NCBI RefSeq assembly: GCF_026262625.1
Contig: NZ_SHNN01000002.1
Coordinates: 62,001-126,000 of the forward strand
From: Candidatus Litorirhabdus singularis
GTDB taxonomy: Bacteria > Pseudomonadota > Gammaproteobacteria > Pseudomonadales > Halieaceae
Reading direction: 5' to 3'
DNA length: 64,000 bases
The notes below the pieces were generated by a model. The model worked only from the letters and a program-made list of their open reading frames with translations, was not told the DNA's origin and searched no databases. The position numbers and the translations under genes are program-made. Each line of letters starts with the position of its first letter. Position 1 is the stretch's first letter. Positions 1-64,000 of this stretch are shown piece after piece.

Positions 1-765
1 AAGGCCTTGCACGTTAGCCGCATTATTGGCTGCAACTGGAAGGTCGGTTTTGAGGCCTTTATTGAGTCATGGCACTCGCTGGATACGCATCCGCAAATTG
101 TGCCGTATACCGCTGATTCTAACTCGCAATATGACATTTATGGCGAGAACACCAGCCGTACCATTACCGCCATGGGGGTGCCTAGCCCACACACGCGTAA
201 TGTCACGGAACAGGAAGTGATGGATGCGCTGGCGGCGACTTCAGGACGCATGGCAGCGGATGAGCCTGTTCATCAGGTACCTGATGGTATGAGTGCTCGC
301 GAGTTTATGGCAGAGATTAACTACAAAGAGTTCAGCGCGTTGGCCGGGGTAGATCTGTCTGAGTTCGCCACTCGTAGTGAGGTGCTGGATGCTATTTTGT
401 ATTCGGTCTTTCCTAACTTTGCGCCTTGGGCGGGCTTTAACCCGAATATCGTCTATCGCTTTCGACCCAATGGCGATGACCCGAATACCGCACTGATGGA
501 AGTGATGCTGCTGATGCGCTTTCCCGAAGGTACCGAGCGTCCCGCCGACGTGCCTTGCATAGAGCTGCGTCCTGAGCAGCCATGGACAGATTGCGAAGAG
601 CTGGGTGCTCTGGGTGATGTGTTTGAGCAGGATATGAAAAACGTTCCCTTCGTGCAAAAGGGTATGCGGCAGTCGAAGAAGGGCGCGGTTAGTCTGGGTA
701 ACTATCAGGAAGTGCGCATTCGCCACTTGCACCAGACTATCGACAAGTACGTCTACGGAGACTAA
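1..765 (+). CDS. Rieske-type ring-hydroxylating oxygenase alpha subunit, C-terminal part (cut by window edge)
   Basis: The reading frame is open from base 1, so the N-terminal Rieske [2Fe-2S] domain lies outside the window. What remains is the catalytic domain. Near its start the stretch CNWKVGFEAFIESWHSLDTH matches the family pattern in which two histidines of the mononuclear iron site follow an NWK motif; the aspartate in FEQDMKN near residue 210 is a candidate third ligand. Known members hydroxylate aromatic or steroid-like substrates using electrons from a separate reductase. The substrate cannot be told from this part. A GC-rich hairpin follows the stop. The SnoaL-like gene at 1983-2453 could belong to the same catabolic setting, but this is only proximity. 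Confidence 0.85.
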   Translation, partial: KALHVSRIIGCNWKVGFEAFIESWHSLDTHPQIVPYTADSNSQYDIYGENTSRTITAMGVPSPHTRNVTEQEVMDALAATSGRMAADEPVHQVPDGMSAREFMAEINYKEFSALAGVDLSEFATRSEVLDAILYSVFPNFAPWAGFNPNIVYRFRPNGDDPNTALMEVMLLMRFPEGTERPADVPCIELRPEQPWTDCEELGALGDVFEQDMKNVPFVQKGMRQSKKGAVSLGNYQEVRIRHLHQTIDKYVYGD

Positions 766-782
766 TCACTGCGTCTTTATCA

Positions 783-804
783 CCGCGGGCACCTGTGCCC
801 GCGG
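783..804. terminator. GC-rich hairpin after the Rieske gene
   Basis: A near-perfect inverted repeat (CCGCGGGCAC / GTGCCCGCGG with a 2-base gap) begins 18 bases after the stop. There is no T run, so it may be a weak or factor-assisted terminator or an mRNA-end stabilising stem. Confidence 0.45.
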
Positions 805-929
805 GCTATCTGCAAACCACGCTAAACCACTCCAAACCAAATTTATAAAAATTCTTTGCCCGTGTAGCTGGTTAGCGAGTGCTGATCTCGCTAGAATGCG
901 GACGGAATTTTTTCAAGGGAACTGAACCA

Positions 930-1952
930 ATGCTTCGACCGCTGACCGTTATCGCTGCTACTTTGCTGCTGGCTATGACTGCGACACTCAATGCTCAGGC
1001 CGCTGAGGCCGTGCGAACTTTTAGCTTTGATTACAGCGCCTCGATTGCGCTACCAGACGTGGGCACAGGTGCTGTGCATGTTTTTATTCCGTTGGCTGCG
1101 GCAACCGATCAGCAGCAGGTGGTTGCCGAGACTATTATCGCTTCGATTCCCGGTCAGGTCGAAGTAGAGGATGCCTATGGTAATCGCTACTGGCACGGCA
1201 GTTTGGAGCAGTCCGACGGTCGCCCGGTAGAAGTGACAGTTAGCACCACGGTGGAGCGCCGCGGTTCACGTCTGGCGGTACCCGACGGTGTGACGCCGGC
1301 ACTGGACGCGGCAGGGCGGGAAGAGTTTGCCAAGTTCCTGGAAAGTAATGCCAGAGTGCTGGTGGGTGATCCTATTTTGCAGCCGATACTGGCGGAGGTG
1401 CGTGAGGCGGCCGGCAGTGACGACCCGGCAGTCCTGGGTCGTGCTATATACGACTGGGTAGTTGACAACGTTGAGTACAAAAAAGTGGGCATCGGCTGGG
1501 GCAATGGCGATACCTACTGGGCCTGCAACGAGCGTTACGGTAACTGCACCGATTTTCACGCGCTGTTTATTTCGCTGGCGCGCAGCGAAAGCATTCCCGC
1601 GCGCTTTGAAATTGGTTTTCCGGTGCCTACTGATCGCAGCGAGGGGACGATAGGGGGCTACCATTGCTGGGTGCAGTATTACCTGCCCGGTATAGGATGG
1701 TTTCCGATTGATGCCAGCGAGGCCTTCAAGGACCCCAGCAAGCGCGAGTTTTACTACGGTAGCCACCCGACCGATCGCATTCATTTTTCCACCGGACGTG
1801 ACCTGCAGCTAGGTGCTGGCCACCGCGGAGCACCGCTAAACTACTTTATCTATCCCCACGTTGAGATAGATGGGAAGCCTTGGCAGGGCGCCATTGAGCG
1901 CAGCTTCAGCTATCGAGAACTAGGCCAAGGCGCGCTTGCAGACGCACGTTGA
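930..1952 (+). CDS. Secreted transglutaminase-like (cysteine protease fold) protein
   Basis: The 340-residue protein starts with a signal peptide (about residues 1-25, hydrophobic core LTVIAATLLLAMTA, cleavage near AQAAEA), so it acts outside the cytoplasm. The transglutaminase-like core shows the triad in order: Cys206 in GNCTDFHAL, His245 in GGYHCWVQYY and Asp261 in PIDASEA. Related proteins are bacterial proteases or cross-linking enzymes of unknown substrate. I chose the ATG at 930 because it has AAGGGA upstream and begins a clean signal peptide; an in-frame TTG lies at 879. It stands alone between hairpins. Confidence 0.85.
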   Translation: MLRPLTVIAATLLLAMTATLNAQAAEAVRTFSFDYSASIALPDVGTGAVHVFIPLAAATDQQQVVAETIIASIPGQVEVEDAYGNRYWHGSLEQSDGRPVEVTVSTTVERRGSRLAVPDGVTPALDAAGREEFAKFLESNARVLVGDPILQPILAEVREAAGSDDPAVLGRAIYDWVVDNVEYKKVGIGWGNGDTYWACNERYGNCTDFHALFISLARSESIPARFEIGFPVPTDRSEGTIGGYHCWVQYYLPGIGWFPIDASEAFKDPSKREFYYGSHPTDRIHFSTGRDLQLGAGHRGAPLNYFIYPHVEIDGKPWQGAIERSFSYRELGQGALADAR

Positions 1953-1960
1953 GGCTGGGG

Positions 1961-1978
1961 CCGGCGCACATGCGCCGG
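1961..1978. terminator. Hairpin between convergent genes
   Basis: CCGGCGC-ACAT-GCGCCGG lies in the 30-base gap between two genes that point at each other, a usual place for a bidirectional terminator. No strong T run is seen. Confidence 0.5.
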
Positions 1979-1982
1979 TGGC

Positions 1983-2453
1983 TTAGCTCTTTTGCTTGGC
2001 TTTTTCCGCCATGGCAGCCTTACTTTCTTCATAGGCCTGCAGCATAGTACCGAAATTGGTCGGGTTGTAGGCGTCTTCTTCATAAGAGAATAGACCGTTC
2101 CCGGCATAATGCAGAATGGTGATATTGGGCGCTTCGTGTATCTTGCGGTCGCCCAGATCCTGCATGCGGTTCATTACCTCGCAGAACACCCAGCCCTTGG
2201 CCGTATCGATGCTGTACCAGCTGATGGGGAAACCCGTCATTTCCGGTCCGGGGTAGGCGTTCATGGTGTCTGTAATCCACTGGAAAATACGCTCACGCCC
2301 CCAAAATTTACCGTGTAAATGCTCGTTGTAGGTCGCATCTTCAGTAAAGCAGTCTGCCCAGTCGCGCCAGTCCTTGGTTTGAGCGCCCTTGAGCGCGGCG
2401 ACCTGGTACTTTTCAAATGCAGCTTCTATTTCTTTTCGTTTAAAGCCTGCCAT
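1983..2453 (-). CDS. SnoaL-like / NTF2-fold protein
   Basis: This 156-residue cytoplasmic protein has the pattern of small SnoaL/NTF2-like domains: an N-terminal helix (residues about 5-25), the stretch DWADCFTEDATY, a GRERIFQWI segment, then beta strands rich in aromatic residues. The family includes polyketide cyclases, steroid isomerase-like enzymes and many uncharacterised proteins, so the reaction is not known. The start at 2453 is favoured over an in-frame start at 2486 because a strong AGGAGG lies about 10 bases upstream. It converges on the transglutaminase-like gene. Confidence 0.75.
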   Translation of the reverse strand: MAGFKRKEIEAAFEKYQVAALKGAQTKDWRDWADCFTEDATYNEHLHGKFWGRERIFQWITDTMNAYPGPEMTGFPISWYSIDTAKGWVFCEVMNRMQDLGDRKIHEAPNITILHYAGNGLFSYEEDAYNPTNFGTMLQAYEESKAAMAEKAKQKS

Positions 2454-2573
2454 TAGTCCTGTCCTCCTGCGGAATTGAAGGTCCATACTACTCCGGGTAG
2501 AGTAGCGAGTTAAGCGCTTGAATTGTGCCTTGGCCGATGAACTGCCGCCCGGTTCGCATAGTCGTACAAAGCC

Positions 2574-2637
2574 TTGACTATCAATAGCTTGGACACTATA
2601 GTACCGCCCCTTCGCGATGTACGGTTTATGCTATACT
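2574..2637 (+). promoter_or_regulatory. Candidate tRNA-Arg promoter(s)
   Basis: TTGACT (2574-2579) and TATAGT (2597-2602) are separated by 17 bases, a good sigma-70 promoter. A second -10-like TATACT (2632-2637) is followed by the GC-rich GCGCGG, like the discriminator of stable-RNA promoters, and would start transcription about 14 bases before the tRNA, but its -35 is poor. Confidence 0.6.
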
Positions 2638-2657
2638 GCGCGGAGAGAAAAGTTTTA

Positions 2658-2734
2658 GCGCCCGTAGCTCAGCTGGATAGAGTACCTGGCTACGAACCAG
2701 GCGGTCGCACGTTCGAATCGTGCCGGGCGCACCA
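2658..2734 (+). tRNA. tRNA-Arg (anticodon ACG)
   Basis: All arms can be drawn: acceptor GCGCCCG pairs with CGGGCGC, the anticodon stem CCTGG/CCAGG encloses loop CTACGAA with anticodon ACG, and the T arm contains GTTCGAATC. CCA is encoded. The A34 anticodon reads CGN arginine codons after editing to inosine by TadA, as known for bacterial tRNA-Arg(ACG). Its 3' end is repeated downstream. Confidence 0.97.
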
Positions 2735-3200
2735 AATAAACAAAAAAGCCTCACCCTTTGGGTGGGGCTTTTTTGTTTAAGGGGTGTTCCCCGCCGAGAG
2801 AACGTGCCCGTTCGACTGCATGCGACCACAGGAGCATTCAGCACGCCCGCAGCGCAAGCGAGGACGCCCGTAGGGTCACAACGCCCCTGAGGGCGTTGTG
2901 ATGTATCGTGCCGGGCGCACCAAATAAACAAAAAAGCCTCACCCTTTGGGTGGGGCTTTTTTGTTTAAGGGGTGTTCCCCGCCGAAAGAACGTACCCGTT
3001 CGACTGCATGCGACCACAGGAGCATTCAGCACGCCCGCAGCGCAAGCGAGGACGCCCGTAGGGTCACAACGCCCCTGAGGGCGTTGTGATGTATCGTGCC
3101 GGGCGCACCAAATAAACAAAAAAGCCTCACCCTTTGGGTGGGGCTTTTTTGTTTAAGGGGTGTTCCCCGCCGAAAGAACGTACCCGTTCGACTGCATGCG
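2717..3200 (+). repeat. 188-bp tandem repeat of the tRNA-Arg 3' end plus terminator
   Basis: Units start at 2717, 2905 and 3093 (period 188 bp); the third is cut after about 108 bp. Each unit holds the last 18 bases of the tRNA including CCA, the terminator hairpin, and a spacer; the two full units also contain a perfect 10-bp stem with CTGA loop (2877-2900 and 3065-3088). Copies 2 and 3 share two base changes relative to copy 1 (GCCGAAAG, CGTACCCG). The layout closely resembles the 178-bp repeats after E. coli tyrT, which give rtT RNA. Confidence 0.93.
2742..2774 (+). terminator. Rho-independent terminator of tRNA-Arg, present three times
   Basis: AAAAGCC-TCACCC-TTT-GGGTGG-GGCTTTT followed by T residues. 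Copies recur 188 and 376 bases later as part of the tandem repeat, so transcription meets three terminators in a row. Confidence 0.9.
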
Positions 3201-3305
3201 GCATAACGTCTCCCCATGCGGCACATCGTGGTTGGTATAGAAGAATAGGGTTGCCCATCGTCTGGGTTTTTGGCTCAATGGTTCAAACTCCAAGAAAGCG
3301 TTCAG

Positions 3306-4562
3306 ATGGAAACCATCAATACACCGGTTGCGGCAGAGACCTCATGCCGATCTTGCTCGGCCCCGCTCAGCCGCAGTTTTGTCGACTTGGGTATGTCGCC
3401 TCTGTGCGAGTCTTTTATCGGTCCCGATCAGCTCGACAGCGCCGAAGCTTTCTTTCCGCTGCACGCGCTTATTTGCGATAGTTGTTTGCTCGTGCAGCTA
3501 AAAGAGTATGTCGCGCCGCAGAATATTTTCAGCGAATACGCCTACTTTTCTTCTTACTCTGATAGCTGGGTAGAGCATGCGCGGCGCTACTGCAATGCTA
3601 TGATCGAACGATTTCAGCTGGGAGCAGATTCTCTGGTGATGGAGATCGCTAGCAATGACGGCTATCTGCTGCAGCATTTTGTCGCAGCAGGAGTGCCTTG
3701 TCTGGGCATTGAACCAGCGAAGAATGTAGCCGCTGTCGCGGTTGCAGCCGGCATACCAACACAGGTCGATTTTTTTGGTTCAGCGTTGGCAGTGCAACTC
3801 GCGCAAACGCCAGGCCAACCAGATATCATTGTTGGTAATAACGTGCTGGCGCACGTGCCGCAACTCAACGACTTTGTTCTGGGTATGAAGACGCTGCTAG
3901 CGCCGACAGGTGTTATCACGCTGGAATTTCCGCACCTGCTGCAGCTGATGCAGCACAACCAGTTCGATACAATTTATCACGAGCATTTCTCCTATCTGTC
4001 TCTGCAGGTGGTAGAGCAGTGTTTTAGCCGGCACGCTTTAACGGTTTTTGATGTGGAAGAACTGACTACGCATGGAGGCTCTTTGCGTGTTTACGTGCGT
4101 CATGCGCAGCACGACGCGCTGGCAGTTACTGCAGCAGTCAGTGCGCTGCGCGAGCGTGAACAACAGTTGGGTCTGGGCAGTCTGGCGGCTTATCAGGACT
4201 TTGCGCAGCAGGTGATCGAAACCAAGCACAAGTTACTGTCTTTCCTTATTCAGGCGAAGGCCGATGGCAAATCTGTTGTTGGTTACGGAGCGCCGGGTAA
4301 GGGTAATACACTGCTAAATTACTGTGGCATCCGCACTGATTTTCTCGACTATACGGTCGATCGGAGTCCTCACAAGCAGGGCTTGTTCACCCCAGGTACA
4401 CATATTCCCATCAAGCATCCGGACGAGATACTGCGCACTCAGCCGGACTATGTGTTAATACTGCCCTGGAATCTGGCCGATGAAATTTGCGAGCAAATGG
4501 CCGTGATAAGAGAGTGGGGTGGTCAGTTTGTGATCCCTATTCCTGAAGTTCGTGTCCTGTGA
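3306..4562 (+). CDS. Sugar C-methyltransferase (zinc-binding, SAM-dependent)
   Basis: The 418-residue protein has the three-part layout of deoxysugar C-methyltransferases such as TcaB9: an N-terminal zinc site (Cys14, Cys17, Cys57, Cys60), a SAM-binding Rossmann domain (VMEIASNDGYLL, residues 111-122), and a C-terminal domain with the family signature YGAPGKGNTLLNYCGI. Such enzymes add a methyl group to the ring carbon of an NDP-4-keto-6-deoxysugar. The start is uncertain (an in-frame start lies at 3270); 3306 was chosen because it begins right at the zinc domain. It is first of four plus-strand genes with tight spacing, so it likely makes a branched sugar with them. Confidence 0.88.
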   Translation: METINTPVAAETSCRSCSAPLSRSFVDLGMSPLCESFIGPDQLDSAEAFFPLHALICDSCLLVQLKEYVAPQNIFSEYAYFSSYSDSWVEHARRYCNAMIERFQLGADSLVMEIASNDGYLLQHFVAAGVPCLGIEPAKNVAAVAVAAGIPTQVDFFGSALAVQLAQTPGQPDIIVGNNVLAHVPQLNDFVLGMKTLLAPTGVITLEFPHLLQLMQHNQFDTIYHEHFSYLSLQVVEQCFSRHALTVFDVEELTTHGGSLRVYVRHAQHDALAVTAAVSALREREQQLGLGSLAAYQDFAQQVIETKHKLLSFLIQAKADGKSVVGYGAPGKGNTLLNYCGIRTDFLDYTVDRSPHKQGLFTPGTHIPIKHPDEILRTQPDYVLILPWNLADEICEQMAVIREWGGQFVIPIPEVRVL

Positions 4563-4582
4563 CCTCTGATGGAATATCTGCG

Positions 4583-5620
4583 ATGAATGTATTGGTTACC
4601 GGCACAGAGGGTTACATAGGTATGCGGCTGGCCGCTTGGCTTACTCACCACGGCCATCGTGTCACCGGTCTCGATGCGGGTTTTTACGGCGATGGCACGC
4701 TATACCTAGATCGCGTCGGTATTCCGCAGGCACCACTGACTCTGCTCAAGGATCTGCGGACGGTTAATGTGGACGATTTCGTGGGTTACGACGCCGTAGT
4801 GCATTTGGCAGAGTTATCCAATGATCCGTTGGGTGAGCATCAGCGCGACAATACTTTTTCTATAAACCACCAAGGTTCCTTGCGCATTGCGAACGCAGCT
4901 CAAGCAGCAGGGGTTAAACGGTTTATCTATGCGTCTTCCTGCAGCGTCTACGGCGCAGCCACCGTGGATATTGTGGATGAAACCTCAGCGGTTAATCCGC
5001 AGACAGCCTATGCAGAATGTAAGACGCTGGTCGAGCGCGACCTGGGTGCAATGGCGAGTGATGATTTCAGTGTGGTGTTCCTGCGCAACGCTACCGCCTA
5101 TGGCCCTTCACCGCGTATGCGCTTTGATATTGTGCTGAATGACCTCTGCGCGTTGGCCTGGACGACTGGCAAAATTTCGATGATTAGCGATGGCAGTCCC
5201 TGGCGTCCCATCGTGCATATTGAGGATATCTGTGAAGCCATGCGCTGCGCGCTCGAGGCTCCAAAGGACGCAGTGAATGGCGAGGTGTTTAATGTAGGAG
5301 CTAACAGTGAGAATTACCGTATCCGAGAAATTGCGCAGATTGTGGCTGATGTGTTCCCTGGCTGTGAAGTAAGCACCGGCCCGCCCAGCGGAGATAATCG
5401 AAGTTATCGCGTTGCGTTCGACAAGATCAGTACCCGGTTGCCCGGTTTTACCGCTCGCTGGACCGCAGCTGCTGGTGCGCGCGAGCTCAAGCAGTTGTTT
5501 GAGCGTATAGAAATGTCAGCGGACACTTATGAGTTCAGGGCGTTTACCCGACTTAAGCAGCTCAAATACCTGCAGTCGTCCGGGCAGCTCGATGCTCAGC
5601 TTTATTGGACCGCTCGATGA
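4583..5620 (+). CDS. NAD-dependent sugar epimerase/dehydratase (extended SDR)
   Basis: The 345-residue protein has the nucleotide-binding GTEGYIG at residues 7-13, the active-site serine region SSCSVYG near 118-124 and the catalytic Tyr143-x3-Lys147. These define the extended short-chain dehydrogenase family that acts on NDP-sugars (4-epimerases, 4-ketoreductases, 4,6-dehydratases). Which reaction it performs is not clear; next to a C-methyltransferase and a 3,5-epimerase a role as a 4-ketoreductase or epimerase for the modified sugar is likely. The ATG at 4583 is preferred to a GTG at 4559 because the Rossmann strand begins immediately. Its stop overlaps the next start. Confidence 0.85.
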   Translation: MNVLVTGTEGYIGMRLAAWLTHHGHRVTGLDAGFYGDGTLYLDRVGIPQAPLTLLKDLRTVNVDDFVGYDAVVHLAELSNDPLGEHQRDNTFSINHQGSLRIANAAQAAGVKRFIYASSCSVYGAATVDIVDETSAVNPQTAYAECKTLVERDLGAMASDDFSVVFLRNATAYGPSPRMRFDIVLNDLCALAWTTGKISMISDGSPWRPIVHIEDICEAMRCALEAPKDAVNGEVFNVGANSENYRIREIAQIVADVFPGCEVSTGPPSGDNRSYRVAFDKISTRLPGFTARWTAAAGARELKQLFERIEMSADTYEFRAFTRLKQLKYLQSSGQLDAQLYWTAR

Positions 5621-6201
5621 AATTTGTGCCAACGCAGTTGGAGGGCGCCTTTGTTGTAGAGCCGGAACCGCAGAGTGATGAACGTGGTTTTTTCGCGCGG
5701 CTTTATTGCCGCCAAGAGTTTGAGCGTCAGGGTGTGAATGAGCCTATGGTGCAGTCCAGCTTATCGCACAACGCCCTGCCGGGAACCCTGCGCGGTATGC
5801 ACTTTCAGTTGCTGCCATCGCGCGAGGCTAAGTTGGTGCGCTGTCAGCAGGGCCGCATGTTTGATGTTATTGTGGATCTGCGTCCGTCTTCGTCAACTTT
5901 CATGCAGCATGTAGGCGTGGAACTGGACAGCCGTTCCCATAACGCCTTATACGTTCCTGCAGGCTTCGCTCACGGCTTTCAGACTCTGGAGTCGAACACT
6001 GATGTCTTGTACATGATGACGGAATACTATGCGCCTCAATTGAGCGCAGGGGCTCGCTTCAACGACCCCGCGTTTGGTATCGATTGGCCGTTGCCCGTCA
6101 GTGTTATAGCGACGCGAGATCGAGAGTACCCGAATTTTGATGCAACCGCTTACGCCAGTAACTATTTACACGCGCTGGGTTCAGGAGATAAAGAACAATG
6201 A
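5617..6201 (+). CDS. dTDP-4-dehydrorhamnose 3,5-epimerase-like protein (RmlC/cupin)
   Basis: The 194-residue protein follows the RmlC fold from end to end: SDERGFFAR near residue 20, GTLRGMHFQ with catalytic His62, a KLVRC strand and YVPAGFAHGFQTL. RmlC-type enzymes epimerise C3 and/or C5 of NDP-4-keto-6-deoxyhexoses. Its ATG overlaps the stop of the epimerase gene (ATGA) and its own stop overlaps the next start, so translation is probably coupled. The nucleotide carrier may be CDP rather than dTDP, given the RfbF-like gene nearby. Confidence 0.88.
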   Translation: MKFVPTQLEGAFVVEPEPQSDERGFFARLYCRQEFERQGVNEPMVQSSLSHNALPGTLRGMHFQLLPSREAKLVRCQQGRMFDVIVDLRPSSSTFMQHVGVELDSRSHNALYVPAGFAHGFQTLESNTDVLYMMTEYYAPQLSAGARFNDPAFGIDWPLPVSVIATRDREYPNFDATAYASNYLHALGSGDKEQ

Positions 6202-6839
6202 AATCCCTATTGGATCTGGGCGGGATACAACGCTTGTTATGCATTGGTGCCCACCCTGATGACATCGAACTTGGTGCCGGCGGTACGGTCATGCGCCTCA
6301 TCGAGCATAACCCTCAGATTCACATTCATTGGGTTGTAATGTGTGGTGCAGACCCAGTGCGGGCTGAGGAGGCTCGCCGTTCTGCGCAATTGTTTACTGC
6401 TGGTGCCGCTAACGTGGATATCGAATTGCACCAGTTCAAGGATGCGTTTCTGCCATGGCAGGGCGATCGAGTGAAGGCGATTTTTGAAGCGCTGAAAAGT
6501 GACTTTGAGCCAGATCTTATTCTGACTCATTGGGAGAGTGACCGTCATCAGGATCACCGTCTGTTGTCTGAGTTAACCTGGAATACTTGGCGTGACCACA
6601 CTATATGGGAGTATGAAATTTTAAAATGGGACGGTGATCTCGGCCAACCACATGTGTTTGTATCACTCACTGCCGAGATGAGTGAGCGTAAAGCGAGTCA
6701 ACTGGTCACGAGCTATGCCTCTCAGCAGTCGCGGAAGTGGTTTTCTGCAGAGACTTTTAAGGCCTTTATGCGCGTGCGCGGCGTTGAGTGCAATGCCGAG
6801 TATGCCGAGGGATTCTATGCGCGAAAGCTCGTCTGGTAG
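6198..6839 (+). CDS. PIG-L/LmbE family deacetylase
   Basis: The 213-residue protein carries the metal-binding motif AHPDDIELGAGG at residues 18-29 and a downstream HWESDRHQDHR segment with histidines for the zinc site. PIG-L enzymes remove N-acetyl groups from sugars, for example GlcNAc conjugates. It is the last of the overlapping four-gene series, so it may deacetylate an amino sugar or the nucleotide sugar made by this cassette. The substrate is inferred from context only. Confidence 0.85.
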   Translation: MKSLLDLGGIQRLLCIGAHPDDIELGAGGTVMRLIEHNPQIHIHWVVMCGADPVRAEEARRSAQLFTAGAANVDIELHQFKDAFLPWQGDRVKAIFEALKSDFEPDLILTHWESDRHQDHRLLSELTWNTWRDHTIWEYEILKWDGDLGQPHVFVSLTAEMSERKASQLVTSYASQQSRKWFSAETFKAFMRVRGVECNAEYAEGFYARKLVW

Positions 6840-6860
6840 CGATTAGCGGCAGCTGGATTG

Positions 6861-7637
6861 CTAGTGTTCCCAAAGCCGCCAGGGCATGTCACCTCGGGAC
6901 TCCATAGCGTCGAAAGCCTTCTTGTCTTTGTAGGTGTCCATACAGGCCCAAAAATCTTCGTGTGGATAGGCCAGTAACTGGCGTTCAGCAATCAGACGTT
7001 GAAAGGGTTCTTCGACCAGATCTTCGTTCTCTCCGAGGTAATCGAAAATTTCTTGTTTGAGTGCGAAGAAACCCCCGTTGACCCAGATATTTGAATCGGC
7101 GGCAGCCGCTATACTGCTAACGATATCGTCGTCTCCCACATTTAGGGTATGAAAGCTTCGATCCGGACGCACGCGCACGCAGCTAGCAATTTTGTCCTCC
7201 AACCTGACTCTGTCCAGGTATTCATTGAGCGGCAGGTTGGACAGTCCGTCGCTGTAGTTAGCAAGAAACATTTCCTCGCCCTGCAGGTGGTGACGCACAG
7301 CGCGCAGGCGCTGTCCGATACTGGCCTCGAGGCCAGTGTCAGCAAAAGTTACCTTCCAGTCGATAGTACTGTTGTCGAGCAAGCGGATTTCGCTAGCATC
7401 TTCAGTAACTGCCAGGTCATTGGGCAACTCAGCTGCATAGTCGCGGAAGTATTGTTTGACCTGATCTCCCATGTGACCCAGGCACAATATAAACTCAGTG
7501 TGGCCAAAGTGCGCGTAGTACCTCATCAGGTGCCATAGTATGGGCCTTGGACCGATGTTAACCAGCGGTTTAGGAACCTCGTCTGTATGCGCGCGTAGGC
7601 GTGTTCCGAGACCCCCGCAAAAAAGTACTACTTTCAT
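6861..7637 (-). CDS. rfbF: Glucose-1-phosphate cytidylyltransferase-like nucleotidyltransferase
   Basis: The 258-residue protein has the nucleotidyltransferase signature CGGLGTRL (residues 7-14) followed by EVPKPLVNIGPRPI, and the length matches RfbF (about 257). Ending features VNGGFFALK, EEPFQRL and FWACMDTYKDK also fit the RfbF type, which makes CDP-glucose as the entry to CDP-dideoxy and branched sugars. The expected partner CDP-glucose 4,6-dehydratase (RfbG) is not seen nearby. It converges on the PIG-L gene with a 21-base gap. The symbol is assigned by similarity. Confidence 0.8.
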   Translation of the reverse strand: MKVVLFCGGLGTRLRAHTDEVPKPLVNIGPRPILWHLMRYYAHFGHTEFILCLGHMGDQVKQYFRDYAAELPNDLAVTEDASEIRLLDNSTIDWKVTFADTGLEASIGQRLRAVRHHLQGEEMFLANYSDGLSNLPLNEYLDRVRLEDKIASCVRVRPDRSFHTLNVGDDDIVSSIAAAADSNIWVNGGFFALKQEIFDYLGENEDLVEEPFQRLIAERQLLAYPHEDFWACMDTYKDKKAFDAMESRGDMPWRLWEH

Positions 7638-7949
7638 CGACCTGTCGTCCTGATTAACGGTTTTCGCTGGCTCGTATCAATTGCAACGGTCGATCATAGG
7701 TGCGAGCTTAACGCGATTTTTAGTTCGCGCGGCATCAATGTATTACTGCCGATATATGCGAAAAGTACCATAACAGGAATAGCTTTCCAATTCCCCGTTG
7801 TCATCTACACCAAATTGGACAGGACTGGTTCACAGTTTTCATAGATTCATGAGTCGTTGGCCGTGATCAAAGCCTGGCATTTCGAATTTGGGTAGGGATA
7901 CATTTAGACTATCCGTTTTCTTCGTACGCCGAGCGACGATACCGAAGTG
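7638..7949. other. Non-coding stretch before an IS remnant
   Basis: No credible gene is seen; the bases directly before the rfbF-like start must hold its promoter but no clear -35/-10 pair stands out. Probably part of the decayed insertion region. Confidence 0.4.
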
Positions 7950-8217
7950 TTAGCTCCTCTTTGAAAGTGCGGCTTTCATTGCTTCGTTCTTAGGTATTTT
8001 CTCAGCAAAGAGCTTCTTTAGTATGTGGTTATGCGCTTTAAGCTATCTCAGCCGCTTGGTTTGGTTGGCTTCAAGTCCGGCGCACTTGGTCCGCCAGTTG
8101 TAGAATGTGTCTGAAGAGATGCTGAGCTAATGATATACATCGTAAGCTTTTGCTCCCGACTCATGCATGCTACTTGATCGCACTGTTGGTCTGTTTTTCG
8201 TTGTATCGCCTCTTCAT
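7950..8217 (-). pseudogene. Decayed IS3-family orfA
   Basis: Read on the minus strand from 8217, the frame starts MKRRYNEKQTNSAIK and after several stops gives ISSDTFYNWRTKCAGLEANQ and later LKKLFAEKIPKNEAMKAALS. This matches IS3-family OrfA (an HTH protein of about 88 residues with the pattern GISSDTFYNW and a leucine-rich tail). At least four in-frame stops or shifts disrupt it. The partner orfB is not adjacent, though an IS3-type orfB remnant lies at about 14,650-15,298. Confidence 0.85.
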
Positions 8218-8493
8218 AGTAAAATCTCTATTCTGCTGTATTAGCAGCAAATATCATCGTGGTCATGGCGCTAAATACGACGGAAAAGTCACTGGATTTA
8301 CGATATTTTACGCTTTTTGGAGGGCGGTCGGGCGTGCCTCAGAGGAAGCGCTAGCAGATATGCCAGCGTATAGCAGGAATATCGCTTTCTGAGGTAAGAA
8401 CCTGCAGGAGTAGTATTACATTTTCTCAACAGCTGTTTTATGTGACAAGTATCACGGCGGTAATCGCCGCTATATACCTGAGTAAGGCGAGGG
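8218..8493. other. Non-coding stretch downstream of a glycosyltransferase gene
   Basis: No gene can be supported. An 80-codon open frame at 8150-8392 runs antisense across the IS remnant and has no family features. Confidence 0.4.
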
Positions 8494-9456
8494 CTAGCGA
8501 AGCTTGCGCAAGAAATAGTACGTTATGTGCAAAGCTTTGCGTAGTAGTCGGTAGGGAATCAATGCAACACGCTTCCACAGGGCTTCCTTGCTGGTGAATA
8601 GAACGCTTATAAACCGGATAATACACAATGTCATAAGGCGAATTTTTTGTGGTTTCGTCAATTGCTGGCTTCTGGCTAAAGTGACAAGGATATCCAAAGT
8701 TTTGGGCAATACTTCTGAAACCTTTGCGCCTGCAAACTTGAAACGAATTGGCTTGTCACAATAATTTTTATCACGCCACTTTTTAAAGTCCTCCTTACGG
8801 TTAAATTTATCAAGAGACACATCTTCCGCTAGATGAAGAAACCCTAATTCTGAAATTCTGAAGAACAGCGAAAAGGAACCATCCCAGTAATATTTGCCAT
8901 CTTCCCAAACGCAAGCGGCGAGGGTGTCTCTCCGAAAGATACCGAAAAAATATTGCTGAAACGCACTTGGTTGAGAATACCCTATATCAATCAGTCTTCT
9001 AAAACGGTGGTAAGCATGTTGTCCTAAAGTGGAAAAAGTGCTGTAAGTATACCAATACCGCCCTTCCATATAAGCGTTGGCTTTCGGACCAACCAAAACT
9101 ATATCCTCCGAATCCGAAAATCGATCCATGCACTTTTCAATATAATTTTGCGGAATCTGGTCGTCGATATGTAGCCAAAGAAAATAATCCCCGGTCGCTT
9201 TGCGCAAGACGAACGTATGATTAGGCATCATGCCGATGTTTTCATCTTGCCGAAATAATCGAACCCTAATATCTTGAGTTGAAAAACGCTCCAGTACACA
9301 CTCCACTTCGTCCATACGAGAACAGTTGTCAGACACTATGACCTCAAGGTTTCTGTAAGTCTGACCCAATACACTGTCGAGAGCGTTTTCAAGCTCTAGC
9401 GGCCGCCTGTATGAGGTCACTCCGACGCTGACCAAGGGGGTTGTTCTTGTCGTCAT
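8494..9456 (-). CDS. Glycosyltransferase family 2
   Basis: The 320-residue protein has a GT-A start, PLVSVGVTSYRRPLELENAL, the EVIVSDN strand, and a metal-binding acidic motif HIDD at residues 96-99. Such enzymes transfer a sugar from a nucleotide donor to a growing glycan at the inner membrane face. No membrane segment is obvious. It sits isolated in the island between IS remnants and precedes (on the same strand, 281 bases away) the TylF-like gene. The acceptor and sugar are unknown. Confidence 0.85.
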   Translation of the reverse strand: MTTRTTPLVSVGVTSYRRPLELENALDSVLGQTYRNLEVIVSDNCSRMDEVECVLERFSTQDIRVRLFRQDENIGMMPNHTFVLRKATGDYFLWLHIDDQIPQNYIEKCMDRFSDSEDIVLVGPKANAYMEGRYWYTYSTFSTLGQHAYHRFRRLIDIGYSQPSAFQQYFFGIFRRDTLAACVWEDGKYYWDGSFSLFFRISELGFLHLAEDVSLDKFNRKEDFKKWRDKNYCDKPIRFKFAGAKVSEVLPKTLDILVTLARSQQLTKPQKIRLMTLCIIRFISVLFTSKEALWKRVALIPYRLLRKALHITYYFLRKLR

Positions 9457-9737
9457 TGGAATTTCTCCAAAACTAATTCGTTAAATTAACAGATGTGATG
9501 AGGTCAAGCGAAGTTGGCGAATGATGTCGGTAAGCAAAAGGTGATCGTGGCACACGCTCACGCTGTAAGTCTGCATATTTTTGGCTGAGAGTTCGCCAAG
9601 CTGCAATTTCGCTCCTCCGCGCTTTTCCTGAACAGGTATCTACCTCTGTGTGGTAAAATCGCGGGTCGGCAGATAGATCTTGTGCCAGCTGCTAGGTGGT
9701 TATATTTCCAGGCTATAAAGACCTTATCGGTTACGAG

Positions 9738-10445
9738 TTATAGTTTTCGAAAATATCCGTGTGCATAGACTCTGAAGTTTCCAGCATAGAGAGGTGCAAT
9801 ATTCTCAGGTTTGTCTGCCAAAAATTTCTTAACTCCTGCCTTCAGCCCCGGCCTGTGGTGTTGTTTACCTAACGGAGTAAGTACCTCATCACTGTATTCC
9901 TGTATGACGCATATAGCGCCAGGTGACATACGCGGATAGACTTGGTCCAGCGCATACTCTATCAGTGATGTTTGATCCGGTGAAATCCTAGAACCCAGAT
10001 CAATGTGCGCGAAGCAGATCTGATCTGGTAAATGCGCTGCAACCGTTTCCTGAATCCAACCTCTGTATAGGTGCGGGCGAGGTAGAGTGGCGTTGTCAAA
10101 ATTCTGTATCAATCTTTTGAGAAAATCCTCGCGGACCCAGGCATCGTAGAGGTGTATCTCTCTGTCTGGATCCATCTGCTGAACGATTTTAGAGAGCAAA
10201 ATCGAAGTCGATCCTGTATAGCTACCCAGTTCTACTATTTGACCGGGTACTTTATAAGCCAGTACTTGACTGCATAAGTGGAACAGATTCATGCGTTGCT
10301 CCACGTTACTCATTCGTCCGGTGCCCATTGGATCAACAAGACGTGCTGATAATCCCAATAGCGAAAGAACGCGATTGGTAAACCTGGCCTTGCGCGACAC
10401 CGTAGGTGCCCAGTCCATTAGCTTAGTAATAAATAAGTTATCCAT
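9738..10445 (-). CDS. TylF/MycF-type O-methyltransferase-like protein
   Basis: The 235-residue protein resembles TylF-family SAM-dependent methyltransferases, which O-methylate sugars: GQIVELGSYTGSTSILL (SAM loop, near residues 88-104), HLYDAW, a FAHIDLGS segment in place of the usual HLDxDLY, and YPRMSPGAICVIQEY. The replacement of the usual metal-binding DVDLY by DLGSR may alter metal dependence. In the glycan island it could methylate a surface sugar. The function is inferred. Confidence 0.72.
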   Translation of the reverse strand: MDNLFITKLMDWAPTVSRKARFTNRVLSLLGLSARLVDPMGTGRMSNVEQRMNLFHLCSQVLAYKVPGQIVELGSYTGSTSILLSKIVQQMDPDREIHLYDAWVREDFLKRLIQNFDNATLPRPHLYRGWIQETVAAHLPDQICFAHIDLGSRISPDQTSLIEYALDQVYPRMSPGAICVIQEYSDEVLTPLGKQHHRPGLKAGVKKFLADKPENIAPLYAGNFRVYAHGYFRKL

Positions 10446-10784
10446 TTGTATTGTTCTCTCGAGCGTTAAAGCTACTAAAAGGGCTTAGGGAAACTGACTC
10501 TCTCTGATTTTTCAGTATCAATTTACATCGGCTTTTTTACCTCATCTCCATGACCGATACCAGCATCGAGCAGGGCAGGAGTCGCGTCTATCGGAGCTTC
10601 TTGCACGATAACCTGTGGGTTCCGGACATCGCAGGCGCTGAGAGTTGTAAATCTGTCGGCTAATTTTAATGAAAGCCCCGATATCGAGACGGCTTTATTA
10701 TAAAGCAGGCCCAGCGCAAAACCAAAGCTTGTGGCGTATTGGTGTTGAGGCTACGAAGCTGCTGTCTACTTTTCGAAGGCTTGT
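10446..10784. other. Intergenic stretch
   Basis: No gene seen. A short stem (AAAGCC ... GGCTTT) lies near 10,672-10,696, but it is not placed as a terminator for either neighbour. The promoter of the gene to the left must lie here. Confidence 0.35.
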
Positions 10785-11789
10785 CTAAATCTGGGATTCG
10801 AATTCCACTAAATTCAACCTACTCCTTTCCAGAAAAGCGCTCCAACGCGCGAGCCAGACGGGGTCGACACCTTTAAGATCGAGATGAGCATGGATGCACC
10901 ACAGTGATCCCGTCAAAATTTTCAGCCTCATAGAAAAAATTATGGTCTCCATGTTGAGTGTTATTCCTGTAGCTTCCTGGTAGGCGTTGAGGAATGTGTG
11001 TATGTCTTCACTACTGGTTGCGCAGATAGAGGCGGCTACTCCGATTTCAAATTCCTGTGAGCCGACTCCGGCATTGTCGAAGTCAATAAAAGCGCGCAGT
11101 TCGTGATTATGGTCAAAAATGAGGTTTCCCCAGTAGATATCGCTGTACACGTAGCACAAGTCTCGGAACGTTGAGACCGGATTGGTAGATATTTGTCTGG
11201 CTTCTTGCTCTAAAGCCTGTAGGTTCTCCAGCACCCACCTGTCCATAAATGATTTCTTGGGCTTTAGCCGATTAAGGAGAAGAGTTGGAATTCTTCGCCG
11301 AGTTGATGATTTTATGTGTTTCAAATAAACTTTCGGCCAAACTAGCCTGTCGACTTTATTTCTTGGTTGGGGCGACATGCTGTAGAGCGTTTTGCTGACA
11401 GCATGCATTTCTGAGAGATGCGAGGCCAATGAGCGTATTGCGGTCTGGTTTATCCGCTCTTCTTTGTGTTGCATGGTCTGACCTTCAATCCATTCCTGTA
11501 TACTGAAGATCTCTTGCCCGCTTGCGATGAACGTTTCGCCGCCATAGCCTGCTTCGATTTTAGGAACTCTAAGCCCAGCTTCATAAAGGTTTAACTGGTA
11601 CCACTGGGACAAGAGCAATCTATTAGACAAGCCGTGTTTGCTGTGTCTTTTTATCACCCAAGAGCGATTTCCAATTGTGAACTTCGCGTTTGTGTTCTGA
11701 TATGTCTTCGGTATTACATCAAAACTGTCAACGCGCCCGTCGTAAAAGGAGAAGTTAGGCAGTATTTCGCGGAGGAGGCCTATATTCAT
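10785..11789 (-). CDS. APH-family (aminoglycoside phosphotransferase-like) kinase
   Basis: The 334-residue protein shows the small-molecule kinase fold: WVIKRHSK (ATP-site lysine region), FSIQEWIEG hinge, catalytic loop YSDIYWGNLIFD with Asp and Asn, and FIDFDNAG carrying the metal-binding aspartate. The usual HGD of the loop is YSD here. Family members phosphorylate antibiotics, choline, homoserine or sugars. In this setting a sugar or amino-alcohol kinase is as likely as any resistance role. The substrate cannot be read from the sequence. Confidence 0.78.
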   Translation of the reverse strand: MNIGLLREILPNFSFYDGRVDSFDVIPKTYQNTNAKFTIGNRSWVIKRHSKHGLSNRLLLSQWYQLNLYEAGLRVPKIEAGYGGETFIASGQEIFSIQEWIEGQTMQHKEERINQTAIRSLASHLSEMHAVSKTLYSMSPQPRNKVDRLVWPKVYLKHIKSSTRRRIPTLLLNRLKPKKSFMDRWVLENLQALEQEARQISTNPVSTFRDLCYVYSDIYWGNLIFDHNHELRAFIDFDNAGVGSQEFEIGVAASICATSSEDIHTFLNAYQEATGITLNMETIIFSMRLKILTGSLWCIHAHLDLKGVDPVWLARWSAFLERSRLNLVEFESQI

Positions 11790-12095
11790 GATGTCGAATG
11801 TACCAAATTACCTACAGCTATAGTGATCGAGTAGCCTAACATTCATGACTCGGTAGGTTAAGCTTAGACAGATGTTGCTTTTGACTGTTCTTCAAGATTT
11901 GTCAGTTGCATATTTACGCATGAATTATTAAGACACTGTCGTGCTTGGTACATCTTAGCGCAGGGGTAAAATCAGGAGCCGACGGAGAGCAGGAGCATTA
12001 CGATAGAGCCGACAGCAGCAAAGATTTAATAAGAATAGTATCGCGTAACCCACGTTGTGGCACAATGGGGTTATAGGCATTGAAGAGTGACGAGG
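11790..12095. other. Divergent intergenic region
   Basis: Separates two genes that face away, so it should carry both promoters. No match good enough to call was found. Confidence 0.35.
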
Positions 12096-13010
12096 ATGAA
12101 AAAGACATCATTGCAGGCGCCAGCGTTTGCACTTGTGAATGGCGAATTAGTACCCTGGGAAGATGCGCGTCTGCACGTGAGTTGCGAGGCGGTTAACCGT
12201 GGGCTTAGCGTATTTGAGGGCATTAAGGGTTATTGGCACTTAGATGGAAGCTTTGGAATTTTGGCTTTACCGCAACACTACTACAGACTCTGCCAGTCGG
12301 CTCGTCTCTTACACATCCCATTTCCTTGGACGTTGGAAGAGTTTGAGAGCTGCGTTGTGACGCTCACGAAATCGCTTCTTACTCCTGAGAACGATCTATG
12401 GATAAGGGCGACGCTATTTGTTGTAGAAGGGCACTGGGGGGAAAACACCAGGGCCGATTTGATCATGACGGCCTATCAAAGCGGTAAGCAGCTCCAGTCA
12501 TCGATTAAGCTTGGTATCAGTGCTTGGCAACGAAGCTCAGACAATGCGCTGTCTTATCGAATAAAATCAGCTGCTAATTATCAAGTTGCTCGTTTGGCAA
12601 GGATTGAGGGGAGGGCGCGCCAGTGTGAAGAAATGATTCTACTTAATCAATGGGGAAGGGTGGCCGAGGCTACTGGTGCAGCGGTGCTTATAGTTAGAAA
12701 CGGAGCGCTATTGACGCCGAGCTCTGCGGAGGGCGCACTGGAGAGTATTACAATCGATATTATCGAGGTAGTCGCTAATTCGCTTGGTGTTAAATTTGTG
12801 CGCCGGCCTGTTGATCGAACTGAGCTTTTAGTGGCGGATGAGCTTTGTATCTGTGGCACGCTTGCTGAGCTAATACCGGTAGAGAAAGTTGATGAGTATA
12901 TGTTTGACTCCAATCGCCCTGTTCTTGAAACGCTGAGAGACAAGTTTAATGATATCGTGCGCGGCGTATGTGAAGATGACGGTGTGCATATAACCAAGTT
13001 GGCCTTCTAG
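12096..13010 (+). CDS. Class IV PLP aminotransferase (IlvE/D-amino-acid type)
   Basis: The 304-residue protein has the fold type IV layout: VNGELVPWEDA and RGLSVFEGIKGY at the start, the PLP lysine at Lys157 in YRIKSAANYQ, and WGRVAEATGAAVLIVRNG with the cofactor-binding acidic residue. Relatives are branched-chain, D-alanine and aminodeoxychorismate enzymes. The position in a glycan island suggests it supplies an amino compound for surface modification. ATG 12096 and GTG 12087 are both possible; the first was chosen. Confidence 0.83.
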   Translation: MKKTSLQAPAFALVNGELVPWEDARLHVSCEAVNRGLSVFEGIKGYWHLDGSFGILALPQHYYRLCQSARLLHIPFPWTLEEFESCVVTLTKSLLTPENDLWIRATLFVVEGHWGENTRADLIMTAYQSGKQLQSSIKLGISAWQRSSDNALSYRIKSAANYQVARLARIEGRARQCEEMILLNQWGRVAEATGAAVLIVRNGALLTPSSAEGALESITIDIIEVVANSLGVKFVRRPVDRTELLVADELCICGTLAELIPVEKVDEYMFDSNRPVLETLRDKFNDIVRGVCEDDGVHITKLAF

Positions 13011-13027
13011 GTACGCTGGGAACGTTG

Positions 13028-14221
13028 CTATAAATATTCTATTTTGCTAGTTAGGCTAAGGTCCTTTATATGATTGACTATTTCCTCTTTGTAGTTTGAA
13101 TTTGTTATGAGGATACGGCTTGGTTTGAAGCTTTGAAGATCTTCTGGGGCATTGACGAAATACCCAGAACCGGGCAAATAACTCCCCTGCCGATCAACGC
13201 TGATATCCACGATTTTTGGAAAAATCTTCTTGTCGCCGAAAAGGTGAAGAAAGTTGATGCCTCTCATGCCTGCACCCCAGATGACCATTTGTTCACCATT
13301 TAGCCTGAGGTTCTCAATTTTTTTGTTCCACCTGATAATTTCCCGGTTGAGGTGTTCGGAAAATTCATCCAGTATTCTTAGGAAGCTTGGCATTGATTCC
13401 TGAATATCGGTAGAGAGAGAGCCTCTAGCGTATGATCTGCGGGCGACAACGCCGAGATATTCGTCGCCAAAAAGCGTCTTCGTCAATAGAATTTGCAGTC
13501 CACAGATTTCTAACAGCGCTTCAAGTGAAGTGGGAGTGAACCACGAGCGCTTTGCATACCCGATATTCCATATTAGTTTCTTGCTAAAAGTATGGAGTGC
13601 GTTAGGCACTTCGATGTATATTAAGCCATCTTCGGCTTCACCAAGGTTCCTTGCCATCAACTGTGTTATCTCTTTAGGTGAAGGGAGTTCGTCTATAACG
13701 TGGCGGCAGCAGATCAGATCGCTTGCATATTTTGCGTGTTCGTCAGAATAGTAGGTTTTTATCAGCTTTAATCGTGGATGGATAATTGGGAATTTCTCGG
13801 TTTTAGGAAGACTTGGATCTATGCCTATTCCATAGTTATCACCTGCCTTGCACAATTCATTGAGAAAATATCCCTCGCCGCATCCAACATCGACTACATT
13901 CTTGCTCTTAATAGAATATTTATCGGTTAATATTCTGACCGTTTTCTCCACATGGCTCCTGTATTTTTGCGAGTGGTATTTTGAATATGTGTACTCGGTA
14001 AATTTAATCAGATTTGAATTGTGGGTTAAGTTCCCGACGAAACCGCATCGACTGCAGGCTGCAAGATTAATGTCGCCGAGAGGCGCGTTGAGAGCGGCTT
14101 TTTCGCTTGCATATACAACTCCATCTTGCGCCGGCATTTTTTCCAATTGAAAAAAAGGGTGGGTCCGCTCAGATTCACAAACTGGGCAGGCGGTTTCGAG
14201 TGTTTTTGTCGGCACTTTCAT
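13028..14221 (-). CDS. C-methyltransferase-like protein with N-terminal zinc site
   Basis: The 397-residue protein repeats the three-part design of the 3306 gene: CPVC ... CSRCGF zinc cysteines in the first 60 residues, a SAM loop VVDVGCGEGYFL near 110-121, and a C-terminal domain with VIWGAGMRGINFLHLFG. The C-terminal loop is less like the GAPGKGNT signature, so the target may not be the same NDP-sugar. Its codon use is more A+T rich than the 3306 gene, consistent with a separate origin. It converges on the aminotransferase with a 17-base gap. Confidence 0.8.
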   Translation of the reverse strand: MKVPTKTLETACPVCESERTHPFFQLEKMPAQDGVVYASEKAALNAPLGDINLAACSRCGFVGNLTHNSNLIKFTEYTYSKYHSQKYRSHVEKTVRILTDKYSIKSKNVVDVGCGEGYFLNELCKAGDNYGIGIDPSLPKTEKFPIIHPRLKLIKTYYSDEHAKYASDLICCRHVIDELPSPKEITQLMARNLGEAEDGLIYIEVPNALHTFSKKLIWNIGYAKRSWFTPTSLEALLEICGLQILLTKTLFGDEYLGVVARRSYARGSLSTDIQESMPSFLRILDEFSEHLNREIIRWNKKIENLRLNGEQMVIWGAGMRGINFLHLFGDKKIFPKIVDISVDRQGSYLPGSGYFVNAPEDLQSFKPSRILITNSNYKEEIVNHIKDLSLTSKIEYL

Positions 14222-14649
14222 TTATTTATTATGGCCCTTGAAGAATATTTAAGACGCGTTAGGCCATAAGTCTGGCCTGCGTTATGCTAACACTGATTAC
14301 TCTGCGCTCTAGTCGGCTGTATCTTGGATTGCCAGAAGCCATCATTATCAACAGGATCACTTGTTCATATTACTAGAATAGAACGGTCTTAGCATAGCGT
14401 AGTGATTCAGGAAAACCCCGTTGTTTGCTGAGTGATTTGCTAAGGCGAAATGCGCCTCCCTGCACGCAAGGGTCAGCTGCGAAGCTCATCAAAAAGGCAA
14501 GCGTGAACGGTTATGCTGGTACATCAGTAATTACCAAATGAATAACGGCACATGGTAAAGTCGCGCGGGCTGTGGAGTACGTAACCATGATCTCGATTCG
14601 ACTGAGGAATCTTAGCTTGTCTAATAGCCGAGATGGCGACAGCTGGTAC
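14222..14649. other. Non-coding stretch
   Basis: No gene or RNA is recognised. Lies directly before an IS3 orfB remnant and may contain decayed IS sequence. Confidence 0.35.
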
Positions 14650-15298
14650 ACGATTTCCGGTCAGTAAAGCGAGCGAATGAGCTGAGATATCGGTGCGGTA
14701 GCATTACAACAAGCCCAAGGCTCAAGAGCGACGCGCCAAAGAGTTGATGGCTAGCGGTATTCGTCGGCTAATTGATGCATTACTTTATGCTGGCTATAGA
14801 AATGTTGCCGCACGCTCCAACGAACGTTGGGCAACCGACATGGCCAGAGTCTCGTGTGGTTAACTGCATTGCTGGTTTGCGCTGACGCTGTGATGGATTG
14901 CTGCACGCAAGAGCAGCTCTGCTGGTGGCTCAAGCCACACCGGCAACGCGAAAGCAGCTGAGGCACTTCTAGATTAGGCTTTGATCAATCGCTACGTCAT
15001 CTAGGGCAAGGTTCAGGACGACCTGACCAATAGATCTGACGAGGTACTGGTTTTTACCAGTCGAGGCTACGCCCGAATTTACTATTATTACAGCATCAAA
15101 TAGAAGTGCATCCGTACCCATAAGCCGCAGCAAAAGTGCGTGGTGGAAGGGTTGATTCGATCTGTTAAGGAGCAGTGCCGTTATAATTTTGCCTTGCTTG
15201 ACAAGGCCAGGCGTGAGTATGCAGTTTTAGCTGAGTCATTACACTTTCAAGACCTCAGGGTAAGAGCGTTCTCAAAGTGGATTAGAGCAGTTGCTTGA
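14650..15298 (+). pseudogene. Decayed IS3-family orfB transposase
   Basis: Pieced from shifting plus-strand frames: YNKPKAQERRAKELMASGIR, YAGYRNVAARSNERWATDMARV, a later GNAKAAEALLD-stop-ALINRY, VFTSRGYARI and VEGLIRSVKEQCRYNFA. These match the DDE integrase domain of IS3 OrfB in order (NERWATD with the first Asp; the second region LRSDNGLVFTSR; the final E in the GMVER segment, here VVEGL). Several stops and shifts show it is dead. No terminal inverted repeats could be fixed. Confidence 0.85.
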
Positions 15299-15358
15299 GT
15301 CGCATTTGGATAATTGCTATCGCTTCGTCGGATTAACTTGGGGAAATATCTTGGTGAA

Positions 15359-16381
15359 CTATCTTAACCATTTGTAATTGACTAATTTTTTTAGCCGAAA
15401 CACTACTTTTGCTTTGATTTGATTTAGGCTTTCGTATAATAGAAATATTTCTGGGTATTTAAACAGTAGCTCTAATTGATGCTTTTGTTTTTTGCTAAGC
15501 TGTTTTCGTATCAATAAATGATCAAGATCTATACCATATTCATCGCAACGTTTGATCAATGCTTTCAAAATTTTAAAATAGTCTCTTCGATACCTTATTA
15601 CTTGCCTATATGTATTCAAAAACCCTATCTTAAAATATCTGGCACGAATAACTTGCTGGTACTCATCGAAAAAACCGCGATCCATCATACTATCAATATA
15701 AAAAGAACTAGCGATAGTTTTATCACCAAGTGTATATTTTTGATTTGCGGTAACCGCATCAGCATGTTTAACGTAGTAATATAAATGTCTTTTTACTTTA
15801 GATACTTTATTTGCATAAAGTAGGTGCATACCAGAAATGGCATCATCCTCATAAAATATATTTTCAGGGAAAAATATTCTGTTTTCCATAATTATTTTTT
15901 TTGAGTATATTTTTGACCATATAGGACCCGGGTTTAGCAGATATTCCTCAGGATCTTTTACGTCTTTTATGCTTGTTCTATTTTTGATAGAACGCCCAGA
16001 TTCATATACTTCAGAATAATCACAATCGACTAGATCAGCTCCATCTTCCTCTGCTTTCGAATAAAGAAGTTGGAACATATTTTCATCTACGTAGTCGTCC
16101 GCATCAACGAAACCCACATAAGAACCTTTAGCGCAATTTAATCCGGTATTTCTCGCACCACCTTGCTTCTTATTTATTTCATGGGTACATAAAACTACTT
16201 TGCTTGCATACTTGGCGTTATAGTCCGCGAGTATATTTATAGTTTTTCTATTATTAGAAGCATCATCTACTAATATTATTTCTATACTGTCTAATTTTTG
16301 ATTGACTAAAGATTCGAGACATTTGGTTAAAAGTTCTTCTCTCACGTTGTATACAGGCACGATAATGCTAACTTTGACCAT
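15359..16381 (-). CDS. Glycosyltransferase family 2 (A+T-rich, probably acquired)
   Basis: The 340-residue protein has a textbook GT2 start VSIIVPVYNV, EIILVDDAS near residues 34-42, GGARNTGL and the metal-binding DADD at residues 93-96, then FYEDD further on. The C-terminal part is rich in Lys, Tyr and Arg, as in enzymes bound to the membrane face. Base composition is visibly more A+T rich than all neighbours and the gene lies between two transposase remnants, both signs of transfer. Sugar and acceptor unknown. Confidence 0.88.
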   Translation of the reverse strand: MVKVSIIVPVYNVREELLTKCLESLVNQKLDSIEIILVDDASNNRKTINILADYNAKYASKVVLCTHEINKKQGGARNTGLNCAKGSYVGFVDADDYVDENMFQLLYSKAEEDGADLVDCDYSEVYESGRSIKNRTSIKDVKDPEEYLLNPGPIWSKIYSKKIIMENRIFFPENIFYEDDAISGMHLLYANKVSKVKRHLYYYVKHADAVTANQKYTLGDKTIASSFYIDSMMDRGFFDEYQQVIRARYFKIGFLNTYRQVIRYRRDYFKILKALIKRCDEYGIDLDHLLIRKQLSKKQKHQLELLFKYPEIFLLYESLNQIKAKVVFRLKKLVNYKWLR

Positions 16382-16599
16382 CTGGCAGTTCCTTATCTAG
16401 TCTTAAAGTCGTCTCTATTGTCGCACCGATAGCTCCAAAAGCGAGACAACATAAACTAGGCCCATAATAGTCTTCTTGGAGTAGACCCTGAAGTTACTGA
16501 CAAGCTAGTTGGCCGTGATTGATATGATAGCGCCATGAATGGTGCAGCAAACTTAATTCTCTGATATTTGCGGAATCGGTGCATGAATATATAACCGCG

Positions 16600-17305
16600 A
16601 CTGATTACCAGTTGACATCACTTCTTATGCAGTCTGGCGTTGCTATAGATTCAATCTAAGTTACAGAGAGATTGCGGACTTGCTGGCAGAGATTGGTATC
16701 GCTGTATCCCGAGAAGCGTTCCGTCTGAGGAGCATCAAATTCGGGGCTATCTATACACGTAGATTGAAGCGTAAGCACCACGGCTACGGCGGGACCCTCT
16801 ACTTTGCTTAGGTCTTCGCCGGTCTACCGGACCATCCAGATCAACGGCAAACATCCCTATTTGTGCGGACTATAAGATCAGGATAGTGAAGTAGTTGATG
16901 TATCTCTTCAGATCAAACGGGGTCGCACAGCTGCGGAACGCTTCTTTAGACTGCTATTGCAAACCTATGTTGGTAAGTCCAGCAAGATCATGACGGACAA
17001 ACTTCGAGGCTATCCCTCAGTTTATCTAGATGTCATGTTCGACAGGATCCACAATACCCAGCAGTACAGGAATAAACGGGCCGAGAAGAGCCACGCATAA
17101 ACCAGAGTGCGAGGGCGAGATATGCGTCCCCCTTATACCGGGGTTCCAGTAAATCGGTCAGGCATTTCGGTTTCTGGATGCTCATGCTACTGCTACTGTC
17201 TAAAATCTGCTCAACCTGAGTCGTCATTTGGTCAGTGCGCAACATTATCGCGATCTTAGGGTCAGTGCATTCAGCGAACGGAGTAGGGTGGTTGATTAAG
17301 AACTG
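16600..17305 (+). pseudogene. Decayed IS6-family transposase
   Basis: Plus-strand frames give LSYREIADLLAEIGIAVS, IKFGAIYTRRLKRKHHGYGG, VVDVSLQIKRGRTAAERFFR, KIMTDKLRGYPSVY, QYRNKRAEKSHA-stop-TRVRGRDMR, and near the end ASLSRHLVSA-like residues in a further frame. This is the order seen in IS6-family DDE transposases (WHLDE, TDKLRSY, NNRAE-SHQPTR). At least three stops or shifts are present; the WHLDE core is destroyed. A 93-codon antisense frame at 17,033-17,314 is not a gene. Confidence 0.82.
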
Positions 17306-17584
17306 GAAGCACATTTATGTTTCCGCCCGAGTTAACCTTTCAGAACCAGTTCTAGTCTTGGCTTGAGGGTAATTAGCTCACAAGAAGGGGCAGGCGCTTT
17401 GTGATGTAACTATTTTTCTGCGTGTCCTTATAATGCTTATCTTGAGCTTTTGTTATCGCGAAACGTAGTTTCGCGGATGTTTTCAAGTCTGAACCTGCAC
17501 ATTTCTCGAAATGGCCCAGTGTCGTTTGCTTAGGTGCTTTCCGTGTTAGTATCAAGCTAAAGCATTTAAGAGGTTGCCGCGGCA

Positions 17585-18466
17585 GTGGATTTTTTCTTAG
17601 ATTCGACCAGCAGTGACGCTGAGCGCTGCAGGCGTCTCTATGCAGGTGATGTGTATATGTTCACCGCGGTTCCGGCGGCACAGGCACTGTGCGAGTTCGC
17701 TCGCACTATGTTGGAGGACGCTTTTGCTCCTCATGATCCGAGGACGGCCCAGCACGAGATGCCAGTAGAGGAATTTGCGTCTGCCCTTGCTGAACTTAAG
17801 CCCGCTTTTATTCACCACCCCACGGCGAAGGAAATGATTCGTAAGTTGCTTGCCGACCGGGGCTGCGATCTTGGAAAAACCTATTTTGATGTACCACGCC
17901 TGCGCTCCTCTACCAGCGACGGTTACCTGACGTCCGGCATCGCCTATGCGTTTCACCCCCACCGTGATACCTGGTACTCGGCGCCATCATGCCAAATTAA
18001 CTGGTGGCTACCGGTGTATCCGGTGCCGGCCGGTGCAGGCATGGAGATATATCCTCGTTACTGGGATCGGGCCGTGGCCAATACATCGAGCAGTTACAAC
18101 TATGCGCGCTGGACGAGGGAAAGTCGTTTTAATGCCAGTCAGCATTTAAAGAACGATACCCGCCAGCAACCTCGCGCCAAGGAGCCGCTGCAATTGGATG
18201 GCGGTGTTATGCTTAACGGCGAGCCAGGTGCACTGACGGTTTTTTCGGCAGCTCAGCTGCACGCGTCGGCGAAGAACGTTTCTGGCCAATGCCGCTTCAG
18301 TATTGATTTTAGAACCGTACATCTTGATGACTTGATTGCTGGGAATGGTGCGCCCAATATCGATTCAAAATGTAGCGGCACAACCCTGGGCGATTATCTT
18401 TGCGCCGATGATCTGGCGCATATCCCTGGTGATTTGATTCAGTCTTACGATATAGCGGAGACGTGA
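17585..18466 (+). CDS. 2OG-Fe(II) dioxygenase-like protein (phytanoyl-CoA hydroxylase type)
   Basis: The 293-residue protein shows an iron-binding facial triad: His126-x-Asp128 in HPHRDTW and the distal His226 in SAAQLHAS, followed by Arg237 in CRFSIDFRTV, a usual 2-oxoglutarate anchor. The segment INWWLPVYPV between them fits a jelly-roll core. Such enzymes hydroxylate small molecules or side chains. The GTG start has AAGAGG 11 bases upstream. It converges with the DUF4910 gene, 35 bases apart. The substrate is unknown. Confidence 0.7.
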   Translation: MDFFLDSTSSDAERCRRLYAGDVYMFTAVPAAQALCEFARTMLEDAFAPHDPRTAQHEMPVEEFASALAELKPAFIHHPTAKEMIRKLLADRGCDLGKTYFDVPRLRSSTSDGYLTSGIAYAFHPHRDTWYSAPSCQINWWLPVYPVPAGAGMEIYPRYWDRAVANTSSSYNYARWTRESRFNASQHLKNDTRQQPRAKEPLQLDGGVMLNGEPGALTVFSAAQLHASAKNVSGQCRFSIDFRTVHLDDLIAGNGAPNIDSKCSGTTLGDYLCADDLAHIPGDLIQSYDIAET

Positions 18467-18501
18467 TCGTCTTCCAGTCGCGCTCTGGCCATAGCCGTTT
18501 T

Positions 18502-19821
18502 TTATGCCTCGGTCAGTAGGCCGACTTGTGCCAATGCGTCGGCGGCGTTAGCGATTTCCGCAAACGGCAGCTCAGCGAGCTGGCAAATATCCAGCAGGCT
18601 GTGTTCGCCGTCGGATAGGCTGAGAACCCAGAGCAGCGCCAGCTGGCGGGCAGGGGAGGACGTAGAGCCGCCAGTATTACTGTATAAGCCGTATTTACCC
18701 AGCTGAGGTTCGCCGTAAGGTTTTTGGTTGAGATAGCGGCGATTGCGCTCCAGCAGCTGTAGAATATCGAAGCAGGTTAGCAGCGACTTAGCCAATTGCT
18801 CGGGTTTTACAAACTCAAGGTTGTCTGCATCCGTGTGGTACTGCGTAAATTCTCCATTGGGTGTTCGGGTAAGCCTGCCCATTGGCAAGTTAAAGCCTGG
18901 TGAACAATACTGGCGCTCATCGTAGCCATAGGGTGAAAAATCTCGAATAGCACTGTGGGGCTCATGTTTCAGTATATCAGCGGCGGCTCTGTCCACCTCG
19001 GTATTACCGCGGCGACTGCGTTTGTAGGTATGCGCTCCGGAATCTCCTAGACAGGCCAGAACCAGGCCGTGTCGAATACGGGGTATAACCTCTGGGTTGC
19101 GGGACAACCAAGCGATAGAGCCTATGGCGGCCGGTATGAACAAAAAGCGATAGGAATATCGCAATGCACCGACTTCAGACAGGGCCTGCAGGTGGCGCGC
19201 CAAGTGTACCGCAACGGCCATGCCTGAGAGATTATCGTTAGCCATTGAGGGGTGGCAAATATGACAGGAGATGAGTATCTCCTCGTCTGTCCCTCCGCTA
19301 ATGAGCTGTTCGCCATAGCATAGATTCCCGGGTGCCAGTGTGGCATCGATACAGACTTCATAGTCGCCCTGCGGCAACGCTTCAAATTGCGCATGCGATA
19401 AGCAGAAGCCCCAGTTTTCGACGTAATAGCTGGTGCGATAGGGAATACGGTCTGGTTGCTCTGGCAGCGTAAATAGGTGTGGTTTTAATGCTTCCAGTGA
19501 CATTGTTCGCTTGACCGGAGTGCTGTAGTTGAGCACGTGGAGATTGGATTGCCGGAAGTCGATGACACGTTGGCCGCTGGCATCCTTGATCCAGGCATCG
19601 CGAATATTCCATTCGTTGGGTATGGTCCAGTCAAGAACTTGTGCGCCACTGGGTACGTTGTGGATGTCCAGGGCCACGGTTTCACTGAGGATGCTTAGCG
19701 TTTCACGCACGCCGTCGCCAGTGATACTGCGGCAAATCGGGAACAGCCGGGTAACGCAAGCATGCAGCTGCGCAGCCAGCTCCTGCAGGTTGATTTCTAG
19801 TTCCGGAGAGCCCCGCTTCAT
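18502..19821 (-). CDS. DUF4910 aminopeptidase-like protein
   Basis: The 439-residue protein matches the DUF4910 type throughout: a start FPICRSITGDGVRET, GSGAQVLDWTIPNEW-like segment, the zinc-site region ISCHICHPSMANDNLSGM, SRRGNTEVDRA and the C-terminal GLYSNTGG followed by a winged-helix-like tail. The fold is that of M28-type metallopeptidases, with the histidines and NDN carrying metals. Members are common in surface-polysaccharide and modification loci, but the substrate has not been shown as far as I know. It lies back to back with the ATP-grasp gene. Confidence 0.83.
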   Translation of the reverse strand: MKRGSPELEINLQELAAQLHACVTRLFPICRSITGDGVRETLSILSETVALDIHNVPSGAQVLDWTIPNEWNIRDAWIKDASGQRVIDFRQSNLHVLNYSTPVKRTMSLEALKPHLFTLPEQPDRIPYRTSYYVENWGFCLSHAQFEALPQGDYEVCIDATLAPGNLCYGEQLISGGTDEEILISCHICHPSMANDNLSGMAVAVHLARHLQALSEVGALRYSYRFLFIPAAIGSIAWLSRNPEVIPRIRHGLVLACLGDSGAHTYKRSRRGNTEVDRAAADILKHEPHSAIRDFSPYGYDERQYCSPGFNLPMGRLTRTPNGEFTQYHTDADNLEFVKPEQLAKSLLTCFDILQLLERNRRYLNQKPYGEPQLGKYGLYSNTGGSTSSPARQLALLWVLSLSDGEHSLLDICQLAELPFAEIANAADALAQVGLLTEA

Positions 19822-20063
19822 GATTTTATTTCCGCCGCTACCTGAGGGTTTTTATGACAGATTAGTAGACCATAGATCTTTGCATGCTGTCACGAAAGGA
19901 CCCTTTCTTGAGCGGTTCCGTTATGTAGCTCGCAGAATTAGCCGTAACACGTATATTCTCATCGTCACTCAAACCTCGTGATGTTAAACTTTAGTCATGA
20001 AAGCTCTATCGAAACAGCAATCTATTACTGTTAGCGCTGCGACTGGCCGCGGTAGCTGAATCA

Positions 20064-21317
20064 TTGGTGTCCATTATCACCACTCAACCATCAGTAGCCA
20101 AACAGACAGTGTTGTTACTGGGTAACTATCGGCTGTCATTGGCGATCGCTCGGCAGTTGGGCAAAGCGGGTCACCGGGTGGTTGCAGGGGGTGCCAGAGA
20201 TGGCGTGATTGCCCGCTGCATATATGTGGAGCGAGTTTGGGATCACCCCAGTATGTTCAAGAATGAAAGGGTATTTCTGGCTGCTCTGGACGAACTGCTG
20301 GCAGAGTGCCCGGACATTTCGATGATCATGCCGGTGAGCGAAGTTGCCTTGCTGAAGCTGGTCAAGATGAGGGACCAGCTGCCGCGGCCGCTGGCCGCGG
20401 TCAGCCGTGAGACCGTTGATACCTGCTGCGACAAAGGCAAGATGGCGCTGCTGGCAGCCGAACTGGATGTGCCGCAAGCGCCTTTCGCCACGGTCGACTC
20501 GATGGAGGCGTTGGTGTTGGCGGGAGAGCAAGTCGGCTACCCCTGCGTAGCCCGCCCCAATGATGGCCGCAATTACGATGTTAAAGCCTACTTCATCAAT
20601 AATCGCCAGCATTTGCATCGTCTGTTTCCGGAGTGGCCCAGCTGGCACGAATCGCTGTTAGTGCAGGCTCATGCCAAAGGGCCTCGCTACAATCGATATT
20701 TTGTCGCCGACGAGGGCGTCATACTTGATAGCCTGGACGTCAAAATTGAACGCACCGACCGCGCTGACGGTAGCGGCTATGCGGTGGAAGGTGTTTCTGT
20801 GGAGCCGGTGAATGCTCTGGACGCGCCTTGCCAGCGGCTGATAGAGAAACTCGAGTATTCCGGGGTAGGCTGTATCCAGTACCTGATCGACGAGAGGCGT
20901 GGCCGGATTTCGTTCCTGGAGATCAACCCTCGAATCGGTGGCAATTATGCCTTTCCCAATGCCTGCGGGCTGGACCTGGTCACGCCGATGATGGCATTGG
21001 CGCTGGGTATTCCGCTCGCTAGCAGTGAGCCAGCGTCGGCGCATACATTTAACAAACGCTTCATCTGGCTGTACGGAGACCTTATTGGTTTGATGAGCTC
21101 TGTTTACAAACGTGAAATGGGTTTGCGCAGCGCGCTGGGCTGGTTGTTCAAGAGTGGTCGCGGCCTGCTGCGCGCGGACACCCACCTGACGTTTGAGCGC
21201 AGTGACTTGGGGCCGTCCAAGTGGTTTGCCAAGCGCATTGGTGAAGCGCTTCTGGTTATCGCCTGGGATTTAGCTCGTTACGTAAAACGAAAAATAGCCT
21301 CGGTGCTGCGCCTGTGA
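20064..21317 (+). CDS. ATP-grasp ligase-like protein
   Basis: The 417-residue protein begins with a Rossmann-like domain (VLLLGNYRLSLAIARQLG), followed by an ATP-grasp core: CDKGKMALLA, YPCVARPNDGR (ATP lysine replaced by Arg in this motif), and metal-binding FLEINPRIGGNY. ATP-grasp enzymes form peptide or amide bonds via acyl-phosphates. It overlaps the next gene by four bases (GTGA), so the ligase and the GNAT protein are translated together. Start is TTG 20064 or GTG 20067. Residues 340-417 look amphipathic and may bind a membrane or partner. Confidence 0.82.
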   Translation: MVSIITTQPSVAKQTVLLLGNYRLSLAIARQLGKAGHRVVAGGARDGVIARCIYVERVWDHPSMFKNERVFLAALDELLAECPDISMIMPVSEVALLKLVKMRDQLPRPLAAVSRETVDTCCDKGKMALLAAELDVPQAPFATVDSMEALVLAGEQVGYPCVARPNDGRNYDVKAYFINNRQHLHRLFPEWPSWHESLLVQAHAKGPRYNRYFVADEGVILDSLDVKIERTDRADGSGYAVEGVSVEPVNALDAPCQRLIEKLEYSGVGCIQYLIDERRGRISFLEINPRIGGNYAFPNACGLDLVTPMMALALGIPLASSEPASAHTFNKRFIWLYGDLIGLMSSVYKREMGLRSALGWLFKSGRGLLRADTHLTFERSDLGPSKWFAKRIGEALLVIAWDLARYVKRKIASVLRL

Positions 21318-22468
21318 ACTACCAAATGCAGTTTTACGAGGGGTATGCCAGGCTCCCAGATAAATATGAGGCCCTACTGGCAGTGGCGGCGGAACAAGGG
21401 CTTTATTACCGCAGAGAGTGGTTTGAGAGCTTGATGGAATACTATTACATTCGCGGCCAGCGTCTGCGTTTGTATACCGTTGAGGATGCCCAGACAGGCC
21501 AACCATTGCTGATGATGCCGCTGTATCTCACCAGGACCGATACGGCGGCCCGTGGTGCCTATACGTTGGCTGCGGTGAGCCACTATGAAAATTACACACC
21601 TATGTGCATGGTGCTGGACCCTGACGCAAGCAATCAACGGAGGGAGTTGCTAACGGCCTTGTTCACCTGGATGGGTAACGCCGGGGATAATGAATCACGC
21701 ACTTCTGTTGATGTGCTTCGGCTGGCACCATTTGTCACTGATTCTGAGCTGGGCAATGATGCACTGGAGGCCATTAAGAATGCCGGTTTCGCGGCGCAGA
21801 TTTATTCCAACTCCTATAATCAGTATGAGGAGGTGGCAGGCCTCAGCTACGCCGACTATTTGGCAGGACGCAGCTCCAATCAGCGCTACAATAGCCGCCG
21901 CAGGCGGCGTAATCTGGAGAAAAAGGGCAAGCTGGAGTTCTCTATGATCACCGGCGACTCTGATCCGGTGGAGCTACGCGACGCTATTGATGATTACATT
22001 CTGGTGGCTGTTCACAGTTGGAAATCTCGCGAATCAACGATATCCAAGTTTATCCTTCACTGGATGCAGGTTGCCGCCAAGCTAGGCTATCTGCGGCTGG
22101 GTATTTTACGGCTTGATGGAAAGGCCATAGCCGCCCAGTTCTGGATCTACTCCGGCGGTGTAGGTAGTCTTACCCGCACTAATTTTCGTGAGGATTTCAG
22201 GGATGTTGCACCAGGGGTTGTGCTTTCCAATATGGTTATTGAGTACTTGCTTGACGTTGAGCATGCAACGGCACTGGACCTGGGCTACGGTGATGAAAAC
22301 TACAAAGGGCGCTGGGTGCAGGATGCGCGAGTCTACTCGGGGATTATGGGGTATAATCCTGGCACCCCTAGAGGCTTCTATACTGGTCACAAAAACATCC
22401 TTGGGCAGCCTCTGAAAAGAATGTTGAAGCGGGGCCGGTTGGCACTGCAGGTCCGGGGTGCAGTTTAA
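21314..22468 (+). CDS. FemAB/CelD-like GNAT-fold transferase
   Basis: The 384-residue protein has the features of CelD/FemAB-like double-GNAT proteins: YYRREWFESLMEYY at the start, RSSNQRYNSRRRRRNLEKKGKLEF in the middle, LRLGILRLDGKAIAAQFWIY, and YLLDVEHATALDLGYGDENYKGRW near the end. Related proteins occur in exopolysaccharide and exosortase loci; FemAB itself adds amino acids from tRNA. The overlap with an ATP-grasp gene suggests an acyl or aminoacyl modification step on a surface molecule. This link is an inference. Confidence 0.8.
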   Translation: MNYQMQFYEGYARLPDKYEALLAVAAEQGLYYRREWFESLMEYYYIRGQRLRLYTVEDAQTGQPLLMMPLYLTRTDTAARGAYTLAAVSHYENYTPMCMVLDPDASNQRRELLTALFTWMGNAGDNESRTSVDVLRLAPFVTDSELGNDALEAIKNAGFAAQIYSNSYNQYEEVAGLSYADYLAGRSSNQRYNSRRRRRNLEKKGKLEFSMITGDSDPVELRDAIDDYILVAVHSWKSRESTISKFILHWMQVAAKLGYLRLGILRLDGKAIAAQFWIYSGGVGSLTRTNFREDFRDVAPGVVLSNMVIEYLLDVEHATALDLGYGDENYKGRWVQDARVYSGIMGYNPGTPRGFYTGHKNILGQPLKRMLKRGRLALQVRGAV

Positions 22469-22790
22469 GCCGCGTCCCTCAAACACGCCTGGATACCCCA
22501 GCTGGGTAATTTACTTGCTGGTTTTGTGAACTGTTTCACTGTCAGAAAACTTTACAAATGCGCTTTTTCGGTTGGAATTCGACGTAAGCTATGACCCATA
22601 AACCATTGAATAATAAGCATTATTATTTTTCGGGAACGATACTTGCATTAAAGCTAGCTAATCGGTGATGTAATTGCCGCGGAAGATACATCTGAGCTAA
22701 ACTACACGCGCTGGACAATCGATTGTGCAGTGTAAAGCCGGTAGGAGTGTGCTTACCAATGGTGCTTGAGCTCACATTAAGGTGAATGGG
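22469..22790 (+). promoter_or_regulatory. Regulatory region: dyad plus sigma-54-like promoter
   Basis: It holds the dyad TGTCAG-AAAAC-TTTACA (22540-22556) and, 75 bases further, a sigma-54-like element GGGAAC-GATAC-TTGCA (22632-22647) with correct GG-to-GC spacing. The same dyad precedes the sigma-54 promoter of the VPLPA-CTERM gene at 86 bases. A leader of about 130 bases with small stems (for example GATGTA/TACATC) follows; I could not match it to a known riboswitch. Confidence 0.6.
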
Positions 22791-23183
22791 ATGGATGACG
22801 GGTCAGGAAAAGATAATTCAGATGCCAAGTCGGGAGATGCCCAGGGGCAGCCAGGCGTTGAGCATATGAGCTCAACCAGGCGTACGTTTTCCCGTGCGGC
22901 GCTGACCAGCAGTGGCGTCTTGCTGACGCTGGGCAATAGTGCTGCTTGGGGTGAAACATCTAGCGGCGGTAAAAAAGATAAGGGTAAGAAAGACGAGAAG
23001 GTATGTGTGTCCGCGATGATACTTGAGTCGTTTGTGCTGTCCTCGCATTTTGAGCACCACAAGAAAGACAAGAAATTCAATCACTACATGAGCCATGTCG
23101 ACCTCAACGGCGATCCTGAAGATGGCTACACCGTTTCTCTCGAAGGCCGGAACGCGTGTATGACAGGGCCCAAACACCCATAG
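22791..23183 (+). CDS. Small protein with Tat-type signal; possible cassette substrate
   Basis: The 130-residue protein starts with a Ser/Gly/Asp-rich stretch, then TRRTFSRAALTSSGVLLTLG (about residues 30-49), a twin-arginine signal with hydrophobic core, then a Lys-rich linker and a mature part of about 75 residues with two cysteines (KVCVSAM, NACMTG). I do not recognise the family. It is the first gene after a sigma-54-like promoter and lies about 200 bases before the PqqD-like gene. A role as the exported product or modified peptide of the cassette is a guess. An alternative GTG start lies at 22782. Confidence 0.6.
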   Translation: MDDGSGKDNSDAKSGDAQGQPGVEHMSSTRRTFSRAALTSSGVLLTLGNSAAWGETSSGGKKDKGKKDEKVCVSAMILESFVLSSHFEHHKKDKKFNHYMSHVDLNGDPEDGYTVSLEGRNACMTGPKHP

Positions 23184-23384
23184 CCTGATTGGAGCGCTGC
23201 CCCGGTGGTTGCTCCTGCACCATTTCTTAGATTGCTTCCCCTCTTTTAGTCTCCCCCACATTTAGCTGGGTTTGAGACACAGGTCACCCGTACCGCATAA
23301 AAAGACCCTCTGCCTGAATCGGCTGCGTGCTAAACTGGCTATTGGTTTCTGTGAATTCATCGCGTGGATATTCGAGACAAATCA

Positions 23385-23654
23385 ATGCAGTGGTGTGCCA
23401 GCGCTCCCGGCAAGACTTTTGAAGATGAAGAGGGCCTGGTGGTCTATTTCAGTCAGGGTAGTGGCAGCACCCACCTGATCACTGAAGTTGCCGCCTTTAT
23501 CCTTGAGGTGCTCGCGATGGGTCCGGCAACGACCGATGAGCTCTTGCACCAAATCGCCATTGGCGCTGATGATATTACCGAGCAGGAACTGCAGGAATCG
23601 GTGCATGAGTTGCTTGAAGAGTTGCAAGCCTCTGAGCTTATTGAGGCTGCGTAG
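23385..23654 (+). CDS. PqqD-like protein of the HPr-rel-A type cassette
   Basis: The 89-residue protein has the winged-helix PqqD-like pattern: GLVVYFSQGSGSTHLITEVAAFILEVL then acidic helices ending in LLEELQASELIE. PqqD folds are peptide-binding elements in RiPP systems (RRE). Known HPr-rel-A cassettes pair such a protein with an HprK-related kinase and a nucleotidyltransferase-like protein, exactly the order here. ATG 23385 fits the family start (M-x-W) better than GTG 23364. It ends 5 bases before the kinase gene. Confidence 0.78.
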   Translation: MQWCASAPGKTFEDEEGLVVYFSQGSGSTHLITEVAAFILEVLAMGPATTDELLHQIAIGADDITEQELQESVHELLEELQASELIEAA

Positions 23655-23659
23655 CGCCC

Positions 23660-24580
23660 GTGGTATTGCTTAAAGACCTTAACCCCGACGAATTTCAGCA
23701 TCGCCTGAAGCACCAGGGTCTCAGAATTCGGTGCGGCCCCTATGTGTACAATCTGCAGTCTGCAGAGCAAAAAATCATTGACGGACTGAGCCTGCTGTAC
23801 GCCGATTTCGAGGTCATACTCGAGGAAACCTTTGCCGACTTCCATATTGCTATGCGACCTTCCGGTTGGAGCCAGCAACTGCGCGGAGTAGTGGAGTTTT
23901 ATTGGGACGGGCGCTGCCCAATGAACATTATTGAAGTACGCCATTCCTACGCGTTTCTGGAATGGGGTATGAACTGGTGTGTCTCCATTGGCTCCGATGA
24001 GTATCTCAAGTTACATGCCGCGGTGTTGGAGAAGAATAATAAGGCGCTGATTATGCCAGGGCTGCCTGGCGCCGGTAAGAGCACCTTGTGTGCCGCTCTG
24101 ACGCTGTCAGGGTGGCGGCTACTATCGGATGAGCATGCATTGGTGCCGCTGCATACTGGCACTGTGGTGCCTTTGTGTCGCCCGGTCAGCTTAAAGAACG
24201 AGTCTATCGACATTATTCGCGAATTTGATTCCTCTGCTGTGCTGAGTCAGGTCGCTGAAGAAACCCATAAGGGCAGGGTGGCACACATGAAGGCCGACCT
24301 GGCCCCTAACAGCCACGATGCTACGCCAGTGCCAACGGCCTTGATGATATTTCCGCAGTATGAGGCCGGGGCTGAGTTCAGCCTGCGGCGCAAGCTCAAG
24401 ACTGAAGCGTTTATGTTTGCAGGGCTGCACTCGTTTAACTATAAATTACTGGGAGAGACCGGTTTCGACACCATGACTCAGCTGATGCGCTCGGTGGATT
24501 GCTTTGATCTGCGTTATTCGTCGCTGGAGGAGGCATTGGCAGCGGTTAATCATCTAGAGGCAGAGGTGTTCAAAGAGTGA
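23660..24580 (+). CDS. HprK-related kinase A
   Basis: The 306-residue protein has a C-terminal HPr-kinase-like domain: P-loop GLPGAGKS at residues 134-141, then GWRLLSDEHALVPL with an acidic metal-site pair. The N-terminal part (residues 1-130) is specific to this subfamily. HPr kinases phosphorylate a serine in a protein; the target of this type is not known to me. It starts with GTG and its stop overlaps the GTG of the next gene. No HPr-like gene is seen in the window. Confidence 0.82.
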   Translation: MVLLKDLNPDEFQHRLKHQGLRIRCGPYVYNLQSAEQKIIDGLSLLYADFEVILEETFADFHIAMRPSGWSQQLRGVVEFYWDGRCPMNIIEVRHSYAFLEWGMNWCVSIGSDEYLKLHAAVLEKNNKALIMPGLPGAGKSTLCAALTLSGWRLLSDEHALVPLHTGTVVPLCRPVSLKNESIDIIREFDSSAVLSQVAEETHKGRVAHMKADLAPNSHDATPVPTALMIFPQYEAGAEFSLRRKLKTEAFMFAGLHSFNYKLLGETGFDTMTQLMRSVDCFDLRYSSLEEALAAVNHLEAEVFKE

Positions 24581-25692
24581 ATAACCTGCTGCTGCAAGTG
24601 ATTGATAATCCAGCCGTGTGTGTCGATTTTACGCCGGGACAATGGGACGTTCTTATACCTCAAGCCAGAAACTCATTGTTACTGGCCACGCTCTACCGGC
24701 TGCTGGAACAGCGCGATCTGCTCGACAAAATTCCATTGCCGCCGCGCAACCATCTGTTTTCGGGTGTAGTCACTCATGACCGGCAAATGCTGTCTCTGGA
24801 TTATGAGGTCAAGTGGCTGCTGCGTGCTGTGCAACAACTTGAGGTACCGCTGGTTTTGCTCAAAGGCGGTGCCTATCTGCAGGCGCAACTACCCGCTGCT
24901 GGTGGCCGGCTTATTTCAGATATCGATCTGCTGGTTCCAGAGCCGCAGATTAATGCGGTGGAAGCAGCGTTCAACGCAGCCGGATGGTTAGGCGGCCATA
25001 CCGACAGTTATGACGAACGTTACTACCGCGAATGGATGCATGAAATCCCCCCCCTGAGCCATATTGAACGGGGCTCGACGCTGGATGTGCATCATACGAT
25101 TATCCCACCCACCGCCAACCCTAATACCGACGCTAGCAAGTTAATTGCAGCGGCCCGTGAGTTGCGTCCCGGTCTCATGGTACTGGCCCCGATGGATATG
25201 GTTATTCACAGTGCCACGCATTTGTTTCATGAGGGAGACTTCAATCACGGTTTTCGTGATGTACTGGATCTTGACCGTTTGCTGCGCCACTTCGCTGAGA
25301 CGGAGTCCGGGTTCTGGGATGAGCTGGTGCCGCGAGCCATCGAGTTGGACCTGCTGAAATCGCTTTTCTACGGCTTGCGCTACTCCCAGAAAATTTTCGG
25401 AACGCCGGTTCCGCCGCAGGTTCTAGCAGCGAGCTATGAGGGGGTTCCCACCAAGGCGCTGGTGCCACTGATGGATTTTCTCTTTATGCGAGTGCTGGCA
25501 CCCAATCACTTTTCTTGCGCGCGTAGGTTCGATGGCGTAGCCAGATTTTGCCTGTACGTGCGCTCCCATTACTTGCGTATGCCGATGGGGCTGCTGGTCT
25601 TGCATTTGGGGCGTAAAGCCTGGAAACGTCGCTTCACTAAAGCGGTGGATGTTGAAGACCCTGAGTATGCAGAAGACGGCGATAGAGACTGA
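24577..25692 (+). CDS. Nucleotidyltransferase-fold protein (NTP_transf_5 type)
   Basis: The 371-residue protein carries LVLLKGGAYL near residues 90-100 and SDIDLLVPE near 112-120, the pattern of the NTP_transf_5 family in which DxD binds metal. The C-terminal half is helical with a His/Asp-rich HSATHLFHEGDFNHGFRDVLDLD. This family regularly follows HprK-related kinase A. It could transfer a nucleotide or phosphosugar to a protein or small molecule. Overlap of GTGA with the kinase gene indicates translational coupling. Confidence 0.78.
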   Translation: MNNLLLQVIDNPAVCVDFTPGQWDVLIPQARNSLLLATLYRLLEQRDLLDKIPLPPRNHLFSGVVTHDRQMLSLDYEVKWLLRAVQQLEVPLVLLKGGAYLQAQLPAAGGRLISDIDLLVPEPQINAVEAAFNAAGWLGGHTDSYDERYYREWMHEIPPLSHIERGSTLDVHHTIIPPTANPNTDASKLIAAARELRPGLMVLAPMDMVIHSATHLFHEGDFNHGFRDVLDLDRLLRHFAETESGFWDELVPRAIELDLLKSLFYGLRYSQKIFGTPVPPQVLAASYEGVPTKALVPLMDFLFMRVLAPNHFSCARRFDGVARFCLYVRSHYLRMPMGLLVLHLGRKAWKRRFTKAVDVEDPEYAEDGDRD

Positions 25693-25805
25693 GGTCGGAC
25701 AACTTAAACTGGTGACACTCAACAAATAGTCCTGCGTTAGTCGAACTTTTGATGTGTTTGGCCCTCCAATGCACCACGCAAGAATAATCGAGATCGGCGG
25801 CGCAT

Positions 25806-26174
25806 ATGCAAGAGAAAACCAAATCATTGCTAGAGGGGGTATTTGAATCCACGGCGGCCTGCCTGTTGGCGATGGTGCAGGGCAACTTACTCGCAGTCAC
25901 CGTGGGACATCTCGTGATAGCGGCCCAAACCGGTGTTGTGGCTGGAGTGCTGGCACTGTTGCTTAGCTTGGTGGTACGCGTTAAGGCCTATTGGGTCGCC
26001 CCCTTGCTGCTTAGCCTGTGTACTGCGCTAGTTGACTATTTTGTTCACCCCGGTTCCTTTGGGTCTATTGCGACAGAGGCGATAGTGACCGGTTTGATAG
26101 CTGGATTGCTTTGTTTGCTGGTAGGGCTGCTGCTGCGTCTGCGGCGCCCTAAATTGTCTAACCCGGGCGCTTAA
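25806..26174 (+). CDS. Small membrane protein, unknown function
   Basis: The 122-residue protein has about three to four hydrophobic segments (roughly residues 18-35, 40-57, 63-80, 88-112), a short cytoplasmic start and a positively charged tail LRLRRPKLSNPG. No family is recognised. The ATG lies 113 bases after the nucleotidyltransferase gene, so it may or may not be in that operon. Confidence 0.55.
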   Translation: MQEKTKSLLEGVFESTAACLLAMVQGNLLAVTVGHLVIAAQTGVVAGVLALLLSLVVRVKAYWVAPLLLSLCTALVDYFVHPGSFGSIATEAIVTGLIAGLLCLLVGLLLRLRRPKLSNPGA

Positions 26175-26243
26175 CGTCGCAGTCGGTTGGGTCCTCAGTA
26201 CAACAGTGGTATAAGTGTGTTTCGCGAACAAGGGAGCCAGTTT

Positions 26244-27107
26244 ATGCATATTGAACCCAGTGGCCAGGCCTGTGGCGCCACCATTACCGGAGTTGATTTT
26301 TCGACAGCAGTTGATGGTCCAACTATTACTGCAGTCAGAGAGGCTTGGTTGCAGCACCATGTGCTGGCGTTCCCGGACCAGCAACTTGAAGATACCGATC
26401 TGGAACGCATCACCCGCTATTTTGGCGAGTTTGGTAGTGAACCTTATTTTGGCACTATCGATGGCAGTGATCATGTGGTGGCACTGACGCGCCGCGCCGA
26501 TGAAACCGCACCGGTGTTTGCTGAATCCTGGCACTCCGACTGGAGTTTTCAGCCGAAGCCGCCGATTGGCACCTTACTTTACAGCCTTGTTATACCGCCG
26601 GTAGGGGGGGATACCAGTTTTGTGAATCAGCAACTGGCGTTGGCGAGAATGCCTGCGGCGTTGCGCGAAAAGCTCGAAGGACGCATAGCGTTGCATTCTG
26701 CAGCGGCGGGCTATGCCCCAGATGGTATGTATGGTGAGTCTGACCGCGCCGCTGGTCGCAGTATGAAAATCAGTTTCTCGGAAGATGCGCGTGATATTCA
26801 TCCGCATCCGTTTATTCGTCCACATCCCGAAAGCGGCCAGGAGACGCTGCTTGGTTGCCTGGGTTATATCGTTGGTATAGAGGGCATGAGTGATGCCGAA
26901 GCGGGGGAAATTCTGCTTGAACTGTATAACTGGCAGATTCGAGACGAGTTTCAATACACTCACCGCTGGCAGGAAAACATGCTGGTGATGTGGGACAACC
27001 GCAGCCTGCTGCATCGCGCTAACGGTGGTTATGATGGCTATGACCGTGAGCTGCATCGCACCACTATTGCAGATGATCCCCAGCTACACCTCAACGCTAG
27101 CCTGTAG
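26244..27107 (+). CDS. TauD/TfdA-family 2OG dioxygenase
   Basis: The 287-residue protein starts IEPSGQACGATITGVDFS, the usual TauD opening. The iron triad is His and Asp in SWHSDWSF and the distal His in WDNRSLLHRANGG; Arg in DRELHRTTI anchors 2-oxoglutarate. Family members release sulfite from taurine or oxidise related substrates; the true substrate here is unknown, but sulfur recovery would fit a sulfate-using cell. ATG 26244 has AGGGAG upstream, better than the in-frame start at 26187. It converges on the MFS gene. Confidence 0.88.
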   Translation: MHIEPSGQACGATITGVDFSTAVDGPTITAVREAWLQHHVLAFPDQQLEDTDLERITRYFGEFGSEPYFGTIDGSDHVVALTRRADETAPVFAESWHSDWSFQPKPPIGTLLYSLVIPPVGGDTSFVNQQLALARMPAALREKLEGRIALHSAAAGYAPDGMYGESDRAAGRSMKISFSEDARDIHPHPFIRPHPESGQETLLGCLGYIVGIEGMSDAEAGEILLELYNWQIRDEFQYTHRWQENMLVMWDNRSLLHRANGGYDGYDRELHRTTIADDPQLHLNASL

Positions 27108-27125
27108 GGCAGAGTTCATTCTGCC
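27108..27125. terminator. Hairpin at a convergent gene junction
   Basis: GGCAGA-GTTCAT-TCTGCC spans the 8-base gap between two convergent genes and reaches into the MFS 3' end. A sibling stem with nearly the same sequence lies at 36,150-36,167, also between convergent genes. Confidence 0.45.
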
Positions 27126-28339
27126 AGGCCATCTGAAACTGCTTTTAGTTTACGTGCCAAATTCCACATAAAAACGGTAAGCCCGACATAGATGATAGCG
27201 GCAAACCAATACGGGTAGGTGGGGTCGTAAGAGTAGAGCAGCGTTCCAATCAGCGGACCAAAAGTAAAGCCCAGCGGTGGACAGGAGGCGGCGACCCCGG
27301 CAACGCCGCCTTGTTCATCGGCAGAAACTGCCAGTGACGCGCCAGCCATGAAACCCGGTGCGGCAAAGCCAAGCCCCAGCCCGAGCATTACCATAGCGAA
27401 CGTCAGCGGCACCTGAGTCACACTAACGGCCATGGTGACAAAAGCGATGATCATTATGGGCATAGCGATCCGCAATAGGCTGACTGGGCTTACCGCCAGC
27501 CTTGGAATTACAAACATTTGGGCAAATAGCGACGCAGCAGCTGACAGCATCATACTGATGCCGGTGACCTTAGCCGTCTCCGCCGTGGTTAGCTGTAAGA
27601 CGTCCTGAAAACGAAAGGCAATGGTCTGCTGTACTAATGCAAAGCCCATGAACAGGCACGTACCGACGATAACAAACGGCAGAATTCGCGGATCGCTATA
27701 GCGTAGTTTGGCCGGTTTATGGGTAATTTTGGCGGCCGCCCGCTCAGGCAGTGCAAATAGCGCCAGCACTGCCGCGCCAAGTGTCAGCAGTACTGAAAAA
27801 TACAACGGGGTAAGCAGGGTGATACTGGTCAACAGTCCACCAATCGCTGGCCCCAGCATGGACCCAATATTGCCAGCTGCGCCTAATGCCGCCATGCCCC
27901 GGGTGCGAGTCGCCACGCTGGTAATGTCGGCCATATAAGCATTAGCGGCCGGCATAACAGCGGCCATAACCGTAGCGTTACCGATGCGGGCGACAGTAAG
28001 GCCGATAAAGGCCGCCAGCGGCACCAGTAGTCCCAATAGCGCCGCCTGGAACACCGCTGCAAAGATAGCAGTGCCGACCGAGTAACCAAACAGGCCGATC
28101 AGCAGGATTTTTTTGCGCCCATGAGTGTCACTGGTGCGGCCCCACCAGGGACTGGTGAGGAAAATGGTCAACGAGGACGCAGAGATAATCGCGCCGACCT
28201 GTATCTCTGCCAAGCCAATTTCACGTCCCAGCGGCGCCAGAATGGCGAACAAGACAGTCTGCGCAAAGCCTATCGCAGCTACCGCAATAAAGAGCGTGCG
28301 ACTGGCTGCAGCGTAACTGGCTGGTTGGCCGTTCTCCAT
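27116..28339 (-). CDS. MFS transporter
   Basis: The 407-residue protein has about twelve hydrophobic segments and the MFS loop motif GRTSDTHGRKKILLIGLFGYSVG between segments 2 and 3, as in drug/proton antiporters and small-solute exporters. The repeated PGFMAGASLAVSADEQGGVAG loop fits the DHA1 type. The substrate cannot be told. It faces the TauD gene tail to tail. Confidence 0.85.
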   Translation of the reverse strand: MENGQPASYAAASRTLFIAVAAIGFAQTVLFAILAPLGREIGLAEIQVGAIISASSLTIFLTSPWWGRTSDTHGRKKILLIGLFGYSVGTAIFAAVFQAALLGLLVPLAAFIGLTVARIGNATVMAAVMPAANAYMADITSVATRTRGMAALGAAGNIGSMLGPAIGGLLTSITLLTPLYFSVLLTLGAAVLALFALPERAAAKITHKPAKLRYSDPRILPFVIVGTCLFMGFALVQQTIAFRFQDVLQLTTAETAKVTGISMMLSAAASLFAQMFVIPRLAVSPVSLLRIAMPIMIIAFVTMAVSVTQVPLTFAMVMLGLGLGFAAPGFMAGASLAVSADEQGGVAGVAASCPPLGFTFGPLIGTLLYSYDPTYPYWFAAIIYVGLTVFMWNLARKLKAVSDGLAE

Positions 28340-28636
28340 GGGACTCCGTAAGCAGGGAAGAGGGCGGCGGCGGAAATTGGACCAAAGATGCAGCCGTGAA
28401 TCGGCGGCAAGCTTACCGGAGCCATCGGCAGTCTCAAAGGATCAATTAGGCGGATTAATACGGTTATTTGGTCTGGTTGGGCTTATCCGGTGCAGTGCAG
28501 AATTAACGCAGTGCATAAGCTAATCGTTGCCTGATTGATAAATTTTCTGAGCCAAGCGTGGCCCGTGGGTAGTTATTGCTTAAAGCGCGATGCACCATTG
28601 AAAAATACACATAACAATATGCTTGAGGACATTATT

Positions 28637-29464
28637 ATGCAGCGGTTTTACGCAGCAATTTTTTTGACTATTTGCGCGACTGTGGCAGCCTGCAGCGGCT
28701 CGGATCCCGCCACTCTCGGGCCGGTAGTTCGCGAGCCAGCGCCCGCGAGTCCGGTTCCCAACTTCGGTGAAATCAAAGACGTTCGAGCCAAGAAGAACGC
28801 GTTCTTTGGCTACATGAGTGAGCTGCTGCGGCAAGCCAATGGAGAAGTCTGGCAGGAACGCCAGCTGGTTTTACAGTTGCAGGAGCGGGCAGCGGGTCAG
28901 CCGCTGACGGAGCATGACGCGGAATTGCTGGGACAGCTGGCGGCGTATTATCGGGTTGACGTAGCTGAGCCTTTAACGGATGAATTTTTCCACCAGTTGC
29001 TCAAACGGGTAGACGTCGTGCCTTTGTCGTTGTCGTTGGCGCAGTCTGCTAACGAGTCTGGGTGGGGTACCTCCAAGTTCGCTCGCGAGGGGCGTAATTT
29101 CTTTGGCATCTGGTGCTATACACCGGGCTGTGGGATTAAGCCGTCTAGAGCAGCTGCTGGCAGCATTCATGAGGTACAGAAGTTTGCCACAACGCTGGAA
29201 GGGGTACGTTTCTATATACAGATGATCAATACTCGCGGCAGCTACTCGCAGATACGCGAACTGCGAGCTGCAGCCAGAGAAGCACAAGAGAAACCTACCG
29301 GAAACGAACTGGCCGGCGGTTTGCTTAAATACTCGGAGCGAGGTGAAGCCTACGTTAATGAAATACGCAGCATGATTCGCCAGAATTCATTGGCCGACTA
29401 TGCCGTTGATTGGCGAGCCTGGAATGGATCTCAGGAAGACTATCCGTTAACTGCTCAGCGGTGA
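28637..29464 (+). CDS. Bax-like glucosaminidase lipoprotein
   Basis: The 275-residue protein opens with a lipoprotein signal, TVAAC with Cys19. The C-terminal half matches Bax/glucosaminidase domains: SLAQSANESGWGTSKFAREG with the probable catalytic Glu, NFFGIWCY and TLEGVRFYIQMINTRGSY. Such proteins cut peptidoglycan glycan strands at the envelope. ATG 28637 has GAGGA 7 bases upstream and begins the signal, so an in-frame start at 28535 is rejected. It stands alone, with about 300 bases of unremarkable DNA before it. Confidence 0.87.
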   Translation: MQRFYAAIFLTICATVAACSGSDPATLGPVVREPAPASPVPNFGEIKDVRAKKNAFFGYMSELLRQANGEVWQERQLVLQLQERAAGQPLTEHDAELLGQLAAYYRVDVAEPLTDEFFHQLLKRVDVVPLSLSLAQSANESGWGTSKFAREGRNFFGIWCYTPGCGIKPSRAAAGSIHEVQKFATTLEGVRFYIQMINTRGSYSQIRELRAAAREAQEKPTGNELAGGLLKYSERGEAYVNEIRSMIRQNSLADYAVDWRAWNGSQEDYPLTAQR

Positions 29465-29530
29465 AGGCCTCGAACTTAGAAGCCTGAAAAGTTCTGAACT
29501 CTACCCTATAAAAGGCGCAACCTGCGGGCT

Positions 29531-30076
29531 TTAATCATTTTTCAATGGTGGAGCTGCAAGAGGCGGAGCCCCGAGCTTTTGCGGAAACACTGCATTGCCG
29601 TGATCCAGTTTAATCACCGGCTTTTGCAGTATCAGACTGTTGGGGTAGGTAATCATATTGCCCTCGGGGCTGCGAATTAGCACATGGAATAAGCCGATTT
29701 CCTCCAATGTACCGGATAAGTCAAAATCGGCATCTGTCACTTTGATTTGATCGCCAACCCGGTACGGGAAACCAAAAAATATCACCACGCTGGCAGTGAT
29801 ATTACTGAGGATGGACCACTGGGCAAAAAAGGCGATGCCGATAACTGCGAAAGCGGATGACAGGAACAGCGAGACCTCACCGTAGCCCAGGCCCATTAGC
29901 AGGCATGTGGTCAGCACGGCGCCGACTAACAGCGCTATGTTTGTGGTTTTGCTGATGTACTTGATACGCACTGGCGACACTTGCTTAATGGCCCCCAGCC
30001 TTTTAATGGCTAGATTGCAGGCACGGGCGATAAACAGCCAGACTCCGATACAGACCACGATGGACAAAATTTTCAC
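29531..30076 (-). CDS. Short MscS-type mechanosensitive channel
   Basis: The 181-residue protein has one to two N-terminal membrane helices, a pore-like segment FFAQWSILSNITASVVIFFGFPY and the start of the beta domain VGDQIKVTDADFDLSGTLEEIGLFHVLIRSPEGNMITYPNS. It lacks the long C-terminal cage of MscS. It follows the larger MscS gene by 46 bases, so it may form a mixed pore or be a reduced paralogue. Confidence 0.8.
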   Translation of the reverse strand: MKILSIVVCIGVWLFIARACNLAIKRLGAIKQVSPVRIKYISKTTNIALLVGAVLTTCLLMGLGYGEVSLFLSSAFAVIGIAFFAQWSILSNITASVVIFFGFPYRVGDQIKVTDADFDLSGTLEEIGLFHVLIRSPEGNMITYPNSLILQKPVIKLDHGNAVFPQKLGAPPLAAPPLKND

Positions 30077-30122
30077 GTTAGTTTTTCCTCAAGTTCTACT
30101 GGGCGCGGTAGTAGTGGCTTTG

Positions 30123-31241
30123 TCACGGTCCGCTATCGACGTTGCCAGTATTCTGCGAGTTAGCGCTGCCTGGAAACTGTTTGATATAAATATCGTGCTT
30201 GGAATAAGGTATTTCAACACCGTGTTCTATGAACTGGTGGTAAATGGCGCAGTTAATGGCGTCTACCTCTCGGCCACGGAACTCGGGTTCCTCTACCCAA
30301 CACAATAGTTCGAATTCCAGTGCCGAATTACCAAAACGCCGGAAACGAACACGGGGCTCGGGAAACGGGCATACCTCGTTATTTTCAGCGCCGACGTCGA
30401 GCAGAATCTTACGAACCAGGTCAATATCGCTGCCGTAGGCCACGCCCACTGGTACCCTGATTCTATATTTAATGTGAGGCCCACCGGATTCATTGATGAC
30501 GCTGGAGTTGCCGATAATTGAATTGGGTACCGTTACCTCAACGTCTTCACGGGTGAGAATACGCGTAGAACGCAGTCCAATATGGGTAACCTTGCCGCGC
30601 TGGCCATTGTCGAGCACGATGTAGTCGCCAATTTTGTAAGGTGCGTCGGCGAGAATGAAAATGCCGGCGAACAGATTGGCAAGGGTGTCCTTGGCGGCGA
30701 AACCGATGGCAATGCCGACAATGCCCGCGGACGCCAGCCATGCTGTCATGTCGATACTCCAGACATGGAAGAACAGGTAACAGCCGATTGCCAGAGTCAC
30801 GATCAGAGCCACGTTATTGAACAGTGGCAGCGTCTGTAGTCGGATAAAACGACGGTTGCCGCGCTCGCGCGCGAGGCTGATCAGCACGCTCCGGGTAAGC
30901 CGAACGGCAAACACCGACCAGATTACCAAGAGTACTGAATGCACCACGGCATCCAGCCGACTCTCAAGCGCCTGATCCAGCTGCAGTATTTCCAGGGCGA
31001 GCAAGATACCTATGCTGATAACGCTCCAGTACAAGGGGGAGCGCAGAAACTGGGTCACCGTATCATCGAGCCTGTTATTGGTTCTCTTAACTAACGCACC
31101 GACTACTCGGCTGAGTAAAAAAGCGGTCAGATTGGCGATCGCGAAAGCGATTAGAACCACCATTAGAGATTGCAGGTAGATGTTGTCGCCCACGAGCTGT
31201 GTGGCCGGACTGAGCCATTCCAGAAAAGATTGTTTGTTCAT
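30123..31241 (-). CDS. MscS-type mechanosensitive channel
   Basis: The 372-residue protein has several N-terminal membrane helices, the MscS pore region ASAGIVGIAIGFAAKDTLANLFAGIFI and beta domain YKIGDYIVLDNGQRGKVTHIGLRSTRI, followed by the alpha/beta cage part to residue 355. Known MscS channels open under turgor stress to release solutes. It is between the aspartoacylase-like gene and a second MscS in a run of five minus-strand genes. Confidence 0.92.
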   Translation of the reverse strand: MNKQSFLEWLSPATQLVGDNIYLQSLMVVLIAFAIANLTAFLLSRVVGALVKRTNNRLDDTVTQFLRSPLYWSVISIGILLALEILQLDQALESRLDAVVHSVLLVIWSVFAVRLTRSVLISLARERGNRRFIRLQTLPLFNNVALIVTLAIGCYLFFHVWSIDMTAWLASAGIVGIAIGFAAKDTLANLFAGIFILADAPYKIGDYIVLDNGQRGKVTHIGLRSTRILTREDVEVTVPNSIIGNSSVINESGGPHIKYRIRVPVGVAYGSDIDLVRKILLDVGAENNEVCPFPEPRVRFRRFGNSALEFELLCWVEEPEFRGREVDAINCAIYHQFIEHGVEIPYSKHDIYIKQFPGSANSQNTGNVDSGP

Positions 31242-31294
31242 GATTCGTTGCCCTCGAAAGTGGTTTCTGGCAAAGCTTACTGCAATGAGATTGC

Positions 31295-32365
31295 TTAGGT
31301 TATTGGCGCAGTGTCCGGATCAATGTCCGCGTGTGGCGGTGCAAATTCAGGCTGCAACTCTTCCTGAAATTGTTCTACGTGTCTCTCCACGGCTCCAACC
31401 TGCTTACCATAGCGCGCTATATGGAAGGTGGCATCGCCGGCGTAGACCAGAGGTAGGTTGGTGCGGCCTATGACCATGCCGGCGTTAGGAGCGACGATGG
31501 GCGTTTCGGTGCTGCCCAATGGGTCTGCAACGATTGCCAGTGTCTGGCCTTGGGCAACCTTGGCTCCCAGTGGTGCCAGCAGGCGCATAATACCGCTGTC
31601 CGGGGAGCGAACCCAGCTGGTGCTGTCACTGATGATAGGCTCCGGGGGTAGCTTGCGGCTGCGGCTCTCAGGCAGCATGCCAATACTGCGCATGACATTG
31701 AGTATGCCCTTGACCCCGGCGCGAATGTGCATTTCTTCAAAGCGCAGCGCCTCGCCGGCCTCGTACAGAATTACCGGTATGCCAAGGTCGGCGGCACATT
31801 GACGCAGCGAACCATCACGAATTCTGGCGTCTATGGCGACTGGCACGCCAAAGGCCTGGGTCATTTGCTGGGTCACAGGGTCTGCCAGATCGGCGCGAAT
31901 CTGCGGAAAATTACTGCGATGACGGGCACCTGTGTGAAGGTCGATACCGTGGCTACAGTGGCTGACAATCTGTTCGATAAACGTGGCTGCCACCCGGCCC
32001 GTCAGTGAACCTGTGGCTGAACCCGGGAAGGAACGGTTGAGGTCGCGGCCATCTGGCAGATAACGGGTGTGATTTAGAAAGCCGTAGACATTGACGATGG
32101 GTATGGCCAGCAGCGTGCCGCGCAGATTACGCAGCGCTTTGTGCTGGAGAAGACGGCGAATAATTTCAACACCATTGATCTCGTCGCCGTGAATCGCACC
32201 GCTGATAAATAGCACCGGCCCGGGACGCTTACTCCGCACCACCTGGATGCTGATTGAGAGGTTGTCATGGGTGTACATAGCCGCAACCGGAATAGCAATA
32301 GTCTCGCGGGTGCCCGGCTTGATTTCAGTGCCGGCGATCATTAAGGGCTGTTGGATTGAAGTCAT
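31295..32365 (-). CDS. Succinylglutamate desuccinylase/aspartoacylase-family hydrolase
   Basis: The 356-residue protein shows the M14-like zinc site HGDEING (His and Glu) near residue 58, RDLNRSFPG, IDLHTG with the second His, and the C-terminal beta-barrel part TPIVAPNAGMVIGRTNLPLVYAGDA. Such enzymes remove acyl groups from amino acids. The gene directly follows the rimB-like protease gene (11 bases), and this pairing with rimK is seen in other gammaproteobacteria, perhaps trimming glutamyl groups. That role is inference. Confidence 0.86.
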   Translation of the reverse strand: MTSIQQPLMIAGTEIKPGTRETIAIPVAAMYTHDNLSISIQVVRSKRPGPVLFISGAIHGDEINGVEIIRRLLQHKALRNLRGTLLAIPIVNVYGFLNHTRYLPDGRDLNRSFPGSATGSLTGRVAATFIEQIVSHCSHGIDLHTGARHRSNFPQIRADLADPVTQQMTQAFGVPVAIDARIRDGSLRQCAADLGIPVILYEAGEALRFEEMHIRAGVKGILNVMRSIGMLPESRSRKLPPEPIISDSTSWVRSPDSGIMRLLAPLGAKVAQGQTLAIVADPLGSTETPIVAPNAGMVIGRTNLPLVYAGDATFHIARYGKQVGAVERHVEQFQEELQPEFAPPHADIDPDTAPIT

Positions 32366-32376
32366 GAGGTGGGACT

Positions 32377-32898
32377 CTATGCTGGTGTTCCAGTCGTCGT
32401 TGGTTGAGCTTTAGTGCTAGCGGCGTTCTTCTTTTTCTTGCGCTTACCCAACAGATAAGAACGGCCAGGGTCCACCAGGTATTGACCTCGCAGTGCTGTA
32501 CGACCCAGCAGCGCCCTGAAACGCATGTTGTCGCGTGCGGTCAAGGTAACCTCAGCATTGAAGCTGTCGGTACCGAGAGTAACCCGTGTGCTGATGACGT
32601 AGCGCATTTCTTCGTGACCACCGGAGTCTCGCACCACACGCTGCTCCAACAATGGGGACTCGCTGCTCACGACCAGGTCGGTATTGTTTTGGCGCGGGTG
32701 CAGGTCAAATCGCACCCACGGCTGGCCATCGCGCTCAAACGGTTCGATAACAAACGCGTGCAGACAGCTGGTACGTGCCCCAGTGTCCACTTTAGCCTTG
32801 ACCTGCTTGATACCAAGCTCGGGAAAGCCGACCCACTCACGCCAGCCGACAGACTGTAGCTTATCTGCTTTCTTGGTCTTGTTAACAATGTCAGTCAT
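32377..32898 (-). CDS. rimB: RimB-like retropepsin-type protease (PF05618 family)
   Basis: The 173-residue protein has the PF05618 core: GWREWVGFPELGIKQVKAKVDTGARTSCLHA, where DTG (residues 38-40) is the aspartic-protease-like motif, and later RFRALLGRTALRGQYLVDPGRSYLLGK. In Pseudomonas the rimA/rimB/rimK genes act together, RimB cutting glutamate tails made by RimK. It overlaps the rimK stop by 8 bases. The symbol is given by this context. Confidence 0.82.
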   Translation of the reverse strand: MTDIVNKTKKADKLQSVGWREWVGFPELGIKQVKAKVDTGARTSCLHAFVIEPFERDGQPWVRFDLHPRQNNTDLVVSSESPLLEQRVVRDSGGHEEMRYVISTRVTLGTDSFNAEVTLTARDNMRFRALLGRTALRGQYLVDPGRSYLLGKRKKKKNAASTKAQPTTTGTPA

Positions 32899-34081
32899 TA
32901 ACTTGAGTATCCAGTTCCTGTACTACCGGGCGCCGCTTGCGCCGGGTCCGCGCAGGAATCATGCCTCGCATGGATTCCAGCTTACCGAAGCAGAGTAGCT
33001 TGTCACCGGGCTCAAGTACGCGGTCGCGACGAGGATTGGGAATAACCTTGGCGCCACGATAGAGCGTGAGTACATTGATATCCTTGTTTTCCAGGCCGCT
33101 ATCTATAATGCTCTGGCCGACAAAGCCCGAGCCCTCGGGAACGTAAATTTCGCCTACGCCATAGCCCCAGCTGACGGTGAGTCGCTGCCGAACATCAATC
33201 TCAGGAAAGTCCACCTGTGCCGCTATATAGTCAATGACTGCACCAGCGATGTCCAACTCGGTGCAATTTTCAATGCCTTCCAAACCTGGCGAGGAATTGA
33301 CTTCCATTACCTGCGGGCCATCTTTGCCTTCAAGCATATCGACGCCGGCCACCTGCAGTCCCAGAATCTGGGCGCAGCGAACAGCAGTCTCGCGATACTG
33401 CTCGTCGAGTTCAATCGGTTCAGCAATACCGCCACGGTGCACATTACTGCGAAACTCCTGACCCTGTGCCACCCTGCGCATTGCAGCCACTACCTGGTCG
33501 CCGACCACAAAGGCTCGCACATCGCGTCCCTTACTCTCGGCAACGAATTTCTGAATTAGCACGTTCTGCTTCTGGCTCTGCAGCAGTTCAATAATAGACT
33601 CAGCCTGTTTGTCTGACTCAGCCAGCAAAACGCCGATACCCTGGGTACCTTCAATTAGCTTGATGATAACGGGCGCGCCGCCCACCCGCGCGATCGAAGG
33701 CAATACGTCCTTCTTGTCGCGCACGAACGTGGTGCGCGGTATGCCAATATGATGACGGCTCAGGATCTGCAGACTGCGCAGTTTGTCACGTGAATTGGTA
33801 ATGCCATGGGCGGTATTGGCGCAGAACACATCCATTTCCTGAAACTGGCGAACGACAGCAGTGCCGTAGTAGGTGATGGAAGCGCCAATACGTGGCAGTA
33901 CAGCATCATAGTTACTGAGCTGTTTTTGACGGTAGTAGAGATCGGGCGTGCCGCGCTCCAGGTCGATAGCGAACTTGAGCGTATTGAGCACCTTTACGTG
34001 GTGATTCCGCTGTTCGGCAGCTTCTTTCAGGCGTCGGGTACTGTAAGCATTAGGCGAGCAAGATAGAATTCCGAGCTTCAT
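32891..34081 (-). CDS. rimK: RimK-type ATP-grasp glutamate ligase with C-terminal RCK_C domain
   Basis: Residues 1-290 are a full RimK: start MKLGILSCSPNAYSTRRL, ATP-grasp segments IIKLIEGTQGIGVL and metal-binding VMEVNSSPGLEGIE near 258-271. RimK adds glutamates to the C terminus of ribosomal protein S6. E. coli RimK is about 300 residues; here residues 303-375 add a TrkA-C/RCK_C domain (GSGFVGQSII, INVLTLYRGAKVIPNPRRD, LEPGDKLLCFGK). In other proteins this domain binds small ligands and gates channels or enzymes. First gene of the rimK-rimB-aspartoacylase-MscS-MscS series. Confidence 0.9.
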   Translation of the reverse strand: MKLGILSCSPNAYSTRRLKEAAEQRNHHVKVLNTLKFAIDLERGTPDLYYRQKQLSNYDAVLPRIGASITYYGTAVVRQFQEMDVFCANTAHGITNSRDKLRSLQILSRHHIGIPRTTFVRDKKDVLPSIARVGGAPVIIKLIEGTQGIGVLLAESDKQAESIIELLQSQKQNVLIQKFVAESKGRDVRAFVVGDQVVAAMRRVAQGQEFRSNVHRGGIAEPIELDEQYRETAVRCAQILGLQVAGVDMLEGKDGPQVMEVNSSPGLEGIENCTELDIAGAVIDYIAAQVDFPEIDVRQRLTVSWGYGVGEIYVPEGSGFVGQSIIDSGLENKDINVLTLYRGAKVIPNPRRDRVLEPGDKLLCFGKLESMRGMIPARTRRKRRPVVQELDTQVND

Positions 34082-34203
34082 GGTGTTTCTCCTGATGAAT
34101 GCTGGCCACTAGTCCAGCGGCGCGCAGAATAGTCCCTAATTGTTCAGTAATATAGCGGCAAAAACCGGTACTAATGCACTCATTTTTGCCACTGTCCTCG
34201 GCA

Positions 34204-35172
34204 CTATAACCAGCGTATTCGACGAAATACCATAAGCATACTTAGCGCCAGCGTGGCCATCACTGACAGAAGAATAAAGTAGGAGTACTCCCAGTGCAGC
34301 TCGGGCATATTGTCAAAGTTCATGCCGTAGAGTCCTGCCAAAAAACCCATCGGAACGAACACCGCCGTGATAATGGTCAGCACCTTCATGGTGTTATTGA
34401 GTTTGTGGGAACTGAGAGAGATATAGCCTTCGACGAGGTCGCCGCAGAGTTCATAGTACATATTACAGAGGCTGTAGAGCCGTTCGCAGCGATCATAGAC
34501 GTCGCGACGCAGGTGAGTATTGTCATCCTCTCCCTCGCCCAGGTGCGGAGAGCCCGTTTGCCAGATGCTCTCTGCTAGCTGCTTGTGATAGCTGAACACC
34601 CGGCGCAATTTTCGCAGACGCGAGCGATAACTTACCAGCTCTTTCATGACATCGTCGGTAGCTGCTTCAAGCAGGTCGTCCTCCAGTTGTGCCAGCCGGT
34701 CTTCAAACTCCAGCAGCTGTTCGAGATAGCGGCCGCTGGCAAAGTGCAGTAGTTTCAATGCGAGCTGTCCCGGGTGCTGCAAATTTTCTCCAGCGGAATC
34801 CTCTTGCCACAGGCGCTCGACACTGACGGACTTACCTGCGTGCACCGATATGAGGAAATCGTCACCTACCCACAGGCCAATTTGTTGGGGTATGAGTTCG
34901 AGCTGTTCGTCTAGGTGCGAGATGCCGCGAAAAAGTATGAAGGTGCTGGCAGCGAAGGTTTCTATCTTGGGTGGATGGCGGCTACGGAAACAGTCGGCGA
35001 TAGCGAGGCTTGCGCACCCCATGTCCTGCAGCAGGGCGTCTGTATCCGGGTCCATGGCGCCTTCAATATCAAGCCAAAGTTTACTGTTGGCGCTGGCTCT
35101 CCAAGCAGTAATCAGCTCGGCACCACCGTATTGAGTGGTGCCGTCCTTTGCAAGTAACCGTGACTTGATCAT
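34204..35172 (-). CDS. CorA-family divalent cation transporter (ZntB-like)
   Basis: The 322-residue protein has a long helical cytoplasmic part, then two C-terminal membrane helices with the pore motif YGMNF before the loop FDNMPELHWEYS. CorA and ZntB move magnesium, zinc and similar ions. The ATG 35172 has GGAGGA upstream and gives a normal length; a longer frame to 35418 reaches into the next gene. Divergent from the MscS gene at 35285. Confidence 0.88.
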   Translation of the reverse strand: MIKSRLLAKDGTTQYGGAELITAWRASANSKLWLDIEGAMDPDTDALLQDMGCASLAIADCFRSRHPPKIETFAASTFILFRGISHLDEQLELIPQQIGLWVGDDFLISVHAGKSVSVERLWQEDSAGENLQHPGQLALKLLHFASGRYLEQLLEFEDRLAQLEDDLLEAATDDVMKELVSYRSRLRKLRRVFSYHKQLAESIWQTGSPHLGEGEDDNTHLRRDVYDRCERLYSLCNMYYELCGDLVEGYISLSSHKLNNTMKVLTIITAVFVPMGFLAGLYGMNFDNMPELHWEYSYFILLSVMATLALSMLMVFRRIRWL

Positions 35173-35284
35173 GGTGAATATTCCTCCAAAAATCGGCTCG
35201 TTTCGGCCGCTGGCTGGGCGCACAATAGCTTTTCTTTTCAGGCTGCATGTGTAGCGCTTGGAGCAACCCCAGATAGGCTTCTTA

Positions 35285-36136
35285 ATGGATGAGATTACCC
35301 GAATACTGCAGTCTCCCCTAGTTATTTTTGGTGAATCGAGCATCACGCTGATGCAAATACTGGCAGTGATTTTGCTGGTCTTGGCTGGTGGGCTCTTCGT
35401 TGTCTGGAGTGCCCGCATTCTGCGCCGTCTATTGGGTGCGCGTCGTGTCAGTCCAGACTTAGTGCAAATACTGTCGCGGGCCTGGTTGATTTTGGGGCTG
35501 GTGGTACTTGCATTTATTGTGCTGGATTATCTCAATGTGCCGCTGACAGCGTTTGCGTTTATTTCTGGCGCAGTTGCTATTGGCGTCGGCTTTGGTGCGC
35601 AGAACATCATCAATAACTTCATCAGCGGTTGGATATTGATGTGGGAGCGGCCGATCAAAATTGGTGACTTTCTTGAGCTAAATGAAGTGCATGGAACGGT
35701 GGAGTCTATCGATACCCGTTCGACCCGCATACGCCGTGTTGACGGGGTGCATGTGTTGGTGCCGAACAGTTTTTTGCTAGAGAACTCAGTGACCAACTGG
35801 ACGTTGGTTGATCGTTTGGTGCGCACCTCGGTTCGTGTCGGCGTAGCTTATGGGTCAGATGTGAGCAAGGTTACCGAGTTGTTACTGCTGGCGGCAGACG
35901 AGCATGCCGATGTGCTCAAAGAGCCAGTAAGAGCCGTGATTTTTGATGATTTTGGTGACAGCGCGCTGATATTCGAGCTGACTGTATGGGTAAACGCCGG
36001 CGCTGAGCGCAGCCTGCGCGTCATTCGTAGTGACTTGCGTTACAAAATAACCGCGCTATTCAATGAAAATGGGGTAGTCATTGCCTTCCCTCAGACCGAC
36101 ATCCATGTGGATGGCAGCCTGAAACTTGAGTCGTAG
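35285..36136 (+). CDS. MscS-type mechanosensitive channel (third in region)
   Basis: The 283-residue protein has three membrane helices, the pore part FISGAVAIGVGFGAQNIINNFISGWILM and the beta domain IKIGDFLELNEVHGTVESIDTRSTRI, close to the small-conductance MscS pattern in length. ATG 35285 is chosen; a start at 35258 would precede the first helix. It converges on the coiled-coil protein gene. Confidence 0.9.
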   Translation: MDEITRILQSPLVIFGESSITLMQILAVILLVLAGGLFVVWSARILRRLLGARRVSPDLVQILSRAWLILGLVVLAFIVLDYLNVPLTAFAFISGAVAIGVGFGAQNIINNFISGWILMWERPIKIGDFLELNEVHGTVESIDTRSTRIRRVDGVHVLVPNSFLLENSVTNWTLVDRLVRTSVRVGVAYGSDVSKVTELLLLAADEHADVLKEPVRAVIFDDFGDSALIFELTVWVNAGAERSLRVIRSDLRYKITALFNENGVVIAFPQTDIHVDGSLKLES

Positions 36137-36149
36137 CGCACTGCTGTAG

Positions 36150-36167
36150 GGCAGAATTGCTTCTGCC
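36150..36167. terminator. Hairpin between convergent genes
   Basis: GGCAGAA-TTGC-TTCTGCC in the 45-base gap between two convergent genes; resembles the stem at 27,108-27,125. Confidence 0.5.
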
Positions 36168-36181
36168 ACTATACCCGGTTG

Positions 36182-37654
36182 CTAGTGCGCCATATCTATC
36201 GCATCGTCGTCGTCCACTTTCTCAGTGAAGCGGCGTAGGTAGAAGCCAGCCAATGCCAACATAACCCCACACACGGACGCAATCAGAGCCAGAGAGCCAA
36301 ACCAGAGCAGGGCGACTATGCCGACCATGCGGCGGTCCACTTCGCTGGCCGAGTTCTTGCCGTAAGCGTACATAGCCATACGATAAACCTGATTCTGATT
36401 GATCAGGTGGCCGATGTCAGAATTCAACATGCGCTGCTTGTTGCGCAATTTGAAAATGCTTTCGTCAATACCGAAGGAACGATTGGCTATCTCGTCCAGC
36501 TCAACCAATTTGTCCTCGGTATATTCGTCCAGGCTATCATTGCCTTGCTTACGGATTTGAGCAAAGCGCGACTTGTCTCTGGCGGCTTTGGAAACAACAT
36601 TGGACTCGAGCCTTGAGTTGGCCTCAAGCCGGTCAATGATTTCCTGTTTCTTGTCGGCAATACGCTGATTAACATCGTTTACGCGACCTTCATATTTTCC
36701 ATTGACGAACTCGAGCTGGTTCTTCAGCTGTCCTTCCATGGTGGACTGTTTGGTAATTGCGTCACCACCCAGATAGCCAGTAGTAATCAGTGAAAGTTGG
36801 TCTTCCTTGTTCTTGATCAGCGCCCGGTACTTGCTCTCAACCGTACTGCGCGTAAAGAAAGTCGCCTTTGACATTTCCCTGTCCATTTCGGATTTCAAGG
36901 ATTCCAGCTCACCCAGCAGGCGTTGACGTTCTTCTGCACTGCCACTGATATTACCCAGCAACATCGTTGAAATACGTTCCTCTACGGATTCCTGCTCGGC
37001 AGCCCAGTTGGCATAGTATTCGTCACGAACATCCATCAGACGACCTATTTCCTCCTGCAGCTCTGCCTCAAAGTTGTAATCGATGTTGGCCAGCACTTTG
37101 CGCATATTCTCATCGATACGCTGCGTGGAGGCCTTATACTCCTGATTGAGAGTGCCGCGCGAGCTTTCTACCTCACCCAGCATTTCATCTTCGGTAAATT
37201 TCTCGATATAGTCGCGCCGCTTTTCCAGTAGGGCGATTTCAGACTCAGTATTTTCAATCTCATTGCGGCGCGTATCAATAGCGCGATTAAGGTTAGAGAA
37301 GTTGCGCTCAAAGCCGTTGAGCATGGTTTCGAAGGTAATAATGCAAAGAAATATCACGAAACCCAAAAACAGGAAGCGCCAAGCGACGTGTTGCACGCTC
37401 ATAAAGGCGAACGTCAGCGGAATCTTGCACACTTCGACTACTGCGATCAGTAGGAAGGGGAGGCCCGCCACCAGCACCGCTGAGCCACCCGCCAGCAGGC
37501 CTCCGGTGGCCTCATTAGCAAAGGAGTTATAGGCAGAGACCGATACCACGATAGAAATGGTAAAACCGATCAACACCGCGATAATTTCTACGGTCCAGGC
37601 CAAGGTCACCAAAAAGCGCGAGTAATCGGACAAGTATTTTCTTGAGTACAGCAT
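36182..37654 (-). CDS. Large coiled-coil membrane protein, unknown function
   Basis: The 490-residue protein has three N-terminal membrane helices (about residues 14-40, 54-75, 90-110), a long charged coiled-coil stretch (about 115-430, heptad-like EIENTESEIALLEKRRDYIE and RVNDVNQRIADKKQEIIDR), one C-terminal membrane helix (about 448-472) and an acidic tail. I do not recognise a family with a known role. It could span or tether envelope parts. The dyad TGTAAA-N5-CTGACA lies 65 bases before its start. Confidence 0.75.
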   Translation of the reverse strand: MLYSRKYLSDYSRFLVTLAWTVEIIAVLIGFTISIVVSVSAYNSFANEATGGLLAGGSAVLVAGLPFLLIAVVEVCKIPLTFAFMSVQHVAWRFLFLGFVIFLCIITFETMLNGFERNFSNLNRAIDTRRNEIENTESEIALLEKRRDYIEKFTEDEMLGEVESSRGTLNQEYKASTQRIDENMRKVLANIDYNFEAELQEEIGRLMDVRDEYYANWAAEQESVEERISTMLLGNISGSAEERQRLLGELESLKSEMDREMSKATFFTRSTVESKYRALIKNKEDQLSLITTGYLGGDAITKQSTMEGQLKNQLEFVNGKYEGRVNDVNQRIADKKQEIIDRLEANSRLESNVVSKAARDKSRFAQIRKQGNDSLDEYTEDKLVELDEIANRSFGIDESIFKLRNKQRMLNSDIGHLINQNQVYRMAMYAYGKNSASEVDRRMVGIVALLWFGSLALIASVCGVMLALAGFYLRRFTEKVDDDDAIDMAH

Positions 37655-37718
37655 TGTGGGTCTCCGCCACTGGTTTATGCAGGCTGACTATATCAGCGGT
37701 ATTGTTTATATCACAAAG

Positions 37719-37735
37719 TGTAAAGATAGCTGACA
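37719..37735. promoter_or_regulatory. Third copy of the TGTCAG-N5-TTTACA dyad
   Basis: On the plus strand TGTAAA-GATAG-CTGACA; its reverse reads TGTCAG-CTATC-TTTACA, so both half-sites are identical to the copies at 22540-22556 and 45113-45129. It lies between two divergent genes. No exact sigma-54 promoter accompanies it; the nearest candidate, TGG at 37803 with AAGCA downstream, has one base too few between GG and GC. Confidence 0.55.
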
Positions 37736-37944
37736 CGCAATCGTGTGCAAGTCCCAGTGATCGGTTCTGTGATTAGTGTTCAGTTTGCAGCACAGAAGTA
37801 CGTGGTTATAATAAGCATCGACAATATTTATGTCTGCAGCTGCATATTAGACCACAGCCTCCGCGCTTGGCAGTGCAGTAGGCTGGGGTACTCTCAATAT
37901 TGATCACATAGCTATGCTCTTAGAGCAATCAAAGGAATTAGTTC

Positions 37945-38931
37945 ATGGCTTTGCTAAGCCCGGAAGAATGGAAGCGGTATTGGGATCTGGGAAATGTGAC
38001 CACCTTCGAGCGCAGCTTTGAAGATGGCTATGATGGCAGTATCCTGGAATTCTGGGAGCATCAGATTGACGGGCAGCACACACCGGTGATAGACCTTTGT
38101 TGCGGAAATGGCGCACTGGTCTGGGCCGCCGATAAGTTACTAAAGAGCAGGGGGGCGGATGTTCTCGTTACAGGTATTGATATCGCGAATATCAAGCCTT
38201 TCGTCAAGCTGAAGCGTAACAAGCGCGCGTATCCAAATGTTGATTTTATCGGCAATACATCGATTGAAAAACTGCCTCTGCCAGATGGGTCTGTGGGGTT
38301 GGCGATTAGTCAGTATGGGCTCGAATACGCGCGGTTCGAGAGCGTAATTCCAGAGTTGAGCAGAGTTCTCAAACAGCAAGCTCGTATTGCCTTGATAATG
38401 CATTCTGAGCAGTCTAGCATATTGCAGAACATGAGTTTATTCTTCGAGACTTTTTCAAAGTTTATGTTGCAGGATGGCTTGGCGGAGAAATTCCAGGCAT
38501 TGGATGAACTTTTTAACGCTCATAGGACTATTGATAGCGTCCGTGCTGATGATGTTTACAAAAAACTGATGGGAGAGATTAATCGTATACTCTATCCGAT
38601 AACCGGAAAATATATTGACGCCTTTACGGTATTCCCTGCGCAGCCTCCTGCTAACCTGATGGACCTCTACGTGAGAAATTTATTTCAGGTTTTTCAGAAT
38701 CGCGGAGCTAATAATCGGGCTCGTAAAAAAGACCTGGATTTTCAGTTGCGACAGATTGATGCCACTCTTGGGCGGGTCGAAGATTTACGAACCGCAGCCG
38801 TCAGTGATCAAGAGCTAGTGCAGCTAAAGAGTCTGCTTGAGCGCCATGGTTTTACCGTCACACATTGTGAGGACTTGTTGTATGGTCCTGCGAAGGACAA
38901 TTTTGGCTACAGTCTGGTCGCCGAACGCTAA
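37945..38931 (+). CDS. SAM-dependent methyltransferase
   Basis: The 328-residue protein has a class I SAM fold: VIDLCCGNGALVWAA near residues 49-63 (motif I), VTGIDIANIK (motif II), and ISQYGLEYARFESVIPELSRVLK (the usual post-motif region of Methyltransf_11). The C-terminal 120 residues are an added helical part. The substrate is unknown; its place before three TPR-sulfotransferase genes suggests a role in the same modification, not shown. AAAGGAA lies before the ATG. Confidence 0.83.
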   Translation: MALLSPEEWKRYWDLGNVTTFERSFEDGYDGSILEFWEHQIDGQHTPVIDLCCGNGALVWAADKLLKSRGADVLVTGIDIANIKPFVKLKRNKRAYPNVDFIGNTSIEKLPLPDGSVGLAISQYGLEYARFESVIPELSRVLKQQARIALIMHSEQSSILQNMSLFFETFSKFMLQDGLAEKFQALDELFNAHRTIDSVRADDVYKKLMGEINRILYPITGKYIDAFTVFPAQPPANLMDLYVRNLFQVFQNRGANNRARKKDLDFQLRQIDATLGRVEDLRTAAVSDQELVQLKSLLERHGFTVTHCEDLLYGPAKDNFGYSLVAER

Positions 38932-39016
38932 TATAGTATAGTCTACGTAACTGTAAGTCGTGTTTTTAACCTGATGCCCTGCTTATCTAGCTTGCAGAGA
39001 ATTTGGTTGGCGCCGA

Positions 39017-40552
39017 TTAGCCACCATTCTCCTCATTTTCAAGCTCCTCTGCCATGGCAAGAATAGGCCCGAGATAATCCGTGAACTTCTCCCATTCTGA
39101 TACAGCTGAAGAATATAGCTTTTGCTTTACCTGAAAATTACTGGCGCTAGAGACGGCTCTGTCGCCTTTGTGAAATTCAAGGCAATCGTCATTCCACGGC
39201 AGTTCGCAGAACTCAAGCAGTGCTCGAGTCTGCGCTTTCTGATCGGCTACTAGTGTCTCGTAGTGCTGGGTATAGACCTTACCAGGCAGCTCCACGTTCC
39301 AAAATTCAATTATCTCTTGGGTGCCGCGATAGTGCGCTGCAAGGTGGTCTAGTCGGTAGGAAAATGGTACCAGGCCTGATCCGAATAAGACTTTATAGCA
39401 CCCATAGCATGTGGCCACAGGATGGCGGGCGGAGTGGATAAACTTTGCATGGGGAAATATTGCGGCAATCAGGCCTGGATAAAGATAGTTACCTAACGTT
39501 TTATCAATAATTACCGGTGAACTATCAAGATCGCTGATTGCCCCTAGATAATTTGCCGCAATTTCAGGCATTTTCGAAAAATCGGCACTCTCAAGGGCCG
39601 CTGGGAAAGGCAGCTGATCACCGTGCTCCCAGCAAAAATTGCTGACCGCATGGTGCATATGCGGATTTTCACCTGCGCTGGCAACCTGGGGATGTGCGCA
39701 CAGAATTTGTTCAATTAGGGTTGAGCCGCTGCGCGGCATGCCGATGACGAAAATGATTCTTCTTTGTTCAGCGTTCGGGTAGTTGAGCTGCCTGATTCGG
39801 TCTTGGGTAAAGAACTTCCGAGTGGCGTTTATCGTTGACCAGTGTTCGTCTGAGCTGTAGACGTGATGCAGGTCGGCAAGCTGATTGCCGCGAGTAAGGT
39901 GCTTGAACTGTTTCTCTATATCGCCTTTCTTGTCATAAGTATTGGCCAACGCAAAGTGGGCGTAGATCTGGTCTGCCTGATTAAGCTGCGCGGAGTCCAG
40001 CAGAAACTCCAATTGCCTGACTCTCGGTTTGCTTAACCCTGGTCCTGGTAAGCGAGCCATTTGCAGGGCACTGCGAGCCTCTCGCTTGTTGCAGTTTAGG
40101 GCTTGATTGTAGCAAGCTAAGGCTTGTGTGGAATCGCCAAGCGCTAGATAAGCGTCACCCATCTCACAGTGATAGCGGTGATTACCGGGATTCAGTTCCA
40201 GTAGTGCCTGAAGAAATGCGATGGTTGTAGCCCCATCGTTACCTGCCATCGCTATGCGCGATTGCATAACCAGCGCTCGCTCAGCGTCATACTTCAGATC
40301 GGTCGCCTTGCGGGCGTACTCAGCAGCTTTGCTCAGTTCTCGATTGAGCAACATTATGTCAGCAGCAAACAATTGCGCATCAAAGTCCTGCGGCGCCGCA
40401 GTAGCTAGAGCTTCAATGTAGTATGCTGCAGCTGCGTACCGCGCCGCATTAGCTTCTGACCGGGCAAGGTCGAACAGCTGCTGATAGGACATAGTTTGCT
40501 GAGACGGCGGGTTGCCCACCGGTAGGGTTAATTTTAGTTGCTCCGATTTCAT
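39017..40552 (-). CDS. TPR-sulfotransferase fusion 1
   Basis: The 511-residue protein joins TPR repeats (residues about 20-250, for example AEYARKATDLKYD and YLALGDSTQALACYNQAL) to a sulfotransferase domain with the PAPS 5'-phosphosulfate loop MPRSGST at residues 272-278 and SARHPVATC as the 3'-phosphate segment. Known relatives transfer sulfate from PAPS to a glycan or peptide; TPRs likely hold the partner. It is one of three such genes in 5 kb. Confidence 0.87.
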   Translation of the reverse strand: MKSEQLKLTLPVGNPPSQQTMSYQQLFDLARSEANAARYAAAAYYIEALATAAPQDFDAQLFAADIMLLNRELSKAAEYARKATDLKYDAERALVMQSRIAMAGNDGATTIAFLQALLELNPGNHRYHCEMGDAYLALGDSTQALACYNQALNCNKREARSALQMARLPGPGLSKPRVRQLEFLLDSAQLNQADQIYAHFALANTYDKKGDIEKQFKHLTRGNQLADLHHVYSSDEHWSTINATRKFFTQDRIRQLNYPNAEQRRIIFVIGMPRSGSTLIEQILCAHPQVASAGENPHMHHAVSNFCWEHGDQLPFPAALESADFSKMPEIAANYLGAISDLDSSPVIIDKTLGNYLYPGLIAAIFPHAKFIHSARHPVATCYGCYKVLFGSGLVPFSYRLDHLAAHYRGTQEIIEFWNVELPGKVYTQHYETLVADQKAQTRALLEFCELPWNDDCLEFHKGDRAVSSASNFQVKQKLYSSAVSEWEKFTDYLGPILAMAEELENEENGG

Positions 40553-40684
40553 CGACTAGTTAGGTATACTTTTGTGGTTGATAATTGGCGTCTGTGTCAG
40601 CATACCATGAGCGCAGTATCCCTTTGCAGTGTAATCAGAGCGGTTAGAATAAATTGGCGGAGTTAGTGGATTGGAAAACCTACC

Positions 40685-42259
40685 ATGGCCTTGAGTAAAA
40701 AGTACGCCAAACTTGCCGCCAAAAAGACGTTGCGCTTGCGCGAGTCAGAGAGTGTTGCAGAGCGCGCACTGGGCTACGATGATGCTATAGCTCTGGTAAG
40801 ACAGCTGCGCAAGTCCGGGCGCTACGGCGAGGCCAAGCGATGCCTCGAGCAAATATGTGAGCAGTTGCACACGGTGCCAGAGCCACACCTCTACTTGCTC
40901 AATGTATGTATCGACGGCATGTTTATTGATCAGGCTGGCGCGTTGGTCGATTTCTGTTTAAAGAAATTCCCCAGAAGCAACCAGGTTCTTACCAATGCCG
41001 TTCGCTTTCACCGGGTCACGGGAAACCTTGATGGTGCCATCCAGTTGCTTGATCGAGCCACTGAACTGCACCCAGCCAATGATGAAAATCATGCGCTTCG
41101 AGGCCTAGTGCTCAAATCCAATGGTGATAGAGACAATGCACTGCGCTCTTTTGAGACTGCTTTGAAACTCAACAGAAATAACATTGCTGCGATTGAAGGC
41201 AAAATTAGCATTACTGGAGCGGAAGCCGGTGCTGATACTGCGGCTACGGCGCTAGCAATGATCGAATCGGAAAAGTATGGTTCCTTCGATATTGCTTCAC
41301 TGCACTTCGCCCTTGCAGAATTCTACGCCGAGTCTGATCTTGATAAACATTTTGCGCATTTAGGTGCCGGTAACGATGCAATGATTGATTGGCGTCCTTA
41401 CGATGCTGCAAAGGATGAGGAAAATGTTGCCGGCATTATCGCCAAATTTGACGCGTTTGGCGTAGCCCAAGTAGCAGATGTTAGTCAGGAAGACGACGCT
41501 CCGATTTTTATTGTCGCACTGCCGCGATCGGGAACAACATTGTTGGAGAGAATGCTGGGAGGGCATTCCAGCCTGGCCAATATCGGCGAGACCGGGGCGT
41601 TCCAACTGGCGCTTACAGACGAGCTGGCGCAAGGCAATATAGGCGGGGTCTTGCGGATACCCAATATTAGCAAGGACGTTGATACAAATCGGCTGCAAGC
41701 ATATTGTCACCAGGTGCGCGAAAAGTTTTATGCACACTATTTTGTGCGGCAGGGAGGTACAACCAGACTGGTGGATAAGTCTTTAGAAAACACTAATCTG
41801 GTGGGTAGCATTTTCACAGTCTTTCCGAATGCTCGCATAATCGACCTGCAGCGGCATCCGCTGGATATTATTTATTCAAGCTATCGACAGAATTTTACCG
41901 CCGGTGTTAATTTTTCGTTCAAGCTTGAGCATCTGGCGCAAAAGTATTTGCTTTATTCACGCATTATGGATCATTGGCGAAGCCTCTATTCCGACCGAAT
42001 TTTGTCGGTAAGCTATGAGTCATTGGTTGGTGACGCGGAAACTGTCATGCAAAAAATTCTCGCCTACTGTGATCTGGAATGGGAAGAGGCATGCCTGGAT
42101 CATCGCAGCAATATGGCCTTGGTGAATACCGCCAGTATTGATCAGGTTCGCCAGCCATTGTACCAAAGCTCTGTCTATGGCTGGCGGCGAGTCGAGAAGC
42201 ACCTGAAACCGGCGATCGACCTATTGGGAGAGGCGGCAGATTACCAGCCTCTGCCCTGA
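40685..42259 (+). CDS. TPR-sulfotransferase fusion 2
   Basis: The 524-residue protein has TPR-like repeats in residues about 30-250 and a sulfotransferase part with LPRSGTT at 279-285 and DLQRHPLDIIYSSY as the 3'-phosphate region. It is divergent from fusion 1 and convergent with fusion 3. The PAPS loop differs (ALPRSGTTLLERML against GMPRSGST/GMPRSGTS), so the three are paralogues that have moved apart and may serve different acceptors. Confidence 0.87.
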   Translation: MALSKKYAKLAAKKTLRLRESESVAERALGYDDAIALVRQLRKSGRYGEAKRCLEQICEQLHTVPEPHLYLLNVCIDGMFIDQAGALVDFCLKKFPRSNQVLTNAVRFHRVTGNLDGAIQLLDRATELHPANDENHALRGLVLKSNGDRDNALRSFETALKLNRNNIAAIEGKISITGAEAGADTAATALAMIESEKYGSFDIASLHFALAEFYAESDLDKHFAHLGAGNDAMIDWRPYDAAKDEENVAGIIAKFDAFGVAQVADVSQEDDAPIFIVALPRSGTTLLERMLGGHSSLANIGETGAFQLALTDELAQGNIGGVLRIPNISKDVDTNRLQAYCHQVREKFYAHYFVRQGGTTRLVDKSLENTNLVGSIFTVFPNARIIDLQRHPLDIIYSSYRQNFTAGVNFSFKLEHLAQKYLLYSRIMDHWRSLYSDRILSVSYESLVGDAETVMQKILAYCDLEWEEACLDHRSNMALVNTASIDQVRQPLYQSSVYGWRRVEKHLKPAIDLLGEAADYQPLP

Positions 42260-42415
42260 GCCAGCAGAGTAATTTTCTGGTGACCGTGTATGAGACATCT
42301 CTCAGATCGCCGGTGATCATGACATCTATGCGCAGTGCCGCCCGCGCAAGGTGGGAAGGTCAACGCCGGCCATGGGTGCCCGAAATACGACATCGCCCCA
42401 TCGCAACCTGAAGAG

Positions 42416-44035
42416 TCAGTATGAGCCGGCGGGCGAGTTCAGGGCCGCCTGAAACGTTGCAAACTGTGTTTCAAAATTCTTCCAGCCATGAACTGAACTC
42501 CCGTAGATGGGTTGGCGCACCTGTGCCGCGCTAACTGTATCAACGGCACGGCGGGTGGTATAAAAGCTCAGGCACTGTTGCTCGAAGCTAAGGTCGCAGA
42601 ATTTGAGTAGTGCCCTCACCTCATCCCCAGTGTTGCTGATCAGGTCCTCGTAGGCGATATCGTAGATCCTGAATGGTAGCGCATCGTGCCAGTGGCGCAT
42701 CAGTGCAAGATATTCTCTGAAGTATCGGCCCAGTGTACTCAAATTATGCGAATACGCATGCGCGCCCTCGAACACATGCTTGAAAATTGATAACGCGGTG
42801 TCTTCCGGGCAGCGCCGACAATGAATAATTTTTGCGTTGGGGAAGAGCAGGGTTATCAGCCCGATATAAAAAAAGTTGGCGGGCATTTTGTCTACTACCC
42901 TCTGGGCATTGCCTGACAGAGCCGCAGTTTTAGTCAGATAACGTTGTGCCAGCTGCCGCAGCTCTTCACGACTTACTGTGTCTATGCCGCTTGGAAACTG
43001 TTGTGCAAGACCCTGCTCCAGTCGAATCGATAGAGTGTGCATGTCATCCAGTTCGCCACCTCCAAACACCTCGGAATGACTGGCGAGAATTTGTTCAACC
43101 AGACTGGTACCTGAGCGGGGCATTCCGACAACAAATATGGGACAGTTGGATGGCGAGCCAATAGGTGTATGCTCGAGAAAAAATTCCTTGCTCAGTACCT
43201 GTTTGATATTGGCAAACTTGGCCATGGCTACATCTTCCCGATAACCCTTGCTTCCACCTTCCAGCCGGTTAGCGTCGATATAGAGTGCCATGGCTTCATC
43301 GTACCTTGCGATATCCTCATAGGCCTTGCCCAAGCCGTAAAACAGAAACATACGCGCGAGAGGCGCCAGTGCGTCGCTATTTTCCCGCAACAGAGTTTCC
43401 ATTTGCACAATATCTGGGGAATCTGGCGTATGGCTGATCAATCTGGAGAGGTTAAAGTGGGCATGCATGCAGTGCGGGTCCAGTGCGGTGGCTTTGCGAT
43501 AGTATTGTTCGGCGAGCTGTGCATTGCCCTTGATGCCATAAAGGACACCCAGCGTACTGTATGTTCTTGCGTCCGTAGGCTCCAGCTCTAGCATGCGTAA
43601 GAGAGCTGCTTCGGTAATATCCAGCTGCCAGGTTTTGCGTGCTTTTGTTGCCAGCTGGGCTAGCTGAATAGCATCTTTGCTCGCCTGCACTAACGGCTTC
43701 AGCAGCTGGCGAGTCTGTTGCAGCTGACCGAAGTAATGCGCTACACCTGCTAGCTTGATACTGGCTTCAAAATTACCAGGGTCCTCTCTTACAACTGTTT
43801 CCAGAAAAGGTCGGGCGCGATCCTCCCGGTTATAGATCAGGTACAGGGAGGCAATGGCGTTATTGGCTTCAAGATTGAGCGGTTCTGCCTGCAACACCTG
43901 CAGATACAGCTTCTCGGCGCCAGTATAGTCGCGTTGGGCAAAGGCGCGGCGGGCCATGCCCATTTTTACCGTGGGCAGGTTCAGGGGCTGCTTCTGAGCG
44001 CCGGTGGAGTCGGTGCTGTTAGATATTGTAGCCAT
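42416..44035 (-). CDS. TPR-sulfotransferase fusion 3
   Basis: The 539-residue protein has the longest TPR part (residues about 25-285; RAFAQRDYTGAEKLYLQVLQ and GNAQLAEQYYRKATALDP are clear repeats) and PAPS loop MPRSGTS at 305-311, with HCRRCPEDTALSIFKH as the second PAPS segment. It precedes the VPLPA-CTERM gene's terminator and may act on proteins or glycans of that surface system, which is inference from position. Confidence 0.88.
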   Translation of the reverse strand: MATISNSTDSTGAQKQPLNLPTVKMGMARRAFAQRDYTGAEKLYLQVLQAEPLNLEANNAIASLYLIYNREDRARPFLETVVREDPGNFEASIKLAGVAHYFGQLQQTRQLLKPLVQASKDAIQLAQLATKARKTWQLDITEAALLRMLELEPTDARTYSTLGVLYGIKGNAQLAEQYYRKATALDPHCMHAHFNLSRLISHTPDSPDIVQMETLLRENSDALAPLARMFLFYGLGKAYEDIARYDEAMALYIDANRLEGGSKGYREDVAMAKFANIKQVLSKEFFLEHTPIGSPSNCPIFVVGMPRSGTSLVEQILASHSEVFGGGELDDMHTLSIRLEQGLAQQFPSGIDTVSREELRQLAQRYLTKTAALSGNAQRVVDKMPANFFYIGLITLLFPNAKIIHCRRCPEDTALSIFKHVFEGAHAYSHNLSTLGRYFREYLALMRHWHDALPFRIYDIAYEDLISNTGDEVRALLKFCDLSFEQQCLSFYTTRRAVDTVSAAQVRQPIYGSSVHGWKNFETQFATFQAALNSPAGSY

Positions 44036-44143
44036 GCTGGGGATGATACCTGCTGCGCCATCGGGTCGCTATGTGTCCCGGCCAGGACTGTCGTGTACCT
44101 CACACTTGCTGCCACACGTTCTGGATGGGGAGTATTACAGGCA

Positions 44144-44172
44144 ATAAAAAAGGCGCCCGGAGGGCGCCTTTC
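44144..44172 (-). terminator. Rho-independent terminator after the VPLPA-CTERM gene
   Basis: Read on the minus strand: AAAGGCGCCC-TCC-GGGCGCC followed by seven T. It lies about 30 bases beyond the stop codon. Confidence 0.88.
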
Positions 44173-44202
44173 CAGCAACGAATGCTAATTGCCCAATGGC
44201 AA

Positions 44203-44766
44203 TTAAGACATTTTGCGCTTGCGGCTCACACCAGCCAAGCCCAGTAGGGCTGAACCGAATAGCCAGGCAGCTGCGGGCAGGGGGACAGGGGACAGGGTAG
44301 CAGTGGCGTTGATGTTAACGATGCCTGGAGTAAACGTACTCCAGCTTCCACCCGTATTGATATCAACCGAGAAGATTGGATTGGTGCCGGGCGCTGGAGC
44401 CTCGCCAACTGGTAAGGTGCTGCAGATAAGAGCCGCACCAACACATGCGCTAGTTTCGCCTAGTTGGGTGCCATCAGCGGTCCAGGTAGTACCTGTGATG
44501 CTGCCTCCATAGACGGCAGTAGCGGTTACGGTAGCTGTGGCATAAAAGGCCGGAATATTAGTGTACGTATCCTGCGAAATAGTCAGAGTACCGGAATCGT
44601 CAAATGCACCGGTACCGGTGCCTGATCCAGTACCATCTGCAGCACCAGTAATAACGAGTACGGATGAGAAGGCCATTGCGGCGCCAACAGGCGCTGCGTG
44701 GGCTTGAGCGCCCATCAGTGCGGCAACTGATGCTGCGGTTAGAGCTAAGGGTAATTTTGTGTTCAT
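44203..44766 (-). CDS. VPLPA-CTERM sorting-domain protein (matrix/surface substrate)
   Basis: The 187-residue protein starts with a signal peptide (LALTAASVAALMGAQAHAAP), has a Thr/Gly/Ser-rich middle with few charged residues, and ends with VPLPAAAWLFGSALLGL, then a short basic tail, RKRKMS. This is the PEP-CTERM/VPLPA sorting signal handled by an exosortase, which cuts and anchors such proteins, often in EPS-making bacteria. It has its own sigma-54 promoter, a riboswitch-like leader and a terminator. No exosortase gene is seen in the window; it may lie beyond the right edge. Confidence 0.92.
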   Translation of the reverse strand: MNTKLPLALTAASVAALMGAQAHAAPVGAAMAFSSVLVITGAADGTGSGTGTGAFDDSGTLTISQDTYTNIPAFYATATVTATAVYGGSITGTTWTADGTQLGETSACVGAALICSTLPVGEAPAPGTNPIFSVDINTGGSWSTFTPGIVNINATATLSPVPLPAAAWLFGSALLGLAGVSRKRKMS

Positions 44767-44802
44767 ATTATATCATTCCTCAAGTTTCATTCAGGAAGGG
44801 TT

Positions 44803-44898
44803 GTAAGCTGGCTATCTACAGTGATGGTTTATCCACCGCCACAGACCCTTAGCCTTTCCGCCGCCACCTCGCGATGGTTTTGGCCTATGCCTTCTTAC
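44803..44898 (-). ncRNA. Candidate c-di-GMP-I (GEMM) riboswitch-like leader
   Basis: In the leader of the VPLPA-CTERM gene, read on the minus strand: outer stem GUAAG/CUUAC plus GGC/GCC, AGGCCAAAACC (GEMM: GGGCAAACC), hairpin CCAUC-GCGA-GGUGG with a GNRA loop at 44864-44877, GGAAAGGCU (GEMM: GCAAAGCC), GGGUCU (GEMM: GGCCU-like), a second hairpin GGUGG-AUAAA-CCAUC at 44823-44837, and UAGCCAGCUUAC (GEMM: UAGCCGGGUUACC). The order, loop type and size of about 96 nt match c-di-GMP-I riboswitches; some core bases differ. Direction of control not seen. Confidence 0.6.
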
Positions 44899-45010
44899 CG
44901 GTTTGTTAGTAAGAATTTACTCCTAAACTGTCTGTTCATTTAATTCAGCAGTTCCTTTTCGGCTAATACCGATGCCAAAACTTACTTTTCAGATCAGTTC
45001 CCCATAATAA

Positions 45011-45027
45011 AGCAATAGTTGTGCCAC
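45011..45027 (-). promoter_or_regulatory. Sigma-54 promoter of the VPLPA-CTERM gene
   Basis: On the minus strand TGGCAC-AACTA-TTGCT, a perfect -24/-12 match. It would give a leader of about 235 bases that contains the riboswitch-like RNA. PEP-CTERM genes are known to be sigma-54 dependent through PrsK/PrsR in Zoogloea. Confidence 0.9.
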
Positions 45028-45112
45028 CTAGAATAAAACATATATAAAACAATTAGCTAAAGATAAAAGTGACTGGGAGACTAAGTACAGAATCAAGCAA
45101 ATATACCAGAAG

Positions 45113-45129
45113 TGTAAAATTTTCTGACA
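45113..45129 (-). promoter_or_regulatory. Candidate enhancer (activator) dyad
   Basis: On the minus strand TGTCAG-AAAAT-TTTACA, 86 bases before the sigma-54 promoter. It is 16 of 17 identical with 22540-22556. The spacing suits a sigma-54 enhancer-binding protein such as PrsR. It also lies 147 bases before the PPIase gene on the other strand. Confidence 0.65.
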
Positions 45130-45275
45130 CTCTGAAGGGATGGCTGTGACTGTCGATATTTGAATTGGCGTACCGGCATTGTCATGAGTTGGTCTGCCGC
45201 ATAGACTGTCGCGGACGCTGTGCCTGGATAAGTCAGCAGTCTATTCCCACTACATTTAGAAACAGGTGAATAAAG

Positions 45276-45728
45276 ATGCAGAAAATTGAAGACGGGTGTG
45301 TTGTCAGCCTTGCTTTTACTCTGAGTGATGATGAAGGCAATATTCTGGATGAATCACCTGATGATGAGGCGTTGGTTTATATGCACGGCGCAGCAGGCAT
45401 TGTGCCAGCTCTGGAGGAGGCACTGGAGGGAAAAGTGGCAGGTGATGCCTTTGACGTGACATTGCTGCCGGAAGACGCCTACGGGGATTACCTTGAGGAG
45501 GCTGTGGTGCAAATAGCACGTGATCAGGTGCGAGAGGGTCAGCCCCTGGAGTTGGGCATGCAAGTGGAGGACTCCAGTGGTCAACATCCCCCTCGTCTTG
45601 TAACCGGTCTAACCGAAACTACTGTGACGCTGGACAGCAACCACCCTCTGGCAGGCCTGACCTTGCGTTTTCAGGGCACGGTTGCCGAAGTTCGGCGGGC
45701 CACTGATGAGGAATTGGCGCAGGTCTAG
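45276..45728 (+). CDS. slyD: SlyD-like FKBP peptidyl-prolyl isomerase
   Basis: The 150-residue protein opens with a SlyD start, IEDGCVVSLAFTLSDDEGNILDES, then MHGAAGIVPALEEALEGKVAGD and the inserted IF domain PEDAYGDY. It lacks the His-rich metal tail of E. coli SlyD. It helps fold proteins in the cytoplasm. Its gene precedes the EPS series by 174 bases, with a stem (GCGCCGC ... GCGGCGC, 45731-45757) in between, so a common transcript is doubtful. Confidence 0.85.
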   Translation: MQKIEDGCVVSLAFTLSDDEGNILDESPDDEALVYMHGAAGIVPALEEALEGKVAGDAFDVTLLPEDAYGDYLEEAVVQIARDQVREGQPLELGMQVEDSSGQHPPRLVTGLTETTVTLDSNHPLAGLTLRFQGTVAEVRRATDEELAQV

Positions 45729-45902
45729 TTGCGCCGCCACAGCCGCTCTTGCGGCGCTAAGTGCGTTGCGAGGTGCCAATAGTGTGACTTTGTTCACCGA
45801 ACGCTACCAAAGTCAGATAAGTTGTTGAGTTTCGCCACTTTTTTTGCGAATGTGCCCCTTTGGCTGAGTGTCTGCAGCCGCGCCTAGGGGAGATAAGCTC
45901 AA

Positions 45903-46460
45903 ATGTTGATGAAAGCGCTGTTAATGGTTTGTACGCTGTTAGTTGGGAACGCTGCAATTGCGGCAGAGACCGGTGACTACCCGATAAACCCCGGTGATAC
46001 TCTGGAAGTGCTGGTTTGGAATGAAGAGGCGTTAACCCGGCAGGTTACAGTGCGCCCAGACGGCTTTATCAGCATTCCGCTGGCGGGAGAATTTAGGGCC
46101 GGTGGTCAAACAGCAAGCGCTCTCGCTGATGCGGTAGCAGAAGGACTCTCCAACTTCCTGAACGACAAGCCCGTGGTAACCGTTTCCACGTTGGCGATCT
46201 CAGGCAACGTAGTTTACGTGCTAGGCAAGGTTAATCGCCCCGGCGCCTTTCCTATTGCCATGCCGGTAGATGTCACTCAGGCGCTTGCCTGGGCAGGCGG
46301 GCTTAATGCCTTTGCCGATGAAAAAGATATTCAGGTACTGCGCCGCGATCAAGCGGGTACCCAGCGTGCTATTTCGTTCAACTACGCGGGTGTAAAGCGC
46401 GGGAAGGACCTGGATAGCAACATACTGCTGCGCAGCGGCGATGTGGTGGTGGTGCCGTAG
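45903..46460 (+). CDS. EPS export outer-membrane protein (Wza-like, SLBB)
   Basis: The 185-residue protein has a signal peptide without a lipobox cysteine, then the export domain YPINPGDTLEVLVWNEEALTRQVTVRPDGFI and a single SLBB-type domain VVYVLGKVNRPGAFPIAMPVDVTQALAWAGGL. Such proteins form the outer-membrane exit for exopolysaccharide and match the export protein found at exosortase-linked loci. GGGAG lies before the ATG. First gene of the plus-strand EPS series. Confidence 0.9.
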   Translation: MLMKALLMVCTLLVGNAAIAAETGDYPINPGDTLEVLVWNEEALTRQVTVRPDGFISIPLAGEFRAGGQTASALADAVAEGLSNFLNDKPVVTVSTLAISGNVVYVLGKVNRPGAFPIAMPVDVTQALAWAGGLNAFADEKDIQVLRRDQAGTQRAISFNYAGVKRGKDLDSNILLRSGDVVVVP

Positions 46461-46503
46461 TCGATCGACGAGTGGTCAGAAATCGAGACCCCGAAGAGAC
46501 TGA

Positions 46504-47814
46504 ATGGCGATGCCTATGAATAAGCAAGAAAAAATCTATAGTCCGCTTTTCCAGCTGGTGACGCGCTGTGGGTGTGGTTTAGCGCTCAGCACGGTCGCAC
46601 TGATGTCGACTGCGGTATATGCGGCGGAAACGACCGTGAAGGCCGGCGCCGGCATCAATTATAAGTACGATGACAACATTCGAGTAACGCCGAGAAACGC
46701 GATTGAGCTTTCAGGTGCTGTAGCGAGTGGCTTCATAACGTCCGAATACAGCACTGAGAGATTCTCCGTTGTAGGCGACGCAAAAGTGGGCGTGGAGCGA
46801 TATGGCGACATTGAGCTAGACACCGATGACCCGCTCTTAGCCGAGCCCAAAGCTTCCGACTTTGATAATGAAAGTCTGGACCTTACATTAGACTTCGCTT
46901 ATGAGTGGGAGCGACACACAGTTTCTCTAGAAGGCAGATATTGGCTTGATAGCGCATTAAACACTCAGTTTACCGATACTGGACTGGGTGGTTTGAGAGA
47001 GATTGAAGGCGCTACTGAGAAAGAGACCATCTCGATAGCGCCAGCATGGAACTGGCAGATCAACCAACTCCAGCAGTTGTACACTCAAGCGAGTTGGCGT
47101 CAGGTAGAGTTTGAAAGCGACCGCTATGTTGACTATGACTACTCAAACCTATCCTCCAATTGGTCCTACTTCTGGAATGAACGTTTGCGTTTGCAGCTGC
47201 AGCCTACATTTTCGCGTTATGAGAATAAGGCAGAGTTTGCAGTAACTTCCGATACCTTTGGGTTGGAGGGTGGTGTTATTTGGAGTGTTACCGAAAAGTG
47301 GCAGTTGAACCTGCTGGTGGGTGGTACGCGCGTCTACACAGAATACGGTGGTGGTGGATTTTTTGTGGTGAATCCTGAGACCGGCCTGATTGAGTTTATC
47401 GAAATAGAAGACCAGGATGCCACGGGCTTTACGGGTAGTGCCGCGTTGGCTTTTGATGATGAGTACCAGGGCTTTAGTTTCAATATATCCTCTCGCGTTA
47501 CACCCAGCGGTGACGGAGTTTTACGCCAGACAGACGAGGCCCGCGCCAAGTATTACTGGAAGCCATTTGAGAGAGCCAGGCTGGATTTTGATGCCCGCAT
47601 TGGGCAAAGCGATACCACAGAAGATAGAGTAGAGAATGCACGCGATTATAGCGAAGCTGCGGTTCGATTTGGCTATCAGTTTGCCGAGCAATGGTGGCTT
47701 AGTGCCCGATACCGGTATCGGACGCAGGAAAATGAAAGGAGCGGTCTGGGCGAGGGTACAGGCAACTTGTTCAATGTGGGCATTTCTTACCGATTGCCCG
47801 AAGAGGTGCTGTAG
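46504..47814 (+). CDS. EPS-locus outer-membrane beta-barrel
   Basis: The 436-residue protein has a signal peptide (hydrophobic core LALSTVALMSTAVYAAE) and a barrel rich in alternating aromatic strands (YEWERHTVSLEGRYWLD, WWLSARYRYRTQENE), ending in a short YRLPEEVL. It resembles the outer-membrane proteins always placed after the export gene in PEP-CTERM EPS loci. A porin role in polymer passage is inferred. The start is 46504; 46513 is possible. Confidence 0.82.
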   Translation: MAMPMNKQEKIYSPLFQLVTRCGCGLALSTVALMSTAVYAAETTVKAGAGINYKYDDNIRVTPRNAIELSGAVASGFITSEYSTERFSVVGDAKVGVERYGDIELDTDDPLLAEPKASDFDNESLDLTLDFAYEWERHTVSLEGRYWLDSALNTQFTDTGLGGLREIEGATEKETISIAPAWNWQINQLQQLYTQASWRQVEFESDRYVDYDYSNLSSNWSYFWNERLRLQLQPTFSRYENKAEFAVTSDTFGLEGGVIWSVTEKWQLNLLVGGTRVYTEYGGGGFFVVNPETGLIEFIEIEDQDATGFTGSAALAFDDEYQGFSFNISSRVTPSGDGVLRQTDEARAKYYWKPFERARLDFDARIGQSDTTEDRVENARDYSEAAVRFGYQFAEQWWLSARYRYRTQENERSGLGEGTGNLFNVGISYRLPEEVL

Positions 47815-47874
47815 ATTGCTCAACGGCTTTCTATAGATCAATACAGTTAGGAACGTAGTTATGGTGAATCAGCA

Positions 47875-49659
47875 ATGTCGATAAGTGAAGGGTCAACACG
47901 GCCGTCGGGTTATGCGGAAGAAGAGCAAAGCCAGAGCCTTGCAGATATACTGGCGGGTTTAAAAAGGCGCCGTAAACAAATGGCAATAGTCGGTGCGGTG
48001 GTGCTAGCTATTGCAGTCATGGCAGCGCTATTTTGGCCTCCGACTTACACTTCCAGTGCGACCATCCTCATTGAAGAGCAGGAAATTCCAGAGGACATGG
48101 TGCGCTCGACCATCACTAGCTATGCTAATCAGCAGGTGGAGGTCATTAGGCAGCGCGTGCTGACATTGGCAAACATTATGCAGTTGGTCGAGCGCTTTGA
48201 GCTCTATGATGCCGATGAGCTAGCCAGAAAGCCGCGCATGGAGATCGCCGAGGACTTTATCGACGCGGTAAACCTGGATTTGCTGAATGCAGATATTATC
48301 GATCCGCGAAGTGGCAGGCCGACGCAGGCAACGATTGCTTTCACATTGGATTTCAGCGCCGACACGCCGCGAAAATCACTGAATGTGGCGAATGAACTGG
48401 TTAACTTGTTTCTCAATGAAAACTTGAGAAGCCGCTCTGAGCAAACGTCCAGCACGTCAGATTTTCTAAGGAAAGAGTCTGATAGTCTGGAGAGCGAGGT
48501 GAGGGCGCTGGAAGAAGCGATTTCCATCTACAAGTCTCAAAATCAAAACTCCCTACCTGAGAGTTTTCAGGTGAACATGCAGAACCTGACTCGTTTCCAG
48601 TCTCAATTAATTGCGTCTGAATCTCGGTTACGCGAGCTGCAAAAGCGAGAGTTGCAGCTCAAGCAGAGGTTGGCTTCAACGTCGGAATATGCGCCCTCCA
48701 TTTTGCCAACCGGTCAAGCGATTCTTGGTGATGTAGACAGGCTTAAAGCGCTCAAGTCGGAGTACTCTTCGATAAAGGCTCGGTATAGCCCCAATCACCC
48801 TGATGTACAAAGACTGTTGCGCGAAATAGAAACGCTTGAAGCACAGGTCGGTCGTCCCGACGACTTTGATGAGCTACTACGTCGCAAAGCGGCTGCTAAT
48901 TCTGAATTGGAAGGTCTTCTTGCCAAGTATAGTAGCGATCACCCTGATGTTGTAGCGAAACAGAAAATGGTCGCTGTGATCGATCAGGAAATTGACAGCT
49001 TCGATGGCGAATCGGTCCAAGCTGAGCCTGACAACCCAGCCTATTTGGTATTGGATAACGAGTTGAAATCACTGCAGATGGAAAAGTCTGCTTTGACTCA
49101 ACAGGTAGTGCAGCTAAGTTCGGATGTCGATGCGTTGAATTTGGCGGCAGCTAAGGCACCGAATGTAGAACGCGAGTACTCTGAATTGCAGCGTAACCTT
49201 AGCGTTGCGTCTGCCAAGTTTCTGGACTTGCGGATAAAGTTGAAAGAAGCAGAGCTTGCCGGTGAGCTTGAAGAAGGTAGAAAGGGGCAGCGTTTCACCC
49301 TTATCGACCCGCCGGCATTGCCTGAGCAGCCGGCAAGTCCTAACAGACCTTTGATCTTTTTCTTGGGTGTCGTCCTAGCGCTCGGTGCTGCATTAGGTAG
49401 CGCTCTCGTGATGGAAGCGCTTGACCCAAGCTTGCGAAGTGTACGGTCTGTATCTGAGCTAATGGGCATAGCTCCTCTAGTTACGATACCTTATATATTA
49501 ACGCCAGAGGAGCAGGCGGCGAAACGGCCGCAGAGAAAGTTTTTGTTGACCATAGGCGGAGCGGCTGTAGCGTTGATAATCGTGCTGACGATGATACATA
49601 TTTTCTATAAACCCCTGGACGTACTGTGGTTTGTAATTTTACAAAAAGTTGGACTATAG
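47875..49659 (+). CDS. Wzz/GNVR chain-length determinant
   Basis: The 594-residue protein has membrane helices near residues 38-58, 487-507 and 560-582, and a long coiled-coil periplasmic part between. The proline-rich QPASPNRPLIFFLGVVLALG before the second helix is the family signature. It sets EPS chain length together with the BY-kinase gene that follows by 18 bases. ATG start. Confidence 0.9.
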   Translation: MSISEGSTRPSGYAEEEQSQSLADILAGLKRRRKQMAIVGAVVLAIAVMAALFWPPTYTSSATILIEEQEIPEDMVRSTITSYANQQVEVIRQRVLTLANIMQLVERFELYDADELARKPRMEIAEDFIDAVNLDLLNADIIDPRSGRPTQATIAFTLDFSADTPRKSLNVANELVNLFLNENLRSRSEQTSSTSDFLRKESDSLESEVRALEEAISIYKSQNQNSLPESFQVNMQNLTRFQSQLIASESRLRELQKRELQLKQRLASTSEYAPSILPTGQAILGDVDRLKALKSEYSSIKARYSPNHPDVQRLLREIETLEAQVGRPDDFDELLRRKAAANSELEGLLAKYSSDHPDVVAKQKMVAVIDQEIDSFDGESVQAEPDNPAYLVLDNELKSLQMEKSALTQQVVQLSSDVDALNLAAAKAPNVEREYSELQRNLSVASAKFLDLRIKLKEAELAGELEEGRKGQRFTLIDPPALPEQPASPNRPLIFFLGVVLALGAALGSALVMEALDPSLRSVRSVSELMGIAPLVTIPYILTPEEQAAKRPQRKFLLTIGGAAVALIIVLTMIHIFYKPLDVLWFVILQKVGL

Positions 49660-49677
49660 GGGCTCGAGGATTTCGAT

Positions 49678-50487
49678 ATGGAATATATTAAAGATGCCGT
49701 TGAAAAGGCTCGAAAAGAGCGAGATGAAAAGGCAGCTACTGAGGTGCTGCCTGAAAAAGGGTCTCGTGATGCGGAGCAAACAGAGGTTACGGAAGCGCAT
49801 GGCGAGCCACGCTCGGAGCATGCTCAGTCAAGGGTGGAGCAACTCGATCCCGCTATATTGATGGAAAATCGGATCGTTGCAGCGTTCGACAATGATGAGC
49901 GAGCTGAACCCTATCGCCAGCTAAGAACACAGGTTTTGACGAAGTTTCGTCAGAATAATTGGAAGACTCTGGCGGTGACCAGTGCCCATAGCGGGGCTGG
50001 TAAGACGCTGACGGCCGTCAATTTGGCAATCACCATCGCAAAAGAGCGGAACCAGACTGTGCTATTGGTCGATATGGACTTCAAAGGTCCCAATGTTCTC
50101 GATATGCTTGGGTTATCAACCGACAAAGGCTTGCTTGACTACCTTTCTGGCGAAGCAGAGCTTAACGAGATACTGGTAAACCCCGGTCTTGAACGGCTGA
50201 CATTACTACCGTCTACACCGGTAACCGGCACTACGTCAGAGTGGTTATCATCACCGCGGATGAAAGCCGTGCTGGAAGACATTGTGAACCGCTATTCAGA
50301 TAGACTGGTGATTTTTGATCTGCCGCCTCTGCTTCGCGACGATGACGCGTTGGTATTTACGCCCTATACCGATGCGGCGTTGTTGGTGGTCGAAAGCGAA
50401 GTGTCGACGCCGGAAGATATGGAACGCTGCGTGCAGTTGCTTGAGGGTAGTAACATCCTCGGTACTGTATTCAATAAGGCGAGCTAA
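49678..50487 (+). CDS. BY-kinase-like ATPase (CpsD/EpsG type)
   Basis: The 269-residue protein has Walker A SAHSGAGKT at residues 102-110, Walker A' LLVDMDF at 129-135 and FDLPPLLRDDDALV as Walker B. It lacks a tyrosine-rich C-terminal tail, so autophosphorylation clusters typical of BY-kinases are missing. Residues 1-60 are charged and likely flexible. It pairs with the Wzz-like protein. Confidence 0.88.
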   Translation: MEYIKDAVEKARKERDEKAATEVLPEKGSRDAEQTEVTEAHGEPRSEHAQSRVEQLDPAILMENRIVAAFDNDERAEPYRQLRTQVLTKFRQNNWKTLAVTSAHSGAGKTLTAVNLAITIAKERNQTVLLVDMDFKGPNVLDMLGLSTDKGLLDYLSGEAELNEILVNPGLERLTLLPSTPVTGTTSEWLSSPRMKAVLEDIVNRYSDRLVIFDLPPLLRDDDALVFTPYTDAALLVVESEVSTPEDMERCVQLLEGSNILGTVFNKAS

Positions 50488-50508
50488 AATGGCGCCAGCG
50501 ACTTAATC

Positions 50509-51438
50509 ATGTATCTGGAACATTTTGGCCTACATTCAAAGCCGTTTAGCCTTAGCCCTGACCCGGCTTATATTTTTTTGTCATCGCAGCATAGTCTGGC
50601 TTATTACACGTTGGAGTATGGGCTGCTTTCGCAGGAGGGTATTGCTGTCATTAGTGGTGAAGTGGGCGCAGGTAAAACCACTTTGCTACGCTATTTTCTT
50701 GAGCAGCATGACGGCGACGATCTAGTCGTTGCACTTCTTGCAGACACCGACCGCGAGACCAGTAAAGATCTCTTACGGTGGGTTCTTAGTGCATTTGGTT
50801 TAGACCACACCGGAGACCAGGTAACTCTTAGGCGCAGATTTCAGGACTTTCTGATTGATAGCTACGCAGCCGGTAAAAACGCGGTTTTGATCGTTGATGA
50901 AGCACAGAACTTAAAGAAAAAGGCCTTGGAGCAGCTACGCTTACTTAACAATATCAATACCGGGCAAGATGAATTACTGAAGATCGTGCTAGTGGGGCAG
51001 CCAGAGCTCAAAGACAAATTGAGTAGTCCCAAGCTACGCCAGTTTGCGCAAAGGATTACGGTAGAGTTTCATCTTGATTCTTTGCGGGCCGAGGATGCTC
51101 TAGGCTATGTGCATCATCGAATGCAGGTAGCAGGTGCGGACCATGAAATATTTACTTCAGCCGCAATCTATACCGCCTACTATTTGGCTGGCGGAGTACC
51201 ACGACTAATTAATTCGCTTTGTGATCATGCCTTGTTGCTGGCCTATTCAAAAGGTGTCGACATAGTAGATATAGAGGCTATTACCGAGTCCGCTTCCAGT
51301 AGGAAAATTGGTGGAGTTAATAGAAAAGGGGAAAGCTCTGAGCAGTTGGAGATAGCGAGAGACTACGTGAAAAGTGCTACTGGTAGAGAAATTGGTGAAG
51401 ATCGCAGGTCTGCGATACTCCAGCTGTTTGATAATTAG
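50509..51438 (+). CDS. ExeA-like secretion ATPase of the PEP-CTERM EPS type
   Basis: The 309-residue protein starts MYLEHFGLHSKPFSLSPDPAYIF and has Walker A GEVGAGKTT at residues 50-58 and Walker B AVLIVDEAQN. This N-terminal pattern is that of ExeA/GspA-like AAA ATPases, one subfamily of which is found at exosortase EPS loci, in this same place after the kinase. It lies 21 bases after the kinase gene. Confidence 0.88.
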   Translation: MYLEHFGLHSKPFSLSPDPAYIFLSSQHSLAYYTLEYGLLSQEGIAVISGEVGAGKTTLLRYFLEQHDGDDLVVALLADTDRETSKDLLRWVLSAFGLDHTGDQVTLRRRFQDFLIDSYAAGKNAVLIVDEAQNLKKKALEQLRLLNNINTGQDELLKIVLVGQPELKDKLSSPKLRQFAQRITVEFHLDSLRAEDALGYVHHRMQVAGADHEIFTSAAIYTAYYLAGGVPRLINSLCDHALLLAYSKGVDIVDIEAITESASSRKIGGVNRKGESSEQLEIARDYVKSATGREIGEDRRSAILQLFDN

Positions 51439-51520
51439 ACATTCGGTATCGGAACGAGAGGTAGTGCGGGCTTTGAGTTTTACCTATCGAATAAACTGAT
51501 GCAACGGGGAAACAAATAGA

Positions 51521-53521
51521 GTGGGGCTTGAAAGGCTACATTGGTTCTGGAATCGGCTCAGATGCATGTCAATTCCAGAAGTTTCACATAGATTGGCGAG
51601 ACTTGTAACCAGCAGGTTCCAGCGTCTAGGTGGTTTACGAGCCCTGCCCGTGATTACCGACGAGCGGATTGCCGACGCACCGGTATGGGTGCATGCCAGC
51701 CTCAATGACCATAGTGTTATCGAAGTAGCCGACAGAGTTGTCGCTGGTCGTTTAGATGTATTCGCTATCCGTGACTACGATATAGGCGCGGTGCCGCAGT
51801 GGAATCGCGATCCGAAAACCGGGGTAAATGCTCCTCTGGATTTTGGGAAAACTCTGGATTATCGCAATTCAGCAATTGTCGGCGATGTAAAGTATTTATG
51901 GGAGCCGGCGCGACATTTACACCTGGTTACATTAGCTCAAGCATTTGCGTTAACAGATGAACAAGAATATTTGAACTGCATAAGGTTACACCTTGATAGT
52001 TGGTTTGATCAGTGTCCGTATTTACAAGGCCCGCACTGGAGCAGTTCACTCGAATTGGGTATTCGTCTTATAAACTGGAGTATTACTTGGCAACTGGTTG
52101 GAGGCAGCGAGAGTCAACTGTTCATGGGCAAGGCCGGTAAAGAGTTCCGAGATCGCTGGCTCACATCAGTTTATCAGCACGCACACTTTATTCATGGGCA
52201 TTATTCTCGATTTACTTCTGCAAACAATCACCTTATAGGAGAGTCAGCTGGTGTTTTTGTTGCTGCGCAAACGTGGCCGTATTGGTCGGAGATTGCCGAT
52301 TGGGAAGAAAAATCGTTGTCTATCCTAGAGACTGAGGCAGTCAAACAAAATTTCTCTGATGGCGTCAATAAGGAGCAAGCAATATCTTACCAACAGTTTG
52401 TATTGGACTTCCTGCTTTTTCCATTGTTGGCGGCAAAAGCTAACTCGAAGGATTTTTCAGCCACTTACTTAGCAGTCATGGAAAGAATGCTTGAGTATAT
52501 TGCATCGCTTTTGGATGTAGCTGGTAATGTGCCAATGATCGGAGATGCTGATGATGGCTATGCGGTTAGGCTTACTTATAGCAGCGACTTCTGTCCCTTT
52601 CGCTCTTTACTGGCGACTGGTGCCGTACTGTTTTCACGCCCTGAATTTAAGCTGAAATCGGGGACCTTCGATTCGAAATCTATCGCTCTTTTGGGTGCAC
52701 AGGGTGCAGAAGCATATACTCGACTTAAAGCGGAAAAAGCTAGACTGCCAGTGAAAACCTCTTTTCCAGAAGGTGGATATTTCATACTCGGAGGAAGCTA
52801 TGAATCTCCTGATGAGGTCAAGATGGTGGTTGATGCGGGTCCACTCGGCTATGGCGGAATAGCGGCCCATGGTCATGCAGACGCGCTAGCGGTATACCTT
52901 TCAGTTGCGGGAAGGGAAATCTTGATCGATCCTGGCACATTTGCTTATCACACAGAGCAGAAGTGGAGAGACTATTTTCGCGGGACGTCCGCGCACAATA
53001 CCATTCGAATCGATGGAATGAACCAGTCTGAGATTGGCGGTAACTTTATGTGGTTGCGCAAGGCGGAAGCTACGTTGGAAAGCTTTGAGGATAATGGTGA
53101 GCAAGTGATTTTCCGAGGCTCACATCGCGGCTATGAGCAAGGTGCCAATCCTGTATCGCACAAAAGAGAGATCATTTATCACAGGACTAAAAGATGCTTC
53201 GATATTACGGATACACTTGAGATAAATAGTGGAGATTTCGTGCATCTTGTCGATCAGTTCTGGCACTTTTCTGAGAATTGCAGCGTTGAGCAAGTTGAGG
53301 GAAACGTTTTTCTTGCGATTTCTGACGACGTTGCTGTTGAGATAAAGTTAGATGAGCGGCTTAAGGTAGATGTCCATAAAGCTGATGAAGAGACGCCTCT
53401 CGGCTGGGTTTCTCGTAAATTTGATGCCAAGGTGCCAGGCATTACTCTAGACGCTTCCAGTCATTTTGAAAGAACACTCACATTGAGGACTCGTTTGAGT
53501 GTGGTGGGTGCGATTGGCTAA
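51521..53521 (+). CDS. Heparinase II/III-family polysaccharide lyase-like protein
   Basis: The 666-residue protein has an (alpha/alpha) toroid N-terminal part and a beta-sandwich C-terminal part with the family core GYGGIAAHGHADALAVYLSVAGREILIDPGTFAYH and FRGTSAHNTIRIDG. Such enzymes cleave uronic-acid polymers (alginate, heparin, ulvan) by beta-elimination. Within an EPS locus it may trim or release the polymer. A start at GTG 51521 is assumed. AlgD is next, so a uronate-containing EPS fits. Confidence 0.86.
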   Translation: MGLERLHWFWNRLRCMSIPEVSHRLARLVTSRFQRLGGLRALPVITDERIADAPVWVHASLNDHSVIEVADRVVAGRLDVFAIRDYDIGAVPQWNRDPKTGVNAPLDFGKTLDYRNSAIVGDVKYLWEPARHLHLVTLAQAFALTDEQEYLNCIRLHLDSWFDQCPYLQGPHWSSSLELGIRLINWSITWQLVGGSESQLFMGKAGKEFRDRWLTSVYQHAHFIHGHYSRFTSANNHLIGESAGVFVAAQTWPYWSEIADWEEKSLSILETEAVKQNFSDGVNKEQAISYQQFVLDFLLFPLLAAKANSKDFSATYLAVMERMLEYIASLLDVAGNVPMIGDADDGYAVRLTYSSDFCPFRSLLATGAVLFSRPEFKLKSGTFDSKSIALLGAQGAEAYTRLKAEKARLPVKTSFPEGGYFILGGSYESPDEVKMVVDAGPLGYGGIAAHGHADALAVYLSVAGREILIDPGTFAYHTEQKWRDYFRGTSAHNTIRIDGMNQSEIGGNFMWLRKAEATLESFEDNGEQVIFRGSHRGYEQGANPVSHKREIIYHRTKRCFDITDTLEINSGDFVHLVDQFWHFSENCSVEQVEGNVFLAISDDVAVEIKLDERLKVDVHKADEETPLGWVSRKFDAKVPGITLDASSHFERTLTLRTRLSVVGAIG

Positions 53522-53573
53522 GACGCAGGTAAGTATCAGTTTTTCAATATTGTAAGTTAAAGAGACAATTACA

Positions 53574-54899
53574 ATGGCAGAGAATGTGAGGGTAAGTATA
53601 TTTGGCATGGGTTATGTGGGTGCTGTTTCAGCAGCCTGTCTTGCCAATGAAGGGAACTACGTGGTCGGGGTTGACCCGAATGCTACTAAGGTCGAATTGA
53701 TCAACAAGGGTGTGTCTCCCATTATCGAGCTAGACCTAGATGTACTCTTGGCGAGTGGCGTGGAGCGCGGACTTATCTTCGCGACTCCAGATGTACGAGA
53801 AGCGGTTTTCTCAACAGATATATCCTTTATCTGTGTTGGTACGCCTAGTCAGCCAAATGGCAGTCTTGATTTAAAGTATGTGCGTGCAGTTTGTGAGGAT
53901 ATTGGGAAGGTCCTTGCTGAGAAGGATGACTTTCATGTGGTTGTTGCTCGCAGCACTATGTTGCCTGGAAGTATGGAGGACGTTGTTATTCCGGCGCTTG
54001 AAGAGGCCTCAGGGAAAAAAGTTGGGGTCGATTTTGGCGTTTGTAATAATCCCGAGTTTCTTCGGGAGGGTACAGCAATATATGATTACTATAATCCGCC
54101 CAAAACAGTTATTGGAGAAACCGACAGTCGCAGCGGTCAACTTTTGGTGAACATCTACGAGAATATGGACGCACCGCTTATCAGAACGAGTATAAATACT
54201 GCAGAGATGGTCAAATACACAGATAATGTGTGGCATGCATTAAAAGTCAGCTTCGCTAATGAAATAGGAAATATTTGTAAAGAAATTGATATAGATGGCC
54301 ATGAGGTTATGGACATTTTTTGCAAGGACACCAAACTAAATCTTTCTGCATATTACATGAAGCCGGGCTTTGCTTTTGGTGGATCCTGCCTGCCAAAAGA
54401 CGTTAGAGCACTCAAATATAAGGCACGGGCGCTTGATCTAGAGTTACCTGTGATAAATTCAATCATGGAGAATAATCAGATTCAGGTCGACCGCGGTTTC
54501 GATATGATTGTTTCAAAGGGGAACAAGAAAGTCTCCATATTGGGTTTTAGCTTCAAAGCAGGAACCGATGATCTTCGCGAAAGTCCAATGGTAGAAGTTA
54601 TCGAGCGACTCATTGGAAAGGGCTACGACCTTAAGCTATATGATAAAAATATTAGCCTAGCTTCCCTGATTGGAGCGAATAGGGACTATATACTCAATCA
54701 TATACCTCACATTTCCAAGTTAATGGTTTCCAGTATGGAGGAGGCAATCGCGCATGGAGAAACGATTGTGATCGGTAATGCGGCAGAGGAATTCAGGCAG
54801 ATTTTGTCGGACACGAAAGATGAACAGGTGGTTGTCGATCTAGTCAGGGTTTCTGATCTGCGAAGTATAGAGGGTCGTTATGATGGCATTTGCTGGTAA
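53574..54899 (+). CDS. algD: GDP-mannose 6-dehydrogenase
   Basis: The 441-residue protein closely follows Pseudomonas AlgD: GMGYVGAVSAACL (GxGxxG at 11-16), FICVGTPSQPNG, NPEFLREGTAIYDY, FAFGGSCLPKDVRAL with catalytic Cys272 and GFSFKAGTDDLRESPMVE; even the last four residues, GICW, agree. It oxidises GDP-mannose to GDP-mannuronate, the donor for alginate. No alg8/alg44 or other alginate-synthase genes are in view, so the polymer is likely a heteropolysaccharide. The next gene overlaps it by 20 bases. Confidence 0.93.
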   Translation: MAENVRVSIFGMGYVGAVSAACLANEGNYVVGVDPNATKVELINKGVSPIIELDLDVLLASGVERGLIFATPDVREAVFSTDISFICVGTPSQPNGSLDLKYVRAVCEDIGKVLAEKDDFHVVVARSTMLPGSMEDVVIPALEEASGKKVGVDFGVCNNPEFLREGTAIYDYYNPPKTVIGETDSRSGQLLVNIYENMDAPLIRTSINTAEMVKYTDNVWHALKVSFANEIGNICKEIDIDGHEVMDIFCKDTKLNLSAYYMKPGFAFGGSCLPKDVRALKYKARALDLELPVINSIMENNQIQVDRGFDMIVSKGNKKVSILGFSFKAGTDDLRESPMVEVIERLIGKGYDLKLYDKNISLASLIGANRDYILNHIPHISKLMVSSMEEAIAHGETIVIGNAAEEFRQILSDTKDEQVVVDLVRVSDLRSIEGRYDGICW

Positions 54900-56085
54900 A
54901 AAACGACGGGTTCTCTTCATCGTAGAAAATCTACCTTCTCCATTTGATAGGAGAGTTTGGCAGGAAGCTACGACACTGGAGGAGGCTGGTTACGAAGTCT
55001 CGATTATATGTCCTACTGGGAAGGGTTTTGAGCGGAAATTTGAGGTGATAGACAATATACACATTTACCGCCACAGCCTTCCTTTGGAAGCGGACGGAGC
55101 TGCGGGTTATGCCTTGGAATACAGTGCTGCGCTGTTTTGGGAGTTCTACTTAGCGTTTAAGGTATTGTTTACTAGGGGGTTTGACGCAATTCATGCATGC
55201 AATCCCCCAGACCTTATATTTATTGTTGGAGGATTTTTTAGGTTTTTCTTCGGCAAAAAGTTTCTTTTCGACCACCACGATATAAACCCTGAGCTCTACG
55301 AGGCGAAGTTCAATCGCCGTGATCTTTTTTACAAGATCATGTTGCTTTGTGAACGCCTTACGTTCAAAACCGCCAGCGTGTCTATTGCTACCAATGAATC
55401 ATACAAAGAAGTTGCGATAAGGCGAGGGGGGATGCCTGCTGATCGGGTTCATGTGGTAAGAAGTGGCCCAATGCTGGACAGACTTAGGATAGTTGAACCT
55501 GTGCACGAGTTAAAGAAGGGGCGGAAATACCTAGTCGGTTATGTTGGTGTAATGGGGAAGCAAGAAGGCATCGATTACCTGCTCCGTGCGGCTAAGTTCC
55601 TCATAAAGGATAAGGGGCGTGAGGATATCCACTTTGGTCTCGTTGGAGGTGGAACCGAGTTAGAGAATCTGGAGGAATATGCAAGGAATTTGGGTGTTGC
55701 TGACTATGTGACCTTTACGGGAAGGGTGCCAGATGATGAGCTATTGGCAATGCTGAATACGGCAGACGTCTGCGTTAATCCTGATGTGGCCAATGAGATG
55801 AATGACAAATCTACTATGAATAAAATCATGGAGTATATGGCGCTTGCTAAGCCAATTGTTCAATTTGATTTGATTGAGGGCAAGTTCTCGGCCGGGGAGT
55901 CTTCGCTTTATGCGAAGAGGAATGATGAAGAAGACTTTGCTGAAAAAATACTGCAGCTTCTGGGTGATCCTGAGCTCAGGACAACTATGGGTGAATTTGG
56001 CAGAAACCGTGTCATCAGTCAGCTTGAGTGGAGCTTTGAGCAGCCCAAGTTGTTGGATGCTTACGATCAATTGTTTGCTAGCTAA
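54880..56085 (+). CDS. Glycosyltransferase family 4
   Basis: The 401-residue protein opens VLFIVENLPSPFDRRVWQEATTLEEAGYEVSIICP and has the GT4 donor-site pattern VSIATNESY and, near residue 320, the acidic EGKFSAGESSLY segment. Overlap with algD means they are translated together. The sugar could be mannuronate or another residue; not determined. Confidence 0.88.
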   Translation: MMAFAGKKRRVLFIVENLPSPFDRRVWQEATTLEEAGYEVSIICPTGKGFERKFEVIDNIHIYRHSLPLEADGAAGYALEYSAALFWEFYLAFKVLFTRGFDAIHACNPPDLIFIVGGFFRFFFGKKFLFDHHDINPELYEAKFNRRDLFYKIMLLCERLTFKTASVSIATNESYKEVAIRRGGMPADRVHVVRSGPMLDRLRIVEPVHELKKGRKYLVGYVGVMGKQEGIDYLLRAAKFLIKDKGREDIHFGLVGGGTELENLEEYARNLGVADYVTFTGRVPDDELLAMLNTADVCVNPDVANEMNDKSTMNKIMEYMALAKPIVQFDLIEGKFSAGESSLYAKRNDEEDFAEKILQLLGDPELRTTMGEFGRNRVISQLEWSFEQPKLLDAYDQLFAS

Positions 56086-56173
56086 CTGCCGAGTCGAGGC
56101 TCAGCCTTGTAGCGCTAGTGTTCAGTTATATTATGTGTTTTTTACGATTGTACTTGCAGAAAGGTTTATATGA

Positions 56174-57031
56174 ATGAGGCTTGAACACTTCCCAAGGATT
56201 GAGATAGCACTTCGGCAATGGCTGAAGTCTTATCGTAGGGAATCTAGGTTGGCGAAAGCTTATGCGATGCCATGGATCAAGGATACTAAACCCGATTTTC
56301 TGGGAATTGGTGCGCCCAGATCGGCATCCACTTGGCTGCATAATCGGCTGGCTACACACCCGCGAGTTTATTTGCCTCGTGAAAAAGAGCTGCACTTTTT
56401 TGACTTCATGGATAAATCTGGAATTGACTATCGTTACAGTCTTGGTAGTCCTATACATAGACGTTGGTATTCACTTTGCTTCTCCTCGGCTCATGACATG
56501 ATAAGAGGCGAGGTAACGCCGGCCTACTCCATTTTACCGGAAGCTCGCATTAGAGAAATTGCAGCATATCTCCCGGAGATTAAGATAATTTACATTTTGC
56601 GTAACCCCATTGAACGAGCCTGGTCAGGACTCCGCCGCAGAACTTGGTATGGCTCAGGTGAGCGAGCTGGGGAGTCTGATTTACAGCATCTATTGGCAAT
56701 GGCTAAGGCGCCCGATGTGATTGTACGGGGTGACTATCGTAGAAATATTGTTCAGTGGGAGCGTGTTATACCTCCTGATCGCATGCACTATATTTTCTAT
56801 GATGATGTAAAGAGTGACGGGAGAAATGAACTTGAAAAAACGTGCAGGTTTCTTGGTGTAGATAGCCAGCTTTTGCCTGAAGAGCCGGCTGCTAGCAACC
56901 CACCCAATTTTTCGCCGCCTTCCAAGATGCCAGAGGAAGTAAGGCAACAGCTAATAAGTATTTATAGTGAAGATCGCGGTTTTCTCGAGGACAAATTTGA
57001 CAGAACACTTGAGCACTGGTATGCGAACTAG
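56174..57031 (+). CDS. Sulfotransferase 1 of the EPS locus
   Basis: The 285-residue protein has the PAPS 5'-phosphosulfate loop APRSAST at residues 47-53 (LGIGAPRSASTWLHNRL), HPRVYLPREKELHFFD and the 3'-phosphate segment YILRNPIERAWSG. This is the pattern of heparan-sulfate-like sulfotransferases, acting on glycans. It lies 88 bases after the GT4 gene, inside the same series. Confidence 0.9.
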   Translation: MRLEHFPRIEIALRQWLKSYRRESRLAKAYAMPWIKDTKPDFLGIGAPRSASTWLHNRLATHPRVYLPREKELHFFDFMDKSGIDYRYSLGSPIHRRWYSLCFSSAHDMIRGEVTPAYSILPEARIREIAAYLPEIKIIYILRNPIERAWSGLRRRTWYGSGERAGESDLQHLLAMAKAPDVIVRGDYRRNIVQWERVIPPDRMHYIFYDDVKSDGRNELEKTCRFLGVDSQLLPEEPAASNPPNFSPPSKMPEEVRQQLISIYSEDRGFLEDKFDRTLEHWYAN

Positions 57032-57053
57032 ACTCGAAGAGGGCTGGGAAGAA

Positions 57054-58535
57054 ATGCGTATCCGGAATTACTCGAAGTCAATAATTCTACTTGTTCAGTA
57101 CTGCCGTTATCTCATAGTATTTTTCATTTTTCTGTTTGATGCATCTTTAGTCAGTGCAGATGGGATAAGCTTTGGAGTTCGTGCGCCTACCAAACCTTTT
57201 ATGTGGACCGCTGGAAAATCGATTGATGAAGCGGAGTTAAACGATGAGCAGCGAGCAAGGTGGTTGTTGCTGTCGACTAACATTGAGCAGATGTCGTCAT
57301 TTGGTGCTGAGTGGAATGTTGTGTACGTTCGCCAGTGGATGGAAAGTGAAGACGAAGCTAAGCGTCTAAAGAGGGTAGTGGAGGAACACGAAAAGCGTGG
57401 TATAAAAGTAGTCTTTCGGGTATTTGAAAACCCTAGCATCTACCATGGCTTGGAAGGGGCGGCGCTTGGTGAATTCGGGTACAGTCAGAAGTATTATCAT
57501 TGGATTCAAAAGCTGGCTATCGAGTTTAAGGGAAGAGTGCATTGCTATTTGATTGGAAACGAAACCGAAGTTGACCTTTCAAAGAGTTACTCATCGGCTC
57601 CCGATATGCATGAGGATTACGTAATTGATTATAATCAGTATTCCAAAGTTTTGGCTACCGCTACAAAAGCGATTAGATCGGTCGATAGCCAAACTAGAAT
57701 TGCCAATGGTGGCTTCACTGATAAATCCCTTGCCTTTGCCGTGGCTAAAGATATATTCGAGAAGAAAGGCATTGCCGAAGCTCATACTTTCTATAGATCT
57801 TGGAAAGACAGAGGCGGTATAAAGGTAGAAGGTCAGATTAGTTTGTTGAGGCAGCTTAGTTCTGACCGTGTAGTTGAAAGAGTGAATTTCGTGAAGAAGG
57901 CCATTCGCGACCCCGCAGGCGGCGATACATTTCAGTTGCACTATTACGGCAACTGGCGAGCACTACAAAATATTCTCGACTGGATAAATGAAGAAATGGT
58001 CGCAGTGAATAGTACTCGTCCGATAATTGCTACCGAAGTTGGTTATGGGATGTCTTCGAAGAAGGGACAGAGCCATAAAAGTAAGCGGGCCCGTACTCTG
58101 GACTACACCTATTATTCACAGCTTGATCATGCTGCGAATACGGTAAAAGTATTTGTGACGTTGGCGGGAAATGGTATTTACGAGTCTCTCTATTGGAATA
58201 TCCGGGATATAGACGATTCAGGAACCGTTGCCAGACTCTTTCGCTCAACTAATGATCCGGGAGAGTTCATATCTGCACCGGTCAATCGAGCGTTTTCCTA
58301 TATGAGTGAAGCGCTTGCCGGTGCTGTTAGTGTGCCTGGTAAGCTGTCTAAACATAAGGGGGTATGGGAATATCGGTTCCATGGTGATTCGGACGTTTCT
58401 GTCGTTTGGAGTGAGGAGGTTGACCTGAGGCTTGTTATCCCTGAGCCTGCGCAAATATTTGATATGGAAGGGAATGCACAATCGTCATCAACAATAACGG
58501 GCCCTGTTAATGGGCCTATTTATGTTCGCTGGTAG
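57054..58535 (+). CDS. Secreted clan GH-A-like glycosidase
   Basis: The 493-residue protein has an N-terminal signal or anchor (IILLVQYCRYLIVFFIFLF) and a TIM-barrel-like core with two candidate carboxylates in the clan GH-A positions: Glu170 in LIGNETE and Glu328 in IATEVGYG. A GH39-like or related family is possible; I cannot name it. In an EPS series it may edit or release chains. The frame is open further upstream (56967, 57021), but 57054 starts just before the signal. Confidence 0.68.
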   Translation: MRIRNYSKSIILLVQYCRYLIVFFIFLFDASLVSADGISFGVRAPTKPFMWTAGKSIDEAELNDEQRARWLLLSTNIEQMSSFGAEWNVVYVRQWMESEDEAKRLKRVVEEHEKRGIKVVFRVFENPSIYHGLEGAALGEFGYSQKYYHWIQKLAIEFKGRVHCYLIGNETEVDLSKSYSSAPDMHEDYVIDYNQYSKVLATATKAIRSVDSQTRIANGGFTDKSLAFAVAKDIFEKKGIAEAHTFYRSWKDRGGIKVEGQISLLRQLSSDRVVERVNFVKKAIRDPAGGDTFQLHYYGNWRALQNILDWINEEMVAVNSTRPIIATEVGYGMSSKKGQSHKSKRARTLDYTYYSQLDHAANTVKVFVTLAGNGIYESLYWNIRDIDDSGTVARLFRSTNDPGEFISAPVNRAFSYMSEALAGAVSVPGKLSKHKGVWEYRFHGDSDVSVVWSEEVDLRLVIPEPAQIFDMEGNAQSSSTITGPVNGPIYVRW

Positions 58536-58609
58536 TTGCGAACTGTTTGAACCCGCTCTTTTTGAGAAGATGAGACTCATGAACCAAATCACGTCACTCT
58601 GGTGCCGAA

Positions 58610-60004
58610 GTGGTTAAACCGCCGATTGGACAACGTAAAACGCGTATGTCACTCGGAGAGCGCCTGCTATCTGGTGGTGTTTGGATGGCTGGAAGTCGGG
58701 GTATCCAGGCGTTATGTGGCTTGTTACTTTCGATGCTGCTGGCCCGCATGCTGTCTCCTGATGAGATGGGCGTGTATTTCGTACTTGCAAGCATTGCATT
58801 GTTGGGTTCAACCCTCGCACAGTTCGGTACCCATCAGGCTATTGTAAAGCTCATTGCGGGCGGCTTGGCCTTGAAGGATGAAGTCGGGGTTGTGCGTTCC
58901 ATTCGCTCCATAGTGATAATCGCTGTTATTGGATCAGCGGTCGTTGCCGGGGGATACTGGGTGGGAGCTGGTGAACTACTGGCGAAGCACGTCTTTGAAT
59001 CGCAAGGCGTTGCCTTAACGGTTGGTATCACTGCAGTTTGGATCGTTTTGAGGAGTGCGCAGATGCTTATTTCAAAGGCGTTCCGCGGTTTCCAAAACCT
59101 AAAACTGGCTGCGGTGTACGAAGGTGCGCAGACGCAATTACTAAATGTCGTTGCTTTAGCATTTTTGATGATATTCGTAGGCCACGCTACGCTAACTCAG
59201 GCGGTGGGAGCGACATTGATAGCTCTTGCTATTACTGTGCTGACGGGAGTGTGGCTGATCTGGAAATATCACTGGTCTAGGTTGCCCGCTGTTTCAGGCG
59301 TGGCGCTTGGGAGAACGGTGCGCCTGAGTGCGCCATTGTTCGTTTCCAGCTTTTCACTGTTGGCTATTGGAGAAATGCACCTATGGCTCTTGGGCGGCAT
59401 GTCCACAGTTGAACAGGTAGCGATTTATGGAGCGGGATTTCGTTTGATGAAACTTGTTCAGTTGCCACTGACCTTAATTAATCATGTGGTTCCTCCTTCC
59501 GTTGCCGAGCTTTTCGCGCAGGGCGAAAAAGATAAGCTGGAGAGGTTAATGCGGACAACTGCATCGCTCGTTGCCTTACCGGCATGTTTGTTGCTTATGC
59601 TCTTGCTCGTTTTTTCAGAAAATGTACTCGGCATTGTTTACGGTGAGTTTTTTCGATCCGGGGCTTTGGTGCTTTCCATTTTGGCAGCTGGTCAGGCTGT
59701 AAACGTCTTCACTGGTTCTCCGGGTGTACTGTTGCAGATGTCAGATCAGCAAAGTCTGCTTGTCTACGCGAGTGTTGGCGGCGGTGTTTTCGGACTTATT
59801 GTTAGCCTAATTTTGGTAGGAAGTCTTGGTGCTGTCGGCGCTGCTATTGGCTATGCCACTGGGCTGGCAGTCCAGAACATACTTATGGCATGGGTCGCGT
59901 GGCGAAAGCTAGACATAATCTCATTTGCAAGCGGCCAGTACTTCTTAGAGGCATTGAGGCTGCTCTATCGTCAGGTCTGCGAACGTGTAGAAAAACGACA
60001 ATGA
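58610..60004 (+). CDS. Wzx-type polysaccharide flippase
   Basis: The 464-residue protein has about twelve to fourteen hydrophobic segments with charged ends, beginning LLSGGVWMAGSRGIQALCGLLLSMLLARMLSPDEMG, the family opening. Wzx flips lipid-linked repeat units across the inner membrane. The start is uncertain (GTG 58610 or ATG 58646; neither has a good RBS). Its stop overlaps the next start (ATGA). Confidence 0.88.
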   Translation: MVKPPIGQRKTRMSLGERLLSGGVWMAGSRGIQALCGLLLSMLLARMLSPDEMGVYFVLASIALLGSTLAQFGTHQAIVKLIAGGLALKDEVGVVRSIRSIVIIAVIGSAVVAGGYWVGAGELLAKHVFESQGVALTVGITAVWIVLRSAQMLISKAFRGFQNLKLAAVYEGAQTQLLNVVALAFLMIFVGHATLTQAVGATLIALAITVLTGVWLIWKYHWSRLPAVSGVALGRTVRLSAPLFVSSFSLLAIGEMHLWLLGGMSTVEQVAIYGAGFRLMKLVQLPLTLINHVVPPSVAELFAQGEKDKLERLMRTTASLVALPACLLLMLLLVFSENVLGIVYGEFFRSGALVLSILAAGQAVNVFTGSPGVLLQMSDQQSLLVYASVGGGVFGLIVSLILVGSLGAVGAAIGYATGLAVQNILMAWVAWRKLDIISFASGQYFLEALRLLYRQVCERVEKRQ

Positions 60005-60789
60005 GGCTGGGTACTGCTTTGCGTATGAACGAAGATAGGATTAAGTTTGTTACCGTCTCAACTCAGCGAAGCGGGTCAACCTGGCTGACAGATCTCCTGA
60101 ATAGTCATCATGACATCGTCAGTTATACAGAGCTGTTGCTACTAAAAGGGGAGGGCACTCCTGACTGGGGGAGATATAAAGACATTGTGTATTGGAAAAG
60201 CTATCAAAAGTCTTTAAGTGGCGCCGGGAAGATGCTGCGCCCCTTAGGTATATATAGTTATCTTGATCGGGTTTTCAGTGCTCACCCCGAAGTAAAGGCT
60301 CTAGGGTTGAAAGTGATGTACACTCAGATAGCGAGAATGCCAGAAACGCTGTGCTATATGAAGAGTCGTAATGTGCACGTTATTCATCTTGTCCGTTCCA
60401 ATCTACTGGATATTGTTCTGTCTAGTATGGTCAAGGCCGCTCGCGGAGTAGCACATATGCGCGAGCAGCCAAAGTTGAAACAATCGAAAATTTACGTAGA
60501 GCCGTTAGCGCTTTTGACGCAGCTGAAAAAGCGACAGAGGGAGCAGCGATTATTCTCGATGCTATTGCGCGGACTTGGTTTGCCCTACTTGGAAGTATCT
60601 TATGAAAATCTGTCATTAGAAAAAAAGTATCTGGGTGAATGCGTTCAGTTTCTCGGATGCTCATACTCGTCACTGGAATCTGATATGTTAAGAATTAACC
60701 CTGGTAGCCATGATGAGTTGGTGGAAAATATTGACGAGTTAATCTCGATTTTGGGAAAAACTGAATTTTCAAGGATGCTTAGAGTATGA
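60001..60789 (+). CDS. Sulfotransferase 2 of the EPS locus
   Basis: The 262-residue protein has PAPS loop TQRSGST at residues 21-27 and VIHLVRSNLLDIVLS as the 3'-phosphate region, resembling NodH/LPS sulfotransferases. The ATG overlaps the flippase stop, so it is coupled. An upstream in-frame start at 59890 lies inside the flippase gene and is rejected. Confidence 0.88.
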   Translation: MRLGTALRMNEDRIKFVTVSTQRSGSTWLTDLLNSHHDIVSYTELLLLKGEGTPDWGRYKDIVYWKSYQKSLSGAGKMLRPLGIYSYLDRVFSAHPEVKALGLKVMYTQIARMPETLCYMKSRNVHVIHLVRSNLLDIVLSSMVKAARGVAHMREQPKLKQSKIYVEPLALLTQLKKRQREQRLFSMLLRGLGLPYLEVSYENLSLEKKYLGECVQFLGCSYSSLESDMLRINPGSHDELVENIDELISILGKTEFSRMLRV

Positions 60790-60817
60790 AATCAATGATT
60801 GAAATTTGCGTTAGTGA

Positions 60818-62113
60818 ATGATGAAGACTCAACTATTGACATCCGGTCTTGGAACGGTAACTGATGGGCGGTCAGCGAACTATACTCAAAGGCATGGGAT
60901 ACTTTTTGTTTTGTTTTCAATATGGGTTTTGGCTGTACCATTTCACCGCTACTCCGTAATTGGCACCTATTCTCTCGACAACTTGCTGGCGCCGGCGCTC
61001 GTCCTCTTGGCGATCCTTCTTCCCAAGGTTCGTGACAGAACCTTGGCGTTATACCGGTATAAGACGCTTTTACTAGCGATAGGCTTGTATACCCTCGCTG
61101 GGTTGTTCGGTCTTTTAAAGTTTGTGAATCACTCTGACTTACTGAAACCACGAGCTTGGCAGATCCTTCGAGATGGACTCTACTTTGTTTTGCCTATGCT
61201 CTATCTCCGAGATCTTTGGACATTCCAAATAATGAAGCGCTTATTGGTGTGGGTTACGATGTTTGGAGCAATTTCAGTTTTCTTTGTAGCGCTGGGTATC
61301 ATTGAGCTCCCGGTAGAGAGATTTGCCGAAAGCCGCATCGGAGAGGGCCTACTGCCAAAATCAGTAGGCTTATTCAGCAACTACGGTGACTTGTCTATTC
61401 TCTATGGCTTTGTGTCAGTCTTACTAATATCTCATGGCCGAAGTGAGTTGGGGTTGCTGGGAGCACCCTTGGTAAAGCTCGTATTATGGGCCGGACTGCT
61501 AGCTGGTCTTGTCGGATCCCAGTCACGAAATGTGCTTTTTGGTACGCTTATCGCTATAGCTGTCTACTGGTTATGGAAGCTCCTCTTGAACGCTAAAGGA
61601 AGCTACCGGACAGCCGTCGCTGGGCTATTTGTTTCTGCTGCGATTATTTTTCCAGGTATTATCGTAGTTTTTGGTGACTCCATTGTCGGTTGGGTAAGCG
61701 CCCTTGGTGGATCAAGAGCAGAGAACACTGCAGTTCAGCGCCTGGAGAGTTATTCACTTGCGCTAAATTTGATCGTGAATGAGCCGCTCGGATTAAGCTT
61801 CAGGTCATATGCCGAGTGGGCAACGCTGGCGAATCACATTCACAACATGTGGATTAAGTTGATGCTGAACAGTGGTTTGATGGGCACGCTTTGTATCGCA
61901 GGCCTTTTTTGGCTCTCCTACAGAGGCGGAAGCAAACCAGGCACTGCGCCTCTATTGCAAAACGAGTCTGCCCTGGTTGTTGCCAGTACAGCGGCTATAT
62001 TCGTTGCTGTTCAGTTTTATCCTGGTCAAAGTGACATGATGTGGATTATGTTGGGGACACTAATAAGCTTCAATTGGATACGGCGAGAACGACCGGTTAG
62101 GACTTTTGGGTAG
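60818..62113 (+). CDS. O-antigen ligase/polymerase-like membrane protein
   Basis: The 431-residue protein has ten or more hydrophobic segments and the Wzy/WaaL loop RLESYSLALNLIVNEPLGLSF followed by HIHNMWIKLMLNSGLMG, with conserved His and Arg. Such proteins polymerise or ligate repeat units in the periplasm. As no other polymerase is seen, this is the likely polymerase of this EPS. Confidence 0.85.
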   Translation: MMKTQLLTSGLGTVTDGRSANYTQRHGILFVLFSIWVLAVPFHRYSVIGTYSLDNLLAPALVLLAILLPKVRDRTLALYRYKTLLLAIGLYTLAGLFGLLKFVNHSDLLKPRAWQILRDGLYFVLPMLYLRDLWTFQIMKRLLVWVTMFGAISVFFVALGIIELPVERFAESRIGEGLLPKSVGLFSNYGDLSILYGFVSVLLISHGRSELGLLGAPLVKLVLWAGLLAGLVGSQSRNVLFGTLIAIAVYWLWKLLLNAKGSYRTAVAGLFVSAAIIFPGIIVVFGDSIVGWVSALGGSRAENTAVQRLESYSLALNLIVNEPLGLSFRSYAEWATLANHIHNMWIKLMLNSGLMGTLCIAGLFWLSYRGGSKPGTAPLLQNESALVVASTAAIFVAVQFYPGQSDMMWIMLGTLISFNWIRRERPVRTFG

Positions 62114-62116
62114 TTT

Positions 62117-63037
62117 ATGAAAAATGTGACTCCGATTTTTCTGATCTCTCTACCTAGATCCGGATCCACTCTTGCGCAACGTGTACTGGCTACGCACTGT
62201 GAAATTGCGACTGCCTCGGAACCATGGGTAATGCTACCGCTCTATACTGCATTCGAATCAGGTTTATGTAAGGCAGAGTATTCGCAGGAAACCTTAGAGA
62301 GTGCTGTACATGACTTTTGTAGGGTACTTCCAGGTGGCATTAAGGGATATCACGACGCAGTGGTGAATTTTGCGAAAACCTTATACGGCAGTCTTGCTTC
62401 TGAGGTAAACGCCAGCTACTTTCTGGACAAGACACCGAGATACCATCTGATTATACATCATCTGCTTGAAGCATTCCCCGAAGCCAAATTTGTTGTGTTG
62501 TGGCGAAATCCACTCGCGACTCTTGGATCTCGGATACATAGCTACGGCGGTGCATGGAGGTTACAGAACTATCACGTAGATTTATTTAGTGGCGTTGATA
62601 GTCTCGCCAAGGCCTGCCAAAACTACCCCGAGCGAATTCACGCGGTGAGATATGAGGATATGGTTTCCTCGCCTGAGGATGTGTTTCTTAACATGTTTGA
62701 CTACTTGGGGTTGGATTACGACCCTGTATGCGTGTCCTCTTTTTACAATGTTGAACTGCAGGGGCAGATGGGAGACAAGACGGGCCAAAAGAGCTATCGA
62801 TCAATAGCTGCTGAGCCCCTCGAAAAATGGAAGACAACACTGGGTAGTCCGGTTCGCCGCTGGTGGTGTCGGCGATACTTAGATTGGGTGGGCGACGATA
62901 GGCTTGATTTGATGGGTTACAATAAGAAAGAGTTGCTCGATTCTTTGAACTCAGCGAAGACAAATTACGCAAATGTCCCTATTGATCTTGCCCGGGTTAT
63001 TAAAGCAAGTTTGTTTAAGTCCTCACGATACAAGTAG
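62117..63037 (+). CDS. Sulfotransferase 3 of the EPS locus
   Basis: The 306-residue protein has PAPS loop LPRSGST at residues 8-14 and FVVLWRNPLATLGSRIHSY as the second PAPS segment. It begins 4 bases after the previous stop. Three sulfotransferases in one EPS series suggest sulfate at several positions of the repeat unit. Confidence 0.9.
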   Translation: MKNVTPIFLISLPRSGSTLAQRVLATHCEIATASEPWVMLPLYTAFESGLCKAEYSQETLESAVHDFCRVLPGGIKGYHDAVVNFAKTLYGSLASEVNASYFLDKTPRYHLIIHHLLEAFPEAKFVVLWRNPLATLGSRIHSYGGAWRLQNYHVDLFSGVDSLAKACQNYPERIHAVRYEDMVSSPEDVFLNMFDYLGLDYDPVCVSSFYNVELQGQMGDKTGQKSYRSIAAEPLEKWKTTLGSPVRRWWCRRYLDWVGDDRLDLMGYNKKELLDSLNSAKTNYANVPIDLARVIKASLFKSSRYK

Positions 63038-63044
63038 CGTTAAC

Positions 63045-64000
63045 ATGAACGAGAGATATGTGAGTATGGGTGGCGTTTTGATGGCTCTGGGCGACTTTCC
63101 TGAGGGAAACGCCACTGCTACAAGGCTCAAGATGATCTCGAAAACAGGCCAGTCGACTGGGTTAGGCATCGCCGTTGAGATATTACAAGCGACGCTTAAG
63201 AAAAAGGTCCCAGAAAATGCCTCTGTATGTGGTGAAGTTGAAGGCATACGCTTCAGGTACCTGAGTGGGAGTGTAGTCAGGCCGGTTTCGCTTCCAATGG
63301 CTGTATTGGATACCCTGAGAGGGTTGATTGGCGGGGTTCGATTGCTAGCATTCCCTAGATCATCAGATCGCTTGGATTTTATTATTTTTTATACTCCTAG
63401 CTTTTTGAAGCATAGCTTGCCGATGCTGATCGCCGTCATGAAAGGGATACCTGTATTTGTCGAGGCCTGCGAAATTAGAAGTAAGACCACTGGCGGTATC
63501 ACGCGGCATGCCATCGTGAGAATGTTTGATTTCACAGAGAAATGGATGGAGTGGATTTCACCGCGTGTGGCCAGTGGTATAATTCCGATTTCTCATACGA
63601 TTTCTGATTTCTACCGCGAGAAAGGTATATCGGAGGAAAAACTTTTTCTGTTGCCTATTCTGATTGATTGCGAAGTTTACAGGAAGACATCGGCTAGCTT
63701 TGTGAAAGAGTTAGAAGGGAAGGTTTACTTCTTGAACTCTGGCTCCTTTGTGGAAAAAGATGGTGTGGGGTATATTGTCGCGGCGTTCATTGAAGTTTTG
63801 AAAAAGACGCCAGACATTTTCCTAGTGTTCACTGGAAACGTGAGCGACAGCGACAAAGATAAGGTCAGAGCTGTATTTCTGGAAAATTCCTTGCCGGAAA
63901 ATGTGATTTTCCCCGGTATGCTGAGTAGAGCCGAGCTCGTGTGGGCGTATCAGAATGCAAATGCTCTGTTAAGCTGTCGGACCAATAGTAAGTACGCGAA
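63045..64000 (+). CDS. Glycosyltransferase family 4, cut by the window edge
   Basis: The open frame starts at ATG 63045 (8 bases after the sulfotransferase gene) and runs to the right edge without a stop. It reads LMALGDFPEGNATATRLK at the start, then FVEACEIRSKT, IPISHTISDFYREKGI and, near residue 225, LNSGSFVEKDGVGYIVAAFIE with FLVFTGN, the usual donor-domain pattern of GT4. At least 318 residues are in view; the C terminus is missing. Confidence 0.85.
   Translation, partial: MNERYVSMGGVLMALGDFPEGNATATRLKMISKTGQSTGLGIAVEILQATLKKKVPENASVCGEVEGIRFRYLSGSVVRPVSLPMAVLDTLRGLIGGVRLLAFPRSSDRLDFIIFYTPSFLKHSLPMLIAVMKGIPVFVEACEIRSKTTGGITRHAIVRMFDFTEKWMEWISPRVASGIIPISHTISDFYREKGISEEKLFLLPILIDCEVYRKTSASFVKELEGKVYFLNSGSFVEKDGVGYIVAAFIEVLKKTPDIFLVFTGNVSDSDKDKVRAVFLENSLPENVIFPGMLSRAELVWAYQNANALLSCRTNSKYA

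Follow-up and report, generated by a model that had tools for sequence, protein, structure and literature searches.

Which genes is the HPr-rel-A cassette of Candidatus Litorirhabdus singularis expressed with, and what does its promoter suggest about its role? The window, a 64,000-nucleotide stretch of contig NZ_SHNN01000002.1 (positions 62,001–126,000), carries four consecutive genes of this kind on the + strand. The first codes for a Tat-signal exported protein (22791–23183, sequence STRRTFSRAALTSSGVLLTLGNSAAWG; the start is uncertain, GTG at 22782 being possible too). It is followed by the HPr-rel-A system's PqqD-like peptide chaperone (23385–23654; TIGR04353, 42.7 bits, cut-off 35; PF05402, 28.3 bits, cut-off 23.4), an HprK-related kinase A (23660–24580; TIGR04352, 330.4 bits, cut-off 200) and a PF14907 (NTP_transf_5) nucleotidyltransferase (24577–25692; 171.5 bits), which contains an LKGG...SDIDLLV stretch and whose gene overlaps that of the kinase. 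With TIGR04353 and TIGR04352 both over their cut-offs and PF14907 alongside, this gene set is, by its model matches, a formal HPr-rel-A cassette headed by a Tat-signal protein. The two HPr-rel-A models name the parts of the system but say nothing of what it does or how it is regulated; to them are added here a leading Tat-signal gene and a candidate PrsR promoter.

The sequence-only reading had placed a dyad and a sigma-54-like promoter ahead of the cassette, and much of that description is borne out. A predicted PrsR-type upstream site, motif 1 of Haft et al. 2006, lies at 22540–22556 (+) with the sequence TGTCAGAAAACTTTACA; it is identical at 16 of 17 positions, as had been claimed, to TGTCAGAAAATTTTACA at 45113–45129 (−), which precedes a VPLPA-CTERM protein gene. 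The motif is present, but its symmetry as a dyad is imperfect, only 4 of 6 arm positions agreeing. A predicted sigma-54 −24/−12 type promoter, GGGAACGATACTTGCA, follows at 22632–22647 (+), after a gap of 75 nt and with its GG and GC correctly separated by 10 nt; 10 of 12 consensus positions agree and 2 deviate. When up to 3 mismatches are allowed, the 17-nt motif has three matches in the 64-kb window against 0.22 expected from shuffles. The third full TGTCAG-N5-TTTACA, at 37719–37735 (−), is followed after 64 nt by an ORF of 490 residues (36182–37654) with no NCBIfam match; it was set aside as a promoter, with no sigma-54-like candidate 25–130 nt downstream.

Haft et al. 2006 (PMC1569441) describe a bipartite element in which a 17-nt motif with TTTACA at its end is separated by 32–92 nt (mean 62.8) from a 17-nt sigma-54 motif. 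They report it before 99 of 167 PEP-CTERM genes of proteobacteria, attribute it to PrsR and allow a few targets other than PEP-CTERM genes. The window copy is like this cis-element in its motif 1 with the TTTACA end, in its sigma-54 motif 2 with the GG/GC core, in a 75-nt spacing within the published range (there counted between 17-nt motifs, so that the two counts may differ by ~1 nt), in the exported-protein gene downstream, and in a genome that encodes PrsK, PrsR and XrtA. It is unlike the published element in its downstream product: the first gene codes for a Tat-signal protein without a PEP-CTERM match, and HPr-rel-A enzymes follow. A comparable arrangement of predicted upstream enhancer and sigma-54 promoter is reported for pepA of Aquincola tertiaricarbonis, a PEP-CTERM gene whose RpoN dependence has been shown experimentally (PMC9850573, in excerpt). 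pepA is a single PEP-CTERM gene, and no HPr-rel-A cassette appears in those passages.

The remainder of the genome provides the setting for the window copy. First, the exact pattern TGTCAG-N5-TTTACA occurs at 36 sites, against none for a backward-read control pattern, and 29 of the 36 have a GG-N10-GC candidate 25–130 nt downstream. Second, 30 of the sites precede products with PEP-CTERM or VPLPA-CTERM tails as judged by reading; single NCBIfam PEP-CTERM-type models match at most 23 of the 34 distinct downstream products. The VPLPA-CTERM gene of the window (44203–44766, −; TIGR03370, 28.4 bits, cut-off 25.35) has its own predicted sigma-54 site, TGGCACAACTATTGCT at 45011–45026 (−), 86 nt from its motif 1. 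The other six sites precede the cassette's Tat gene, an acyltransferase gene, a filamentous-adhesin-type gene and three unmatched products (L011, L023 and L034). The acyltransferase site (L026, C11:419369–419385) is the window's identical 17-mer, lying before a PEP-CTERM/exosortase-associated acyltransferase gene (TIGR03694, 170 bits, cut-off 112); the regulon therefore appears to include genes other than exosortase substrates. At the adhesin gene (L032, C11:1008585–1008601; NF012204, 141 bits, cut-off 60) the element has a sigma-54 partner. Judged by sequence, 22540–22556 and 22632–22647 together reproduce the published motif 1 plus sigma-54 motif 2 element in full. The element is common to the two gene sets first noticed as sharing it, but not private to them.

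The putative regulator is present in the same genome. PrsR scores 715 bits (cut-off 502.6) and PrsK 720 bits (cut-off 300), and both are clustered with an XrtA exosortase that is likewise over its cut-off, at C11:449928–465455, on the cassette's contig and 364 kb from it. Two more exosortase-like matches fall below the XrtA cut-off, at C11:131227–132000 (174 bits), ~5 kb past the end of the window, and at C15:280209–280973 (152 bits). Within the window, positions 46504–57031 hold EPS-type genes that resemble XrtA-associated chain-length, tyrosine-kinase and ATPase families and score below their cut-offs.

A check proposed along with the original observation, whether HPr-rel-A cassettes of related genomes carry the element, comes out positive. 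Under a strict rule, the element was sought within 2.6 kb upstream of the HprK match as motif 1 with at most 2 mismatches, followed 40–92 nt on by a sigma-54 site with the GG/GC core and at least 9 of 12 consensus positions. In the first set of genomes it is found at 45 of 75 cassettes from PrsR-positive genomes (opposite strand 2/75), at 0 of 36 from PrsR-negative genomes (opposite strand 0/36) and in 0 of 2220 shuffles; the contrast between the two groups is confounded with descent, because all but one of the 36 PrsR-negative cassettes come from other classes. By class, the PrsR-positive cassettes divide into 45 of 64 in the window's own class and 0 of 11 elsewhere. All 16 cassettes of the relatives sample carry the element, as do 23 of 39 PrsR-positive cassettes in the class sample (0 of 1 PrsR-negative) and 6 of 9 same-class cassettes in the phylum sample, where the other classes give 0 of 11 PrsR-positive and 0 of 35 PrsR-negative, the latter count leaving out 2 of 37 cassettes over the cut-off (fragments G594 and G578). 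The best sites lie 0.92–1.56 kb upstream of the HprK match in 44 of the 45 cassettes and 2.2 kb upstream in the remaining one. Several site-less cassettes have a good motif 1 with no sigma-54 partner at 40–92 nt, others have nothing, and three PrsR-positive ones had less than 1.6 kb of upstream sequence. Other-class HPr-rel-A cassettes without PrsR (e.g. L193–L228) keep the Tat-signal first gene and lack the element.

Named genomes supplied a separate set of 80 loci, of which four were dropped as duplicates, leaving 76 outside the first set. The strict rule finds the element at 31 of these, with 0/76 on the opposite strand and 0/400 in shuffles. A position weight matrix trained on the first set raises this to 47 of 76 at a 1% shuffle threshold (opposite strand 2/76), and in 9 of 76 it also has matches in the 2.6 kb that begin at the hprK match. 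Applied in relaxed form to the first set itself, the matrix finds 57 of 75 PrsR-positive and 0 of 36 PrsR-negative cassettes, a partly circular result because 44 of those sites trained it; more weight is given to the strict rule in both sets and to the matrix in the named set. Halieaceae, the family of the window, include Sediminihaliea (locus L248, the same as G025). As predicted from these sequences, regulation of this kind is well supported in the Gammaproteobacteria as GTDB defines them, with no extension to other classes in the samples.

The distance between the two motifs carries a further signal. A DNA-bound activator that loops to sigma-54 polymerase is expected to depend on the face of the helix. 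The observed spacings cluster at 51–52, 62–64, 70–76 and 81–87 nt, in steps of ~10–11 bp, and at a 10.5 bp period the resultant length R is 0.705 across 44 cassettes (best period ~11). The sites of the window's own genome behave alike, with R of 0.82 at the same period (n=31, excluding two weak candidates, L018 and L034).

Co-occurrence and linkage also point to PrsR. Genomes with HprK_rel_A are PrsR-positive in 16 of 16 cases in the relatives sample (26 of 58 genomes overall), 40 of 41 in the class sample (106 of 369) and only 24 of 61 in the phylum sample (45 of 398), giving hypergeometric values of 7e-8, 1e-23 and 1e-10, respectively, which are not corrected for descent. In the large samples at most 4–6 candidates per genome were scored, so absences are soft; the one class-sample genome with a cassette and no PrsR (G065) is 75% complete. 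The cassette can do without PrsR, since it also persists in genomes that lack it. In at least 16 genomes, no more than 10 kb separates prsR from hprK. At two annotated loci (L082 and L084), the cassette has PrsK and tviB/tviC-like sugar genes to one side of it and, to the other, an XrtA-associated ATPase-like protein, at 303–307 bits just below its cut-off of 324.5.

Based on these comparisons, 22540–22647 is probably a PrsR-dependent sigma-54 promoter through which the HPr-rel-A cassette is expressed with PEP-CTERM/VPLPA-CTERM surface proteins, a reading to which we assign a probability of roughly 0.83. Within this class the cassette very probably belongs to the exosortase regulon controlled by PrsK, PrsR and sigma-54, because the element recurs, its spacing is phased, and PrsR both co-occurs with the cassette and is linked to it. 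The proposal that one activator, PrsR acting with sigma-54, serves both the VPLPA-CTERM gene and the PqqD/HprK-A/nucleotidyltransferase genes is supported on the same grounds and by the genome-wide sites with their phased sigma-54 partners, the regulation itself being deduced from sequence. PrsK would signal to PrsR, which would bind TGTCAG-N5-TTTACA and, placed ~75 nt upstream and on the helix face that suits contact, activate sigma-54 polymerase at GGGAACGATACTTGCA. The transcript would open with the Tat-exported protein gene and most likely run on through the PqqD-like, HprK-related kinase A and nucleotidyltransferase genes; a transcript of this extent would mean that the cassette's products appear at the same time as the PEP-CTERM/VPLPA-CTERM surface proteins. 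The site, its geometry, the gene order and the same-class recurrence are observed directly, and the return of the same switch at copy after copy of the cassette points to a cell-surface or biofilm role.

What the cassette would do under this control can be approached from its parts. Across 31 sequences of the kinase family, H99, the P-loop K120, D137 and E138 never vary. Its profile finds the HPr kinase structure 1jb1 weakly (E 0.0014), with H99, K120 and D137-E138 aligned to H, K and D-D, the second acid being E where HPr kinase has D. Kinases of the PadeK/PsmK type are HprK-like, and lasso systems use a PqqD-like chaperone. In excerpts of PMC9266682, phosphorylated lasso peptides are described with the tailoring kinases PadeK (paeninodin) and PsmK, the latter with PsmN (pseudomycoidin), and with a conserved H-K-D-D; for pseudomycoidin a nucleotidyltransferase homologue also acts on the small genetically encoded substrate. 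The active-site residues of the cassette kinase are like those of these lasso-peptide kinases. The window's PqqD matches the lasso PqqD model weakly (17 bits, cut-off 70), an NCBIfam scan of the window genes between 20064 and 29464 finds no lasso cyclase or leader peptidase, and, unlike in lasso systems, the putative substrate is a Tat-signal protein of 130–290 residues. By analogy, a chaperone, an HprK-type kinase and a nucleotidyltransferase beside a small exported protein would resemble pseudomycoidin tailoring.

The candidate substrate, the window's Tat protein, has no Pfam or NCBIfam match and none to PEP-CTERM models. In an alignment of 45 family members, the only positions shared by all are the R-R and, early in the mature region, one Cys and one Ser. 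A simple C-x(1,2)-S pattern close to the mature N-terminus occurs in 114 of 159 proteins examined and hence is not universal. An AlphaFold2 model from the 45 sequences has a mean pLDDT of 71.4, with residues ~70–125 and 160–218 more confident; Foldseek finds no PDB match at E<=0.001, VIA-align 2 returns a single row at Z 2.2, and a sequence search of the PDB finds no match. The predicted fold is uninformative and provides no evidence for a new fold. With less certainty than the regulatory steps, the PqqD-like protein may present the Tat-signal protein to the kinase and nucleotidyltransferase, so that it would be modified in the cytoplasm and then exported by Tat to the surface or matrix. A tentative proposal, to which we give somewhat less than even odds, is that HPr-rel-A tailors proteins for the biofilm matrix in the manner of a RiPP system, in which a rapidly diversifying Tat-exported protein is recognised via the PqqD-like chaperone, phosphorylated, then nucleotidylated or glycosylated inside the cell, and deployed on the PrsK/PrsR signal with exosortase-sorted proteins. 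Modification inside the cell would explain the Tat route.

The most durable alternative is that the cassette is itself a regulator, with a kinase acting on the PTS or another regulatory protein, and that the Tat protein is an unrelated neighbour. The weak match to HPr kinase structures fits this idea, which is nevertheless unlikely, at about one chance in four, given the position of the Tat protein: by rule, 97 of 111 cassettes, including some from PrsR-negative genomes, have a Tat-signal ORF before PqqD, although at least L207 among them is spurious. In the named set the figure is 69 of 78 loci, five of which look spurious (L265, L266, L269, L276 and L292) and from which L256 and L311, with short upstream sequence, were left out. 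Furthermore, the PqqD model TIGR04353 is a peptide chaperone model.

It is less likely still that the Tat-protein gene alone is under the PrsR/sigma-54 promoter, with PqqD, HprK-A and the nucleotidyltransferase under a promoter of their own. The ~200 nt between the Tat stop at 23183 and the PqqD start at 23385 would fit this, and PEP-CTERM genes with the element are mostly single-gene operons according to PMC1569441. However, no sigma-70-like site occurs on the + strand within 22400–26000, the gap holds nothing that resembles a terminator, L075, L077 and L085 have overlapping Tat and PqqD reading frames, and across the class the element stands upstream of the whole gene set. Recognition of a genuine element by another NtrC-family sigma-54 activator is very unlikely. 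The genome would offer many related activators, since the PrsR model has 20 matches at E<=0.001, a single one of them exceeding the curated cut-off; against this, PMC1569441 assigns the motif to PrsR by phylogenetic profile, none of the 36 cassettes in PrsR-negative genomes has the element, and prsR itself is close by in at least 16 genomes. Chance resemblance, or functionless DNA inherited with its neighbourhood, is highly improbable despite the non-independence of related genomes, the former being rejected on shuffles, opposite strands and PrsR-negative genomes and both being at odds with recurrence in many families and phased spacing.

Control of the cassette by PrsR and sigma-54 thus remains the preferred reading. 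The element itself was published in 2006, and what looks new is the cassette's place in the regulon. A search of the open-access literature returned no paper with 'HPr-rel-A' or related names (subscription papers and the TIGR04352/TIGR04353 database notes are outside its scope, so that priority is not proven) and none joining PEP-CTERM with HPr kinase or exosortase with HprK; PEP-CTERM and PqqD appear together in one paper, on another peptide system by its title (PMC3023750). A cassette named by curation, without a function found in open-access papers, would thereby gain a regulator, an exosortase/EPS neighbourhood and a candidate substrate. Its role becomes directly testable, and the PrsR regulon would be widened beyond exosortase substrates.
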